Positions 1-64,000 of a stretch of 64,000 nt of DNA are shown piece after piece. The notes beneath the pieces are model-generated. The model ran no database searches. It was not told the DNA's origin and worked only from the letters and a program-made list of their open reading frames with translations. The first letter of the stretch is position 1, and every line of letters begins with the position of its first letter. A program made the position numbers and the translations under genes. The stretch covers positions 1-64,000 of the forward strand of contig BRON01000008.1 in the NCBI GenBank assembly GCA_024345305.1. Reading direction: 5' to 3'. Source of the DNA: Mrakia gelida. Its lineage: Eukaryota > Basidiomycota > Tremellomycetes > Cystofilobasidiales > Mrakiaceae.

Positions 1-9
1 CTCTGTCAG

Positions 10-2577
10 GATGCCATCACTCTTCTGAACTCTCTCCAATCGAACGCTCAAACGATTGAAGCGATCCGGAAATCAGGAGGGAAGCTCAACGAGGTCGCTC
101 TCAAGGAGATGAGAGAGTATCTAGCCAGAGTCGGATACTATGTGAGTCGGCTCAGCGTTCTTGTCTCTCGTTCTATCTCCATCTTCGGATGCGATCTGGA
201 TCCAAGAGTCCCGGCAAGGCTGCGTCGCGAAGGGAAGGTCAAACGAAACGAAGCTCACCTCCTCCTCCCTTCTCTCCTTCGTTCGACCTCGCCAGCCCTC
301 GGACCTGAACGCTCTCAACGTCATTCACGTAACAGGAACCAAGGGGAAAGGTTCAACTTCCGCTTTCTGCGACTCTCTCCTGAGGTCGCTGCATAGGAAT
401 CAGCCTCCTCCTCCTTCAACATCTCCTTCGTCGTTCAAAGTCGGTGAGCTCCGTCTCTCCTCCTTCGTTCTTCGCCTCCCTCTTCTCGCTCGAGCCCGAA
501 CTGATCTCGATTGGGTTTCATTTTGGGCCAGGTCTTTACACCTCCCCCCACCTCGTCGCCGTCCGAGAAAGGATCAGAATCAACGGAGTTCCTCTGTCGG
601 AGGAGAGGTTCGCAAAGTACTTCTTCGAGGTTTGGGATCGGTTGGAGAACAACAGTACTGTGAGCTCGACCCCTCTCTTCGTTTCCATCTCGCAGACTCG
701 ACGACTGACTAGTGTTACATCGGATGCTGCAGGTCTCCAACCCCTCAACACCTCTCAAGCCCGTCTACTTTCGTTACCTCACCCTGCTCGCCTTCCACGC
801 GTTCAAGTCCGAGAAGGTGCGTCTCTTCTCCCAACCGTCTTTTCCTATCATCGTTCTTCGACGTTCTCGGACGAACGTGTGCTGACTTCATGTGTCCTTT
901 CGTCTCCATCAGGTCGACACAACTATCCTCGAAGTCGGCGTAGGAGGAGCGTTCGACTCGACCAACATCGTTCCTCGACCTCTCACGACGGGGATCACCT
1001 CGCTGGGTTTGGATCATGTCGCTTTGCTGGGGGATACGATCGGAGAGGTCGCTTGGAACAAGGCTGGGATATTCAAGGTCAGTTCAAAGCTTCTCGAGTT
1101 CGTCAAACAGCGTCGAGGTCGAATCGAGTTCGTTCGGTTCTGACTTCCTTGCATTCGATCGCTTTCGTTCGGCAGGCTGGCGTCCCAGCTCTCACCGTCG
1201 AGCAGAAGGAGGAAGCCATGATCGTTCTTAAACAACGAGCTGAGGAAGCCAAGGTACGCTCGTCTTCTCTCTCTCTCTTCCTTTCTCGTCTCGTCGCGTC
1301 TTCGCTCACCCTCTCCTCCTCCACCCTCTCCTTCCCATCTTCCTCCACACCCACCCACCCCCGCCGATCTTCCCTCAGGCCTCCTCCTTCTCCATCGTTC
1401 CCATCCACCCAGAGCTCAGAACCATCAAACTCGGCCTCTCGGGAAATCACCAACTCTCCAACGCTTCCCTCTCCCTCGCCCTCATCTCCTCCCTCCTCGC
1501 CTCCCCTTACGTCCCTCGAGCCCTCTCCCACATCCCATCACCACCACCACCACCCGCTCCAGGTGCGCTGCATGCTCCGCTGGAGAAAAGCTTGAGGGAG
1601 GGGTTGGAGCGAGCGCGGTGGCCAGGGAGGTGTCAGCTCATCAAGGACGAGGCGAAGGGGAGGGAGGGAGTCAAGTGGTGGTTGGATGGAGCGCATACGG
1701 TGGAGAGTCTGGAAGGGTGTGGAAAGTGGTTCTGGAGCGAGGTGGATGGACGAGGCGATGGAGTGGCGAAGAAGAAGATTGGAGGGGAGGAGGTTGAGGG
1801 GGCTGAGAGGTTCGTTCCAAACTCGACGGCCCGCGTCGTTTTCGTTCGTTCGCTCGGTTCACCCAAACTGACTCCTCCTTCTTTTGCTCTCCTCCCTTCC
1901 TGCATCCCTTCTCTCCCCTTCCCACACACTCCTCTACAGAATCCTCATCTTCAACTGCACCAACGGTCGCTCCGCATCCTCCCTCCTCGCATCCCTCCTC
2001 TCCCAAGCTCCCTCTTCCTCGTCCGCCGCTTCGCCGACTCTCAACCGAGGCTTCTTCTTCGATAAGGTCATCTTCTGCACCAACACCACCTACGCTTCTG
2101 GGGACTCCAAAGGAGGTGAGTTTGAACGAGCTTCTCGTTCTCAAACTCCAGCTGCTTCGTTTCGTTCCGCTCGACGCGTCGAAGAAACTGACTCCCTCTC
2201 TTCTCTTCTCTCTCATCCGCTCTCGTCTTCTTTCGCTCCCCCCTCGATGTCGCCTCGCTCAACCAGACCTCCAATCCCGCATCGAAGACACAACCCTCAC
2301 CACCCAGAACGACATCTCCCAAGCGTTCTCGGACCTCAACCCTGCTTTCCCCATCGAGAAGATCCACGTCGTGGGTTCGATTGAGGAGGCGATTGCGCTC
2401 GTCGATGACGGCTCGGACGCGAACGAGGGAGAGCAAGCGGCGGAGGGAGAGGTAGCGGGAGTAAGATCGAGCGCGGAGAGGAAGGGGAAGGACGTGTTGG
2501 TGACGGGGAGTTTGCATCTCGTCGGAGGGGTGATGGAGGTTGCTGGGTTGGTGGAGGTTGGGTTGAGGGTTGATTAG
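10..2577 (+). CDS. MET7: Folylpolyglutamate synthase, 5' end outside window
   Basis: This enzyme adds glutamates to folates using ATP, in cytosol and mitochondria. The first visible exon begins after an AG acceptor at position 9 and reads DAITLLNSLQSNAQTIEAI, the usual start of the conserved folylpolyglutamate synthase region. The next exon (from about 297) carries the P-loop HVTGTKGKGSTSAFC. Later exons give YTSPHL (about 537-555), a family-typical LLGDTIGEVAWNKAGIFK block (about 1027-1077) and AGVPALTVEQKEEAM. The C-terminal exons contain the VKWWLDGAHT box (about 1670-1700) and a region beginning ILIFNCTNGRSA. The frame closes at TAG 2575-2577 after GGVMEVAGLVEVGLRVD. Introns start gtgagt or similar and end cag. 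Dihydrofolate synthase is the nearest alternative, but the long N-terminal helix and the C-terminal domain favour folylpolyglutamate synthase. The start codon and first exon lie upstream of the window. Confidence 0.93.
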
Positions 2578-3789
2578 ACTAGAATTTGCTGTGCTCCGTT
2601 GTGGATCTGATTTGGTTCTGATGCGGGTTGACTGGGCTCGGTACGAGAAACGTCTAGATATCCGTTAGTCCACTGTCCTCTCGTCTTGAAAACGAGACGA
2701 CGCGTCGCTAACCTTCTCCCTTCTCTTCCCTCTTTGCCGTTGCCGCACGCTCGTGCCAGCGTTCTACTACAGCGTATGTATCGAGACATGGACAGAAATC
2801 CTATCTCTTTCTTATCCGTGGTATCTGTTTGCTATTCATGTCTCCTTGACGACGAGCACAGCCCTCTTCTTCGGTGAAAGTCGAACCGAGGGCGAGGGAG
2901 GACGAGGTCAATCCCAACGTCCACCATCGATCTTTTCGACCTTTGCTCGAACCCTTCTCGCTCCAGACGAAGCTGGCAGTCTGAGATATACTATGAGTAG
3001 ATATACGTGAGTTCAGAAGCCAAGTTGACGGGCGTTCGGAGGGAGAGACGGGAGTCGAAGAAGGAAGGGGAGGAGATGGAACGGCGAAGGCTGACCTTCT
3101 TTTCCTTTCCTCGCTTTGTCGTTTCGTGCCAGATCCATCGCCAGCTTTTTTCCAAGCATCTCTCGCGAACTCAAGAACGAATAGAGATATATCGCACTCG
3201 TTTCTGGTACGTTTTTCGTCTTTTTCCAGCCTCGCTCGAAAGGCAGAGCTCGTGAAAAGCTCGAGCTCATCTTTTCCCTCTCTGTCTCTCTCTCTTCGCC
3301 TTCCCCTCCTCAGCCTCCCTCGACGGTTTCACTATGGATCTTCAGGTCTCGTTATGGTCGTCTGAATCTATGAGGGTAAGTCCCGTTTCGCCTCTTCGCG
3401 AAGGCTGAGAAGACGAGAGGAAGAGCTCGAGCTCACACCTTCCTCCCGCTCCCTTTCGCCCTGTTCGCTTTCGTTTCAGACTGGCCATCAAACGTCGTCG
3501 TTGATTCTTTCAAGCTCGTTCCCTAGCAGCATCGTCAGTCTGCTACCTTATTTGTCTCCTCGCGAGCCAGAAGACTTCGTTATTGACCCTCGTTTCTTCC
3601 TTCTTCCTTCCTCGCCCGTCAAACACCAGCTCCGTCCTCCTCTTCAGTGTCACATCTCCGCCCACTCGGCTCGACCCTCGAACTAGCACCTACCCTCGAC
3701 TAGGTTTGGAGTAGGGCCATCATCGGTCAGCTCGGAACCTGGAGGAACTATGCTTAGATCTAGCCTTCGAGAGCTGCAGAGGCTAGGAC
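2578..3789. other. Non-coding stretch; possible spliced leader of next gene
   Basis: No long conserved reading frame is visible. The plus strand carries several good splice signals: gtgagt at about 3006, CTGAC plus cag at about 3090-3131, gtaagt at about 3375 and cag at about 3480. This suggests a multi-exon 5' untranslated leader for the gene that starts at 3790. Joining the ATG near 2992 across the first intron gives only a 21-residue peptide before a stop, so I do not call it a gene. Confidence 0.4.
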
Positions 3790-5300
3790 ATGGATTTCGA
3801 GTCCGGTCGAGGTCAGTTCACCTCCCACTTCCCTCCCTTCTCCCTCTTCTTCGCCGAGGTCTTCTCTCTTCTCTCCCTCACTCTGCTAAGTCTAACTCCC
3901 ACAACTCCCTTCCGCCTCCCGTCCCTCTTCTCCAGGACCGAACGCCATCAACAAGAAGGACGCTCAACCTCACCTCGCCCTCCGATCGGTCGTCCTCGAT
4001 CAGGAAGGTTTCTCGGACCTCCGAGTCGTTCTCCACGCCGCGACGAAGGTTCTGCTGCTATGTAGCTCTCGACTCCGTGTACCGTCCTATCCGCATACCC
4101 TCGCTTGCAGAGGCTGACGCTTCGCCTTCCTCTCCTTCGTCTTCGCATCATCCCCAGCCCGACAGCCTTGCGACGCGTCGTCCCTCTTCCCTCTTCACCA
4201 CATCGACGTCGACGAATTAGGACCCATTCCTCGTCTCTCCTTACGACATAGATCCCTTGGCTCGTGAGTACTACCACTGCTATATCTCGGTTCCTCGTGA
4301 GGAACGAAATGGTCAAAACCCTGACCAACCGTCGACGCGTCCGTTCTTCGTTCTCTCTCTCTCTCTCTGACTTCAGCTCGCCGTCGTCCCATCATTCTTT
4401 CCTCTCGCTCAACGGAACTGGCACGCCTCCGCTCAGTATCGATACTTGCGCCGTCGGAAGGAACGAGGAAGCACGGAACTGAACGGAGGAGAGGTGGGTT
4501 TGGAGAGCGACGGGAAGTCGTTCGGATGGGCTTGGTTGGTGGGAGAGAAGCGAGAAGGAGGATGTAGGGCTGGGAGGGTGTCTGGTGGGATAGGCGGTTT
4601 GAAGTATAGGTTTGGGAGGGAGGTGTTTGAGAAGGATTGGTCGAGCTGGGACGGGAAGGACTTGGACTCGATTCGTCTCAAGAGGTGGGAGGTGGATCTG
4701 AAGGTGAGTCTATCTTTCTCGCTTGAGCCAGCAGGGTGCATATCTGCGTAGACGGAAGAGGATTGGAGATTGACGCGTTGGTTCGTCGTCGTTTCGAGCA
4801 GGTCGCTCGTCGGAACTCGTCCTCCCTTGTCGTCCCTTTCCTCGTCGGTTTCGAGATTTTCGGAGTGCGTGAGATCGGACTCCAATAGGGTCGGAGGGAA
4901 GTGGGGGCGGATGCAGGTTGTGGGAGCTTCGTTGAGGGAACGGTGGACGGGATGCGTCGCAGGATTTCGGGGAGGCAGGTCGAGCTTGGAAGGTTGTTTG
5001 GTTCGAGCTCTTCTTCGAGAGCGAGAGCATCACTCACAGAGGAGCTTCAACGAACATCCAGCGAGTACCGTGAGTCATTTCTGCCATTCGATCAAACGCT
5101 CTGATGTAAGCAAGCTGACCATCGTTCAACTCCCTTCGAACCGCTCCAGGCCTTCGTTGGACTCCTCGAATCGACGCGTCTCGCTCGACACCCTTCGACT
5201 AGATCTTCTCCTCACCTTCCAGATCTACATCCTCGACTCGACTCCAAAACACCTCCTACATCCCAACCTCCATCATTCGTCGACGTATGGCCCCCGACTT
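3790..5300 (+). CDS. Unrecognised intron-rich gene
   Basis: I do not recognise the product. The ATG at 3790 follows an in-frame stop and opens MDFESGR, then an intron (about 3809-3939, ending ctccag), then a continuous stretch GPNAINKKDAQPHLALRSVV. An exon ending at about 4263 encodes LFPLHHIDVDELGPIPRLS. An exon ending at 4703 encodes a Gly/Trp-rich segment, AWLVGEKREGGCRAGRVSGG, and stops exactly at gtgagt. The last exon, after a CTGAC/ccag acceptor at about 5149, encodes AFVGLLESTRLARHPSTRSS and ends at TAG 5298-5300. Two junctions (around 4264-4380 and 4704-4889) do not join in one frame with the obvious splice sites: an in-frame TAG sits at about 4886-4888, and the exon after 4380 needs a different phase. 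The model is approximate and a broken gene is possible. Confidence 0.45.
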
Positions 5301-5929
5301 AGAGTTGGTCTAAGGAGCAGAATCTCGTTCCTGACAAGCCCTCGTCAATCGAATTTAGGAGGAGGTCGTTCTTCTTCGCTTCCCTCCCTTGACCACCAAC
5401 CACCACCCACCACCATCCCCATCCCACCCTCTTCCTCTTCTTACCTCTTACTATCTTAAACCGTCGTCCTACAACGGACAACAACCAAAAAAAGTCTCTC
5501 CCTTTCGTCCCGCGCGCGACCTCCTCCCCGCTCTCCCTCTCCCTACCCTCCTCTCCTCCTCCCTCTCCTCCCTCGCCTCACCCATCGGCTCAACCATCAA
5601 ATCCAACCTCCTCCCCATCCACCACCGCCACCTACTCACCCTCCAACCCTCCTCCCACCACCTCCTCCCCTCCTACAAGAACGGACGACTCAACCTGGAA
5701 CGACCCCTCTCTCGTCGTCGATCGTCACTTCACCATCCCCACCGCTCTTCACCTCTCCCCTCTCTCCTCTTCCCTCCACCCATCCACCCTCCTCCCCTCC
5801 TCCCTCAACCTCACCTCCTCCGCCGTTACCCATCAATCAGGATCTCCAGCGGCTCCCTTTCCCTCGACCATCTCGAATCCCCCGACGAACCAAACAACCT
5901 CTTCCAACCTCCCTCCTCCCGCCTTCAAG
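5301..5929. other. Pyrimidine-rich 5' flank
   Basis: This 630-base stretch is extremely rich in CCT/CTC runs (for example about 5520-5600 and 5755-5820). It contains open frames only because of that composition. It most likely holds the promoter and 5' untranslated region of the coiled-coil gene starting at 5930. I see no conserved protein in it. Confidence 0.45.
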
Positions 5930-8900
5930 ATGTCTCAAGAGCGTCCCACCACCCCTTCCTCTACCAACTCTCCCTCTCCTATTCGCTCTCCCCTCAAATC
6001 CTCCTACCAAACCAACCTCAACCGCTCGAACGGATCCCCATCGTCCTCCAAGCCTCGGAGGTCCAGCTCGCCTCGACCCTCCTTGGTCCTCGCCTCGCCT
6101 CTCCAACCTCCTCTCACTCCCGAAAACTCCTCGCCAGAGCCTTCTCCCATCCAGGAAGCCTTCGGAAACATCGCTCCTCAAGATCCAACCCACGAACTCG
6201 CTTCTCCTTCTCCTTCGGTTCCCTCCTCGCCAAGCTCGCCTCCTCCCATTGCGAGCTCGACGGTGGGATTCAGGATGGCGAATGCGACGGTTCCTTGGCT
6301 CAGTCCTCTTAAGAAGGATAGGGTGGGGAAGGATATGGGTGGTTCTCTTCGACGGAGAGGAGGGAGTGCGAAGGGGAAGGAGAGGGAGAAGAAGAGGGGG
6401 AGGAAGAGTGGGGAGGGGCTGGTTGTTGATCGAAACGAGAAGGGTCTTGTCGACGCTCGTGAGTCCCTCTCTCGTTCGCTTCTTCCCCCTCCTCTTCGAT
6501 TTACGCTGCATTAGGGCGTGCTCGACGTCGTGTACGGAGTCCTCGTGGAAGGGGAGCTTGGATTGCAGCGAAGGAGCTCGAGCTGACCTTGTTCTCGTTT
6601 GGGTTTCGTTTCGTAAACAGTCGCGTCTCCCTCCTCGCCTCTTACCCTCGCTTCTCCGTCGACCTCGACCTCGACCAAAGGATGCTCGCCTCTTGTCTCG
6701 ACTGAAGATCTCGCCAAGACCCTGGACGTCCCCAGAGGATCTGCCGTACGTGATGTTTCTCCATTCGTGTCGACCGTTCGTTCCCCTCCGCGTCGACGCC
6801 GAAAGCTGACCGTCGCGCTCTTTCCTCCCCCTACGTTCTCCATTAGCTCGCTCAGTCCCAGGTCACCAAACCTCTTTCCCAACGTCGTCTCGCCATCTCT
6901 CCTCTCGCCAGATCGTCCTCATCACTGTCCCCGCAGAAGGACGTTCCTCCGTCGACGACGAACAACAACGGCGAGGACGCCGTCGACGACGAGGCGAATG
7001 GATCGAACGAGTCGGATGGGACGGGTCTCGAGGGTGGAGCTGCTGGTGCGAAGGAGGGTGGTCAGGTCCAAGATGGGAATGGACGCGACGGGTGAGTAAG
7101 AACGCTTTTCTTCGAGCTCGTTTCCATTCGACGTTCGAACTCCCGAGCTTTCGAGAAACGCGTCTCGACTCGATCCTGACTCTTCGCTCTCTCTCTCTCT
7201 CAGATCTCTCGACGCTACCAACCACTCTCTTCCTCTCGACGTCGATGGCATCCAGGAGGACGAGATCTCCCTACGGAAACGAGTCGTGAGCTTCGTTCCC
7301 TTCCCGTCTCTCTCCTCTCGCCGACCCGCCCTCGCCCTAGCCCCTTCGCTGACTCCTTTCCTCCTCCGTCCTCCTTCAGACCACTCTCGAGGCCGATATC
7401 GCCAGTCGGAAAGTAGAGCGCGCGAACCTTCGCACGACCATCGCCAACGGTCACGCTCGGGAGGACGAGCAGAAGATCAAGACGGGTTCCCTCCAGGAGG
7501 AGGTGGACGTCGGAGCGTCGCTGCTTGCCGACATGGAGGAGGACTTGATCGTTGGAGGAGGCACTCGAGGAGTCTAGGAGGGTATTGGAGGTCGAGAAGG
7601 CGAGGGCGGAGGAGGAGTTGGTCTCGGAGAGGAGGTCTCGCGAGGTCGCCGATAAGAAGACGTGAGTAGCACGATCTCGCTCCCTCCTCGTCCCTTCTTT
7701 CGAGAGTCCTCGGCCCTGACCATGACCTTCTCTCGTTTCCGCAGTCGTCAAATCACCGCTCAACGGTGTCTCGCCTACGAGGAGAGAGACGCGACCGTCA
7801 ACAAGCTCGAACTTCGTCTTCAAGATCTCGAGCAGGAGCATCAGTGAGTGCTCTTACCCTTCCGTTCGCGTTGCAGCCGAGCTTGCACTAATTCCCTCTT
7901 TTCCTGTTTGTCATGCAGGATCACCAAGGATAGGGCCGTACTGCTTCAGCAGCAGAGAGATGGGTTATCGACCCAGCTTCGGTGAGCTCTTCTCGTTCTC
8001 TCGTCTCAACGAAGATCTTCGCTGACCAGCAGTCTTGTTCTTGCTTCACAGGATCGCCGATGAACATGGACGAGCCTCGGAAGGTCAAAAGCTCGAGCTC
8101 GAATCTCAGGTCGTCGTTCTCTCTGAGAGGATCCTGGAACTCAACCGCCAGTACGAGTGAGTTGATCTCGCTTCTTCCCTCTCAGTCTCGGAGCTCAACG
8201 ACGACGTCAAGAGTTTGTTCAACTCGACTCTCAAGCTCACGCGTCTCTTCTCCCACGTCCTATAGAACCCTTCAGCATCAACACTCTCAACTTAGGAATG
8301 AGTACCGAGCCGCTCAAGAGGAGATCAAGGTTCGCGACGATCGACTTGGGTGAGTTCTCGCTCGGACACGTCCTTTTCGAATCGAGTCGTTCTGAACGAG
8401 CGTTGACCTCTTCCTCCTTCGTCTTCTTCCTTCTCGCTCTTGTGATCTCATATAGTGGGTAGCACCTCCATTACTGGGAGAAGAATCAACTGTGAGTTTG
8501 TACTCCTTCTTTCGGTTGATCTCTTCCTTCGCTCGAATCGAACGCTGACCTTCTCTCGTCTCCCTTTCTTCCCAGCGCCGCCGCTGCTCCTCCTCCTCCT
8601 GTCCTCCCAGAGGCAGAGCTCGCTCCCGTCGCGGTGGAGCTCCCCGTTCGAGGTCCCCGTTTGGACGTTCTCCAGTTTGGTCTTGACTTCAACGGTTCGT
8701 TCTCGTCGTCGTTCTCGTTCTCGTCTCGCTCTCGGTCGCGTGTCGAGCTGACATCTCTTTCTCTCCCTCCTTCTTTCGCAGCTACCATCTCGACATGTGA
8801 GTCTCACCATACTCCTACAACGACGAAAAGAACCCAGCTGACGAGCTCCCTTTCGCTTTCGCTTCTCCTTTTCTTCTCAGTCACAACCGCTCCTCACAGC

Positions 8901-9248
8901 CCCAGCGCTCCTCCCCTCCCGCTCGAGTCCTACCGATCCGACGACAACTCTCGACCCTTCAAAGCCTTCCCCCCCGGCAAAGGATCGACCTACTTCCTTA
9001 ACCTGGCCGCTCTGGACCATACAACCATCTCCCTCGCTCCCAAGACCAAGCTCCTCTCCACTCCCAACGAGCTCGTCGCCCTCCTCAACCTCGTCGATGG
9101 TCTCACCGCCAAGCTCAGGCAATGGACGAGGACCGGCTCGTCCCCTACCGTCAAAACCGCCGAGAAAGCCAAAGCCTTCTGGCTCACTATCGCTGGGAGG
9201 ATCTGGGAACGAGGGATGGTGCGGAGCAGGGATGGGAGGATGAGTTGA
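5930..9248 (+). CDS. Coiled-coil protein with disordered Ser/Pro N-terminus
   Basis: I do not recognise the family. The ATG at 5930 opens a Ser/Pro-rich disordered region (MSQERPTTPSSTNSPSPIRS) with basic patches, running to an intron at about 6460. Further exons (about 6621-6745 and 6912-7090) are acidic and Gly/Asn-rich. From about 7200 the exons encode coiled coil: LRKRV/TTLEADIASRKVERA, TRQITAQRCLAYEERDATV, ITKDRAVLLQQQRDGLS, KLELESQVVVLSERILEL and TLQHQHSQLRNEYRAA. A Pro-rich linker (about 8577-8697) leads to a C-terminal globular part with GKGSTYFLNLAALDHTTISL and LVALLNLVDGLTAKL. Two places break the frame. Near 7545-7555 the heptads continue one frame over as EEALEESRRVLEVEKARAEE. Near 9210-9225 the frame used here stops at 9248, while an amphipathic sequence, EELLAIVGVEDMLPGVFAVI, continues in another frame to a stop at 9463. 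A role in cytoskeletal or spindle-pole scaffolding is possible but is only a guess from the architecture. Confidence 0.65.
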
Positions 9249-9989
9249 TCGCAGTTGGGCAGGGATGGGAGGAGCTGTTGGCGATTGTAGGAGTGGAGGA
9301 TATGCTTCCGGGGGTGTTCGCGGTGATTAGGGTGTTGGAGGGAGACTTGTTTAAGGTCCTTGAGCGAGCGGCGGGGAGGGCTCGAGGGAGAACGAGGAGC
9401 TGGGTTTGTGTTTGGGTTTCCGTGTTTTGTTTTACGATTTGGGTTCTGGTTTCGTTCGTTTGATTTGCTTTGATTATGTTCTCTCTGTTTTCGCTTTCGG
9501 TTTCGTTTGATTATGGCTTGAAGGATGATTGATTCGTCTCGGAGTCGGAGGAGAAGAGAGAAACGAAAAGACCGAAGACGCGTCGAGCTCGAGTCACGCT
9601 CACTGGGTTCTGCTTCGCGGTGGAGCTGAGAAAGCGGTCGATTCTGGGAGAGTAGATACCCATGTAGTATAAAGCTTAGATCAACGGGACTGTTTGACGC
9701 GTCGAAAGGAGCGAAGGTGAACAGAAGCGCAGAGCCTGAGCTCGTCGCGTTCTCCTCGAGCATGCTTCCTCTCGTCTTTCTCGCCTTTCGTGCCCTCTCC
9801 TCTCGCCATGTTTACGTCGTGTATATGCGCAGCGAGCCTCGAATGCTCATCTACATCGATGTAATGGAGGTGAAGGCGGCACCTTAGTTTTTCCGACGTT
9901 CACTTGTGGAGCCTCGTTTCGATCTGCGTTTCTGCCTCCGCCGTCGGTCCACGTCGCTCGACAACTGCCAATCGATACGAATCACATCT
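9249..9989. other. Intergenic or 3' flank with GACGCGTC sites
   Basis: Apart from the possible alternative C-terminus of the upstream coiled-coil gene (to 9463), I see no gene here. The stretch holds two GACGCGTC palindromes (about 9578 and 9700) and otherwise mixed sequence. Confidence 0.4.
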
Positions 9990-10307
9990 TCACGCCCTTT
10001 GGATAGGATACCAACTAGACCCTCGCTTCCTGCTACGAGCTGCCTTCCTTGACTTTCGATTGGAGACGTGACGCGTCTCTCCGCTTCCTTTCCTCGTTTC
10101 CCTTTCCCTTTCTACGAGCTTCTTCATATTTGCAGCGTTATCGAGCTCCGCCTGGACTCTCTGGTAAGTAGATTGACGGACCTCTTCAGCGTGGTCACTT
10201 TCCTGTCGCGACTCGAATAGCGCGCGTTCCCCTTCCCCCTTGCTCCGAGCCTCCGAGTCCGTCCTCTTCCCTCGAAGAGCAAGAGCAGGGTCCGAAAAGC
10301 CGAACAT
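9990..10307 (-). CDS. Candidate small charged protein (105 aa)
   Basis: A single open frame runs from ATG 10307 (MFGFSDPALALRGKRTDSEA) to a stop at 9990. The middle is rich in Glu/Arg/Gln with a helical look (RQESDHAEEVRQSTYQRVQA, AANMKKLVERERE), and the tail is Arg/Lys/Ser-rich. The composition is unlike the Ser/Arg shadow frames elsewhere in the window, and the frame lies alone in the gap between two genes, downstream of the bleomycin hydrolase stop on the same strand. I do not recognise the product. It may be a real small gene or part of a spliced one whose last exons are not resolved. Confidence 0.4.
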   Translation of the reverse strand: MFGFSDPALALRGKRTDSEARSKGEGERALFESRQESDHAEEVRQSTYQRVQAELDNAANMKKLVERERETRKGSGETRHVSNRKSRKAARSRKRGSSWYPIQRA

Positions 10308-10449
10308 AGTGAGTAGTCATCAAAATCACACGTCTCAGAAGCCAACCAACCAACGAAGCCCAAAGTGAGAAACAACTAATCCAGATACAACTAGAGAAAA
10401 GAAAGCCAGCGAGTCGACCACTAGGCGAGTCGTGGGCCGTCGACGAAAC

Positions 10450-13130
10450 CTACGCGAGGGCACCCAAAGGATCCCAAGCGTCGAGGATGACAGGCTTCTT
10501 CTTGAGGACGTCGAGAAGGTCGGCGTCGGCGAGGTTCTTGTGGATGACGACTTGGTAGCAGTACCTGCGGGGCGAAGCGAAAGGACGAAGGAGGGGGGTC
10601 AGTCTCGTTCGCGTGCTCGCTCGACGCGACCGAGCAGAACGGACGGAACGATCTGCACCTCTCCCTCTCTTCGTCGAAGAAAGAGACTATTGGAGATGGG
10701 GGTAAAGAGGAACTCACTGCTCGAACCAAGCGTCGGTCATGACCATGAATCCCTTCTGACCAGCCGCGTCGCTCCAGCTGTTCTCGACTCTGTATCGGAT
10801 GGGCTTCCCCGTCTTGTCGTCGAGGTGAACGGCAGTGATAACCATGGCGTGGGTCATAGCGCTATCGCCGAGCTGTAGGGAGAGGAAAAGAAGGGAGGGA
10901 GGAGAGAGGAAGGTCAGTCGACGAGAGGCGACGCGGAACGAAGAGGTCTCGTCCTTCCAGAGACCGGAGCGAGCCCTATCTGGATGTACTGGGTCTGGGT
11001 CTCGAGGGTAGGACGGTGAAGAAGCGAAGTCAAACGCACCTGAAGTCTCTCAGCCTTGGTGAGAGTGAAATCGAGGTCAAGCGCAGCGCTGTAGTCGTAG
11101 ATGTCGAGATCCATCTCTCCTCCTCGGGAAGAGAACGCTCCGACATCGCAACCGAAGAATACGCTTCGACGTCGAATCCAAAAGACGAAAAGAAACGGAG
11201 TTTAGCTTCGAAGATCGAACTGCGAATCGAAACAGTCTCTTCGGAGGGGGTCTCGTTCTCTTCGAACTCACGCCTGGTTGTTGTTGATGGACTTGACGAC
11301 GGCGTCCTTCAGTCGGTCGATCGAAGCGTTGACGTAGAGAACCTGAGCGTCGCAGAACGAACGAAGAACGAAGAAAGAGTCAGAAAAGAGAGAGAGGGAG
11401 GGAGAGAGCGTGGATCGAGACGACGAAAGAGAAAGAGCGAGGGCTGACCTTTCGGCCGTTCCAGATGTTTCCGAGTCGATCCACTCCGTAGGTCTGGTTG
11501 TAAGGGTTTCGAGGGTCGTGGATGAGAGAGAAGGACTCGACGTAGGGGTAGGGACCGGCGTATTTCTGATCGGAACGAACGAGAGCGAGAGCGACGACGG
11601 TCAGATCGATTCGAGGGAACGAATGAACGAGAGAGAGAGCATGGGAAGGAGGGAGTAAACGAACCTTGGAGAACTCAAGAGGAGTCATCTCGAGCTTTCC
11701 GAACTTGCCATCCTTGTCGTAGAACTCGAAGAGGAACTTGACGTCGGGTTTGGGAGGGGTTCCGAGGGCGATGGCGAGGACCTTGGGAAGGAGGCGTCGA
11801 ACGCGAAAAAAGTCAGCGATCAGCGCCTCCAAACCGTCTCGAAGATAGGACGATAGCCGACTGACCTTGTAAACATGCTCCATGTTATCCTCCTTCTGCC
11901 TTCGGACCTCCTCCTTGGAAGCTCCCGAGGCGATCAGCTTTCGAAGACCGAGAGCCGATTGTCGAAGGTACGAGGTCAAGAGACCGTTGAGCTTGCCAGA
12001 GTTGGACGAGCTGTAGCTCTCGGGGTAGAGGGACTTGGGGATGAACCCGTACTTCTCAATCAAGCCAGCAGCCACTGAAGAAGAACGAAGATAAGACGAA
12101 GGGAGGATTCAGCGATGTTCAATCCAAAACGCGTCGACGACGTGGAGGGAACGAAGAGAGGGGAGAAGATTGAACGAACTGTCTTGCTGTCCTCCGTCGT
12201 TGATAGGAGCTTGAGAGAGGAAGGAGACGATTCGGGAGTCGACTGTGGAAGCGGGATACAAGAAGAGAAGCTGAGTTAGGGGGCGAGAAGAGGAAGGGAC
12301 TCGAGCGACGCCGAGGCAGAAGGAAAGGAAGAGAAGTGAAGGACGTACGAGGCTCGTCTGCGAGCTCGATCGAAGATTCAAGATAGAAGTTCGCCTTCTC
12401 AAGCTTGTCGTAGAAGAAGAGCTGTAACGAAGAAGCAGGTAGATCGTCAGGAAGTGCAGAAGCAACGGGAAACGAGCGACGCGAATCGGACGAACGTAAG
12501 ATTGAGAGAGTTCGAAGTCGTCCTTGAGCTTGAGACTCTTGCCAACGTTGAGTCTGCAGACGTTCAGCGTGGCGAAGAGCCAGCATCGACCAGACGACAT
12601 CTGGTTAGTAACGATCTATAAGCGAGGAGATGGAGGGAGGAACGAGCGGTCAGCGTGGGTCGTCGGGCGAGAGCGGACAAGGAAGAGCCTCACAGTCGAG
12701 TCATGAGCGAGAGTAGTGTTGTAGACGTGAGGATCCTTGATCTGGATTGACCTAGCGAGGAGAGCAGTGGGGATGTCGGTGTGGGAAAGGATGGTTTGAG
12801 CGAGGAGGTTCTTGGGATCTGAGGAAAGGAGAAGACCGAAGGAGGGGAGGGCAACAACGAGGTCAGCTTTCCCGTTCCTTCAAACCATCTCTCCTCCTTC
12901 TAGCGCCAGCCTTCTCAGCTCCCCCACTCTCCCATCACGTAGGACTGACCCTTATCGAAGTCCTCCTGCCACGAGTTGACCTTGGAAGGAAGGAGCTCGG
13001 CCGTAGGAGGAGGTCCAGAGTAAGAGGGGGGAGGAGAGGTCGAGGAGGAGACGACCGAGAGAGCTGCTGTCTTCTCCGTCAGGACGGCGAGGGAGTCGGA
13101 AGGCTCGACCTTGGATTGAGAGGATCCCAT
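10450..13130 (-). CDS. LAP3: Bleomycin hydrolase-type cysteine peptidase (C1B)
   Basis: A papain-fold aminopeptidase (bleomycin hydrolase/Lap3), normally a cytosolic homohexamer that trims peptides and inactivates homocysteine thiolactone and bleomycin. Start ATG 13130: [20 protein letters not shown], followed by a Ser/Pro linker. The active-site cysteine is in [20 protein letters not shown] (about 12600-12545), the catalytic histidine in [20 protein letters not shown] (about 10868-10810) and the asparagine in [12 protein letters not shown] (about 10795-10760), so the triad is complete. Other family blocks are [39 protein letters not shown] and YSAALDFDFT-like sequence. The protein ends [10 protein letters not shown], where the family normally ends in a self-processing tail that enters the active site. 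About ten introns interrupt it. The gene is divergent from the CDP-diacylglycerol synthase gene with a gap of about 680 bases. Confidence 0.94.
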
Positions 13131-13812
13131 AGTGGCTGTAAGAAGGGTGATAAAGAGAGGTTTGGTTTGAGGTTGGGGTGGGTGTTGGTGGCGAAGAGAG
13201 GGACGATAAGACGAGCGAGTCAAGCTTCAGCCCTGTGGTCGACCCGCGTGGTCTCCTGTCCTTCCCTCCTCTGTCGATGCAGCAACGGCCACTTCTCTCA
13301 TGGAGGGATTCGGAACAGGTGTATCCAATTTGGGTAGAAACGGGACGGCCACCATTTTCGGACTTTTTCAAGGAGAAAGAACGAGAAATGGGAAGGCGAA
13401 GGTGGTCGCGAGGGAGATGGTCGCGAAGGGGGAAGACGCGTCCGTCCTCCTGAACTTGAAGATGAATGCCTTCGTATCTCTTCAAGATGCATGAGAGCCT
13501 ATGCCTATGAGCTCGAAGCAGATGTCAAACGAGCTTCAAGCTGCTTTTCGAGGGCAAAGGAACCAGTTGAACTCGCGTCGCTCATCGAAGGATCTTCACC
13601 TCGGACGAGTGAGATTTGCGTGCCAGTCGGTTCAAAAGTTCTATCAGCTTGACGCACACCCTTTTTACGTCGGATTCAAAAAAAAACTTCTAGTCGGTAA
13701 GGAAAGCAAACCCAGGAAAAACGACGTCACGCTCGGACCCCTGCCTCGACTTTCTCGTCTCAAACGCCCACCCCCTTCCCCCTCCCTTCTTTTCTCTTCT
13801 TTCCTTTCCAGG
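13131..13812. promoter_or_regulatory. Divergent promoter region, LAP3-type / CDS1
   Basis: This 680-base gap separates two start codons facing away from each other. It holds no convincing gene. One GACGCGTC lies at about 13436. The sequence just before 13813 is a CT-rich leader (about 13770-13812), typical of 5' flanks in this window. Confidence 0.5.
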
Positions 13813-16800
13813 ATGGCCAGGAAATCTACCGCTGCTGCACCCGCCAAGGGCCGAGTCGCTGTTTCGCACGCTTCCATCTTCGACGGCCTCAAGATTGAAG
13901 GAGAGGACTCGTCGTCTGAGGAAGAACAAGAGGAGGAGGAGGAGGAGGAAGTCGTGGAGGTGAAGAAGGAAGTCAAGGAGGAGCCTTCCTTGCTAGACAG
14001 GATAGTCGCTACAGTAGACGAGGTCACAGGGTGAGTGCGCACTCTCTCTGGTCTCGATGTATACCCGCTGGAGGATAGGTGGACGCCGAGGAGGGGTGAT
14101 GGAAGGTGGAGAGACGAATGGGAGCTGGCGAGATGAACCTCCTTCCGGCTCATCCCACATGTCAAGCTCCCATCCCTCATCCTTCGTCCTTGGTGTTCTC
14201 TCACACGACGAGATCGGACCTCTTTATCCCTCTCTCAGTGGCTGTCGAGGCTTCCTCCTCTTTTCTGCACTTTCCGAGGCTTGACTGACCTCTGAACTCG
14301 CTTTCGTGTCTCTTTCTCCTCCTCTCCAGCTCCATCCCCTCCCTCCCTGCCGTCGTTCCTCAACTCACCGCTCGAGCCCAGAAGAAGCTCGACCGTCAAA
14401 ACCTTCATGCTGCCCAAGCCGCAGCTGCTCTGAAGGAATTCACCTCCTCCGCTCCCTCCTCCATCCTCCTCCCTCCTCATCACGCGGACCCTCCTCTCCC
14501 AGCACTCTCCGCCTCAACGCCTGAGGTCGAAGCTCTCGTCGAGATGGGCGTCGAGAACGACGGATCAGGACCCTCCGCTGGACAAGCCGGACCATCCACC
14601 ACCTCCCCTTCCACTCGAGCCGACGTCGTCCCAGCTTCTGCTCTCCCCTCAGCTCTCATAACCCCAAAGAGCCCCTCAGCTCCCCTCCCTCCTTCGAACG
14701 GAGCGTCGTCCAGTTCCAAAGTCAACGGATCAGGAGGTCTCCCTCACCCTTTCCACCCCTCCAACCTCCCCGAAGCCCTCCCTACTCTCACTCCTCCTTC
14801 GCCACTCCCTCAGAAGCGACACTCGCCCGAGGACTTCACTCCCAGCGAGGTCAAGGAGAAGAAGGCCGTCAGGTTCGAGAGCTCCGTCCAGGGAGGAGAG
14901 TCCGAGGAGGAGAAGGAGGCCAGGGAGAAGAAGACCAAGAAGAGGAGAGATGCTACCGAGAGGACTGTTAGCACGCTCGCTATGTTGGGAGGATTCTTCA
15001 GTGAGTCCTGACGCGGTTGGAGCATGTCAGAGGGAGGTCGAGGCGGAAGGAACCTCGTCCTCGCCGCTGGATTTTGAGGAGAGCTGACCTTCTCGGTTCT
15101 TTCGTGCTGCTGGAACGTAACAGCTCTTCTCTTCATGGGACACCCTTACATGATCGTCCTCGTCGAGATCTGTCAGACTCTCGTTTACAAGGAGGTCACC
15201 GCTCTCTTTGGATTCTCAGCTCGTTCGTTTCCTCCCTCCCTCCGCTCTTGTCCCCTTTTCGCTTCTCACTCCTGTCTGACCTCTTTCTCATATTCATCTT
15301 GACTACACAGGAGGCTCCAAGGACACCAAAGATGGATCCAAGGGAGATCGATGGTCTAAGACTTTGAACTGGTGAGCTCGACGTCTCCTTCCTTCCCTTT
15401 CTCTTTCCATCCGAAACGACCTCCCTCCAACTCGAACGAACGCTGACTTCATCATTTCTGGGCTTCTCTTTTCTCTCACAGGTACTTCTTTGCCGTCACC
15501 AACTACTTCCTTTACGGAGAATCGATCATCTACTACTTCAAGCACGTCGTCTTCGTCGACGCCTACTTCGCCATCTTCGCGAAGAACCATCGGTTCATCA
15601 GCTTCATGCTCTACGTTATCGGTGAGCCTCACTTCTTCAGTCCTCCTCCTTGTTTGCTACCTCCGTGCCGAGCTCCTCGCTGACTCCTCTGCCTTCTTCG
15701 TCCACTCGTCGCGACTCAGGTTTCGTCGGATTCGTCTCCAACCTCCAGAAGCAGTACCTCCCTCAGCAGTTCGCCCTCTTCTGCTGGGTTCACATGAGCC
15801 TGCTCGTCATCGTCGTTTCGAGCCACTTCATCGTCAACAACATCCTCGAGGTACGCTCTTTTTCGCTCTTCGTTGTTGACTCAAACGCGTTCGCGACTTC
15901 GAAGTGACGACTTTCTCCTCCTCGCCCCCACTTCTTCCAGGGAATGATCTGGTTCTTCTTCCCCGCTTGCCTGGTCGTCTGCAACGATGTTTGGGCCTAC
16001 ATCTGTGGTTCGTTCTGCCTTCCCTTCGTCGAAACGCGTCCGCGAATTCGAATCGCGAAGCTCACCACCACGTCCTGCTTCCCTTTGCGCGAATTCGCCA
16101 GGAATGACCTTTGGAAAGACTCCTCTCTTCAAGCTCAGTCCCAAGAAGACCGTTGAGGGATTCGTTGGAGGACTCTTCTGCACCTTGATCTTCGGAGTCC
16201 TCGTTCGTCCTCGTCCCGTCCTCATTCCTTTGCTCATTCTCGACGCGGGGCTGACTCTCCCCGTTCGCCTTTCGTTCGACTCAGTGGGGAACCTTCTGCA
16301 TGCGATACGACTACATGATCTGCCCCGTTCGAGATCTCGGAACCTCAGCTTGGTCGGGAGCCACCTGCGACCCCAACCCTGTCTTCATCTGGAGGAGCGT
16401 CTCGTTCCCTCCCATGCTCGTCGATTGGGTTAGCTCGACCGTGAGTGCCCTTCCCATTCATCGCTTCTCCGTCTTGAATGATCGCTCATCCTGCTTTTGT
16501 TTCTTGTTCTTCAGTTCGGATTCGTCCTTCCCTCGCTCTCGTACGCTCCCTTCCAGATCCACGCCGTCGTCATGGCCGCTTTCGCGTCGCTCTTCGCTCC
16601 CTTCGGAGGATTCTTTGCTTCCGGATTCAAGAGGGCCTTCAACATCAAGGACTTCGGACACTCCATCCCCGGACACGGAGGAATGACCGACAGGATGGAT
16701 TGCCAGTGAGTCGACTGTCTTTTTTCCTCGCTCCCGTCGAGCTCAACGACTGATCGTCTTTTCCTTCTTCCTCCCTCCTTCAGGTTCCTCATGGGACTGT

Positions 16801-17044
16801 TCTCCTACGTCTACTACTCCTCGCTCATCCGAGTCAGTCCTACATCTCCGTCCTTATCGAGACAAACGAACTCGACCTCGAGCTGACCTTTTTCCTCCCA
16901 TCCCTTCGTTCGTTCGCTCACCAGGTCAACACCGTCACTCCAGCCTCGGTCCTCCAGACCATCGCTTCGATGACCACCGAGCAGCAGGTCGAGATCCTCT
17001 CCAAGCTCTCGCTCTACGTCAACGGAAAGGGAATCACTTGGTAG
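13813..17044 (+). CDS. CDS1: CDP-diacylglycerol synthase
   Basis: Phosphatidate cytidylyltransferase makes CDP-diacylglycerol from phosphatidic acid and CTP in the endoplasmic reticulum membrane, feeding phosphatidylinositol and cardiolipin synthesis. The membrane part begins [21 protein letters not shown] and continues [31 protein letters not shown] and hydrophobic helices ([40 protein letters not shown]). The block [20 protein letters not shown] follows at about 16109-16168. The family signature is complete near the C-terminus: [17 protein letters not shown] (about 16656-16707). The stop is TAG 17042-17044 after VNGKGITW. The N-terminus (13813-15000) is a long disordered region with an acidic run at about residues 35-45 and a Pro/Ser-rich stretch. 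The first intron (about 14032-14329) is unusually long. The join from the extension to the first membrane helix is in phase, so I treat it as one protein. Confidence 0.94.
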
Positions 17045-17731
17045 GGAGGGAAAGGTCGAGAAGGAGGAGGGAAGGAGAGCAAGATCAGCGGTTCGTTTTT
17101 TTCAGGGTGAGCTCGTTCGTTTCCCTCCGCTCTTTTCTTCTCGTGTCTGGCAGAAGCTGACGAACCTTCTGGTTTCGTCGCTCGTCGGCTGTCTCAGATG
17201 ATCAGGATATTAGAATGAGCCTTCGTCCACACCCTCGAGAAGAAGAGGTTCGAGAGAAAGAGAGGGCGGTGGGACGAGCGTTCTCGACAGCCTCCGAAGC
17301 GCGTCACTCCGTCTTCGAGCTCGTCCTCCTTCCTTTCTTCCTCCCTCATAGCCCTGGAGATCGGCAGGAATCCAGCAGAGTCTCACTCACAGGTGAGCTA
17401 CCATCTTCGAGTCTCAGATGACCTCATCTCTATCTCGCTGTGACGCGTCCAGCAAAACACTAACCGGCGCGCAGAACACGTTTTGGCCCCCTCCTTTCTC
17501 TCCTTTCCCATCTCCCCCCCTTCACCTCCTGTTCTTTTTCGAGAACGAAATTGCCTCTAGAACGTCACCGGCTCGCATCGAATGACGAATGTAGAGGGAA
17601 GGAGGAGGATCAGCTGATCCCCATCATCAAAACTCGGCATCTCCCTCTCGTCTTCCCTCTTCTCTCCCAACCACCACTTCCTCCTTCCACTCTCCCCTCA
17701 ACCCAACCCACCTCAACTTTCAAGCTCAACC
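17045..17731. other. Intergenic, CDS1 to stress-type gene
   Basis: No gene is apparent. A consensus intron (gtgagctc at about 17105, gctgac at about 17157, tctcag at about 17197) lies just after the CDS1 stop and may be spliced in the 3' untranslated region or in a leader of the next gene. A GACGCGTC is present at about 17442. The last 200 bases are CT-rich. Confidence 0.4.
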
Positions 17732-18954
17732 ATGTCCGACTATAACAACAGGGATAACTCCGAGTGAGTTCAAGCTTGCTCTGCTGGCGATGGGATGGGG
17801 AAGAGACGAGCTCGATGCTGACCTTTGATCCTTCCTTCCCTCGGTCCCATCTCGTACCTTTCCTCCCTCAGGTCCTTCAACTCCAACTCCAACTCCGACT
17901 CCTACGGATCGTCTGGCCGACAGCAAGACTCCAACGAGTTTGGCTCCTCTGACTCGACCAACAACACCAGCTCTTTCGGCGGCGAGTCTGGTCGAGGAGG
18001 ACAGGGAGGATTCGGAGGAGATCGAGACAACAACAACTCGTCTTCCAACAACGAGTACTCTTCTTCGTGAGCTCGTTCTCCCATCCGTCATCCTGAGCGA
18101 AAGACACGAGGCTGACTGGTCTCAATCTTTTTGGGCTTTTTCTTGCAGGGGAGGAGCTGGAGGATTCGGAGGAAACAGCGAGGACTCTCGACCTTCTGGA
18201 AACCGAAACGACCTCGACTCTTCCGATAACTCTTCTTCTGGTTTCGGAGGACGAGATAACGATATCAGCGGAGTAAGCGGAGCTGGTGGACGGGGAGGCG
18301 ATGACTTCCAGTCCGGGTGAGTCCTTCGATCTCTCCTTTCGTCGTCGACATCGCGTCGCGCTCGAACCCAACGCTGATCACCCTTCCCTCCCTCCTCCCC
18401 TTCCTTCTCCCCTTCTCCAGAAACTCCACCGGAACTGGCTACAACACCAACTCTTCCAACTTCGGAACCTCCGACTCCAATTCTGGATCCGGAAACGTCC
18501 AGCCCGACACCTCTTCCTACGGAGGAGCCGCGAGGGTTAACGACGAGTCCACCTCTTCCTACGGACGAGACAGCAACAAGAGGGACGAGTCTTCCTCTTA
18601 CGGAAACGATTCTTCTGACGAGCCTAAAAAGCGTGACTTTAGCCTTCCTCCCTCCTGGCTTCGCTGGTCTTGCTCGACGCGTCGTCTCGTTTTCTTCTTC
18701 GAACGAACGCTGACCTTTCCCTCCCCTCCCTCCCTCCCCTCCGTTTCACCCTTCCTTCATCTTCCTCGTTTGTGTGCTCAGACGGCCTCGTCGAGAAGGT
18801 CAAGGACAAACTCCACGTTGGATCGTCCTCCAGGGGCAACGACAACGAGAACTCCAACTCGAACTCGTCGTACGGAAACAACAACAACTCGTCGTCCGAC
18901 TACTCCTCTTCCAACACCAACACCGGTGGACGAGACTCCACCTCTGATTACTAG
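17732..18954 (+). CDS. Asn/Ser/Gly-rich stress-type protein (DDR48-like composition)
   Basis: A hydrophilic, low-complexity protein, MSDYNNRDNSE followed by degenerate repeats of SYGSS, SSYGNDSS, SSFGG and GRGGQGGFGG over the whole length. Exons end at gtgagt at about 17764, 18067 and 18317. A further intron starts gtgact at about 18632 and ends at a cag at about 18780. The final exon opens GLVEKVKDKLHVGSSSR, the only non-repetitive segment and a short amphipathic helix, and ends SSSDYSSSNTNTGGRDSTSD before TAG 18952-18954. The SYGSS/Asn pattern resembles the yeast DDR48 stress protein and fungal desiccation or heat-shock hydrophilins. Resemblance is compositional, so orthology is not established. 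A structural, membrane-free, stress-induced role is plausible. Confidence 0.75.
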
Positions 18955-19628
18955 GCTTCTCCTCTCTACGCGCGTTCTGGTAGCTTAGGCCTCGTTTCGT
19001 AGCCTTTTTCACGACGATGGAATCACGACTCGACTCTCACTTGTGCCGGCTCTTCTGCTCGGTGAAACGGAAGCGGAGTGAGCGAGATTTGCTTCGAAGA
19101 CTTTCCGAGATGGCAAAAGCTTGAAATGGATTTGAAGAAGGAAAACGAGGTGAAAAGTTCTCGCTCCCTCCAATCTCCCTCTCCCAGAAAGACCAGAGCA
19201 GCGTCGTCGTCGCTCCCTTCGATTCGACGAGCCGACCTTTCTTTGCCCTCTCGACGTCGACCCTCCCTTCCCTCCCTCCCTTGCTCTCCATCCGAATCGC
19301 TTCCACGTCCACCAAGATCATCACGAGTGAGTGAAGATAGTCCCAGAAGTACATTCAAGTAGGAGGGCGGACGGGGGGGATGGACGGACGAGGAGAAGGA
19401 GGGATCCGAGCTCAACTCGCTGAAGCTGACCTTCGATGCTTTTGTTCCTCGATGAGAGCTCCCAGTCTGCCATTCAAGCTTCCAATCATCTCGAATACGC
19501 TACCTTCCATCGTCTGCAACTATGTGAGTTGACCTAGTGACGGCCCGAGCGAAGAGCTAGAAGATTTCGCGACAAGAAAGCTGACGTCCGACCTCGCCTT
19601 TCCCTTCCCTTCGTTCAGCGTCCTCGTT
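18955..19628. other. Intergenic and probable spliced leader of F-box gene
   Basis: No conserved frame is seen. The plus strand contains intron-like signals (gtgagcgag at about 19077; gtgagtga at about 19329; CTGAC at about 19427; cag at about 19460; gtgagttg at about 19511; a CTGAC and cttcag pair ending at about 19619). The F-box gene therefore probably has several non-coding 5' exons. Confidence 0.4.
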
Positions 19629-20670
19629 ATGCCTTCAGAACCTGGTCTCAGGTCATCGAAAACGACGTCAAAGGTCAGTTCGAGCCATCAGTCTCTTAGG
19701 CTTCATCTTGTGAACCCATATTTCTGTCTTCGTCTCCCTCTCAGGTCCCTCCTCGTCGTTGGCCATGGGACGTCCTCCTCCTCGTCTTCAAGGAGGCCGA
19801 TCCTTCAACCCTCGCCGTCCTTGGGAGAGTCTCGATGGACTTCTTGGCTTCGACGGCTCCCCTGCTGTATCGAGATGTGGAGTTGAGCTCGCTTGAGAGC
19901 TTGGAGTTGTTGTTTTGCGAGAGGGAGCAGGAGGAAGAGAAGGTGAGTTCGCTCCGCCTCCTCCTGTTCTCCGCTGTCACCTCCTGACTTTTCTTCTTTG
20001 TTCCCTTCTCTTTTCGAACACCCAGAACTCCTCTGCCATCTCTCGCATCAACCCTTACCTCTCCCTCGACCAAATTCGAACCCTCTTCCTCAACTTCACG
20101 GACGTCGAGCTCACTTCTGAACCCAAGATGTCGCCGTCCAGGATTCCCTACTCTCCCCTCCTTCTCGACCGAGTCCAGATCTCATACGGACACCTGCATG
20201 GATACACCTTGATTCAAGTCCTCTTCGATTCCCTCTTCGATCATCTCAACCCTCTCCAGTGCGCGTATCATCTCATCGGACGACCACCTACATTCACCCC
20301 TTGGGTCTGTCTCGGCTCGCCTTCTTCGGCCAGATGGACGAGGATACAGGACGTCGAGTTCAGCGGAGGGATTTTGTCCGAACCTTTCGGGCCAGGATAT
20401 CGTTTGCCAAGATTCCCAGCTCGTTCTCTTCTGCAGCGTCGAACAATTCGTCTTCACGTCGCGTCCCTCCTCTCCTCGAGCGGTCCGACCGTGAACAAGT
20501 TCATGCGTAGACTGGGGTTCGACAAGAGTTATCTGGGAGTCGATACGTTACAAGATGGCTCTTTGATTCTCGTCGTTGGATCGGAGGAGGAGAAGAAGGA
20601 AGTCGAAGCTGGGATCCAGGAGGTCGAGCCGGAGTGGAGATCTCGTTTCGCAGTGGAGATGGAGGTGTAG
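19629..20670 (+). CDS. F-box-like protein, copy 1
   Basis: Start ATG 19629 (MPSEPGLRSSKTTSK), an intron in phase 0, then PPRRWPWDVLLLVFKEADPS and TLAVLGRVSMDFLASTAPLL. This has the form of an F-box (LPWDVLLLIF...DPSTLA...VS..F...A.PLLYRDVEL), which usually binds Skp1 in SCF ubiquitin ligases. A coiled segment (SLESLELLFCEREQEEEK) ends at a second intron. The rest is a leucine-rich C-terminal region (ISRINPYLSLDQIRTLFLNF; RRTIRLHVASLL) of the kind that recognises substrates. The stop is TAG at 20668-20670. A near-identical F-box exon occurs in the gene at 42.5 kb; the C-terminal parts are clearly homologous but more diverged. It is convergent with the MYND gene at 21.6 kb. Confidence 0.8.
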
Positions 20671-21618
20671 ATGTGAGTCTCTCCAGCTACCTCCCTTCCT
20701 CCGATTCGGCTATACTTGAGCTGACGACCCGCGTGCTGTCCCTCGACGCTCAGCTTCTCCCTTCGCGACGCGTCTCGTCCCTCACTCCTTCGTCTTCGCC
20801 AAACAACCGATCCCGCCACACCTCCCACCTCCTAACCACTCCACCTCCCGCCCTAACAAGCCTCAGTTCGACATGCCCAACCCCATACTCATCCAACGGC
20901 TCGGCTCGGCTCGGCTCGTCCGTGAACCTCGTCGTCTTACGTCTCGCTCGAATGTGACTTCGCTCTCCAACCGTGGCTCCCCAGGCAAGTCTTCCTTCCC
21001 TCCTTTCCACCCTTCACCAACGCTCCCCGTATCTGACTCCATCTCGTGTCCTCCCGTCCAGGCTCTCGTCGTTCCCTCTCCCTCAAATGCAGGACGTCTC
21101 CTCGATCATCTGGACGGACGTTCTTTCACTTCGTCTCTTTACTCTCACGATCATACACGAACACCTAGTCTGTAGCTCCTTCATACAGTCTCTCTCGATA
21201 CACGAACCGAAACGTACGAGCTCAAAGGAAAGAGATAGAGCGAGAGGAAGGAAGACGCGCACGAAAGCGCCAGCCGCGACGAACGTGAAGCGGTGAAGCA
21301 GGGAGGCGAGCGAGGGCAGATGCGGAGTCAGGCAAGGACCATCTATAGAAGCTACGCTAAGTCTCAGACACACGACAAGACATATCTAACGGTACAACTA
21401 CGAAACGAGCGAGTTTCGAAAGCGACGCGTCGGTGCGAGCAGCTCCCTCAGCTCGTCCCCATCCTTCCCTCCTTCGAGGACAACACCTCCTCGTCACGAG
21501 GCTAGCCCATCTGAGCACAAGCCTACCCAAAGACCGATAAATGGTTGGAGAATCGCACGGGTCCCTCCTCTTCGCTCGAAACGAAACAGCGCCGCGACCG
21601 ATCCTTTCCATTATGTCC
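20671..21618. other. Convergent 3' flanks
   Basis: An intron-like segment starts two bases after the F-box stop (gtgagtctc at about 20673, gctgac at about 20720, gctcag at about 20752), suggesting a 3' untranslated intron. Further intron-like signals follow to about 21070. I see no protein-coding gene. GACGCGTC sites lie at about 20767 and 21424. Confidence 0.4.
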
Positions 21619-23107
21619 TCACCAAACGGGTGCTTTGCAGGTCTTCTTGTGGGCTTTCCAGTGTGAGGTTTGATGAGCTGTTCGAAAGGTGGGGGGACAA
21701 GATGGGGAGAGGAGAAGTCAGCGACGGAGGAAGAGGAGGAGGACACGAACGCGTCCGTTCGTGAACGAAACGGGAAGAAGAACGAACCTGGCGAGCAGTA
21801 CCGAACTTGTTTGCACTGCGAGCAAAGAGAAGCAGAACCAAAGGAAGGAGGTCAGTTTGAGTTCGAAAGCCAAACGACGGTGGTGAGGAAGGAATAAAAG
21901 ATCGAGGGAGGGAAACGAAAATGCGACTCACCCTCCCACAAACCATCATCTCTCCCTCCCCTCCCATCGTCTTACTCCTCGTACACTCCAGCGCTCCACA
22001 ACTCGTCCAAGGCAGCTCCCCCCTAATCCCCTTCCTAGCTCTCACACACCCCTCATGCTCACACTCCCCAAGCAAGAACGATCTCAACGTCTCCCCTTGC
22101 GTCGTGATCCTCCCAAAAAGCTCCAGCACGTCGTCGTCTTGGGTCTCCTTGTGTTGCAGAGCCTCGTGAAGGGCATCGTTGCTGAGGATGAAGCGTTGGA
22201 CGAGAGGGGTTTCGATCTCGGTGGTGGTTGCGTTGAGCGGGGAGGACATGAAGATGACTCGGGAGAGGAGGAAGAGGAGTTGGGCGAGGGTGGAACCGAG
22301 GTTGATGAGGTGGTCTTGGTTGGCTTCGCGGGTCTGGCGGGACGCGGATATGGAGAGGATGAAGAAACGAGAACAGGTCAGTCAGGCAAGGCGGACTCGA
22401 GTACAGTGCGAAAGAACGAAGAGAGAAGGAAGCTCGTCTCAACTCGTCGTCGATCTCCGGAAGACTCACCTTCGCCTTGAGTTGAGCAGTATACTTCTTC
22501 ACCAGCACATCCCCAATCCTGATCAGCTCAAGGAACAAGTCCTTCCCCACGCCATCGATGTCGTCCCGGATGTAGCGAGAGAGGTAAGGCCGGAGGGAGG
22601 AGTTGTTGGAGGCGACGAAGAGGGCTGAGAGGGTGTAGTCGAGAGGGAAGGTGTGTTCTCGTGCCGCTGCTGAGAGACGGAAGGCTTTGACGAGACCGGG
22701 GAAGTGAAGGTTGAAGAATTTGGCCTGTTTTGAAAGAGGAATGGGGTAGAAAGGTCGTCAGCGAGCGTATCGACGAGAGGAAGGGGGAGGAAACGGACGA
22801 GAACGATGTAGCGCTCGTCCAGAGGGTTTTCTAGTTCTGAGATGCCCGGTAGTCCTACTAGCTGCGTCAAAATATGGCCCCAAAGCGAGCAGAGGTCAGC
22901 CTCCGGTCGAGGTACGAGCACAAAGAGGGATCTTACGAGCTTGTCCATGTCGGAGAGTCTCTGTTAGTGAGCCATGAGGGAAGGAGGGAAAGGAAGTCCC
23001 TTGCGTCCGAGGTCGTCGAATTGAGCACAAGCATCGATGGTCGTTTGAAAGTCGTCTGAGATGCAGCCGAAAGCGTTGGCTAAGTTGTCGACCGTGAATT
23101 CGACCAT
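21619..23107 (-). CDS. MYND zinc-finger protein, long form, copy 1
   Basis: Start ATG 23107: MVEFTVDNLANAFGCISDDF. The body is helical and unrecognised (LVRSLFVLVPRPEADLCSLW; AKFFNLHFPGLVKAFRLSAA; DVLELFGRITTQGETLRSF). The C-terminus is a MYND-type zinc finger assembled over three exons: CEHEGC and GALECTRSKTMGGEGEMMVC, then a 28-nt micro-exon CKQVRYCSP (21815-21788), then HQTSHWKAHKKTCKAPVW and TGA at 21621-21619. Ligands follow the MYND spacing (C-x5-YC, then H and C at the end). MYND domains usually bind proline-rich peptides in partner proteins, with regulatory roles. The N-terminus resembles that of the gene at 59.4 kb (VDNLANAFGCI against VESIATAFQCI), so the two are paralogues. Confidence 0.82.
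21788..21815 (-). other. 28-nt MYND micro-exon (long form, copy 1)
   Basis: A 28-base exon lies between a gcag acceptor and gttcg donor on the minus strand. It encodes the C-x5-YC knuckle and leaves phase 1 for the next exon. The same length and phase recur in the other finger-bearing MYND copies of this window. Confidence 0.75.
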
Positions 23108-23553
23108 GGTGAAAAGGAAAGGAAGGGAGGGAGAGAGTGTTGGAGGGAGGGGGGAGGGAAGGAGCGAAAAGTCGAGCTCGCGTTTCGTTTTCAGGTTCGC
23201 GTCCCAAGTTCTCTCTCGGCTCTATCTTTCTAGCTGAGAGTGTGCGAACCGTGAGGCAGCTTTTGCACCCTCGTATCCCTTAAATCAGCCAAGCGACCAA
23301 AACGAGCGAAGACAGAGGACGGAGGACCGTCGAGACGTGGGCTGAACCTCTCTACCCACCGCACCTCTGTCTCTCTCTCCCTCTCTTTCCCAAACCCAGC
23401 CCCAACCCGCACTCAATTCAAGAGAATGCATACCAATACAAAGGACCTCGATGGGTCCTTCCCCTCCCTGACCAACCCTGCAACCCTCTAGATCTCCTAA
23501 ACCCTACAAGCACAATCAAACGCGAAACCCGATCCCTTTGAAGCGACGGTGCT
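23108..23553. other. Intergenic, NOP10 stop to MYND start
   Basis: Both neighbours are on the minus strand. The stretch serves as the upstream region of the MYND gene (CT-rich on that strand) and the 3' flank of NOP10. Nothing else is visible. Confidence 0.4.
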
Positions 23554-24349
23554 CTACAGAGGCTTAGCAGGGAGCTGGGTGAGGAGGATACCGAATCTCT
23601 TCTTGATCTGTTGGAGACGAGATGAAAGACGTGGTCAGAGGGGGGAGAGGGGGAGCCGAGGTGAGGGGAGGAGGGAGGAGAAGGGAGGAGAGGGAAGGCA
23701 GGGGAGGGAGGGAGGGGAAGTTTGGACGGACGGTAACTCGGTGACGGGAGAACTTGTCGTCGGGGGAGAATCGGGCTGTGAAGAAGGGATGAGGTGGAAG
23801 AGTCAGTATGAATTGACAGAGATAAAGGCGAGGCGAAGGAAGTGCTTGGACGAGGGAGGGAAAGGTTGAGGTCGAGGTGAACGAAGGGAAGCGAGCTGAA
23901 GCTGAGCTTCGTCTTTCCTTCTACAGAGCTCAGATCGGACTCTGAGCTCTCCCCAGCCATCCCTAGTATCCCACCAATCGTCCCGCCCAGTTCCCAGCTC
24001 GCTATGGGCGAAGGACAAGGAGGGAAAGGCTGGACTAACCGGGATGAGCCGACTTGGCTACTCGTCCAGTATCGGTGACCTTCTGTTTCAATCCCAAAGC
24101 AACACAAGGACCCAGAGCGTCAGAACTACCATCCTCGCAAGCTCTGCACAGAGCGCTATCCGATACAGCTTCAGCTGAAGGAGCAGGAGCGAACCTTGAG
24201 GGTGTAGATCCTGGGAAAGAAGAGAAGGAAGGAAGGTGAAGGTCAGCTTTGACGTTTCGAGCGAGGTCTGCTTCTCTTTGCGACCAGAGGAAGATGGAAT
24301 TTTGAACTTACCTCTTTCCATCAGGGGCGTCGGTGTACATAAGATGCAT
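23554..24349 (-). CDS. NOP10: H/ACA snoRNP subunit NOP10
   Basis: NOP10 is a roughly 60-residue core protein of H/ACA ribonucleoproteins that guide pseudouridylation of rRNA and stabilise telomerase RNA. Five exons on the minus strand join cleanly: MHLMYTDAPDGKR (from ATG 24349), a 16-nt micro-exon giving IYTLK (24210-24195), KVTDTGRVAKSAHP, ARFSPDDKFSRHRVT and IKKRFGILLTQLPAKPL before TAG (23556-23554). The assembled order MHLMY...YTLK...SAHPARFSPDDK.SRHRVTIKKRFG is the diagnostic NOP10 sequence, and the length fits the family. The micro-exon has an unusual gttcgc donor. The gene is divergent from the disordered-protein gene at 24962. Confidence 0.95.
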
Positions 24350-24961
24350 GGTGGGCGAAGGAGAGTAAAGAGAGGACGGGAAGGGAAGGGAAGGGAGAGA
24401 AGAAGGGAGAGGTGTCGTTGAGGTGAGCTCGAAGGATTTGAGAAAGCGAGAAGCAAGAGGGGAGGGGTTCCTCGACGACCGCGAGAGAGGGAAATCTGTC
24501 ACCCTGAGAACGCGAATTTCTGTCAGAAGAGCGAAAGTACTTCTGTGAAGGAAGTTTTCAGGTTTCTGAGATCACTGAGAAAATCATGTCGCGCTCTGAC
24601 CAGCTCTCTCGCCTGACGACCGTTTCGATCAGCTCGAGCTCACCTTGTGTTTCCCTTTGTTCTCGCTCTAACCTTCTCCCTTGGTCGCTTCCCCTTCTTT
24701 CTTTATCTGGTTTCAAGTCTTGACCTTCCCTTTGTTTCATGCTGACCTAGCTGTCTCCATTGAAGTTTGATCTCCTCCTCTTCCCCAACCCCCATCCGTC
24801 CCTCCAGAAGCAGGCTCTTCCCCTTGTCCTTCCTCCCTCCAACCCTTCAAGCCCAGACTCGACCTCCATCAAAGGGATCCCTCCTTCCAAGAACTCAACT
24901 CACTCAGAGACATTCCACACCTCTCTCCCCAACGAATCCTCTCCCTTCTTCCTCAACAATC
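24350..24961. promoter_or_regulatory. Divergent promoter region, NOP10 / disordered protein
   Basis: Start codons on either side point away from each other. The plus-strand part (24740-24961) is CT-rich and extends an open frame without a credible start. Several gtgagc/ctgac pairs suggest spliced leaders. No gene is called. Confidence 0.4.
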
Positions 24962-27323
24962 ATGTCTTCAACCATCACCAACAAAATCGAGAGCAAGACG
25001 AACAAGGAAGTCGAATCGACCAACCTCGTCCTCCTCCCTTTCCCTTCTCCCACCTCCCCTCTCACGGACACTCTCCTCAAGTTCGCAGCTGAGCTCGCAG
25101 ACCCTGCGACCACCATCGCAGCCAACAAGTCGTCTTCTTCTCCTCCTCACCCGACCGCCGGCGGTCCTCCTTCGTTCCTCGACCATCCTCCCTCCCCCTC
25201 CGTCCTCCCTCCTCCTTACGCTTCCAGCAACCCTTTCACCAAAGCGAACAAGCACTCTCGACCTACCCCTCTAGGATACGTCCCTCCTCCCACCCCCCTC
25301 GCATCAAGAAGGAAAAGATCCATCGTCCTCTCCCCTCTTCTCCCTTCCAACCACTCCTCCAACCAACCTCGAGCTCGACGCTCCTCCTCCTCTCACAAGT
25401 TCCACGCAACTCGTCCTCGTCAATCCTCCTACACCCCCACCTCTCAAGGAAGCTTCTCCTCCTTTGCCTCCCCTCGATCAGCTTCCTTCCCTCCTCGAAC
25501 TCCTGGATCGCCCCTCGCCATCTTCCCTCCCACTCCCTCCCATCTTCAACACGGTCACAACCCGCGTCGTCCCTCCTCCTCGTCCATCATGACTCTCAAC
25601 TCCTCAACCACTCCTACCATCACCATCTTCAACGAACCCACTCTCCCGCCGTCCTCCTCCTCCTCCTCCTCCTCCCTCCCCTTCACAGGAGCCAAGTTCA
25701 GAAGGTCAGAGAGCGTCTCTTCCGAGTTCGCTCTCTCCCTCGGAGTCTTCGAGACCTCCCTCCCAGCCTCCTTCCTCCCTCAACCCTCCCCTCCCACCTC
25801 CCCCAACCCCTCCCCCATCACCCACTCCTTCCCTCCCCTCTCTCACCACCCCTCCTCCACCACCCAACCCGGAGGCCCAACTCGAACCACCCGAATGAGT
25901 CGTTCCCGACCCTCCTCCTCCAACTCCCTCGAGTTGCGCCAAACCGCCTCTGCCGCTCCTCACACCTTCGGGAACGCTCCTCCCTCGCCTCGCAAATCCA
26001 TCGGCAGAACCACCGTGCCCGTCAGTCCTGGAAGTGCCCCGAGCAAGGCGAAGCAGTTCTTGGGCGTTGGGAGTCCGATGGCTGGGAACGAGGATAAGAG
26101 CTGGGGAGGAGGGCAGAAGAGGACGTTGAGTGCGAGTGAGACGTTGCAGGCTAGGAAGGATAAGGAGAGGAGGAAGAGGGCGGAGGCGGCGAGACCGTTG
26201 CCTTATTCGAAGAAGTTGGAGATCGATGCGTTCTTTGGAGAGGTGGTGAGTTCAGCTTCTTCTCTCGGAGGGGGTGGGTTGAGACGCGTTTCGGTTTCGC
26301 TGACTTCGAACTCGTTTCCACTTCGTTGCAGGCCCACAAACCCAAGAAGCACTCGTCGTCCTCGAGATCTGGAGCGTCGTCGAAGTTCAACGCGTCGGCT
26401 GGGAGGAACGTTGGGATGGGAAGAGGAGTCGAGCATATCGGAGAGGACGGGACGCTTTGGATGGACGTCGAGGAAGAGGTTCGTCTCGTCTCCACGCCCT
26501 TCTCATCTTTCTTTTGCCTCTCTCCTTTATCTCCTCACGTCGACTGACTCCTCACTCTGTTCTTCTCGCCACCTCACAGCAAGAATGGGCCTGGCTCCTC
26601 TCCGAGATCGGTCGAGGCGGACAACCTCTCGCTTCCTGGCCCATCGAGTTCACCTCCTCCAACCAACCCAACGGAGGTGTCTCCCCCACCACCGCCACCT
26701 TCCCAACCTACCACTCCTCCTCAGGTCTCGCTACTCCCTTCGAACACGAGGAACAACACCTCCTCGCCGATGATCGAAGCGCTTGGACCATTCTCGAAAA
26801 CGACGACGCGCCGAAACTCGTCTCCGTTCTCGACATGCCCAAGAAATCGAAGGACCTCCCTATCCCTATGGACGAGGACTCGGACTCCGGCTCTTCCTCC
26901 TCGTCGGCTTCTCGATCGGCCAACACGAAGAGCCAGAAGGAGAAGAAACGACCCAAACCCCTCAAGCTCGCTTCAACTCTCTCCTCCTCCTTGCCCAAAT
27001 CGTTCACCCTCCCCACCAGCACCACGCCGAGCACCACTCCCACCACCCTCCCTCCCGCCTCCCTCGGCAAACCGATCTCTTCTGAGGAAGGCAAATCCGA
27101 ATTCCTCTCCTCGACCTTCAAACTCGCCACTCCTCCCTCGCCTTCGTACACCATCAACTCGACGACGGAAACGGAGGGGAACAGACCTAGGACCTCCTCC
27201 AGTGCGAGTAAGAAGAGCGTCGCTGGAGGGACGCCGAAAGTGGGAGGAGGAAGAGGAAGCTTGGGAGGAGCGACGTCGTTGGTGAAGGGGTTCTTCAGTC
27301 GGGGTAACAGTACGAAGGCTTGA
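24962..27323 (+). CDS. Large disordered Ser/Pro-rich protein
   Basis: I do not recognise the family. ATG 24962 opens MSSTITNKIESKTNKEVEST; exon 1 runs to 26245 (gtgagt donor), exon 2 from the gcag at about 26332 to about 26479, and exon 3 from about 26580 to TGA 27321-27323. Most of the 680 or so residues are low-complexity Ser/Pro/Thr with short basic patches (LASRRKRSIVLSPLLPSNHS). The conserved-looking core spans the exon joins: ARPLPYSKKLEIDAFFGEV, GVEHIGEDGTLWMDVEEE and EWAWLLSEIGRGG, which look like short folded or motif segments. The tail is Lys/Ser-rich and ends VKGFFSRGNSTKA. The composition suggests a phosphoregulated scaffold or nuclear regulator, which is an inference only. Confidence 0.78.
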
Positions 27324-27605
27324 GGAGGAAGCGGACGTCGTGTGGTGTTTCTCGTTTCGTTTCGTTTGTTTTGCTTCGCTCGCTCGTTCTCGCTTCGTTC
27401 TCTGTGTTTTGGATCTGACTGGTTTCAGATAGTCTGCGTCTCTGTTGATTTTGCTTGACTCTAATCTAATAACGTCTCATCGTCTCACTCTCGGAGCTCA
27501 TAGCAAGAACGCGACGAAGAGGAACGAAAGACATGGTCGTCGTCAAAACAGAATCGTTCGGGTCGTAAAAGATAGGAAAGACGTAGACAGAGAGAAAAGG
27601 GGTAA
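27324..27605. other. Convergent 3' flanks
   Basis: T-rich sequence follows the upstream stop (about 27340-27420) and probably contains both polyadenylation regions. No gene is seen. Confidence 0.4.
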
Positions 27606-30600
27606 CTAAGCAGCGTCTCGGAAAGTGGTCCCAAAGATCGTGCAGTAGATCTTCTCGACCCCATCGACGCGAACGACCGTCTTGCGAAGACCGAGATCGA
27701 GGAGGGGAGGACGGCCGGAGACCTTGGTGGAGAGGTGAGGAGCGAGGATCTGGAACTGGGAGACGAGGTGGGCTTTTGAGCGAGCGAGGTAGTCCGCGAA
27801 TTGGGAGGCCGGTGGAAGGGAGGGGAAGAGCTCGAGCTGGGGAGGAAGGGACGCGTTAGTTTCGAGGTCGCCTCGAACGACGAAGAGAAGAGACGAAAAG
27901 CGGTGACTTACCAACTGTTCGCCGCAAAGAACGGCGTGAGTCTCCTTGGTTCCGTCTTGGAGGACGAGAAGGAGGCGGTAGGTCTGAGTGATGAACTCCT
28001 CCGACCCTCGAGGGCAAGGGCATCTCGTTTCGTCCGGAACGAGACTGGAAAACGAGACGAACGTGGAGCCTTTGGTCAGCGAAGGGAGCTCACGAAGCAG
28101 ACGGAGGGAAGAGCGAACCAGTGATCGCAGACATCGCAACCAGATACGACGATGTCCTCAAGGCGATCTGGGCTGAAGAAGGCAAAGGGAAGAGGAGGGA
28201 GAGGGAGAGGGAGAGACGTCAACGAGCCGTCGAGAATGGGGGACGAGAGACGAGAGACGAGACGACTCACAAGCAGTTCTTGATCCTGGCTCTCGTCATG
28301 AACTCAGTTCTGTCACTGTTGCTGATCTCGAGGAGAGAAGTTCCGTTGGGATGATCGGGATCGAAGAAGGAGGTTTGGGCTACGAGAAGGGAAAGACGCG
28401 TCGACGGGTCAGCCCAGCTTCGTCTAAGCTCGAAGCGATGGAACGAGAGAGACTCACTTGGAGACACCGTATCACGAGGGAGAGCAGCCATCGCTTCCTT
28501 ACTAGCTGTTGAGGTTCCACGATCTTCTCCGACGAAGGGGACGGACGAAGCTCTGGACGATGGACTTCGGCTGGGAGTGGCGAGTCTCGACGGACCAGCA
28601 ACAGGCGAGTGGTGGTCAATGAGGGCCTCCTTCGGTTCCAACTTGACGGCTTGAGGGGATTTGACAGGATCGGAGGACGTGGAGGCGACGGCGATGGGTT
28701 GTGGTTGAGGTCGAGGAGCTGGGGACGAGACGCGAGGGATCGTCGAAGTCGAAGCTGCAGGAGGAGGAGCGACGACCAGTGGACCGTTGGAGGGGTTGTA
28801 GTACGAGTATTTGAGCCTGAAAACGATCAAAAGTTCAGTCCCAGTCAGCAGGAGGTCATCGTCGACGCGAGAAAGGTAGATCGCTCACTGAAGGAAACTC
28901 GTCGCCCTCGGATCCGACTCTGGGATCCTAGTCACCGAAACTCCCTCCCGACTCTCCACGATCCCGACCAAGCTCCTCGAACTACTCTTGATCTGCATGC
29001 CTCGTATAAGGAGGAGTTTCCCTTCGACCAGCCCATCGAAGAAGCTCTGATCCAACTTGAGAGTGTCGTGGACCCAGACGGTGAGGACGCATCGACCGAA
29101 AGGTTTGGTCGGATAGACCGAGCCCGTTGGAGCCCTCGCGGGTTCCACCATGGAGATGAAGCGGTTGGCAGTGTAGTCGGTGATGAGAAGGGTCCTGATA
29201 CCATCGGCGAGAGGTCGAATGCTGACGAGCTGAGAAGAGAAGAGAAGGAACGAGGAAGTGGTTAGTCCTCGACGCCTCTCGAAGGTTTCGCTTTGATACA
29301 GCGAGACTCGCCTGGACGAGGCAATCCACGACGTCTCCGGCTGCGAAGTGACCGATCCTCCTGGTCTCTCCGGCTCGGGGAGGAGCGAGCTCGTCCGAAG
29401 GAGGGCGAACGAGAGGAGCAGGAGGAGGAGGTCGATAGGCTGCGAGATCGTCCTTCTTGGTGAAGAAGAAGTGTCGGCGACTGAGAGAAGAGCGACCGAT
29501 CAAAAACTAGTCAGTCGAGCAGTTTCGATGTCGCCCAAGCCAGACTTTGCACTCACCTCAACAGTCCAGTCAACGACGCGTCGTCCTCGTGAAGGATCGT
29601 GAGCGTGGGAACGATGGTCTTTGATGTTCTCGGGTTGACGTGAGCGAGGAGTCGACCGTCGTGAAGTCGTCCGTTGACATTCTCGATCTTGACGAAGTCT
29701 CCAGCGACGAGATTGTGGACGGTTGAACCACGAGCTTCATCGTCCCAGAGCGTGAGTTGAAGGACGAAGCGCCCAAAGCGAGTGACGGGAGGGTTTGAGC
29801 GAGGTCGAGGTTGGCTTGAAGGTGATATGAGTCGATTCTCGGTGAAGTCGGTGACCTCGAGGATGGTGCTTCGAGCTGTGTTGAGGTACTGAAGGCTGAC
29901 GATCTGCGAGGAGGAAGACCCAGAAGAGCGAGAGGAAAAGAGTGAAGTCAGATCGACGCCACGTACTTTTGGGAGAAGCGAAGGGACGCTCACCTGACAG
30001 ACGAGGTTGATATAGGTATCTTCCTTGATATCCTCGACGGGAAGAGTCTGTCGACCAGCTGCATTCGAGCGAGCGACGACCTTGACCGACGACGCGAGAT
30101 CGGGGAGAGGGTTGTCGATCGTGTCCGCTCGGAGCTTCGAGATGAAGGCCGCTCGTCGGCTGATGGAGAGGAAGTGAGCAAAAAGAGGTTCGAGGTCAAC
30201 CTCCGAGAGAGAGGGGAGACGCGAAGGTGAGAATGAAGAGGGGAGGCGAGGCAAACTCACTCAAGCAACGCGTCCAACTCCGGCGTCTTCCCGACCCTGT
30301 CGATCTGACACCCATCGCAATCGTACATCGACCCTTCCCAGAAGTTCTTGATTCGAGGTTTGACGTTCCGAAGCCTGACGACCTTCCCAACTCGAAGGCT
30401 CGACGTGATCTCGTCTGCAAGATCGTTCTGCGACGAAGGTGAACGAACGAAGATCAGCTCCCTCGTCTTCCTCGCCATGGAAGGATGATGGAAGACGACT
30501 CACCCATGTACTGATCTTGAAGCAGGAAGTCCCGAACGGTTCAGTAGGCGTCGCATCGTACGAAGTCGAAGGTCCGTAGTTCTCGAAGAAGTCGTTGCTC

Positions 30601-33528
30601 GTCCAGTCGGTGATCCAGAAGTCCTTCGCGTAATCGGTGAACTCGACTTTGACGACCTGTCCAACAACATCCAAGCCATCAGCATCTAGTTCCGAGCCCA
30701 GCCAGGAAGAGGGACCACGAACTCACCTGTCCGATACAATCGAAAAACTCCCTCTCATTCACGATCTCCTCCATCCTCAACGTCCTCCTCCCCTTGGGCT
30801 TGATAGCCACCGACTCGTTCGCGAACCTCACCACCTCGTCGTCGTCCTTCACGAACTCGAACTTCTTCTTTGACCACGCAGCGAGTTTCCTGAAGTAGCT
30901 CTCGACGAAAGGGCCGAGGGTGGCGAGGCTCTCGAGATCCATGGTCGATCCTCCACGGAGAGGTTGATGCTCGAACTTCTCGAGGTCGGTGTCGACGAAG
31001 GCCCAGGAGAAGCCGTCGAAGGAACCTCCTACGAAGTCGGGGGTTTCTTGGAAGTCTGCTCTCTGGGAGAAGGAAGGAAAGGGAGGGTGAGGAAGGAAGG
31101 AAGAAAGGAGGGAGTCAGCGCAGGAGAGACGGACGACACTCGTCGAGGATGCGAGCCAAGAACTCACCTTGAGGTCTCGAAGAAGGATAACCGATCCGAT
31201 CTGAAGCTTGGGTTCGACGGGGAGGTTGATGACATCTGTTGCGAACATCTTGACAGAGATCTGGCCGCTGGGATCGTCGATTCGGAAGTTCACGAAGGGT
31301 TGATCTGGACGAGCGAGAGAGAAGAGAAGGACGCGACGCGTAAGAACGAGGAAGATGAAGAGTTCGAACGAGGAAGAAGCGAAGCACGCACTGTTCTTCG
31401 AGATCTTGAGAGGCTGGATGTTGGTGACGACTCCGATGGTGCAGCGTCGAGTAGGTCCGGCCGGGAGACCTCGAAGGCTGGCGATGTCGAAGTAGGTGTG
31501 TTTCTGTTACGCGAAGAGACCAACCCAAGTCAGACTTCGAGTCATCCGGACTCGAAAAGAAACTCTTCGATGAACTGGACTCACCTCCGTCTTCAACCCA
31601 AGCTCAAAGTCTCCCCTCTCAATCGCCATCCTCGACCTTTTCGCTCCTGCCGGTTCGACGCTGGAACCCGACCCTGAACCACTTGGACCTGCCGCTGCCC
31701 ACCCTTCCCCTCCTCCACCAGCCGCCAACCTCTTCTTCTGAGCCTTCTTCTGAGCCTTGTTGAGCTTGGTTCCGTTCGTCGAGGTGGTGGAGGTCGAGCT
31801 GACGGAGGAGCAGGAGGCGGAGATGGAGAGGGTGCGTTTGGAGATGAGGCTCGCTGCTGAGGCCGAGGGAAGGTTGGATGAGGGAGTTGGAGAGGCTTGG
31901 GATGCTGGTTGAGGAGGGAGACGTGATGGACCAGCGGCAGCGGAGGAAATGGAAGCCCCGGGAGGTGGGATGGGATTCGAAGGGCGAGAGGAGGTCGCGT
32001 CGTTCGAGGTTGGAGGAGGGAGGGGTTTGACGCGTGGAGAAGAAGGTTGTTGCTCGGGGACCTCAGGGATTGTGGGAAGTAGCGACTCTCCAGCTCCCTC
32101 ACCTCCACCTGCAGCTTCCTCCTCCTCAGCAGGCGGCTCATCGACGCATACCACAGGCGGCTCTACCTCTCCCTCCCTCTCTCCGTTCGCACTGTTCGAG
32201 AACTCCGCGTCACCGTCCTCCTCGAACTCCATGATCATCCTCGCCATCACCATCTGCTCTCTAAGCGCCGTCACGTCGAACATGCACTTCTTGAGGACGT
32301 CCATCGGGCAGAGCATGATCGCGTCAACGACCCTGGCGAGGAGATCTCCCTCGAGGTCGGGATCTGCGAGGCGAACTTTGGCGAGGACGAGGTTCTTCAT
32401 CTTGGACGATCCGTTGGAGGAGGAGGAGGGACTGGGAGTGGAGAGGTTGGAGTTGGCGCGAGGGAGCTTCGAGCTTGGGGTGGCGGAGGGAGACGGGGAG
32501 GTCGAAGTCGGAGGGAGAAGGGCGTTGGACGTGGTGGTGGGTTTCTTCGAGCTTGGACCTGCTTCTGGTGTAGGGGAGTGAGGTCTTTTGAGTTGTAGGG
32601 TGGTTGTTGATGCTGCTGGTGGGACGATGGGTGGTAGTGCTGGTTGGGGAGAGGGGTCCGAGGCGTTGGAAGCAGAGGGAGAGGTTGAGCCGACTGGACG
32701 AGGGACCGAGGACGATCTGGCGACCATGATGGCTTCGATGTCTTCGAGAGAGGAAGATCCTGAGATGGTGGTCTTGGTAGAGGAAGCGTCCGAGAGAGAT
32801 CTTTGGACTGCGAAGCAAAGGAACAGCGGGAGGAGTGAGCTCGCGTTGGCTTATCGAGGTGAGCTCGACATCCCCTGCCTCCTCCCTTCCCTCGCCTCCC
32901 TCTGCTCCTGAAGAAAGACTCACGTTGGAAACCATCGACTGACTGCTTCCCCCACTTCATCTTGACTCCTCCTCCAAAGATCGCAACGACTGAAGCTTGT
33001 CCCGGCGCTCCTTCCTTCTCCTCGAGGACGGCTCCTTCGAGCGAGACAGTGAGCTTGGAGGAGACGTTGGGAAGTTGGACCGTTCGAGCCCATGCTCCTT
33101 TGAGTTCGAGTAGGATCCCAGTCGCATCCTTGAGGAAGCTATCAGTGGCGAAGGCAGACGAGAGAAGTATCAGCAGGAGGTCTTGAGGTGGAATAGGAGC
33201 GAGCGAAAGAGGATGGGAGGGAAGGAAGGAAGCTTGGAGCTCACATCTTTGCCGTCTGAGTCTCCTCCTTCCACTTGAGAACCTGAAGGACCTCTCCACG
33301 GATATACTGCTTCTCCAACGTCTCCCTCGTCGAGGTCCGAGCTGATAAGGAGCTGATGGGGACGAGAGTCGCGTCCGAGAACGAAGGAGGGGGTTCCTCC
33401 ATCCTGGCTTTCTTGATCTTCCTCTTCTCTCCTTCTCCGATTGATGGAGGAAGCAGCAGACGTTTCGACGACGATGGTTCCGAGGAGAGAGCTTGGCCAG
33501 CTTGGGGAGAAGAGGACACCGTAGCCAT
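27606..33528 (-). CDS. POT1: POT1-type telomere end-binding protein with repeated OB folds
   Basis: POT1 binds single-stranded telomeric DNA and caps chromosome ends in shelterin. The minus-strand gene has about 18 exons. ATG 33528 opens MATVSSSPQAGQALSSEPSS; an in-frame ATG at 33645 could extend it. A Ser/Pro-rich region of about 380 residues (32727-31584) is followed by the first OB fold: KHTYFDIASLRGLPAGPTRR, then NQPFVNFRIDDPSGQISVKM. The text continues LESLATLGPFVESYFRKLAA, like the end of the first POT1 domain. Further OB-like units repeat one pattern: VVKVEFTDYAKDFWITDWTS (about 30670), IVSLQYLNTARSTILEVTDF (about 29905) and DGIRTLLITDYTANRFISM (about 29215). Between them lies MYDCDGCQIDRVGK. 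The C-terminal part has a Cys pair in SGCDVCDHWFALPSV and ends YCTIFGTTFRDAA. The several ITD/VTD-x-T repeats make it larger than animal POT1. An RPA-like protein is the main alternative. Confidence 0.82.
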
Positions 33529-33774
33529 ACCGACGAGGGCGAGGGAGGGGAAGGGGAGGGGAAGGGCAAAGAGGTGGCGAAGATGGGTGGGAGGGAGGAG
33601 CGAGGCGCGAAGGCGAGAGGGAAGTCGCGAGACGCGTCGACTCATCTGGACTTCTGCGTGTTAGTTTTTCCTTCTTTTGCCCTTTCAAGCAGCCACGTAG
33701 GAGACGGATACATATTCGAAAGTCGTTAAGATACTACGAAACACAAAGTCAAACCCACCCCTCCTCGCCTCCCC

Positions 33775-35219
33775 TCAAGCCTTCCCGTTCTTCATCCCAC
33801 CCTCCTCTCCTCCACCAACCTTCCTCCCAACCCTCCACGCCGCGTAGTAAACGTCCAACGAGTCAATCAACCCAGCCCTCCTAGGTTCGAACCCGACGAG
33901 AGCTCGAGCCAAAGAAGGTCGGATCGTGGTTGAGAGAGGAAGAGCTTCGTCCCAGAGCGTCTTGGGTTCGACGATCTTGTACCCTCTGGCTCCCGTGAGC
34001 TTGGTGAGCTGCTTGAGGAAGGCGATTTGGTCTTCGGTGATGGGGTTGACGATGTCTGCGAAGGAGCGAAGAAGGAGCGGGTGAGTGGGGGGAAGGAGGG
34101 AGGGGAAAGGGCGGAGGGAGACGAACCGAGGAGGAGGTGAGAGCAGAGAGGGGACTGTAGGAAGGGAAAGAAGGCCGATTCAGTTCGAGTTGAGAGGTAG
34201 AGGAAGATTACAAGTGACGCACAGCTTCCGCAACTCGAACAACGCAATCGGCGACGTCCTGTGAAGCAAAGAAAGGCGAGAAAGGTCAGCTCGAAGTCGC
34301 GTCTCACCCTCCCTCTCTTCGTCGAACTCACATCGATGTGAATCAACGCGAACCTTCCCTCCGCCCTTCCAACCCACTCGAACGTCCCGCCAGTCTCACC
34401 AGCCTTCGTCGCAGCCTCGAAGATGGGAGCGAGGAGCCCTCCTCTCCCCCCGTAGAACAGCGCAGGGCGGACGATGGTTGGGTTGACGAGAGTCGACTGG
34501 AGAATCTTCTCCTCGAGAGCAGGTCGATGAGCGACGAGTCCAGCGGGGTTTGTAGGTTGTCCTCTTTCGTCAACGAGTCCGTTGACGAGGGAGGCGGAGG
34601 GAGTGGATCCGTAGACCCAGCTTCGATTCGAAAGGGGAAGAAAACTCGTGGTCAGTTCGACGCGTCTCTGAACGAGCGAAGAGACCGAGAGCGTGAGACT
34701 CACGTTCCAGACATGTAGATGTAGGTGAGCGGGTAAGCGGGAGACCTCGCTTTGGAAGCTGCTTCTGCGATTCGGTCGAAGACGGAGAGACCGACGACGA
34801 CGTGAAGGCAGTCGACGACGACATCGACGGCGAGAGAGGTGATGAGGGCGAGGACTTTGGAGTCGGTTCCAGATCCGGGATCTGAGATGAGGGGAACCAC
34901 TTTGGTGAAGGCAAGAAGAAGCCAAGGTCAGCAGAGCAAGGGAGAGAAGGACGAAAAGAGACGAAGTCGAGGGACGAACTCTCTCCAGCTGCGAAGACAG
35001 GAGCGATTTTCTCGTCTCGACTTTGTGCGTAGACGAGGTGACCAGCTCGAACGAGAGCGTCGGCGACGGGCTTTCCCTGAAGACCAAGATGGAAGGAGGG
35101 GGAAGGCGAACTCGTCAGCAGCGAGGTCGTCGTGGGAGAGTCGAAGGAGATGGGGAGCGAGGAAGCGGAAGACGAGAGCTCACAGGGTAACCAGCTGCTC
35201 CAAGAACGAGGACTCGCAT
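33775..35219 (-). CDS. NAD(P)-binding epimerase-like (extended SDR) protein
   Basis: A Rossmann-fold protein of the NAD-dependent epimerase or NmrA-like group. ATG 35219 gives MRVLVLGAAGYP, a GxxGxP-type dinucleotide-binding turn at the very N-terminus, followed by AGHLVYAQSRDEKIAPVFAA. The next exons read VDVVVDCLHVVVGLSVFDRI and YPLTYIYMSGTWVYGSTPSA, where the YIYMSG/YG segment matches the SDR strand before the active site. It continues PTIVRPALFYGGRGGLLAPI and ends with RRAGLIDSLDVYYAAWRVGR before TGA at 33777-33775. About six introns. The classical YxxxK is not obvious, so the protein may be a binding or atypical SDR. Its substrate cannot be told. It is divergent from the DNA polymerase gene at 35725. 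Confidence 0.8.
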
Positions 35220-35724
35220 TTCTTGATGTTTCTTGAGGTAGTTGAGGCGTGGAAGAAGGTGGGAGATGGTGGTGGTTGGCGTCGAAGGAGAGAAGGTCAG
35301 GTCGAGGAACTGACGGTGTCTTCCGTCAGCTCAATTCTGAGCGGGCGTGTTTCGAGCGTGTTCATCGACACGGATGAGCCGTTTGGAGGAAGAGGACCCG
35401 AGGATGATAGGAGAGAGTTCTCAGCCGAAGGCATGATACGGAGGGAAGGAATGGTGGAAGGCAGACAGGTGAGCTCGAGGGAAAGAAGGCCGGCGGAGGA
35501 GCTCGAAGACGTCCCTGCCTCTACTCAAGCAGTTGTGGCGGCAGTTCTCCAGAAGCTCAGTTCGATCCATAGCTCACCTAGTCGAAAGAACAGAGCTGAG
35601 GTTTCATCCCTCGTTAGTGCTGGTCGTCGGGGCCAGCTCGAAGAACGCTCCCGAAATCGATGATGAGCTCGACCTCCTTCCCTCCTCCACTTGACCCCCC
35701 AAACCGTCACTCTCCTCCTCCTCC
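35220..35724. promoter_or_regulatory. Divergent promoter region, SDR gene / DNA polymerase X
   Basis: About 500 bases between divergent starts. The plus strand shows a possible leader exon ending at gtgagctc (about 35469). I cannot support a protein here. Confidence 0.4.
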
Positions 35725-38302
35725 ATGGGAATCCTCGCTTCTCTACGAGTCTTCATCCTTCCAACCAAGATCGACCCTACGGATAGCCGTCGCCTCGAGG
35801 CTGGGATCCTTGTAAACGGGGGAGCAGTCGTTCGTTCAGCGGAGGGAGCCGATGTCATCTTGACCGTCTTGAAGGGAAGAGCGAGGATCGCGATGTCCGT
35901 GTCGACAGAGATCATGGTGAGTACGACGACTTCAGAGGCTCTGAAATGGTTTGGTGAAGGGCTGGTCGTCTGGGAGAGTGCGAGGTGGCCTCGCAAAGGA
36001 GGGAAGGGACGGAGGGGGCTGCTTGGACGTCGAGCTCATCCATCCCTCCCAAGTCCTCGTCTCCCTTCTGACTCGAATCATCTATATCTTCATGCTTGCA
36101 GAACACGAAACCTCTCATCAATCTCAGCTGGCTCGAGGACTCCCTCGTTCATCAGACCCTCCTCGACTATCGCCCCTACCTCGTCCCGCTCGACGGTCAT
36201 CCCGATCCAACAGACCTCCGAATCCCTCCCGCTCTCGAAGAAACCCAAGATTCGGACTCGGACACACCCACAGCCTACTCGTCTTCCTCTCAGATCAGCT
36301 ATCGACCACCCTCCCCACCCTCTACCAGCAGCAGTCGCGCTCCGTCTCCCCTCAAACGAGCCCACTCCGATGCTCCAGCCGAGTCCTTCGCCTCACCCAT
36401 CCCTCTCAAGCTCGCGAAACTGAGCCTCGATCCAAGAAACAACCTACCAACACCCGAAACGTTCAACTTCCACCCCAGGGTCTCTCTGGACAAGCTCCCA
36501 CCTCCAGGGAAACGCATCAGTCCTTCGTCGCTTCCTCCTCTCTCCTGCCATCGCGTCTCGCCGATGGTCTGCATCAACCAGCCCTTGCTCGACGAGCTGG
36601 CCATTCTCATCAAGTGGAAACTCATCGGGGAGGATCACAAGGAGTACGGAGTCGTGGATACTCACTCGTTGGCGTACAAACGAGCGTGTGCTGTGAGTTT
36701 CAACTTCTCGACGCGTCGTTCTCTTCAGTCCGTCGCTGACTTCGATCTCGTTCGATTTGCTCCCTGCCCAGGCTATCAAGGGTGAGATAATTATGTTTGG
36801 TTTTCAGATTGAGAAGCGATTCTGGTTCTGAGGCCAAAGTTGGTACGCGTCCTTCTCTCGCAGCTTATCCGACGAAACTTCAGTCGAAGATTGAAGCGAG
36901 GAAGCTGCCTTACGTTGGCGAGAAGCTGGCGGCTCTGGTAAGCAGATAACATCATCAGCGAGAGAGCCAAACGAGCACTGACATCTCACCTGCTCCTCTC
37001 GATTTCGTTGTCCAGATCGGCGAGTTTGTCAAGACTGGGAAGATCGAGAGCGCTCGTTCGTCCTCCGTCTCCTTTCTTTCTTTTCCTCCACCCGTTTCCC
37101 TCACTCACTCATTCCTGAATCTTGGCTTTCAGAGAAACTTCGAAAAGACCCTCGCTTGAGGCTCCTCCTCCTCTTCCAAACCCTTCACAACGTTGGTCCC
37201 AAGACGGCTCGAGACCTCTACGACAAGTTTGGCTGCCGCTCGCTCGAGGACGTTTACAACGCGAGACCTGCTTTGAGACTGGAGGTCGAGTACTGGGGAG
37301 AGCTGCAGAGCAAGTCAGTCGAACTTTTCGCGTTTCCTCGAGCAGGACGAACGGAGCTGACCTCGCATCGTTTCCTTTCCGTCGCAGGATTCCTCGCAGT
37401 GAGGTCGAGGAGATCGCCGATCTCGTTGCTTCAACGCTCGAGAAGATCTCACCTGGCTGCACGTACACCATCTGCGGAGGTGAGTTCTCCTTCTCGCTTC
37501 AACTCGTCGTTCGAGACCCATTTCTGACGACGCGTCGCTTTCTTCCTCGTTACAGGCTACCGCCGTGGGAAAGACTGCAGCAACGACGTCGATCTCATCT
37601 TCACCCATGCTTCCGGAGATGCCAGTAGAGTCAGCCGAAACGTCTTGGATCGCCTCATGGAGGCGTTGGATCGTCTCGGTGAGTAGAGAAGACTTCGTTC
37701 GTCTCGCCGCGTCAACCTCTTCGAATCGCTGACCCTCCTCGCCCTCCTTTCGAGTCTCAGGAGTTCTCGAGAACCTCGTATCTGGAGCTCACATCGGCGA
37801 CGGAGGAAAGAGGACGACTACACTCAACCACAGCTTCTGCGTTCTCAAACTTCCAGGAGAAGGGAGGTTGCGAAGACGAGTGGATTTGATTCTCGCTGGT
37901 TCGTTTCTTGCCACTCTTCCTCCTCTCTTGACACCTCCCTTCTTCGAGCTCTTGCTGACACCCACCTCTCCTTCTTCTAGCCTACGACGTCTACTTCTGC
38001 ACGGTTCTCGGCTGGTCGGGGAGCACGATGTTCGAACGGGACATCAGGTCAGCCTCGTCGCCTCCTCCCCTCTTCTCTTCTCCTTGCGTCTCTTATCGTT
38101 GAGAACTGACCGACGTCTCCTCCCTTCCCACTTTCTAAGAAAACACGCCAAATCTCTCAATCTCAAGTTCGACTCATCAGGACTCTTCAATCGCACCACC
38201 TCCGCCAGAATCCCCATCGACCCAAAGCTGGGAGAGCAGGGCGTGTTCGATCGATTGGGTCTGAAGTGGTTGGATCCTTGGGAGAGGTGTGCGGATATCT
38301 GA
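35725..38302 (+). CDS. POL4: DNA polymerase family X (lambda/Pol4-type) with BRCT domain
   Basis: A gap-filling polymerase for non-homologous end joining and base excision repair. From ATG 35725 the N-terminal BRCT domain reads MGILASLRVFILPTKIDPTD through VNGGAVVRSAEGADVILTVL and, after an intron, NTKPLINLSWLEDSLVHQTL. A Ser/Pro linker follows, then a helical polymerase region (NQPLLDELAILIKWKLIGED; LPYVGEKLAAL; IGEFVKTGKIESA). The hairpin-helix-hairpin LHNVGPKTARDLYDKFGCRS lies at about 37185-37245. Palm: YTICGGYRRGKDCSNDVDLI carries the two metal-binding aspartates and RRRVDLILA the third, so the catalytic set looks complete. The C-terminus (YFCTVLGWSGSTMFERDIRK; GLKWLDPWERCADI) matches the family end. 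The stop is TGA at 38300-38302. Lambda and Pol4 have the same layout, so the exact subfamily is uncertain. Confidence 0.92.
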
Positions 38303-38597
38303 GCTCGCAGTGCTCGAGCTCGAGACGATGGATAGTGAAGGATGGAGGATAGGCTTTTTTACGATTCTTTACGACGGCGACGGCGACGCGATGATGTCTT
38401 CTCTCTCGTGTCTCGCAAGTCCTCGTTTAGTCGAGGTCGTCAGGAGGTAGAGATGAAGGAGTATGATAGAGTGAAAGTCGTATGAAGTCGTTAAAGAAGC
38501 AAGTAGAACGAAGAGAAAAGCGCAACGGTTCCGTCGATTTGAAGCTGAGCGTGCGAGTCCTCCTCCGTCCCTCCCTCGTTTCATGTGTGGGCACTAC

Positions 38598-39278
38598 TAC
38601 TTGTGTCGAGGACCTCCGAGCGCGTTGGGGTCAGAGGCGTTGGAAGAGATGTGGATCTGAAGCAAAAGCAAAAGCAGACGCTATCAGCTCGAGCGAGACG
38701 GCCGACGACAAGTGAAGCTGATTCGAACTCACATCGTTGCCCTTCTTCATCTCTCCCTCAATAACGAGATGAGGGTTGTGCGTAAGCTTCCCCTTGATCA
38801 CATCCATCTCTCCCGACTGAGAGGGACCCAGAGATATGAAGAGGTCAGCGTCGAGCTCGAAACCAAACGAGAATGGCAAAAATCGAGACTTACGATCTTC
38901 TGTCCGAGCGTAGGATGGGCAGAGGTCCCCTTCCCTTCGGAGGCCTTGTGCGAGGATACGTCTGAAGAGGAGGGAGGGAGGGGAGAAGGAAGGAAGGTGA
39001 GCTCGGGAACATTGAAGCGGAGATGGACCGAGGTGAGGAGGAGGGAGGAAGGGGGACGAACGATCAGGATTCTTGTGCTTGTGATCGTTGCTGTTTCATC
39101 AAGAAGCGGGCAGAGGGAAGGAGAGAGATTCAGATGGGGGTACGGGCGAGAACGAGAAGGACGAGGGCAGAAAGGGAGGGAAGGAAGGAGATGAAACGCA
39201 CGAGTTCGTTCGAGTCTTCTTGACTCCGTTCGAGGAGGTAGTGGTGTGCTTGGTGTCGTTTGAGCTGAAGAGTCCCAT
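38598..39278 (-). CDS. Small hydrophilic (hydrophilin-like) protein, copy B
   Basis: ATG 39278 opens MGLFSSNDTKHTTTSSNGVK, followed by very short exons with KHKNPD and SSHKASEGKGTSAHPTLGQK, then SGEMDVIKGKLTHNPHLVIE and GEMKKGND, and finally IHISSNASDPNALGGPRHK before TAG at 38600-38598. It is small, Gly/His/Ser/Lys-rich and without hydrophobic core or signal peptide. The HPT(L)GQK...G..DVI.GKLTHNPH..IEGEMKKGND block is shared with the neighbouring gene on the same strand (39620-40500), so the two are tandem duplicates. The composition is that of fungal stress or glucose-repressible hydrophilins; I do not know an exact family name. Confidence 0.75.
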
Positions 39279-39619
39279 GGTTGTTTATCGAGAAAGGTGG
39301 ATGCGAGTGAAGAGGTGAGAGGAGGGTGGATGTTGGAGGTCAGAAGGAAGGACAGGAGGACGGGGAGAGTTCAACACTCGAAACGAGTCGACGCGTCATG
39401 GACAGGGGAAGAAGATCCGCATGCGCCCGTCGGAGAAATTTGCTGATGACGTTGATGAAACAAGGAAGAGGGAAGCAAAGTCTTTTCGACTGTGAGCTTG
39501 GAGGGCTTCGTTTTCAAGAGAGGATGGATAAGAAAGAGGGTCGTCAAAGGTCATGATCGAGTCGAGGGAGTTGGGCTAAACTAAGGCTACAGCGGTCAAA
39601 ATTTCGATGGACGAGACGT

Positions 39620-40500
39620 TCAGAAGTGTCCAGGATTTTTCGAAATTCCAACGTCATTTCCTAGGAACGAGAAAGGCAGTAGGAACGGCAGGGCAGGGAA
39701 GAGGTCAGCGGGAGGGATTGAAGCGAGACGCGTCGAAAGGAGAAGGACGGAAAGGAAAGAGAAGAGCTGCTGCTTACCCTTCTTCATCTCGCCCTCCAGA
39801 ACTTTGTGGGGGTTGTTGGTGGCCTTGCCGACGAGCTGAGATGAACAAGAAAGGAAGAAGTCGAGTCAGCGGAGGTGGGGAGGAAGAGAGAGAGAAGTCG
39901 GGGGCGATGAGATGGGAGTGAAGAACTGCGCTCACCACATCGACGTTTCCGGCGAGCTTCTGTCCGACTGAAGGGTGAGTTCCGGTAGTGGCATGCGAAG
40001 AGACGTGCTTCTCGGAGTGACCGATACCGTGGCTGAAGGAGGAATGAAGACAGAGGTCAGCTCGAGGAGCGAGAGAGACGACGAGATGGACGCGAGAGAA
40101 ACGAGTACTCACCTTCCGTGATTGGTTCCGAGAGCAGGGGCGTTGCTGCAAACGAGAAGTCCAAATTGGTCAGTTAGAGCCTCAAAGGAGAGAGAGAACA
40201 GTGAGGGAAGGAAGCTCACCCAGAGTGGACGTTATTCGAGTGTCCGAGTCCAGTGCTGTGGTTCGACGATCCGAGCCCAGTCGTTCCATGGTTGGAGGAT
40301 CCCAGACCAGTGGTTCCGTGGTTCGAGTGTCCGATACCAGTTCCTGAGGAGTGTCCAAGGCCGGTAGAGTGGGTGGTGGAAGAGTGAGTGTTGTTGCTGA
40401 GAAGTCCCCTGCGAGAGCGAGCGAGCGAAGAAAGAGGAGAAGAAGGTCAGAAGAGGTCGATGATCTCGAGAGGGAAGAGGAGGGAGTTGCGAACTCACAT
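39620..40500 (-). CDS. Small hydrophilic (hydrophilin-like) protein, copy A
   Basis: The start codon appears to be split by the first intron: AT at 40500-40499, donor gtgagttc, acceptor ctcgcag at about 40410, then G completing ATG and giving MGLLSNNTHSSTTHSTGLGH. This is supported by the paralogue, which starts MGLF. The next exon has three or four imperfect repeats of TGLG(S/H)SNHGT. Then come HGIGHSEKHVSSHATTGTHP with SVGQKLAGNVDVV, LVGKATNNPHKVLEGEMKKG and a final exon NDVGISKNPGHF before TGA (39622-39620). The block GQKLAGNVDV...NNPHKVLEGEMKKGND matches copy B. The product is fully hydrophilic, consistent with a desiccation or starvation protectant, which is an inference from composition. 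Confidence 0.75.
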
Positions 40501-41346
40501 GATGAAGAGTTGAAGAGGTTGGAAGGAGGGGAGGTTGGGTTGTTTTGGTGAGTTGGTCGGTTGGGCTGAAGAGAGAAGGTTGGGAGGGAAGAGGGAGAGC
40601 GAAAGGCTTCCCTCTTTTATACTCTCGACGAAGATCTACGATGAGCTCATGATGATGCAGGCGAAGAGCAGCAGACCTGTGTGCTAGCAGACGAAAAAAG
40701 CGAAGGACGGGGGTCGAGGTGACGCGAAACTGCGAAGACCGGCAGATCATGATGCCCTTCCTGAGCGACCAAACGTTCCAAACGGCCACTTTATCAGCTG
40801 GCGCGAAGCAAAGAAGGCGAAGCATCGAGAAGCTTCGCCCCTTGGCGGCGGGGGGACAGCATGGAAGCAAAGGAGATGGCGGGGACGGAAGGGGGGCCAT
40901 GACGAGGGCAGAACGAGATGGACGAACGAGTGAACCGAGGAGGTAGAGGGAGCACCGAGCTGGTCGAAGGCTGGCGACTATTAGAAGGGTTTGGAAGGGC
41001 GAATCGCGACAGGAAGCTGGCGAGTGAAGCAGGGAGATTCTGGACGCGTCGAGGTATCCTCGCGTCGATGATTTCACGCGTCGACCCTTGACCGTCGCAA
41101 GAGCTCGAAAGCGAGGATTCTCGCAACTATACCAAGAGAACAGAAAACAGACAAAAAGCTGGAGTCAGTGAATGAACCTCGAACGAGACAGGGGCAAAAG
41201 AGAGAGACGAACAAGAAGCTCAGCCCGCGTCGTGACGGTCTCTTTCCCCCTCCAGGTCTCCTTCGCAAACGCGAACGCACCTAGCGCCAAAACCTTTTCC
41301 TCCCTTTCCCGCCTCCTATCTCGATGATACGCACCATCTATATCCT
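40501..41346. promoter_or_regulatory. Upstream region of hydrophilin copy A
   Basis: An 850-base gap between two minus-strand genes. It holds the promoter of copy A and the 3' flank of the CsaA-like gene. Two GACGCGTC/CACGCGTC sites at about 41043 and 41077 sit close together. I see no coding region. Confidence 0.4.
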
Positions 41347-41835
41347 CTAGAACACCCTACTCCCAACCTTCGCCCTCGGGTCCGGTCGTACCAAAACCGT
41401 CCCTCCCTCCTCGCTCTCGACTCCCAATACAAGACACTCGGAGTACAGTCTCCCCAGCCTGATTCTTTCCACGTTGACGACGCAGCAGATCTTGGTTCCT
41501 ACCAGCGCTTCTGGATCCGGGTGACGAGTGACGATCTGAGTCGACGAGTTCTTGATTCCGAGGACGGGTCCGAAGTCGATGCTCAGATACATAGCAGGGA
41601 CGAGAGCTTTAGGAGTTGGTTTGGCTGAGAGGATGATACCTACTCGGATGTCCTGGTTTGGGGGACCTGTGAGGAGGAAGTAGACGAGGAACAGTCAGAG
41701 CTGGCTTCGCGAGGGAGGAGAGGCGGGGATGACCTCACCTTGGATTGTTGGGAGATACGCCTCCTTCAGAGGGTGAAGAGCTGGGGAAGAGGGTTCGTCT
41801 ACCGTAGGAGTAGGTGCCGGTGGCTCGGCTGACAT
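41347..41835 (-). CDS. CsaA-like tRNA-binding-domain protein
   Basis: A short protein of the EMAPII/Arc1/CsaA OB-fold type that binds tRNA or acts as a chaperone. ATG 41835 gives MSAEPPAPTPTVDEPSSPAL, then DIRVGIILSAKPTPKALVPA, MYLSIDFGPVLGIKNSSTQI, VTRHPDPEALVGTKICCVVN and RLGRLYSECLVLGVESEEGG, closing at VGSRVF and a stop at 41347. The blocks D(I)RVG.I, IDFG...G.K.SSTQI, L.G..I..VVN and SECLVLG are those of CsaA-type domains. The domain makes up nearly the whole protein. An upstream exon in phase could add an N-terminal presequence from ATG 42137 (see findings). Confidence 0.85.
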
Positions 41836-42137
41836 ATTGGGATCTGGGGGGAAGGAGAGAAGACGGTCAGCGAGAGGCGAAGGAGGGAGGGGAAGGAGGA
41901 AGTGCGAGCTCGCGGATAAGCGCTCTTCCTTCGTTGAACGTCGAAGCAGAGCTGACGGGACTCACGGGAGGAGATAATGTAGTTTCGGAAGGTGTGTGGT
42001 CGAGGAACGAGGAGGCGATGTGCGCCGAAAGAGGTTGAGAGGGCTGTTGTGGTCGACGGAAGGGAAGGGGAGGAGGCGAGCGAGCTCAACACTTTTCGTT
42101 CGAACTCCCTCCTCCCCTTCTTGATCCCGACTCCCAC

Positions 42138-42498
42138 GAACCTTCTCCTTCTTTCCTCCCTCTTGACCTCGGCTGCAAGCTTCCGTTACTCAAGATCATC
42201 TCTAGGTGAGTTCTGATGACGCCAAATCCCCGCAGGCCCGAAGAGGGCGAGAGGGGGGAAGGAGGACGGCTGAGCTCGAGCTGAAGCTCGCTTTCTCTTA
42301 CGTTCGTCCATACAGACCTCTCTCCGCTTGTTTCAAAGTCCAGATCTCCCACACACACTCGTACCCTTACCAGTCAGTGTCCATCAGTTTCGTGTACGGA
42401 AGGCGAAGTGGCATCGGGGCGAAGAGCCGTTCGACTTGAGCTGATCAGCTCCGCTCCTCCTCCTCCTCGCCTCCTCCGTCGTTCTCAGATCTACTCCG
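42138..42498. promoter_or_regulatory. Divergent promoter region, CsaA-like / F-box copy 2
   Basis: Start codons diverge across this stretch. An intron-like segment (gtgagttc at about 42205, ctgaagctc at about 42283) and a second (ctgatcag and ctcag at about 42440-42488) suggest a spliced leader for the F-box gene. No gene is called. Confidence 0.4.
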
Positions 42499-43514
42499 AT
42501 GCGGCCAGTCAGTCTAAACGTCCGTCTGTACTCTCGCGAGTCTTTCCCGACTGACGGAGCATCTTCCCATCCCTCTCAGCTCGCTCGTGAATTGCCATGG
42601 GACGTCCTCCTCCTCGTCTTCAAGGAGGCCGATCCTTCGACCCTTGCCGTCCTTGGACGAGTGTCGTTGGACTTCTTGGCCTCGACAGCCCCGATTCTCT
42701 ATCGAGATGTGGAGTTGAGCTCGCTTGAGAGCTTGGAGTTGTTGTTTTGCGAGAGGGAGCAGGAGGAAGAGAAGGTGAGTTCGCTCCGCCTCCTCCTGTT
42801 CTCCGCTGTCACCTCCTGACTTATTCTTCTTCGTCCCCTTCTCTTTCGAACACCCAGACCTCCTCTGCCATCTCTCGCATAAACTCTCACCTCGACCTGG
42901 ACCAAATCCGAACCCTCTCCCTTAACTTCCACAGGGTCCGAGTCGACTCCAAGCTCCAGATCTCATCTTCGAGGATCCATCGATCTCCTATCCTTCTCGA
43001 CAACCTCAGAGTCTATTACGGCCAGGATGAACATATCGGATCTATCAGGAGGATCTACGAGTCCATCTTCCATCATCTCAACCCTCTCCAGTGCGCGTGT
43101 CATCTCACTGGACGACCGAAGGGAAGGCGCACCATCGGCTGGGTCCTCCTCGGTTCGTCTTTCGCGGCCGAATGGACGAGGCTACGAGACCTCGAGCTCA
43201 GTGGAGGGATCACCTACAGCCTTAGCGGTAGATATTTCCATTTGGGAGGACTGCCAGCGCCATCTCTTCTCCGGCGTCGAACGATTCGCCTTCACTTCGC
43301 GTCCCTTCTCGGTCACTATCCTCCGTCCTTGAAGGTTCTCTTGGATGAGATTGCGCGGGACTTTGGAGTGTACAACTTCGGCGAAATGCAGGACGGATCA
43401 ATCAAGCTCGTCGCTCAAAACGAGGAGGAGGCGAGGGAAGCGAAGGAGGTGGTTCGAACGAACGAGAAGATCGCGCGATGGAGGAACGTCTTCGCTGTCG
43501 AGGTCGAGCCTTGA
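42499..43514 (+). CDS. F-box-like protein, copy 2
   Basis: This is the paralogue of the gene at 19629. ATG 42499 gives MRP; the following gtcagtct...ctcag segment is probably an intron of 75 bases (it can also be read through in frame). Then comes LARELPWDVLLLVFKEADPS with TLAVLGRVSLDFLASTAPIL, an F-box-like motif. The next segment (SLESLELLFCEREQEEEK and the following intron start) is almost identical at DNA level to copy 1, including intron bases. The C-terminal leucine-rich region (ISRINSHLDLDQIRTLSLNF; RRTIRLHFASLLGHYPPSLK) is homologous but diverged. The stop is TGA at 43512-43514 after VFAVEVEP. F-box proteins usually recruit targets to SCF ubiquitin ligases through their C-terminal part, which here differs between the copies. 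Confidence 0.8.
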
Positions 43515-44398
43515 GGTGAGCTGTCTCATCCCTTTCGTTCCTCCCTCGTACGACTTCAAGCTGATTCGCCGTTCTGTCTGGCTTCTCTCAGGCGAAATCA
43601 CCACGTCGACTCGCCCTCCCTCCCTCTCCCTCCGACAACCGTCCTACGCCTCCCTCCCCTGGATCCTCCTCGCCATCAGCACCCCCTTACACCGTCACCA
43701 ACACAGGAACTCACATCAAGATCTCCTGTGAGTTTCCAAACCCCTCGAGGTCGAGAAACGGCGAAGAGGCGATCCGAACTCGAAACACGAACCTGACGCG
43801 TCTCGTTCCGACTTCGTTTCGTCTTCCCTTTCCAGCAGCCCAACACCGTCGCAGAGAACACCTGCCCCTGACTCGCCCGTCGCTTTTCTCACCACCGAAC
43901 ACTCTACACAGTGAGTCTCGCTCTCTCACAATTTTTTTCCTGTCGTCAGGCGAAACCCGATACTGACCTCGACGCGTCTTTTCTTCCACTCGTCTCTCTC
44001 TCTTAGACGATCCGTTAACGAATCACGACGGTCTACCGGCCTACACTTATATATATTCTTACTCTCTATGCATTCCCTCGATTTTTCTCTCAAGTACAGT
44101 AACGAAGAACGAAGACGCGTCGCTCGACTTGACTCGGTCGAGCTTTTTTGTTCGCGAAAGAAGGGCTCAGCGCTTGACCTCCTTCTGAACAGAGCATGGG
44201 TTGATACCACGAGACGAAGGACGTCGGCCATCTATTGACGCGTCCATCAGGTACTTGGTCGCTGCCGCTGAAGACCTCAAGTCGAGGGGTCGGAGGTGAG
44301 CGAGGCAAGCCAGGTCGAGAGAAGGGGATGAGGAGCGAGATGAAGGGTCGTTGAAGCCTGAGTACGCTTTTTCAGGGAGTGAGCGATGACGTGTCGAG
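43515..44398. other. 3' flank of F-box copy 2 and far upstream region of gene A
   Basis: Just after the stop comes an intron-like segment (gtgagctg at about 43516, gctgattc at about 43560, ctctcag at about 43589), matching the position of one after copy 1. More introns follow to about 43985. Four GACGCGTC sites lie between 43796 and 44240. From about 44265 the sequence resembles the far upstream region of gene D. Confidence 0.4.
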
Positions 44399-44700
44399 GT
44401 GAAGGATCTTGAAAAAGTCTTCTTCATTCGCCTGAGATCATTCTCGAACGCGAACGAGCTCTTGGGAGGGGGAGGGGAGGAAACGTCGAAGCTCACCGTT
44501 TTCAACTCCTCCCTCCCTCACCTTCGAGCTCTTCCTCCGCTCTTCCTCCTCTCACCCACCACCCAGCCTTTCCCTCAACCAAAGCCTTTTTCTCCTCTTC
44601 CTCTCCTTCCAGCCATGAGCTCATCGCCTTCCCCCCTGACTCTCTCGTCCCGAAGGCGGTTTGGTGCCTGATCGCCCAAGGGAGGGAACGCTCTCCTTTT
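44399..44700 (+). promoter_or_regulatory. Shared promoter block of gene A
   Basis: The distal part (44410-44512: TCGCCTGAGATCATTCTCGA, then GAACGAGCTCTT, GTCGAAGCTCACCGTTTTC) and the proximal part (44658-44693: TTTGGTGCCTGATCG and CCCAAGGGAGGGAACGCT) recur upstream of B, C and D. The proximal part ends about 125 bases before the ATG. Confidence 0.7.
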
Positions 44701-44816
44701 GGCACCCTCCTCCTCCTTCTTCGCTTCCCTCCTTTCTCCCCTTCTCTTTCATCAACCACAGCCTTCTTTCTCGTCTCCTTTCTCCTCGACGACTACCCGA
44801 TTCTCCGCTTCTCGCC

Positions 44817-45859
44817 ATGTCTCCTCTCGGTCGCTCGTTCGCCCCCCACCTCAACATCTCCACCTCTCCTCCCCTCGTCGACAAGAACTCCTCCTCCCTC
44901 CCTTCTCTCGCCAACTCAGCCGTCACCGCTCCCTCGTCCATTCAACTCGCGTCTTTCCCTCTCGCCAAGAGAATTGCACCCGCCATCAAGCCTAAGGAGG
45001 AAGAGAAGGAGAACCACAGTCCTTTCTCGAGGACAGACGAGGATACGAAGGTTCAAGTCGGCGAAGGTGAGCTCGCTTTCCCTTCCCTCGCTCGCTCTCG
45101 CCCTCCCCTCCTGCTTCTCAACCTCCTCACCGACAAGAGACGCAGATCTGACCATCGTCGCGCCTTTCTTCTCACCCAGCTCGTCGAAAGGATCTCTCGT
45201 CCACCTCATCGTCGGCAAACTCACCCGCCTGCTCTGCACAATCGACTCCCCCAAGTTCCCCTCGACTCGTTCCTCCTCCTCGCTCCAGCCCGACCTTTCC
45301 CTCCGGCTCCCTCATCCTCTTGTCCAGACCGGCATCGAAACTGGTTTTGGATAAACGTCTCAAGATCGAGGCGTCGAAGGTCAGAAGGAGAGAGAGGGAG
45401 GAGGAGCACGAGTTGAACAAGAAACTGGAGGAAGAGGAGGAGCAGGAGGCGGCGTGGAAACTGGAAGGTGAGTCGTCTTCTTGACCCGCCTCGTCTCAAC
45501 GTATCGTTCTCCCCTCGCACTCCTCCCTTCTTCCACTTGAACTGTAGAGCTGATCATTCCTGGCTTCTTCCTTGGACGCAGAATCCCTTCGAGCTCTCAC
45601 CTACACGCGAACCCCACCCTCGATCGCCGCTGCCGAAGCTGCTGAGGCTGCTCTCGCTGAGACCACGGAAAGGATCAGGGTTCTTTTCTTGAGGATTGAG
45701 ACCGTTCGAGCCTCGCGTGAGTAGCTGTCTCCCATTCAGGGTCTCATCCTTTCTCGTGTTTCACCAGTCTAGCAGCAGCTGACCGACTTCTCCTCTCTTT
45801 TCGCTCCCTCAGAAGAGCGAACCCTTGCTCGACTCGACGCCCTCTTGAACCCCGAATAG
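44817..45859 (+). CDS. Cluster gene A: coiled-coil paralogue without MYND finger
   Basis: Unrecognised protein family that shares its promoter and N-terminus with C and D. ATG 44817 opens MSPLGRSFAPHLNISTSPPL and contains SSSLPSLAN, also present in C, then KPKEEEKENHS, like the KENE patch of B and D. After an intron (gtgagctc) a Ser/Pro region leads to a strong coiled coil: KLVLDKRLKIEASKVRRRER and EEEHELNKKLEEEEEQEAA. The next exon is helical (SIAAAEAAEAALAETTERIR). The last exon gives EERTLARLDALLNPE and TAG 45857-45859. No Cys/His finger exon follows, unlike B, C and D, so the copy has lost it or diverged before it was gained. Phases join without breaks, so the gene looks intact. Confidence 0.65.
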
Positions 45860-46540
45860 TCTACCTCGGTCCTTCGACTCCATGGACGATCCTCCTTCCG
45901 ACGACAACCAAACCTTCACTCTTTCTCTTCGCTGCTTCGCTTCGCTTCTCCCTCTTTCTTTTCGTACCTTCTCGCTCTTCGTTCTCCCTCTTCATACACG
46001 CTTTTTACGCACCCACCTCACGACTTTCACGCGCTACCTCCCTCTCCCTCTCCCTCTCCCTCTGCTACGCTGTTACTTCTCGTTCCTATCGCTTATCGTT
46101 CTGTTTCCCTTCCTCGCTCGCTCTGCACCTCACTCCTCCCTCACTCTCTCATCGCCTGCACTCCCTCCCTCCTTTACTGATATTCGCGTAACCCTATACT
46201 AATCCTTTCTTGCACCCCTGCTTTGCTTCTATCGTACACCTTGCATGCTCGTATCGCCTGCTCAAGGAAAGGAAGAGGGAAACGAACGAGCGGATCTTGC
46301 TCGACGCGTCGAGTCGAGAACGCGAACGGACGCGTCTTTTTACACTTACCCTGCCCCTGCGAGCTGGCATCCTACTCTCATCTCCTTCTATAACGTCTCG
46401 AGACCTCAGCCGACGCTTTGTCGGATGGAGAAACTATCCACGGCATTGGTGGAGGATCAATGAAAGAGAGTCGGAGCGCGGGACAGCTCGAGAGCGACGA
46501 GATCGACAGCGAGATGAAGGTCGTCGAAGTCTAACGACCT
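45860..46540. other. 3' flank of A, intergenic
   Basis: A CT-rich stretch with CTCCCT repeats at about 46040-46065 and two GACGCGTC sites (about 46302 and 46329). Its pattern (ctc-rich, then tttttacgcac, then gcactc) resembles the regions downstream of B, C and D, so the duplicated unit includes 3' flank. No gene seen. Confidence 0.4.
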
Positions 46541-46845
46541 TTTTTCAGGGAGTTCTCGAGGTTAAGCTTTCTAAGATGCCTTCGAATTCCGCCAGAGATC
46601 ATTCTCGACGGCGAAGGAGCTCTCGGACTGGCGAAGGAAGGAAGTCGAAGCTCACCGTTTTCGACTCCTCCCCATGAGTCCCTCCTCCTCGTTCTCTCAC
46701 CCACCACCCAGCCTTTCCCTCAACTAGGTCTTCTTTCTCCTCCTCTTCTCCCTCTCTACATGAGCTCACCGCCTTCCCCCCTCGCTCGCTCGTCTCGAAA
46801 AGGGTTTGGTGCCTGATCGCCCAAGGGAGGGAACGCTATCCTTTC
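46541..46845 (+). promoter_or_regulatory. Shared promoter block of gene B
   Basis: Distal part at about 46590-46672 (GAGATCATTCTCGACGGCGA, GAAGTCGAAGCTCACCGTTT) and proximal part at 46804-46840 (TTTGGTGCCTGATCG, CCCAAGGGAGGGAACGCT). It is the counterpart of the blocks before A, C and D, with the same spacing to the start codon. Confidence 0.7.
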
Positions 46846-46949
46846 ACCCTGACTCCTCCTCCTTCTTCGCTTCCCTCTCCTTCCCTCCCATCAACCACGA
46901 CCTTCTCGCTCTTCTTCTTCTTTGACGACGACTACCCAACCTCCTCAAC

Positions 46950-48286
46950 ATGTCGACTCCCTCCTCTCCCAACCGTCGCCGCTCCCTCGACGAACCACAT
47001 CTCTCCTACACCTCTTGTCAAGAAGGATGGCGTCAAGGTTCAGGAGGGAGAGAAGGAGAACGAGGAACCCTCGTCGAAGGAGGGGAAGGATCAGAACGAA
47101 GGAGTTGGCGAAGGTGAGCTCGATTCCCTTCCCGCTCTCTCCCTCTCTCTCTTCCCTCCTTCTTCTCTATGACCTTCTTATCGACGAAGTAGGGAGCTGA
47201 CCTCACTTGCATCCTCGTCTGGTCCCTCATGTCTTCGTCGTCCATCCCAGAGTGCAGGGTCCTTGAGAAGGAGGCCGTGGAGATCGGGACGGACGGAGTC
47301 CGTGAGCTGGACCTGCTTCGAGGTGAGTCTGTATATTCAACGTCTAAGGGGCGTCTTCCAAATCTTCTCCCCTTTTCTCGAGATTGCAGAGCTGAGAGTA
47401 TGCCTGTTGCTCTTCGGCTCGCTCAGAAATCCAAGAACTTAAACGAGACAGGTCGGTGCACCAAGCAGCGAAGCTGGAGCTTCGACTGAAGTATGAACGA
47501 CGTGAGCATATCGAACGTCTCTGAGGGGGCTTCTTCTCCTTTCGAGACTGCAGAGCTGATGATATCCCTGCTCTTCTTCAGTTCGCTTGCAGAATCTAGA
47601 ACGTCGTCAAAGCGCCAATGAACGCCGATCGCACCGCCTCTCAGTCCTCCTCAAGACCGAGTCGTCCATCGAGTCCCATCTGACCCTTGCGGACCGCTCT
47701 CATCTCAGTCAGTAGAGGTCCAGGTCGTCCAAGCCTCGCACCGCGCTCGCACCTTCACTCACTGACCTTGCCCTTCCCTCCTTCTCTTCGTTCTCGGCTC
47801 CTTCCTCTTAGTCTCAAACAGATTCTCGATTGATCGATGCAGAATCGGAGGAGACGACTGTCAGCCGGCCGATGGAGAGCTGAGGCTTGTTTGTGGGCAG
47901 GTCAGCTTCGTTTTGTCTTCGTCGTTCTTCGTCGGGCTCGCTCCTCTCCGGTTCCAACTTCTCGCCCTCCGATCAGAATCGTTGACCACCTCTTTCATGC
48001 TCTGTTCTCTACCTTTCACATTGCCTGACCGTCGCCTATTGCTCCAAACGTCCGTCCTTTCTCTCCTCTCGCCGTCTCGTCGCGTCGACTCGCGTCCCTT
48101 CCCCACTGACCTTTCCTTCTTTTCCCTCCGTTTCGTTTCCCAGGCCACCAACGCTCGGACTGGAAAGCTCACAAGCACAACTGCTACCCTGAAGACGCAT
48201 ACTACGACTGGCTCTCCGAGAAGCTTGAGACTGTATCAAACGCCCTATTGAATTCCGCTTCGGTCTCCGACGTCGACGTCGACTAG
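46950..48286 (+). pseudogene. Cluster gene B: damaged MYND paralogue
   Basis: The start context and first codons match D (MSTPS against MTTPS), but the conserved Lys/Glu segment EGEKENEEPSSKEGKDQNEG is in a different frame from this ATG, so exon 1 carries an indel. From that frame onward the exons join well: ECRVLEKEAVEIGTDGVREL, EIQELKRDRSVHQAAKLELR, LQNLERRQSANERRSHRLSV with LLKTESSIESHLTLADRSHL, and RFSIDRCRIGGDDCQPADGE ending RLVCGQ. The 28-nt finger micro-exon (48022-48049; CLTVAYCSK) is preceded by AT instead of AG, and the last exon gives HQRSDWKAHKHNCYP and ends SVSDVDVD. The finger ligands themselves are kept. With both lesions a full protein cannot be made from this sequence by canonical splicing. 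An unrecognised upstream start or non-canonical acceptor is the alternative. Confidence 0.6.
48022..48049 (+). other. 28-nt MYND micro-exon of B, acceptor lost
   Basis: Length, phase and coding sense (C-x5-YC) match the other copies and the donor gtccgtcc is intact. The two bases before it (48020-48021) are AT where AG is required, and no AG lies in the preceding 35 bases. Confidence 0.65.
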
Positions 48287-48588
48287 GTCTTTGCTTTCCC
48301 TCTTGCTTTCCCTCTCTCCTTTTCTTACCCTCTTGCACCCCTTTGACGCTCTTCACGCACTTACTCTACGAACCCCTCCCGCTGCTCTCTTGCTCTCACT
48401 CGCTTTTCTTTGCTTGTTTCTCGGTTTCCCTCGCTCGCTTTGCACGTCATACTCCTACTCTTCTTTCCCTCGTTTGCACTTTCTCGCTCGTTCACTCACT
48501 TTGCTTACACACCAGTCTACTCGCACCCTTGACTCTTTCTCTCTCTTCTAGCATGCACCTTCTCTCCTTCTCTCAACTCAGTCCAGAG

Positions 48589-48613
48589 AACGAACGCGCG
48601 AACGAACGAACGC
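48589..48613. repeat. (CGAA)n short tandem repeat
   Basis: Imperfect run of CGAA units, directly followed by a GACGCGTC palindrome. Confidence 0.8.
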
Positions 48614-48773
48614 GACGACGCGTCGAGTACAGGAGCCTCGACCTTTTGGTCTTCATTCGTTTTTGAGTGACTTTGAGCTTCGACCTTAACCGTGCTGGAC
48701 TTGCCACACCACCTCAAGACCTCGAACGGGCACAGTCGCGACTCCGGTTGACCGAGAAAGCGGCTCGACGATC

Positions 48774-48795
48774 AACGAACGAACGAACGAACGTC
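48774..48795. repeat. (CGAA)n short tandem repeat
   Basis: About five CGAA units, again directly followed by a GACGCGTC palindrome. Confidence 0.8.
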
Positions 48796-48985
48796 GACGC
48801 GTCTCTCTCCCTTCCCCTCCCCTTCTCTCCCTCCTTCTCTCTTTCCATTCTGCCCCCGAAACCCCGCATCGTCAGGTGTACGAGCAGGAAGCCCATCAAG
48901 ATCTCTAATGACCTCTTAACGAACTCCACTAAGCAAGACCTACCCGAACCATCCTTCTTTTTTTCCGTTGACGTTCGAACGAAGA

Positions 48986-52016
<3,031 letters not shown>

Positions 52017-52596
52017 CGAGAAGGGGAACGAGGGCTGCAGGCGAAAGGCGAAGGGGGGAGGAAGGGACAGCGAGAGAGAAAAGGTCAGCTTCAGAGCTCT
52101 CGAGTGCTCCTTCCTTCGCTCGGTGAAGCTAACGAGCTCTTAAAGCTCAGCATGATCAACTGATATAGAAGCTCGTACTCACGAAGGGGTGAGAAGGGGG
52201 GAGAAGGGTTTTGGAGGGTCGTGAGTGTTGGGAAGAGAGAGCGAGAGGTGGATTGAGATTCGGAAGAGAAGGTCGTCGAAGGAGCGAATCTCCTTCAGTT
52301 CACTCAAAAGCTCACAACTCCATCATCTCTTAACGGATCACTTTCATTTCTTGTAGGTAGACTTCTTCCAGCTCCACCTTTCGTTCGCCGAGCTCGAAGC
52401 TTGCGAAAAACTATCGCGAGAAGGGCTGGAGGGGTCGGTTTCTGTTCTCTCGAAGCTCGATCTCCTCCTTCCCTTCCTTCGACCTCAACACCTCCCCCAC
52501 TCTCAACTTCCCTCGACCTTCCTCGTGCTGAAGATCCGCCTCCGCTTATCCTCGTATCTCTCCAGATCTGCCCGCCCATCTCGCTATCCTCCCAAA
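52017..52596. promoter_or_regulatory. Divergent promoter region, CCT6 / NAA50
   Basis: A 580-base gap between two housekeeping genes that read apart. Each side is pyrimidine-rich on its coding strand close to the start. No gene is seen between them. Confidence 0.45.
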
Positions 52597-53791
52597 ATGT
52601 CTACAGCCGCTACGAACGCGACGGTCTCCGCTCCTGTGGCCTTGAAGTCCAAGGTTCCCATCCAGCCAACACCCAGAGTCACCCTCTCCTCCCTCACCAT
52701 CAACAACGTGTGAGCACTACCGTCTATACCATCCGCTTCTAAAGACCTCGAAACTGACTCGACTCTCGTTCTCGCGTTTCTTTGCTGTAGCGGAACTCTG
52801 CGAGCTCTCAACTCCGCCGTGAGTTGAGCTCTCGACTTTCGTTTTCTGCCTTCCTTCGATCTTCGAGCTCGAGATCTTGAGCTGATATCGTTTTCGCTTT
52901 CTCTCGCTCGTAGATCTTCCCCGTCTCTTACAGCGACAAGTACTACGCTGAGGTCCTCGAAAGCTCAATGGAGAACTTCAACAAGCTCGGTGAGTCGTCC
53001 TTTCCTCTCCTTCCCTCACTCCCTCGCTCGACCCACCACCGTCGCCCTTTACCTCTTCCACCTCACTTCCACTAACACGCACACTCCCTCTTTCTTTCCC
53101 AAACGCCCTAGTCTACTACGCAGACGTCCCCGTCGGCTCCATAACCTGTCGTTTCGAACCCTCCCTCCTCCCAATCCCCACCACCCCAAACTCCCCCTCT
53201 CTCAAACTCCACATCCTCACTCTCAACGTCCTCCCCGCCTACCGCTCGCAAGGTCTCGGAGCTCATCTCCTCGCTCACGTCGTAGAGAAGGCAGCAGAGT
53301 TCCCTCCTCCTCCTCCTCCCCCCGCGGCCGCGCCCAAGAAGGGAGACGCGAAGAAGACGACGACGGTGGTTGCGAACGGGGGGGTCAAGGAGACGAGGAA
53401 GGTCGAGAGCGTGTTTGTGCATTGTCAGGTGGGGAATGAAGAGGGGAAGAAGTTCTATGAACGGGCTGGCTTTGAGGAGACTGGAGTGTGAGTTTCGCGT
53501 TTCTCCTTTTTCGTCCCATCCCTTTTTGTTCCCCGCCCTCCCATCATCGCCGCCACCACCATCGCCACTACCATCCTCTCTTGTCCCTCCCACGTCACTC
53601 CTCTCACTCCTCTCCCTCGTCGTCTACCTCTCCTTCTCCTCATCCTCGAACGACCTCGAAACGCGCGCTGACCCTCCCTCCCTCCCTCCCTCCCTCCCCC
53701 TCGTTTGCCCCCCTTGCCACCTCGCAGCATCACCAACTACTACGCCAAAATCGAACCGAGGGATGCTCTTCGTCTTGAGAAGAAGCTCTAA
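52597..53791 (+). CDS. NAA50: N-alpha-acetyltransferase 50 (NatE catalytic subunit)
   Basis: A GNAT-fold acetyltransferase acting on N-terminal Met residues, usually bound to the NatA complex on ribosomes, and needed for sister-chromatid cohesion in animals. ATG 52597: MSTAATNATVSAPVALKSK, then VTLSSLTINNV/GTLRALNSA and IFPVSYSDKYYAEVLESSME, which is the diagnostic NAA50 opening (IFPVSY.DK.Y). VYYADVPVGSITCRFEPSLL follows, then LKLHILTLNVLPAYRSQGLG, the acetyl-CoA loop in R/Q-x-x-G-x-G/A form (RSQGLGA). The end reads VFVHCQVGNEEGKKFYERAG and TNYYAKIEPRDALRLEKKL before TAA 53789-53791. An insert of roughly 35 residues with a run of seven prolines sits between AHLLAHVVEKAAEF and the VFVHCQV strand; the family normally has only a short loop there. 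Five exons. Confidence 0.93.
53669..53700. repeat. (TCCC)n tract in last NAA50 intron
   Basis: Run of CTCC/TCCC units between the CTGAC branch site and the CAG acceptor of the intron. Confidence 0.7.
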
Positions 53792-54050
53792 GCTTCTCTC
53801 CTCTCCCCGGACTAAACCTCAAAATCGAATGAACCCTCACTCGTCTTCTTTCCGCGCGAGAGCGAGAGGGAAGCGATGGAATCGAGTGCAAGCGAGAGTA
53901 GAGCGAAAAGCGAGAGAGAAGTGCGTAGCAAGTGTCAAGTAAGAGTCGTAAAGTGTGTGCGTAAAGACCGTCAAAAGGGGAGCAAGAGGATAGAAAGAAG
54001 GTGTGAGAGAGAGAGAGGGAAAGCAAGCAAGACGAAGGTGAGAGCGGGGC

Positions 54051-55506
54051 TTAGTCGTCGACCTCGTGGATCGAGGCGGACGTGTTGGCGAGAGTTTGGA
54101 CCTCCTCGACGAGGGACTTCTGGTTGGGGGTGGCGGCTTGACAGACGAGCTTGTGTTGCTTCCAGTCGGAGCGTTGGTGACCTGGAGAAGGAAAGAGAGG
54201 GAGGGGAGGTCAGTCGCGACTCACTCGACGCGACGAGCAGACGAGAAGAGATGGGGAGATGGGACGGACGCCTGGATCAGTAGGCGACGACTCGACACTG
54301 GAAGGGTAAAGAGAGGATGAAGAGTGGTGGGTCAGCCATTGATCGAAATGCGGGAGAGTGGACTCGAGAGAGAGCGAGGCGAACGAGAACGACGAGAACG
54401 AAACGAAGCTCACCTTCCCACAGACGCTCCTTCCACCGCCCACAGCTGGCTCACAGTCCAAGCCTCCAAGCGCACATCGATGAGTTGACTCTCTTGACGT
54501 AGTTCCCTCCTTCTCGACGCTTCGATCGACCGAGCTCGACGAGGGCTTGAGAGGAACGACGTCGCCGAAGTCTGAAAAAGGCCAAGTTCGGTCAGTGAAG
54601 TTGGAGATGATCGCTTTGAGAGAAATACTCACCATCTGGGTACAGGGATTTAAGCATCGCGGACCTGATCGTCATGTGCTCAGCGATGGTGTTGATGAGA
54701 GATGCAGCTTCGCGAGCCGTCGCGACTGTCGGCGCCGTGGAGTCGAGTTGAGCAACGACGCCTCGGATATCTTGAGGGCCAGAACAAGTGGATAGATGAG
54801 AGGGAAGATATCGTCAGCTTTATACTCATACGAGAGCATGAACGAGGGATGGGAGACCACGCCGGCGGTCTGGAAAGGTCGAAGGACTCACGTTCCTCGA
54901 ACAAGTCCGTCAGATCCTTCGCTTGGATCAGCTTGAAGCTCTCCAGACATTCTTGAAGGTTCTGACTCAGTTCCGCGCAATCCCCTAGATGCTCTCGAGT
55001 GAGGGTAGCCTTCCTCTCCTCTGACATGTCCTCCGTTCCGTTGGTTGCTGGATCGAGGAGGGCGTCGAAGTTCGAGGGAGGGGGAGCAGCAGTGAAAGAT
55101 TGAGAAGCGGCGGGAGAGGAAGGGTTGACCGTGTCATCGACTGCCTCTTGAAAGGCTGAGCGATCGAAGAAGAGGAAGGAAGTGGTCAGATGTTGGAGAG
55201 TGGAGAAGTAAGGGAGGAAAGAGGACGTGAGAAGGAATCGAGCTCACCTTCGAGCATGTCCTTCTGCCAATCTTCCGCATCCTGCCCCGACACAGGGTGC
55301 TCCCCGCTCGCCAGCCGCTCAATATGCCACATGACTCTTGCGATGTTATCGAAGAAAGGGGTACGAGAGACTGGAGAGGGAGAATCATCGGTTGGGTTGG
55401 CGAGGGAAGGGAGAGAGGAGGACTCCTGATTCTGGACGAGGGGAGGAGAGTGGGATCCGTCGAGGTTGGCAGCGAGCGATCCATTGGAAGAAGAGGGAGT
55501 AGTCAT
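54051..55506 (-). pseudogene. Cluster gene C: MYND paralogue with in-frame TGA in the finger
   Basis: ATG 55506 opens MTTPSSSNGSLAANLDGSHS and contains SSSLPSLAN as in A. The exons join in phase: MWHIERLASGEHPVSGQDAE, AFQEAVDDTVNPSSPAASQS, HLGDCAELSQNLQECLESFK with AKDLTDLFEE, VVAQLDSTAPTVATAREAAS with MTIRSAMLKSLYPD, and HRCALGGLDCEPAVGGG ending SVCGK. The 28-nt micro-exon (54299-54272) reads CRVVAY, then TGA (54281-54279) where the other copies have a cysteine codon. The frame beyond would give HQRSDWKQHKLVCQAATPNQ and end SASIHEVDD at a TAA (54053-54051). As written the product stops inside the zinc finger and lacks its second half. It may be a young pseudogene, a functional truncated form, or a sequencing error. 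Everything upstream of the TGA is open, which argues that any inactivation is recent. Confidence 0.62.
54272..54299 (-). other. 28-nt MYND micro-exon of C with TGA
   Basis: Acceptor ttccag and donor gtccgtcc are intact. The seventh codon is TGA instead of a Cys codon. Length and phase match the other copies. Confidence 0.7.
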
Positions 55507-55895
55507 GCTGAGGAGGGATGGGTGGTCTTCAAAGAAGAGAGAGGGAGAGACGAGAGAGAGGGTCGTGGTTGGTGGCGAAGGAAGGAAAGGGAAGCGAAGA
55601 AAGAGGGAGGAGGAAGGTGAAAGGAGAGCTGGACGATCAGGCACCAAACCCTCCTCTTTGGGACGAGCGAGCGAAGGGTGAAGGCGATGAGCTCATTCGA
55701 GAGAGAGGAGAAGGGGACGAGAAGGTTTTATCGGGGACGAGGTGGAGTGATGGCTGGGAGAGAGAGGAGAGAGTCCGAGCTCGAGGAAGGGAGGAGGGGT
55801 CGAAAACGGTGAGCTTCGACGTTCCTTCCCTCCGCGTGGGAGAGCTCGTTCGCCTTCGAGAATGACCTTTGACGCAAGAAGGAGATTTTCGACAC
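55507..55895 (-). promoter_or_regulatory. Shared promoter block of gene C
   Basis: On the minus strand, the distal part (about 55885-55800) has GTCATTCTCGAAGGCGAACG, GAGCTC and GTCGAAGCTCACCGTTTTC, and the proximal part (about 55660-55636) has GGTTTGGTGCCTGATCG. The GGGAGGGAACGCT portion seen in A and B is missing here, so C has a shortened version. Confidence 0.65.
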
Positions 55896-56529
55896 ATCGC
55901 AACCTTTGCTCTTCCTTGCCATCTCCATGAAGAAGCTTCTTCAGACTTCGACGAACCTCCATCTCGCTATTCGTCTCGCTTCGCTCACATCTGACCCCTC
56001 GCTTTCCCTTTCTTTTGGTCCTTGTTGACCGTTCTCGTGGCTCGTCTCTTCATCTTGAGTGATCAACGAGGTTTGAAAAGGTGAGCTGTAAGCGGATGCA
56101 GTGAAGTCAGGAACTCGAAGAAAACTCTCTGATGAGAGGAAGTGGAAGGACAGATGAGACGCGTGATAAGTTCTTGACTCGACGCGTCGACTTCCTCCGT
56201 CTGTTCCTTCTCTGAACAAAGCAAGAGCAGGAGAGAACGTGCATGCTAGTAGAGGGAGAAAGAAGGGGTGCAGGTGGGGTGATGCCAAGTAAAGTAGTAA
56301 GCGAAGGAGAGTGTGCTGGAGAGAGAAGCGAGAAAGGCGTAAAAAGGGAAGCGATGGAAACGAGTGCAGGCGAGAGCAGAAAGCAGGCGAGAGCGAGAGG
56401 CTGGTAGCAATGACGATGTAAGAGTCGTGGCATGAGTGAGAAAGAACGCCAAAATGGGGAAGGAGGGTACGAAAGAAGAGAGAGCGAGAGAGAGAGAAAG
56501 AGGGAAAGCAAGACGAAGAGAGGAGAGGC
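55896..56529. other. 3' flank of D and far upstream of C
   Basis: No gene seen. On the minus strand the segment from about 56515 down to 56230 resembles the 3' flanks of B and C, including CTAGCATGCACG near 56245. One GACGCGTC is at about 56180. Confidence 0.4.
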
Positions 56530-57875
56530 TTATTCGTCGTCGTCGTCGACTGGAGGCAAGGCGACGATCTTTCCAGCCTCCTTGGTGACCCATCGTTGGA
56601 AGGCGTTGGCGGTCTGGCAGAAGAGCTGGTGGGACTGATGATCTGCGAGCTGATGTCCTGTGGAGAGAAAGAGAAGGAGGAAGAGGAAGAGACGGTCAGA
56701 CGAGGGTGGACTCGACCGCGGATCGACGCGACGAGATAACGGACGAAAGGATATGGGACGAACGTCGGGAACAGTAGGGGACAGCCAAGCACTGGCGGAG
56801 GTGGATTGCGACGAAAGAGCAAGATGGTCAGCGATCAACTCGAAGAGCGAGGAGATGGAATCGAAGACGAGCGAGACCGACGACGAAGAACGACGACAAC
56901 GAGATGAAGCTCACCTTGCCACAAACCAACCTCCATTCTCCATCGGCTGGTTGGCAGTCGAGCCCGTTGACGTTGCATCGATCAGGCGAAGGTTTGCCGA
57001 TGTCTAGAAGGAAGAAGATGAAGACGGAGAGCAGGAGGGAAGGGAAAGGTCAGTACAGTACGCGATTGGTGCGCGCGCGAGAGTGGGACGAGACCTCGGC
57101 TTACTGGCACAGGAGCGTTCCGCATGGGTGAGGCGGGCGTCGATGCACGACTCAGTCGCGGCGAGATCTGAGAAGACCTCCAATGAGAGTTGATTGACGC
57201 GTCGTTGAAGTTCTAGACGGGTTCGCGAGCGAGCGGAAGAAGAGCAGGGACATTGTCAGCTCTGCAAACTCGAGGAAGAAGAAGGAGAAGGCTGGAAAGA
57301 CACCCTCCAGAGACGTTCGACATACTCACCTTCCTTAGACGAGACCTCCCAAGTGTCCAGATCCGCGATTCGGATCTTCGCGTCCTCCATCGCCTTGTCG
57401 AGGATCCTGCGCTCACCCTCAAAGAACGCTGCCGACGATTTGTTGTCGTAGATCTCAGCGTCGATGAACGAGACGTCTCTTCGAAGACCTGAGGGAGGCA
57501 GAGAAGAGTAAGAGTACGCTCGAGGTCAGCTATACATCTCTCGTCGCAAAGAAGGTCGGAGAAACAGAAGGATGGAAGAGAGAGAGAGGACGGGAGGGAA
57601 GGAAGCTCACCTTCACCGACGAGCCCTTCGTTTTGATCCTTCCCCTCCTTGGGCAAGAGTCCCTCGTTCTCCTTCCCTCCCTCGTGAGACTTGGCGACGG
57701 GTACAGCCTTCTCGGAGACAGCTTGAGAAGCCACCTGCTTGGACGAGGAAGCGGAAGCAGTGGCTGAGGTGGCGAGGGGAGGAAGGGCGACCTCGTCGCG
57801 GAGGAGCTTGACGGGGGGTAGACTTGATTCGTTGACGTTGAAAGCGAGTCCGCCGACAAGAGAGGGAGTAGTCAT
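56530..57875 (-). CDS. Cluster gene D: MYND zinc-finger protein, intact copy
   Basis: ATG 57875: MTTPSLVGGLAFNVNESSLP, followed by a Lys/Glu patch GGKENEGLLPKEGKDQNEGL. Next come RRDVSFIDAEIYDNKSSAAF with RRILDKAMEDAKIRIADLDT, and ELQRRVNQLSLEVFSDLAAT with ESCIDARLTHAERSCA, a predicted helical region. The finger starts RCNVNGLDCQPADGEWRLVC, the 28-nt micro-exon (56791-56764) gives CLAVPYCSR, and the last exon gives HQLADHQSHQLFCQTANAF, so all MYND cysteines and the terminal His/Cys are present. It ends PPVDDDDE and TAA (56532-56530). All phases join without stop. This is the only finger-bearing copy of the A-D set that looks complete. MYND fingers normally mediate protein binding; the target is unknown. 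Confidence 0.75.
56764..56791 (-). other. 28-nt MYND micro-exon of D (intact)
   Basis: Acceptor gccag, donor gttcgtcc, phase 0 in and phase 1 out. It encodes CLAVPYCSR with both cysteines. Confidence 0.75.
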
Positions 57876-58440
57876 GTTGAAGAGGGATGGGTAGTCGTCG
57901 AAAAAGAAGAAGAGAGAAGGTTGTGGTTGGTGGCGAAGGAAGGAGAGGGAAGCGAAGAAGGAGGGAGGAGGAGGGTGAAAGGAGAGGGTTCCCTCCCTTG
58001 GGCGATCAGGCACCAAACCCTCTTCGGGACGAGCGAGGTAAGAGTGAAGGCGATGAGCTCATCTCTAGAGGGAGGAGAGGGAGACGAGAAGCTTTGACGG
58101 GGCTGAGGTGAAGTCGTGGCTGGGAGAGAGAAGGAAGAGTGCGAGCTCGAAGAAGGGGAGCTCGAGGGAGGGAGGAGTTGGAAACGGTGAGCTTCGACGT
58201 CTGCTTCCCCTCCCCCTTCGAAGAGCTCGTTCGCCTTCAAGCACGATCTCAGGCGAAAGAACTAAGCTTTTCAGAGAGCCGTATCTCGATACCTTTTCCC
58301 TGAAACCCTGGAAAACCTCTCCAGGCTTCAACGACCCTTCATCTCGCTCTTCATCTCCTCCCTCTCGATTCGTCTCGCGTCGCTCACCTCCGACCCTCGA
58401 CTTGCAGTCTTCAACGGCATATTTCGCTCCTCACCAACTC
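57876..58440 (-). promoter_or_regulatory. Shared promoter block of gene D
   Basis: On the minus strand: proximal block about 58022-57985 (TTTGGTGCCTGATCG, CCCAAGGGAGGGAACC), distal block about 58265-58185 (TCGCCTGAGATC, GAACGAGCTCTTCGAA, GTCGAAGCTCACCGTTTCC), and a far block to about 58415 (GTCGGAGGTGAGCGA, GATGAAGGGTCGTTGAAGCC) that is also found about 500-540 bases upstream of A. A and D are therefore the most similar pair in this region. Confidence 0.68.
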
Positions 58441-59418
58441 GGACGACGATGTCTTGATGCCTCTTCATCGAGATCCTTCTCGACATCCACGTTTCCTCGA
58501 CTTCAATCCCTTCAGAAGCAGCGACAAGTTAATCATTTGGGCCGTCGACGCGTCGTCGCCTGCTCGAAAAGAATGCTCGTCAGCCGATTCAGCTCGTGTA
58601 GATGTTCGGAAGCGGTAGATCAGCCACTCCGTCAGCTCGCAATGAGGTTGCGTAACGAAGAAAATCTGCACAGAACTTGTCATAAAGCAGGAGAACGCGC
58701 TTCTCTTTGTCGCGTCGCGCAACCGAACTCGTTCTTCTTCCCGTCGAAATTTTCTTGCAGCCAAGATCAGGTCAGAGTATGAGAAGGGTCATCATAGGTG
58801 TACATGCAAGAAAAGCGAAATAATCACCTCATTATTATTCCTGCGAGGCGTCGAGGCGAGAAGACCGTCCTTCGTCGTCGTTCGTCCGTTCGTGGACGTG
58901 AAGCTTGAGGCTGAGGTAGGCCGAGTGGGGGAGACGGCGAGATGTGGGTCTGAGCGAGACAGATAGAGGAGGTGTCAGCTTTAAGCGGCAAGGTTCGATA
59001 GAGGGAGAGGTGAACTCACGATGTCGAAGTCCAAAAAACGAGGCGAGGCGAGCGAAAGACGGACAAGCGGAGATATCCAGAAAGCGAGTTCGGACGAAGA
59101 CGTGTATCTAGGAGGACGAGGAGAGCAGAATCAACATCGTCAGTTCGAGGAAGACATGGCGCGAAGAGGGCGGAAGAAAGAGAGCCCACAGGTGTCGAAA
59201 GGCTCGCCCAGGGTTGGTCAGACAATGCGTTGAAGAGGGTAGGATAGTGGGTAGGCGAGAGTATGAGAGGGTAAGCAAGATAGTTGAGAAGGTTGCTCGT
59301 ATGGCGGCAAATCAAAGGAGAGCAAAAAAGGAGGTGAAAGTTGATCGAGAAGCAAAAGGGAACGACGCGACGCGGGTCGAAACAACGAACGACAACGGCA
59401 ACGACGAGAGCGACCAAA
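58441..59418. other. Intergenic, D promoter to MYND copy 2 stop
   Basis: No gene is supported. Minus-strand intron signals (gtgagttc at about 59018 with gctgac and cag following at about 58980-58965) suggest spliced 3' untranslated sequence of the MYND gene. One GACGCGTC lies at about 58547. Confidence 0.4.
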
Positions 59419-60856
59419 CTACCAGATCGGAGTCCAGCACGTCTTCTTGTGCGTTTTCCAATGCAGCTTTTGATGCTCTGATGAGGACGAAGAGGGAGGA
59501 ACACGACCGAGGGGTCAGCTAGAGTAGGACGCGACTCGAGGCGACGTTTAGTCACGAAAGAGCGAGCGACAGACCTCGAGAGCAGTATCGAACAGCTCGG
59601 CACTGCGTGTGTAAGTTGGGCGAAGAGCGCGGTTAGCTCTCGAGACCGAACGAATGGAAGAGGGAAGCAGAGGAAGAGGACGAGCTCACCCGTCCACAAG
59701 CCATCGTTTCCTCCCCTTCGCTCAGCTCTTTGCACCCTCCAGATTCCATCCCCGCACACACCTCCCAGAATTTCATCTTCTCGCAACACTTCGCGAGTCG
59801 AGCATGCGTCTCCACGTCGCGGTTTTCGTCCAGAAACAGTCTGGGGCCTCGAGCTCTGAGGAAAACCATTTCGACCGCCGGTGCGAGCCGAGGGAGAGAG
59901 GAAACGACATCTTCGACGATCGAGAGGTTGAGTTTGAGTAGCTGAGGAGGTGAAGAATTGATGAGGCGGATGAGAGGGGGAGAGCGTGGGAGAGAGAAGA
60001 GGAGGAAGAGTTGGAGGGCGAGGTGTTCGCTGAGGAGCGTCGCTTTGTCCATGAGGTCTTCCGACGGTTCCACGCAGGTAGCCTGGAATCAACGGGAGTG
60101 CGGGATTCAGTCAGTGTGAGGTGTACTGTAGCGATGGCTGGGCTCCGGCATTAGTAGACGGAGGAGAAGACGGAGCGAGGCGGACGAACCTGAAGCAGCC
60201 CCAACCTGGGAAGAAAGTTCTCGACGAGCTTGTTGACAGTATCCATTCTCTCGGAAGCGAACGTCCATCCATCTTCGGTCTCCCTGACGTATCGCGAGAG
60301 ATAAGCAGCGCTCGCCGGCAGTAAGCTGACCTTTTGAAGGAGGACGGTGGTGTAGAGGGTTTCGGCGGATTCGCTATCTTCCCGAGCACCCAGACGAGCT
60401 TGGAGTGCGAGAGAGGGAAGGTATTGGTGTGCGTACTGAGCCTGTAGGGAGGAAGGAGGACTTCAGAGGAGGGGAACGGGTGTTTGTAGCGTTGAGCAAC
60501 GTAGAGAGCGAACGTAAGAAGGGAGAGAACTTGGACAAAGGACGAACGAGAACGAAACCCGCCTCCGAATCACTGGTTTTCAAGAGGCCCAGAACCCCAC
60601 ACACCTGCAGGAGAAGAAGAAAAGAAAGAGAGCTTTAGTGGCAATGAACGTCTGGCGGAGACTTGACTGAGAGGAAGAGGGAAGGGCCCACTTCTATCGC
60701 CACACGACGCAAGATCTCCTTCCTCTCGCTGACCAGAGATGCTCTCAAGTCTGTTCGTTCTAAATCCCAGGGTTCAGCATCAGGGATAGGCTTGAAGTGG
60801 GATTCGTTGATGCATTGGAATGCGGTTGCGATGGATTCGACCGAAAGGGACGACAT
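59419..60856 (-). CDS. MYND zinc-finger protein, long form, copy 2
   Basis: Paralogue of the gene at 21.6 kb. ATG 60856: MSSLSVESIATAFQCINESH, ending its first exon at RRVAIEV. Middle exons encode an unrecognised helical body (ALQLFLLFSLPRSPPLIRLI; SIVEDVVSSLPRLAPAVEMV). The finger begins CCEKMKFWEVCAGMESGGCK with LSEGEETMACGR, continues in the 28-nt micro-exon (59602-59575; CRAVRYCSR) and ends HQKLHWKTHKKTCWTPIW, TAG at 59421-59419. The C-terminus matches copy 1 (HKKTC..P.W) and all zinc ligands are present. It is divergent from the gene at 61119 with a 262-base gap. The function is unknown beyond likely protein binding through MYND. Confidence 0.8.
59575..59602 (-). other. 28-nt MYND micro-exon (long form, copy 2)
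   Basis: Acceptor acgcag, donor gtctgtcg; 28 bases with the same phases as in the other copies. Confidence 0.75.
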
Positions 60857-61118
60857 GGGTGGGGAGGGAAGGGAGGAGAGGTCGAACGCAAGACGTCGAG
60901 CTCGTTCGAACTCGCTCCTCCTTTGCTTCCCTCACGACCACGAACATTGACTTCGGCCACTTTTCCCAACCTCGACATCCTCAGCTTCTGCTCATACGCT
61001 CGCCCATCTACAAAGCACTTGGAAACTTTCGACTCGAACCCAGAACCTTCGCATCTCCCCGGCTGCTTCCGATTGACTTCCATCTCCTCCTCTTCGCCTT
61101 CTCTCCAACAACCCGACC
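60857..61118. promoter_or_regulatory. Short divergent promoter, MYND copy 2 / unknown gene
   Basis: Only 262 bases separate the two start codons, so regulatory elements must be shared or very compact. Confidence 0.45.
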
Positions 61119-62096
61119 ATGGCGCTTCCATCTAGGTCAGTGATCGTTCTTGTACTTTCATAACGAACTCTGAGTCCGAGGCTGCGGAGAAATCTATCAA
61201 GATCGGACGAGAGCGAGGTCAAGAGCAGAGCTCAAAGAACGAGAGCTCAAGCTGACCTTCCCTCCTTCCCTCTCACCTCTCAGATCCAGCTCGATTCTCG
61301 CAACCACCCTACCTACCGTCCCCGACCTTCAAGCCTACCGCATCTGGGATATGCCTCAGGTGGTCGTTGTCGAGATGGGTCGACAAGGCTCAGTTGCAGC
61401 CATACCTAACAAGCTCGTGCGCTCCTTCAATCGATCCTTCTCCCGAACCTTTCACTCGACTAACCCTGACTCCCCCTCCTCTCTCTCTCGCAGTTTCACG
61501 AGCTGATAGTCACCTACGGGGAGGCAAAGACTTCCATCCTACCGGTTCTCAGCCTCATCCAAACCATCTTCCCCAACGAACCACGCCCTGCTCTCGAACA
61601 TGTTTGGTTGACCAAAGGTATGGCTGGAAAGCGAGAGGATATCGCTGCTTGGTGGGAGGAAGATCGGCTCAGGAATCTTGCGAAGAGGAAGGTTGAGGTG
61701 GATAGGGAGACGGAGATGGAGATTGGGCCAGAGATGTGAGTCTAGCTGGTGGGGAAACGAAGAAAGGACGAGCTTTGAGCTCGAGCTCACGTCCCTTCCC
61801 TCATGGCCGTCGTTTCTACAGGCCCAGTGGTCTCAGCGACTTCAAGGACCTTCTCGGACCTCCTTCTCATACCTCTTCAACAGAGGTGGTCGTCGCGTCA
61901 GCCAGTTCAGCCTACACGGACGCCCCAGCGTCAGTTCCTCCCATCTCGCTCGTTTGATCTCACCTTCGCTCGCTCGCTTCGAACGCGTCGACTGACCACG
62001 TTTTCTCTCTTTCCCTGTATTTTAATTGCATCATCAGCTACGACGTCACCGCCAACCCAATTCTGGACTTCTTCAACAAGCGATAAGCTCTATCCT
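61119..62096 (+). CDS. Unrecognised compact protein
   Basis: I do not recognise the family, but the exon model is clean. ATG 61119 gives MALPSR; after an intron (gtcagtga, ctgacc, ctcag) comes SSSILATTLPTVPDLQAYRI with WDMPQVVVVEMGRQGSVAAI. A further exon reads FHELIVTYGEAKTSILPVLS, LIQTIFPNEPRPALEHVWLT, KGMAGKREDIAAWWEEDRLR. The next is a Ser-rich stretch (PSGLSDFKDLLGPPSHTSST). The last exon, after donor gtcagt at 61930, gives YDVTANPILDFFNKR and TAA 62094-62096. The protein is about 190 residues, soluble, with no signal peptide or membrane helix. The Trp/Glu-rich helix and the short C-terminal DFFNKR tail look conserved. Confidence 0.7.
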
Positions 62097-62407
62097 CGAA
62101 GGGGTGAGTCTTCCTCGAGCCGAGTCGTCGGTCGAACGCGTCGAGCTCACCGTCTTTCTTTTTCGTTCTCTTCTTCCCCTCCTCCCCACTCTCGCGGACA
62201 GGCAATCTCGGAACATAGATACCTCGGCTCTTTAGCTATCCAATCTACGTACGTGAACTCTTTCTCTCCTCCTCTTCCTCCCATCGGCCCCCTTCTCCCA
62301 TCAAACCCACTGACCTCCCTCTTCCCTCCCCTCCTCCTCCCAAATCCAGACACCCTTCGCTCAATACCTATGCCCCCTTCCCCTCCCTGCCTTTGATCTC
62401 TCTCCAT

Positions 62408-63307
62408 CTAAGCCACCGCACCCCTCCTAACTCTCCCCAACCCACCCTCCTCCTCACTTCCACTCGCCTCACTCTCCCTCTCCCTCGCAACCTCCTCGAA
62501 ATCGATCCTCTCCCTTCTTCGCATCTTCGGACTGTCGAACCCGTTTGTGCTCGGGGACGTGGGAGGAGTGTACCATTCCGTCGGTTGCCTAGCTCTGCTC
62601 GAGGCGACTTCGATCCCCGGACAGGAGGTCGTTCGTTGATGCCCTCGCCGCGTCGAAGTCGAAGACGTGGGAGTTGAGGCTGACGTCGTCGATCCTGAGG
62701 ACGAGCTGGTTCGTGTGGGGGTGGGATACGGCTGAAGGAGGTCTTGATCATGTTCGTCGAGGTTGATGAAGAGGGAGGAAGGTCGACCTCGAGCTTGTCG
62801 TTCCCGTTCTGACCCTCCCTCGACGCGTTCTTGCTCCCCTCCCCAAACAACAGCGGCAGCTCCTCTCCGCGCCCTCACGGCAACTGCGACCTTGACCTCA
62901 TCGGCGCTGACGGTTCGGCTCCTCCTCCCACTCCCGTCTTTGGAGCTGGTTTTGGCGAAGATCCTCTCGATTTCGACCTCCCAGTCGTCCGGTTCGAGAG
63001 CGGGAGACGACGAGGAAGATGGTTGGCGACGTCTTCGAGAAGGGAGAGACTGGACCCATTCCCTGTGACGTTCAACTTCCCAGGCTCGGGAAGAAGGAGC
63101 GGTGATGGTGGTAGTGAGTTTGAGAGCTTCGGGTGTGGTGGGAGGAGTCTGAGGAGGAGCGACGTGAACGAAGGGGTTGAAGTTCGGACCGGGAGGGATG
63201 GAGGGGAAGGGCAAGGTGGGTCGTGTTGAAGGAGCTGAGAATTGGGAGTGAGAATGGGAGGGAGAAAGAGTCCAGGGTGGGTTTGAAGCGAGAGGAGAGC
63301 CGGGCAT
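62408..63307 (-). CDS. Disordered Ser/Pro/Arg-rich protein, single exon
   Basis: An uninterrupted frame of 299 codons from ATG 63307 (MPGSPLASNPPWTLSPSHSH) to a stop at 62408. It contains SIPPGPNFNPFVHVAPPQTP, AWEVERHREWVQSLPSRRRR, DDWEVEIERIFAKTSSKD and SSLFINLDEHDQDLLQPYPT, short hydrophobic and acidic motifs in a disordered Ser/Thr/Pro background. The tail, PKMRRRERIDFEEVARERES, is charged. No family is recognised. The mixed composition and lack of stops favour a real gene over a shadow frame, but lack of introns is unusual here. Confidence 0.55.
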   Translation of the reverse strand: MPGSPLASNPPWTLSPSHSHSQFSAPSTRPTLPFPSIPPGPNFNPFVHVAPPQTPPTTPEALKLTTTITAPSSRAWEVERHREWVQSLPSRRRRQPSSSSSPALEPDDWEVEIERIFAKTSSKDGSGRRSRTVSADEVKVAVAVRARRGAAAVVWGGEQERVEGGSERERQARGRPSSLFINLDEHDQDLLQPYPTPTRTSSSSGSTTSASTPTSSTSTRRGHQRTTSCPGIEVASSRARQPTEWYTPPTSPSTNGFDSPKMRRRERIDFEEVARERESEASGSEEEGGLGRVRRGAVA

Positions 63308-63840
63308 GAAGAGGAGGCGACGCGCGACGAGGGCGTTGAGAGTTGGAAGTTAGGGAGTGGGTGTGGGTGAGGTTTGGATGGGTGGGGTGGATCCGAGTTT
63401 GGGAACGGGAACGGGGAGATTGTGATGATCGTGCGTAGCTTCGGATGAAGAAAGAAGGACCTGAGACGAGAAGGGGAGAGAGAGCGGGAGGGGAGTGAGG
63501 AGGCGACGGTTCCGAGAGATCGTCAGACGCGATCGATTTTTCTTCAGCTTGCAGAAATGCTCGACAGTTGAAAGCTTGAGATCAAGAGCATTCTCACGAG
63601 ATAAAAACTATGGTCCTCGATCCGATTTGAGTCCGAACTCGCTCGGGCTTGTTCGCTCCTCCTTCTCCGCTCGATTTGCTGACCTCCAACTCCTTCTCCT
63701 CCTCCTTCCCTTCTTTCTTACTTGACTAGAGAACACGACCTACAGATCTTCCAAGCTCTTCAAGGGTGAGCTCGTCTCTTTCCTATGGATTCACTCTCCC
63801 TTCGCTGACTCGTTGACCCTCGTTTTTATTTCACAGTTGA
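63308..63840. other. Upstream region of the last gene
   Basis: Between two start codons that diverge. The plus strand shows an intron-like segment (gtgagctc at about 63764, gctgac at about 63803, cacag at about 63835) just before the ATG, suggesting a spliced leader. Confidence 0.4.
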
Positions 63841-64000
63841 ATGAGCGGACCTCCTTTGAACGAGGATGGAAGGGAGAGACCTCCTCGACCTCCTTCCATC
63901 CACTCCCGACCTCCCTCTCCAACCACCAACACCTTACAACTACACAACACTTCTTTCTCTCCCTCTACACCTCTCGATCGACCTCTTCGCCGACTTCCAT
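63841..64000 (+). CDS. 5' end of an unrecognised gene, cut by the window
   Basis: ATG 63841, six bases after a probable leader acceptor, opens MSGPPLNEDGRERPPRPPSI followed by a Ser/Pro/Thr-rich stretch to the window edge. Only 53 codons are visible, all low complexity, so no function can be given. Confidence 0.5.
   Translation, partial: MSGPPLNEDGRERPPRPPSIHSRPPSPTTNTLQLHNTSFSPSTPLDRPLRRLP

What the first reader, a model, noticed from the sequence alone, without database searches (positions are those of the whole stretch)
42499..60856. Inverted cluster of four MYND/coiled-coil paralogues around CCT6 and NAA50
Seen directly: genes A(+), B(+), C(-) and D(-) all point inwards, with two unrelated housekeeping genes in the middle. 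They share promoter blocks, N-terminal motifs (MTTPS, SSSLPSLAN, KENE/KEGKDQNEG), similar 3' flanks and, in B-D, the same zinc-finger exon structure. Protein bodies are strongly diverged while flanks are better kept. Inference: a fast-evolving family spread by local inverted duplication. It is the best candidate here for something undescribed.
Basis: partly seen in the sequence, partly recalled or inferred. Interest (0 to 1): 0.75.

Follow-up and report, generated by a model that had tools for sequence, protein, structure and literature searches.

The report
Fast-changing zinc-finger gene family
In a cold-loving yeast, a small family of neighbouring genes keeps its upstream control region and zinc finger similar while the middle of the protein changes faster than nearby non-coding DNA, a pattern usually seen in proteins that must keep recognising changing partners.

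Summary
A-D are paralogues, and two more copies lie on the same contig (E at C8:115109, F at C8:144307): six in all. The genome fits Mrakia gelida GCA_024345305.1. The 430 bases before the start codon are the best-kept part; exon 1, introns and zinc-finger exons are intermediate; exons 2 and 3 lie near the shuffled floor. In exon 3 of B/D/E, amino-acid-changing differences (0.40) exceed silent ones (0.22) and introns (0.12-0.31): a small-sample sign of diversifying selection. Different segments have different nearest copies, so the genes are mosaics, not simple inverted duplicates. Several copies are damaged: B (start out of frame, splice acceptor lost), C (stop in the finger), F (a zinc ligand lost), A (no finger). 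An upstream ORF is present in 6 of 6 copies but shows no coding signature. The F-box-like gene upstream of A belongs to a family with at least 150 matches genome-wide; its F-box is conserved, its body looser. Best reading: birth-and-death evolution of adaptor proteins with diversifying recognition parts. The target is unknown.

The parts
44387..44816 (+). Leader/promoter block of A (with the short upstream ORF at 44615-44671)
   Evidence: Conserved in six copies; upstream ORF
44817..45859 (+). Gene A, exons 44817-45066, 45180-45467, 45582-45716, 45813-45859; 239 aa, no MYND finger
   Evidence: Spliced model with consensus splice sites, open frame; Pfam scan without MYND
46520..46949 (+). Leader block of B (upstream ORF 46760-46816)
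46950..48286 (+). Gene B, seven exons, recently damaged: ATG out of frame by one base with the conserved frame; micro-exon 48022-48049 preceded by AT instead of AG; internal duplication of an intron stretch
   Evidence: internal repeat
54051..55506 (-). Gene C, exons 55506-55248, 55155-54892, 54770-54633, 54571-54414, 54297-54270, 54181-54051; TGA inside the zinc finger at 54279-54277
55507..55936 (-). Leader block of C (upstream ORF 55696-55637, one extra codon)
56530..57875 (-). Gene D, exons 57875-57611, 57488-57330, 57212-57105, 57003-56915, 56791-56764, 56657-56530; 258 aa with a MYND finger (His at the sixth ligand position)
   Evidence: zf-MYND E=2.3e-5, 24.8 bits over a cut-off of 22.7
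57876..58305 (-). Leader block of D (upstream ORF 58062-58006)
42499..43514 (+). F-box-like gene upstream of A; duplicated together with A (copy upstream of E) and again at 19727-20664
49344..52016 (-). CCT6 (chaperonin zeta), ten exons modelled, last exon(s) not modelled; unrelated housekeeping gene

Best explanation
A lineage-specific family of six related genes on one chromosome arm of a Mrakia yeast (very probably M. gelida), evolving by birth and death. Shown: copies arose by duplication of blocks, partly with neighbouring genes; they exchanged segments afterwards; a shared leader of about 430 bp is the best-kept part; four of six zinc fingers are lost or damaged; exons 2 and 3 have lost nearly all similarity while the introns around them keep some; in the alignable exon-3 trio amino-acid-changing change outruns silent change. 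Inferred: the proteins are cytoplasmic or nuclear adaptors in which a C-terminal MYND finger docks a fixed partner, the central helical part is the recognition surface and is driven to change, and the common leader keeps the copies under the same expression programme. The neighbouring F-box-like family, with a constrained F-box and a looser body, is read as a second adaptor family of the same kind. What is recognised (foreign protein, non-self, selfish element) is not known.
For: Six copies and shared leader. Excess of identity over shuffled floor, means over pairs: leader 0.16 and 0.21, exon 1 0.12, introns 0.10-0.13, exon 2 0.04, exon 3 0.04, MYND exon and last exon 0.12, 3' flank 0.07 (15 pairs, or 10 where a part is missing). 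Exon 3 in B/D/E: pN 0.40, pS 0.22 pooled; flanking introns differ at 0.12-0.31. Exon 1 pooled pN 0.38, pS 0.37; MYND to C-terminus pN 0.29, pS 0.52, i.e. purifying. Mosaic: D is nearest F upstream (100% of bootstraps), C in the proximal leader (90%), E in exon 1 + intron 1 (99%). F-box-like neighbours: pN/pS 0.10-0.32 in the F-box exon, 0.60-0.76 in the body.
Against: pN > pS rests on one exon of three related genes: bootstrap P(pN<=pS) is 0.012 (D-E), 0.048 (B-D) and 0.121 (B-E), and the pairs are not independent. B, used in two of the pairs, is itself damaged, so relaxed constraint can add to its pN. The F-box body pN/pS stays below 1 in all three pairs, so it shows looser constraint, not diversifying selection. 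Only two copies (D, E) have a complete finger, so decay could explain much. A coiled coil or helical recognition part was not tested. No expression data; no partner known.
Confidence: 0.5

Rival explanations
1. Relaxed decay: a duplicated MYND gene whose copies are all losing function. Exons drift freely and the leader is kept only because of gene conversion or residual transcription.
For: Lesions in B, C and F and loss of the finger in A; exon 1 pN about equal to pS.
Against: A, D, E and F keep full open frames over 4-7 exons; the MYND-to-C-terminus part is under purifying selection, pooled pN 0.29 against pS 0.52; under pure drift exons should match introns, yet exons 2-3 fall below them.
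Confidence: 0.25
2. Exon replacement: exons 2 and 3 differ because they were swapped for unrelated sequence or arose by shifted splice sites, not because of rapid substitution.
For: Exon 2 length varies from 72 to 288 nt and F carries an extra exon; segments recombine; B has an internal repeat around an intron.
Against: In B/D/E exon 3 is of similar length (126, 108, 126 nt), has homologous introns on both sides and is alignable, and still shows pN > pS.
Confidence: 0.15
3. Regulated-translation family: the conserved 18-19 codon upstream ORF makes a peptide that controls translation of the main ORF in all copies.
For: Upstream ORF with the same ATG and TGA in 6 of 6 copies; its end GGGTTTGGTGCCTGATCG is matched with 0-1 mismatch only in these six leaders in the genome, three other places having 3 mismatches.
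Against: No codon-position bias (variable columns 7, 5, 6 of 17 at positions 1, 2, 3); synonymous share 33 of 104 codon differences, within the permuted range 0.11-0.43; the sequence conservation runs past the stop codon; no covarying RNA pairs, 0 of 29.
Confidence: 0.1

Closest known systems
MYND zinc-finger proteins (Pfam PF01753)
   Same: D, E, F and the +1 frame of B score above the curated cut-off; C-terminal part resembles the MYND of DEAF1 weakly (E 0.021).
   Different: His replaces the sixth ligand Cys in all copies that have it; the rest of the protein matched nothing; A has no finger, C is cut in it.
F-box and MATH-BTB adaptor families of C. elegans (passage in PMC4334554, citing work I did not read)
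   Same: Many-copy families with fast birth and death, constrained docking domain and a changing recognition part; here also an F-box-like family next door.
   Different: MYND is not a cullin-docking domain; the sign of positive selection here is limited to one exon in three genes; no link to ubiquitin ligases or to defence was shown.
Venom multigene families with accelerated exon evolution (PMC4963849: passages and a reference title seen; the phospholipase A2 case is recalled)
   Same: Exons diverge more than introns between paralogues, with a conserved 5' part.
   Different: No secretion signal noticed here by eye; not a toxin; divergence is much larger and the sample much smaller.

Membership tests
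MYND finger protein (PF01753) | Match to the MYND profile above curated cut-off | tested here: met
   D 24.8 bits, E 37.4, F 28.7, B in the +1 frame with the micro-exon joined 39.6 bits, cut-off 22.7; A and C (cut at its TGA) no match
MYND finger protein (PF01753) | Eight zinc ligands (C-C-C-C-C-C-H-C, recalled) | tested here: inconclusive
   D and E keep all eight with His for the sixth Cys; F has Arg for the last Cys; C has a stop at the fifth; A has none
F-box protein (upstream neighbour of A) | Match to F-box or F-box-like above curated cut-off | tested here: not met
   42499 gene 16.5 bits against 24.3; of 10 relatives scanned 9 hit F-box-like, all below cut-off, 1 had no hit; profile of 14 copies found no PDB chain at E<=1. 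Hence 'F-box-like' only
Diversifying adaptor family (works like) | pN > pS in the recognition part and purifying selection in the docking part | tested here: inconclusive
   Exon 3 of B/D/E pooled 0.40 against 0.22, one of three bootstrap intervals excludes zero; MYND part 0.29 against 0.52
Peptide-type regulatory upstream ORF | Peptide-level conservation | tested here: not met
Diversifying adaptor family (works like) | Binding to varying partners | not testable with these tools
   Needs interaction assays

The most novel reading that the evidence does not exclude
Mrakia carries an undescribed intracellular recognition system of fungi: MYND adaptors with diversifying central exons under one shared promoter, next to a very large F-box-like family with conserved F-box and variable body, together serving non-self or selfish-element recognition much as the F-box/MATH-BTB families are proposed to do in nematodes.
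Probability: 0.12. Interest if true: 0.85.

Novelty: new member of a known kind. Interest (0 to 1): 0.45.

Why it matters
Families whose exons change faster than their introns usually mark a molecular conflict. A free-living psychrophilic yeast is not where such a family is expected, and the F-box-like neighbours (at least 150 matches) exceed the F-box counts of 3-43 listed for ten fungi in one table (passage of PMC4469406; column heads not seen and another counting method). If other Mrakia genomes confirm it, the locus gives a small, well-bounded system in which to ask what yeasts recognise inside their own cells.

Tried and rejected
Upstream ORF as a coding peptide: same start and stop in 6 of 6 copies, but no codon-position or synonymous bias. 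Extended N-terminus through the leader in any of the three frames: the frames are interrupted differently among copies, and the upstream-ORF-to-ATG distance has the same phase in 5 of 6 only. Structured leader RNA: 29 predicted pairs, none with compensatory change, covariation term +1.17. Selenocysteine or read-through at C's TGA: considered, not tested, judged unlikely; a nonsense mutation is simpler. Alternative acceptor for B's micro-exon: looked for by eye, the upstream AG leads to a stop. Relatives elsewhere: E against 5.8 billion proteins, 2143 candidates, none at E<=1; alignment of five copies, the 7991 candidates sharing most words scored, none at E<=10. These E-values are strict and a finger alone would not pass, so absence is not shown; CCT6 as control worked. 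Plasmid collection: no match for A's leader, an expected blank for a yeast. PDB with the F-box-like profile: none at E<=1. First segment table by MAFFT used a wrong exon of B in the 'exon 3' row and had shuffled values up to 0.79 in short segments; replaced. First pairwise test had cheap gaps and no floor; not used for claims. In print: searches for Mrakia with F-box (two papers listed, neither on Mrakia genomes by title), MYND expansion, F-box with MYND and Laccaria, F-box with MYND and positive selection, Tremellomycetes with F-box and family expansion (none) gave listings only; in the main text of PMC12749792 the words F-box and MYND do not occur.
Full report
What the window is. The window is contig C8:1-64000 of a genome of 34,857,517 bases in 25 contigs. 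Its CCT6 is 99% identical to that of Mrakia frigida, the next being Phaffia rhodozyma at 88%. A paper on Mrakia genomes gives the M. gelida assembly GCA_024345305.1 as 25 contigs and 34.9 Mb (passages of PMC12749792), so this is very probably that assembly; this is inference from counts, not an identity check. Mrakia belongs to the Cystofilobasidiales, Tremellomycetes.

The copies. A DNA search of the own genome with the leader of A gives six matches, all on C8: A, B, C, D and two new ones, E (ATG at C8:115109) and F (C8:144307). The block GGGTTTGGTGCCTGATCG-NCC occurs with 0-1 mismatch only in front of these six; three other places have 3 mismatches and the reversed control none. A second block, CGAAGCTCACCGTTTTC-NAC, is found at 0-1 mismatch in the six and in one further place (C13), with eleven more at 2 mismatches. 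Searching with the exon-1 protein of E finds E, D, F, A and B, not C, and three weak matches elsewhere (E 0.03 to 0.28).

Gene models. With consensus splice sites, A has four exons and 239 aa; C, D and E six exons, B and F seven. All but A share the plan exon 1, variable middle, an exon with the first half of a MYND finger, a 28-base micro-exon, and a last exon with the second half. D and E have a complete finger with His in place of the sixth Cys. F has Arg for the last Cys. C has TGA for the fifth Cys. B has two lesions: its ATG is out of frame by one base with the otherwise open frame of all seven exons, and the micro-exon's acceptor reads AT. Pfam's zf-MYND scores D 24.8 bits, E 37.4, F 28.7 and B 39.6 (in the +1 frame, micro-exon joined) against a cut-off of 22.7; A and C have no MYND match. 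So B is probably a recent pseudogene and C makes a protein cut inside the finger; four of the six fingers are absent or damaged.

Where the similarity lies. Pairwise alignment by segment with shuffled floors (15 pairs, 10 where a part is missing in some copies) gives a mean excess over the floor of 0.16 (leader -430 to -215), 0.21 (leader -215 to 0), 0.12 (exon 1), 0.11 (intron 1), 0.04 (exon 2), 0.10 (intron 2), 0.04 (exon 3), 0.11 (intron 3), 0.12 (MYND exon), 0.13 (intron 4), 0.11 (intron 5), 0.12 (last exon) and 0.07 (300 bases of 3' flank). Thus the leader is the best-kept part, and exons 2 and 3 are less similar than the introns on either side of them.

Selection. Counting by Nei-Gojobori proportions in my own script: exon 1, six copies, pooled pN 0.38 and pS 0.37; MYND to the C-terminus, five copies, pN 0.29 and pS 0.52. 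For exon 3 I could align three copies only (B, D, E); A and C lie at the floor there and F has another structure, so these three were left out. In B/D/E pooled pN is 0.40 and pS 0.22; flanking introns differ at 0.12 to 0.31 of sites. Bootstrap P(pN<=pS) is 0.012 for D-E, 0.048 for B-D and 0.121 for B-E; a Fisher test on rounded D-E counts gives 0.016. The pairs are not independent and the exon has 35-41 codons, so this is a hint of diversifying selection, not proof; B's own decay may add to it. Silent divergence is higher in the MYND part (0.52) than in exon 1 (0.37), which fits segments of different age.

Mosaic structure. Bootstrapping columns per segment, the nearest relative of D is F upstream and in the distal leader (100%), C in the proximal leader (90%) and E in exon 1 plus intron 1 (99%). 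C is nearest D in the proximal leader (94%) and F in the MYND part (97%). B is nearest A in the distal leader (99%), D in the proximal leader (95%), E in the MYND part (93%) and F in the 3' flank (88%). Some segments are undecided (for example F in the proximal leader). Larger blocks duplicated with neighbours: 42591-45105 with 112840-115415 (A with E, including the F-box-like gene) and 57523-59190 with 143016-144668 (D with F), both at about 71-72%. Hence block duplication followed by exchange between copies.

The leader. All six leaders hold a short upstream ORF of 18 or 19 codons with the same start and stop. Variable columns are spread 7, 5 and 6 over codon positions 1, 2 and 3; 33 of 104 codon differences are synonymous, inside the 5-95% range of column permutations (0.11-0.43). 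The strongest block runs across its stop codon, and no RNA pair shows compensatory change (0 of 29). I therefore read the block as a DNA- or RNA-level signal of the promoter or 5' UTR. Whether it is transcribed is unknown.

The neighbour. The gene at 42499-43514 begins with an F-box-like exon, below Pfam's cut-off (16.5 of 24.3 bits). Searching the own genome with it gives 150 scored matches (E 7e-55 to 2e-9) out of 470 candidates. Of twelve fetched, ten were scanned: nine hit F-box-like below cut-off, one nothing; a profile of 14 found no PDB chain at E<=1. Among three copies on C8, pN/pS is 0.10, 0.17 and 0.32 in the F-box exon and 0.76, 0.60 and 0.70 in the body, all bootstrap intervals of the body ending below 1. 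So the body is under looser constraint, not under shown diversifying selection; one copy has a stop in the body that was skipped in the count. MYND itself is common in this genome: 33 matches at E<=0.01, 32 above cut-off, with 150 of 207 candidates scored.

Relatives elsewhere. No protein scored for E at E<=1 among 2143 candidates or for an alignment of five copies at E<=10 among the 7991 candidates scored. Because the database is large, a finger alone cannot pass, and unannotated genes would be missed; the family may still exist in other Mrakia. M. frigida proteins are in the database, which makes absence of a close relative in its annotated set likely.

How it probably works (inferred). Fixed C-terminal finger, changing centre, common promoter, frequent loss and exchange: the profile of adaptor families kept changing by their targets. 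The nearest functional parallel I have seen in print is the statement that C. [quoted passage not shown] That the present proteins recognise anything is not shown. The main rival is plain decay of a redundant family.

Verdict. Real, more extensive than reported, and of moderate interest: a new family of a known evolutionary kind. It is not categorically new on this evidence.

Noticed in passing
42499-43514; also 19727-20664, C8:112835, and genome-wide: F-box-like family with at least 150 scored matches (470 candidates) over most contigs of this yeast genome; not mentioned as F-box in the main text of one Mrakia genome paper.
   Followed up: partly
44615, 46760, 55696, 58062 and C8:114919, C8:144115: Short upstream ORF with identical start and stop in all six leaders, consensus near MSSSPSPLARSSRRGFGA.
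   Followed up: yes
whole of C8:1-164000: Palindrome GACGCGTC (extended CGACGCGTCG) occurs 85 times against 4.9 expected from dinucleotides; it recurs in the flanks of the six copies. Role unknown; it contains ACGCGT, recalled as the MluI cell-cycle box.
   Followed up: partly
about 59016-60853, - strand: Gene upstream of D with a MYND-like end (CRAVRYCSRG ... HQKLHWKTHKKTC) read by eye; not scanned against Pfam.
   Followed up: no
2898-10240 with C8:81992-89469: Direct duplication of about 7.3 kb, 82% identical in the first 5.3 kb and 93% in the last 2.1 kb; ORFs listed, content not identified.
   Followed up: partly
47378-47428 and 47542-47594: Internal repeat in B (53 bases, 77%): an intron stretch with its exon border is doubled, giving B an extra exon.
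   Followed up: partly
C8:90211-90766 with C8:100215-100773: Inverted repeat of 0.56 kb at 84%.
   Followed up: no
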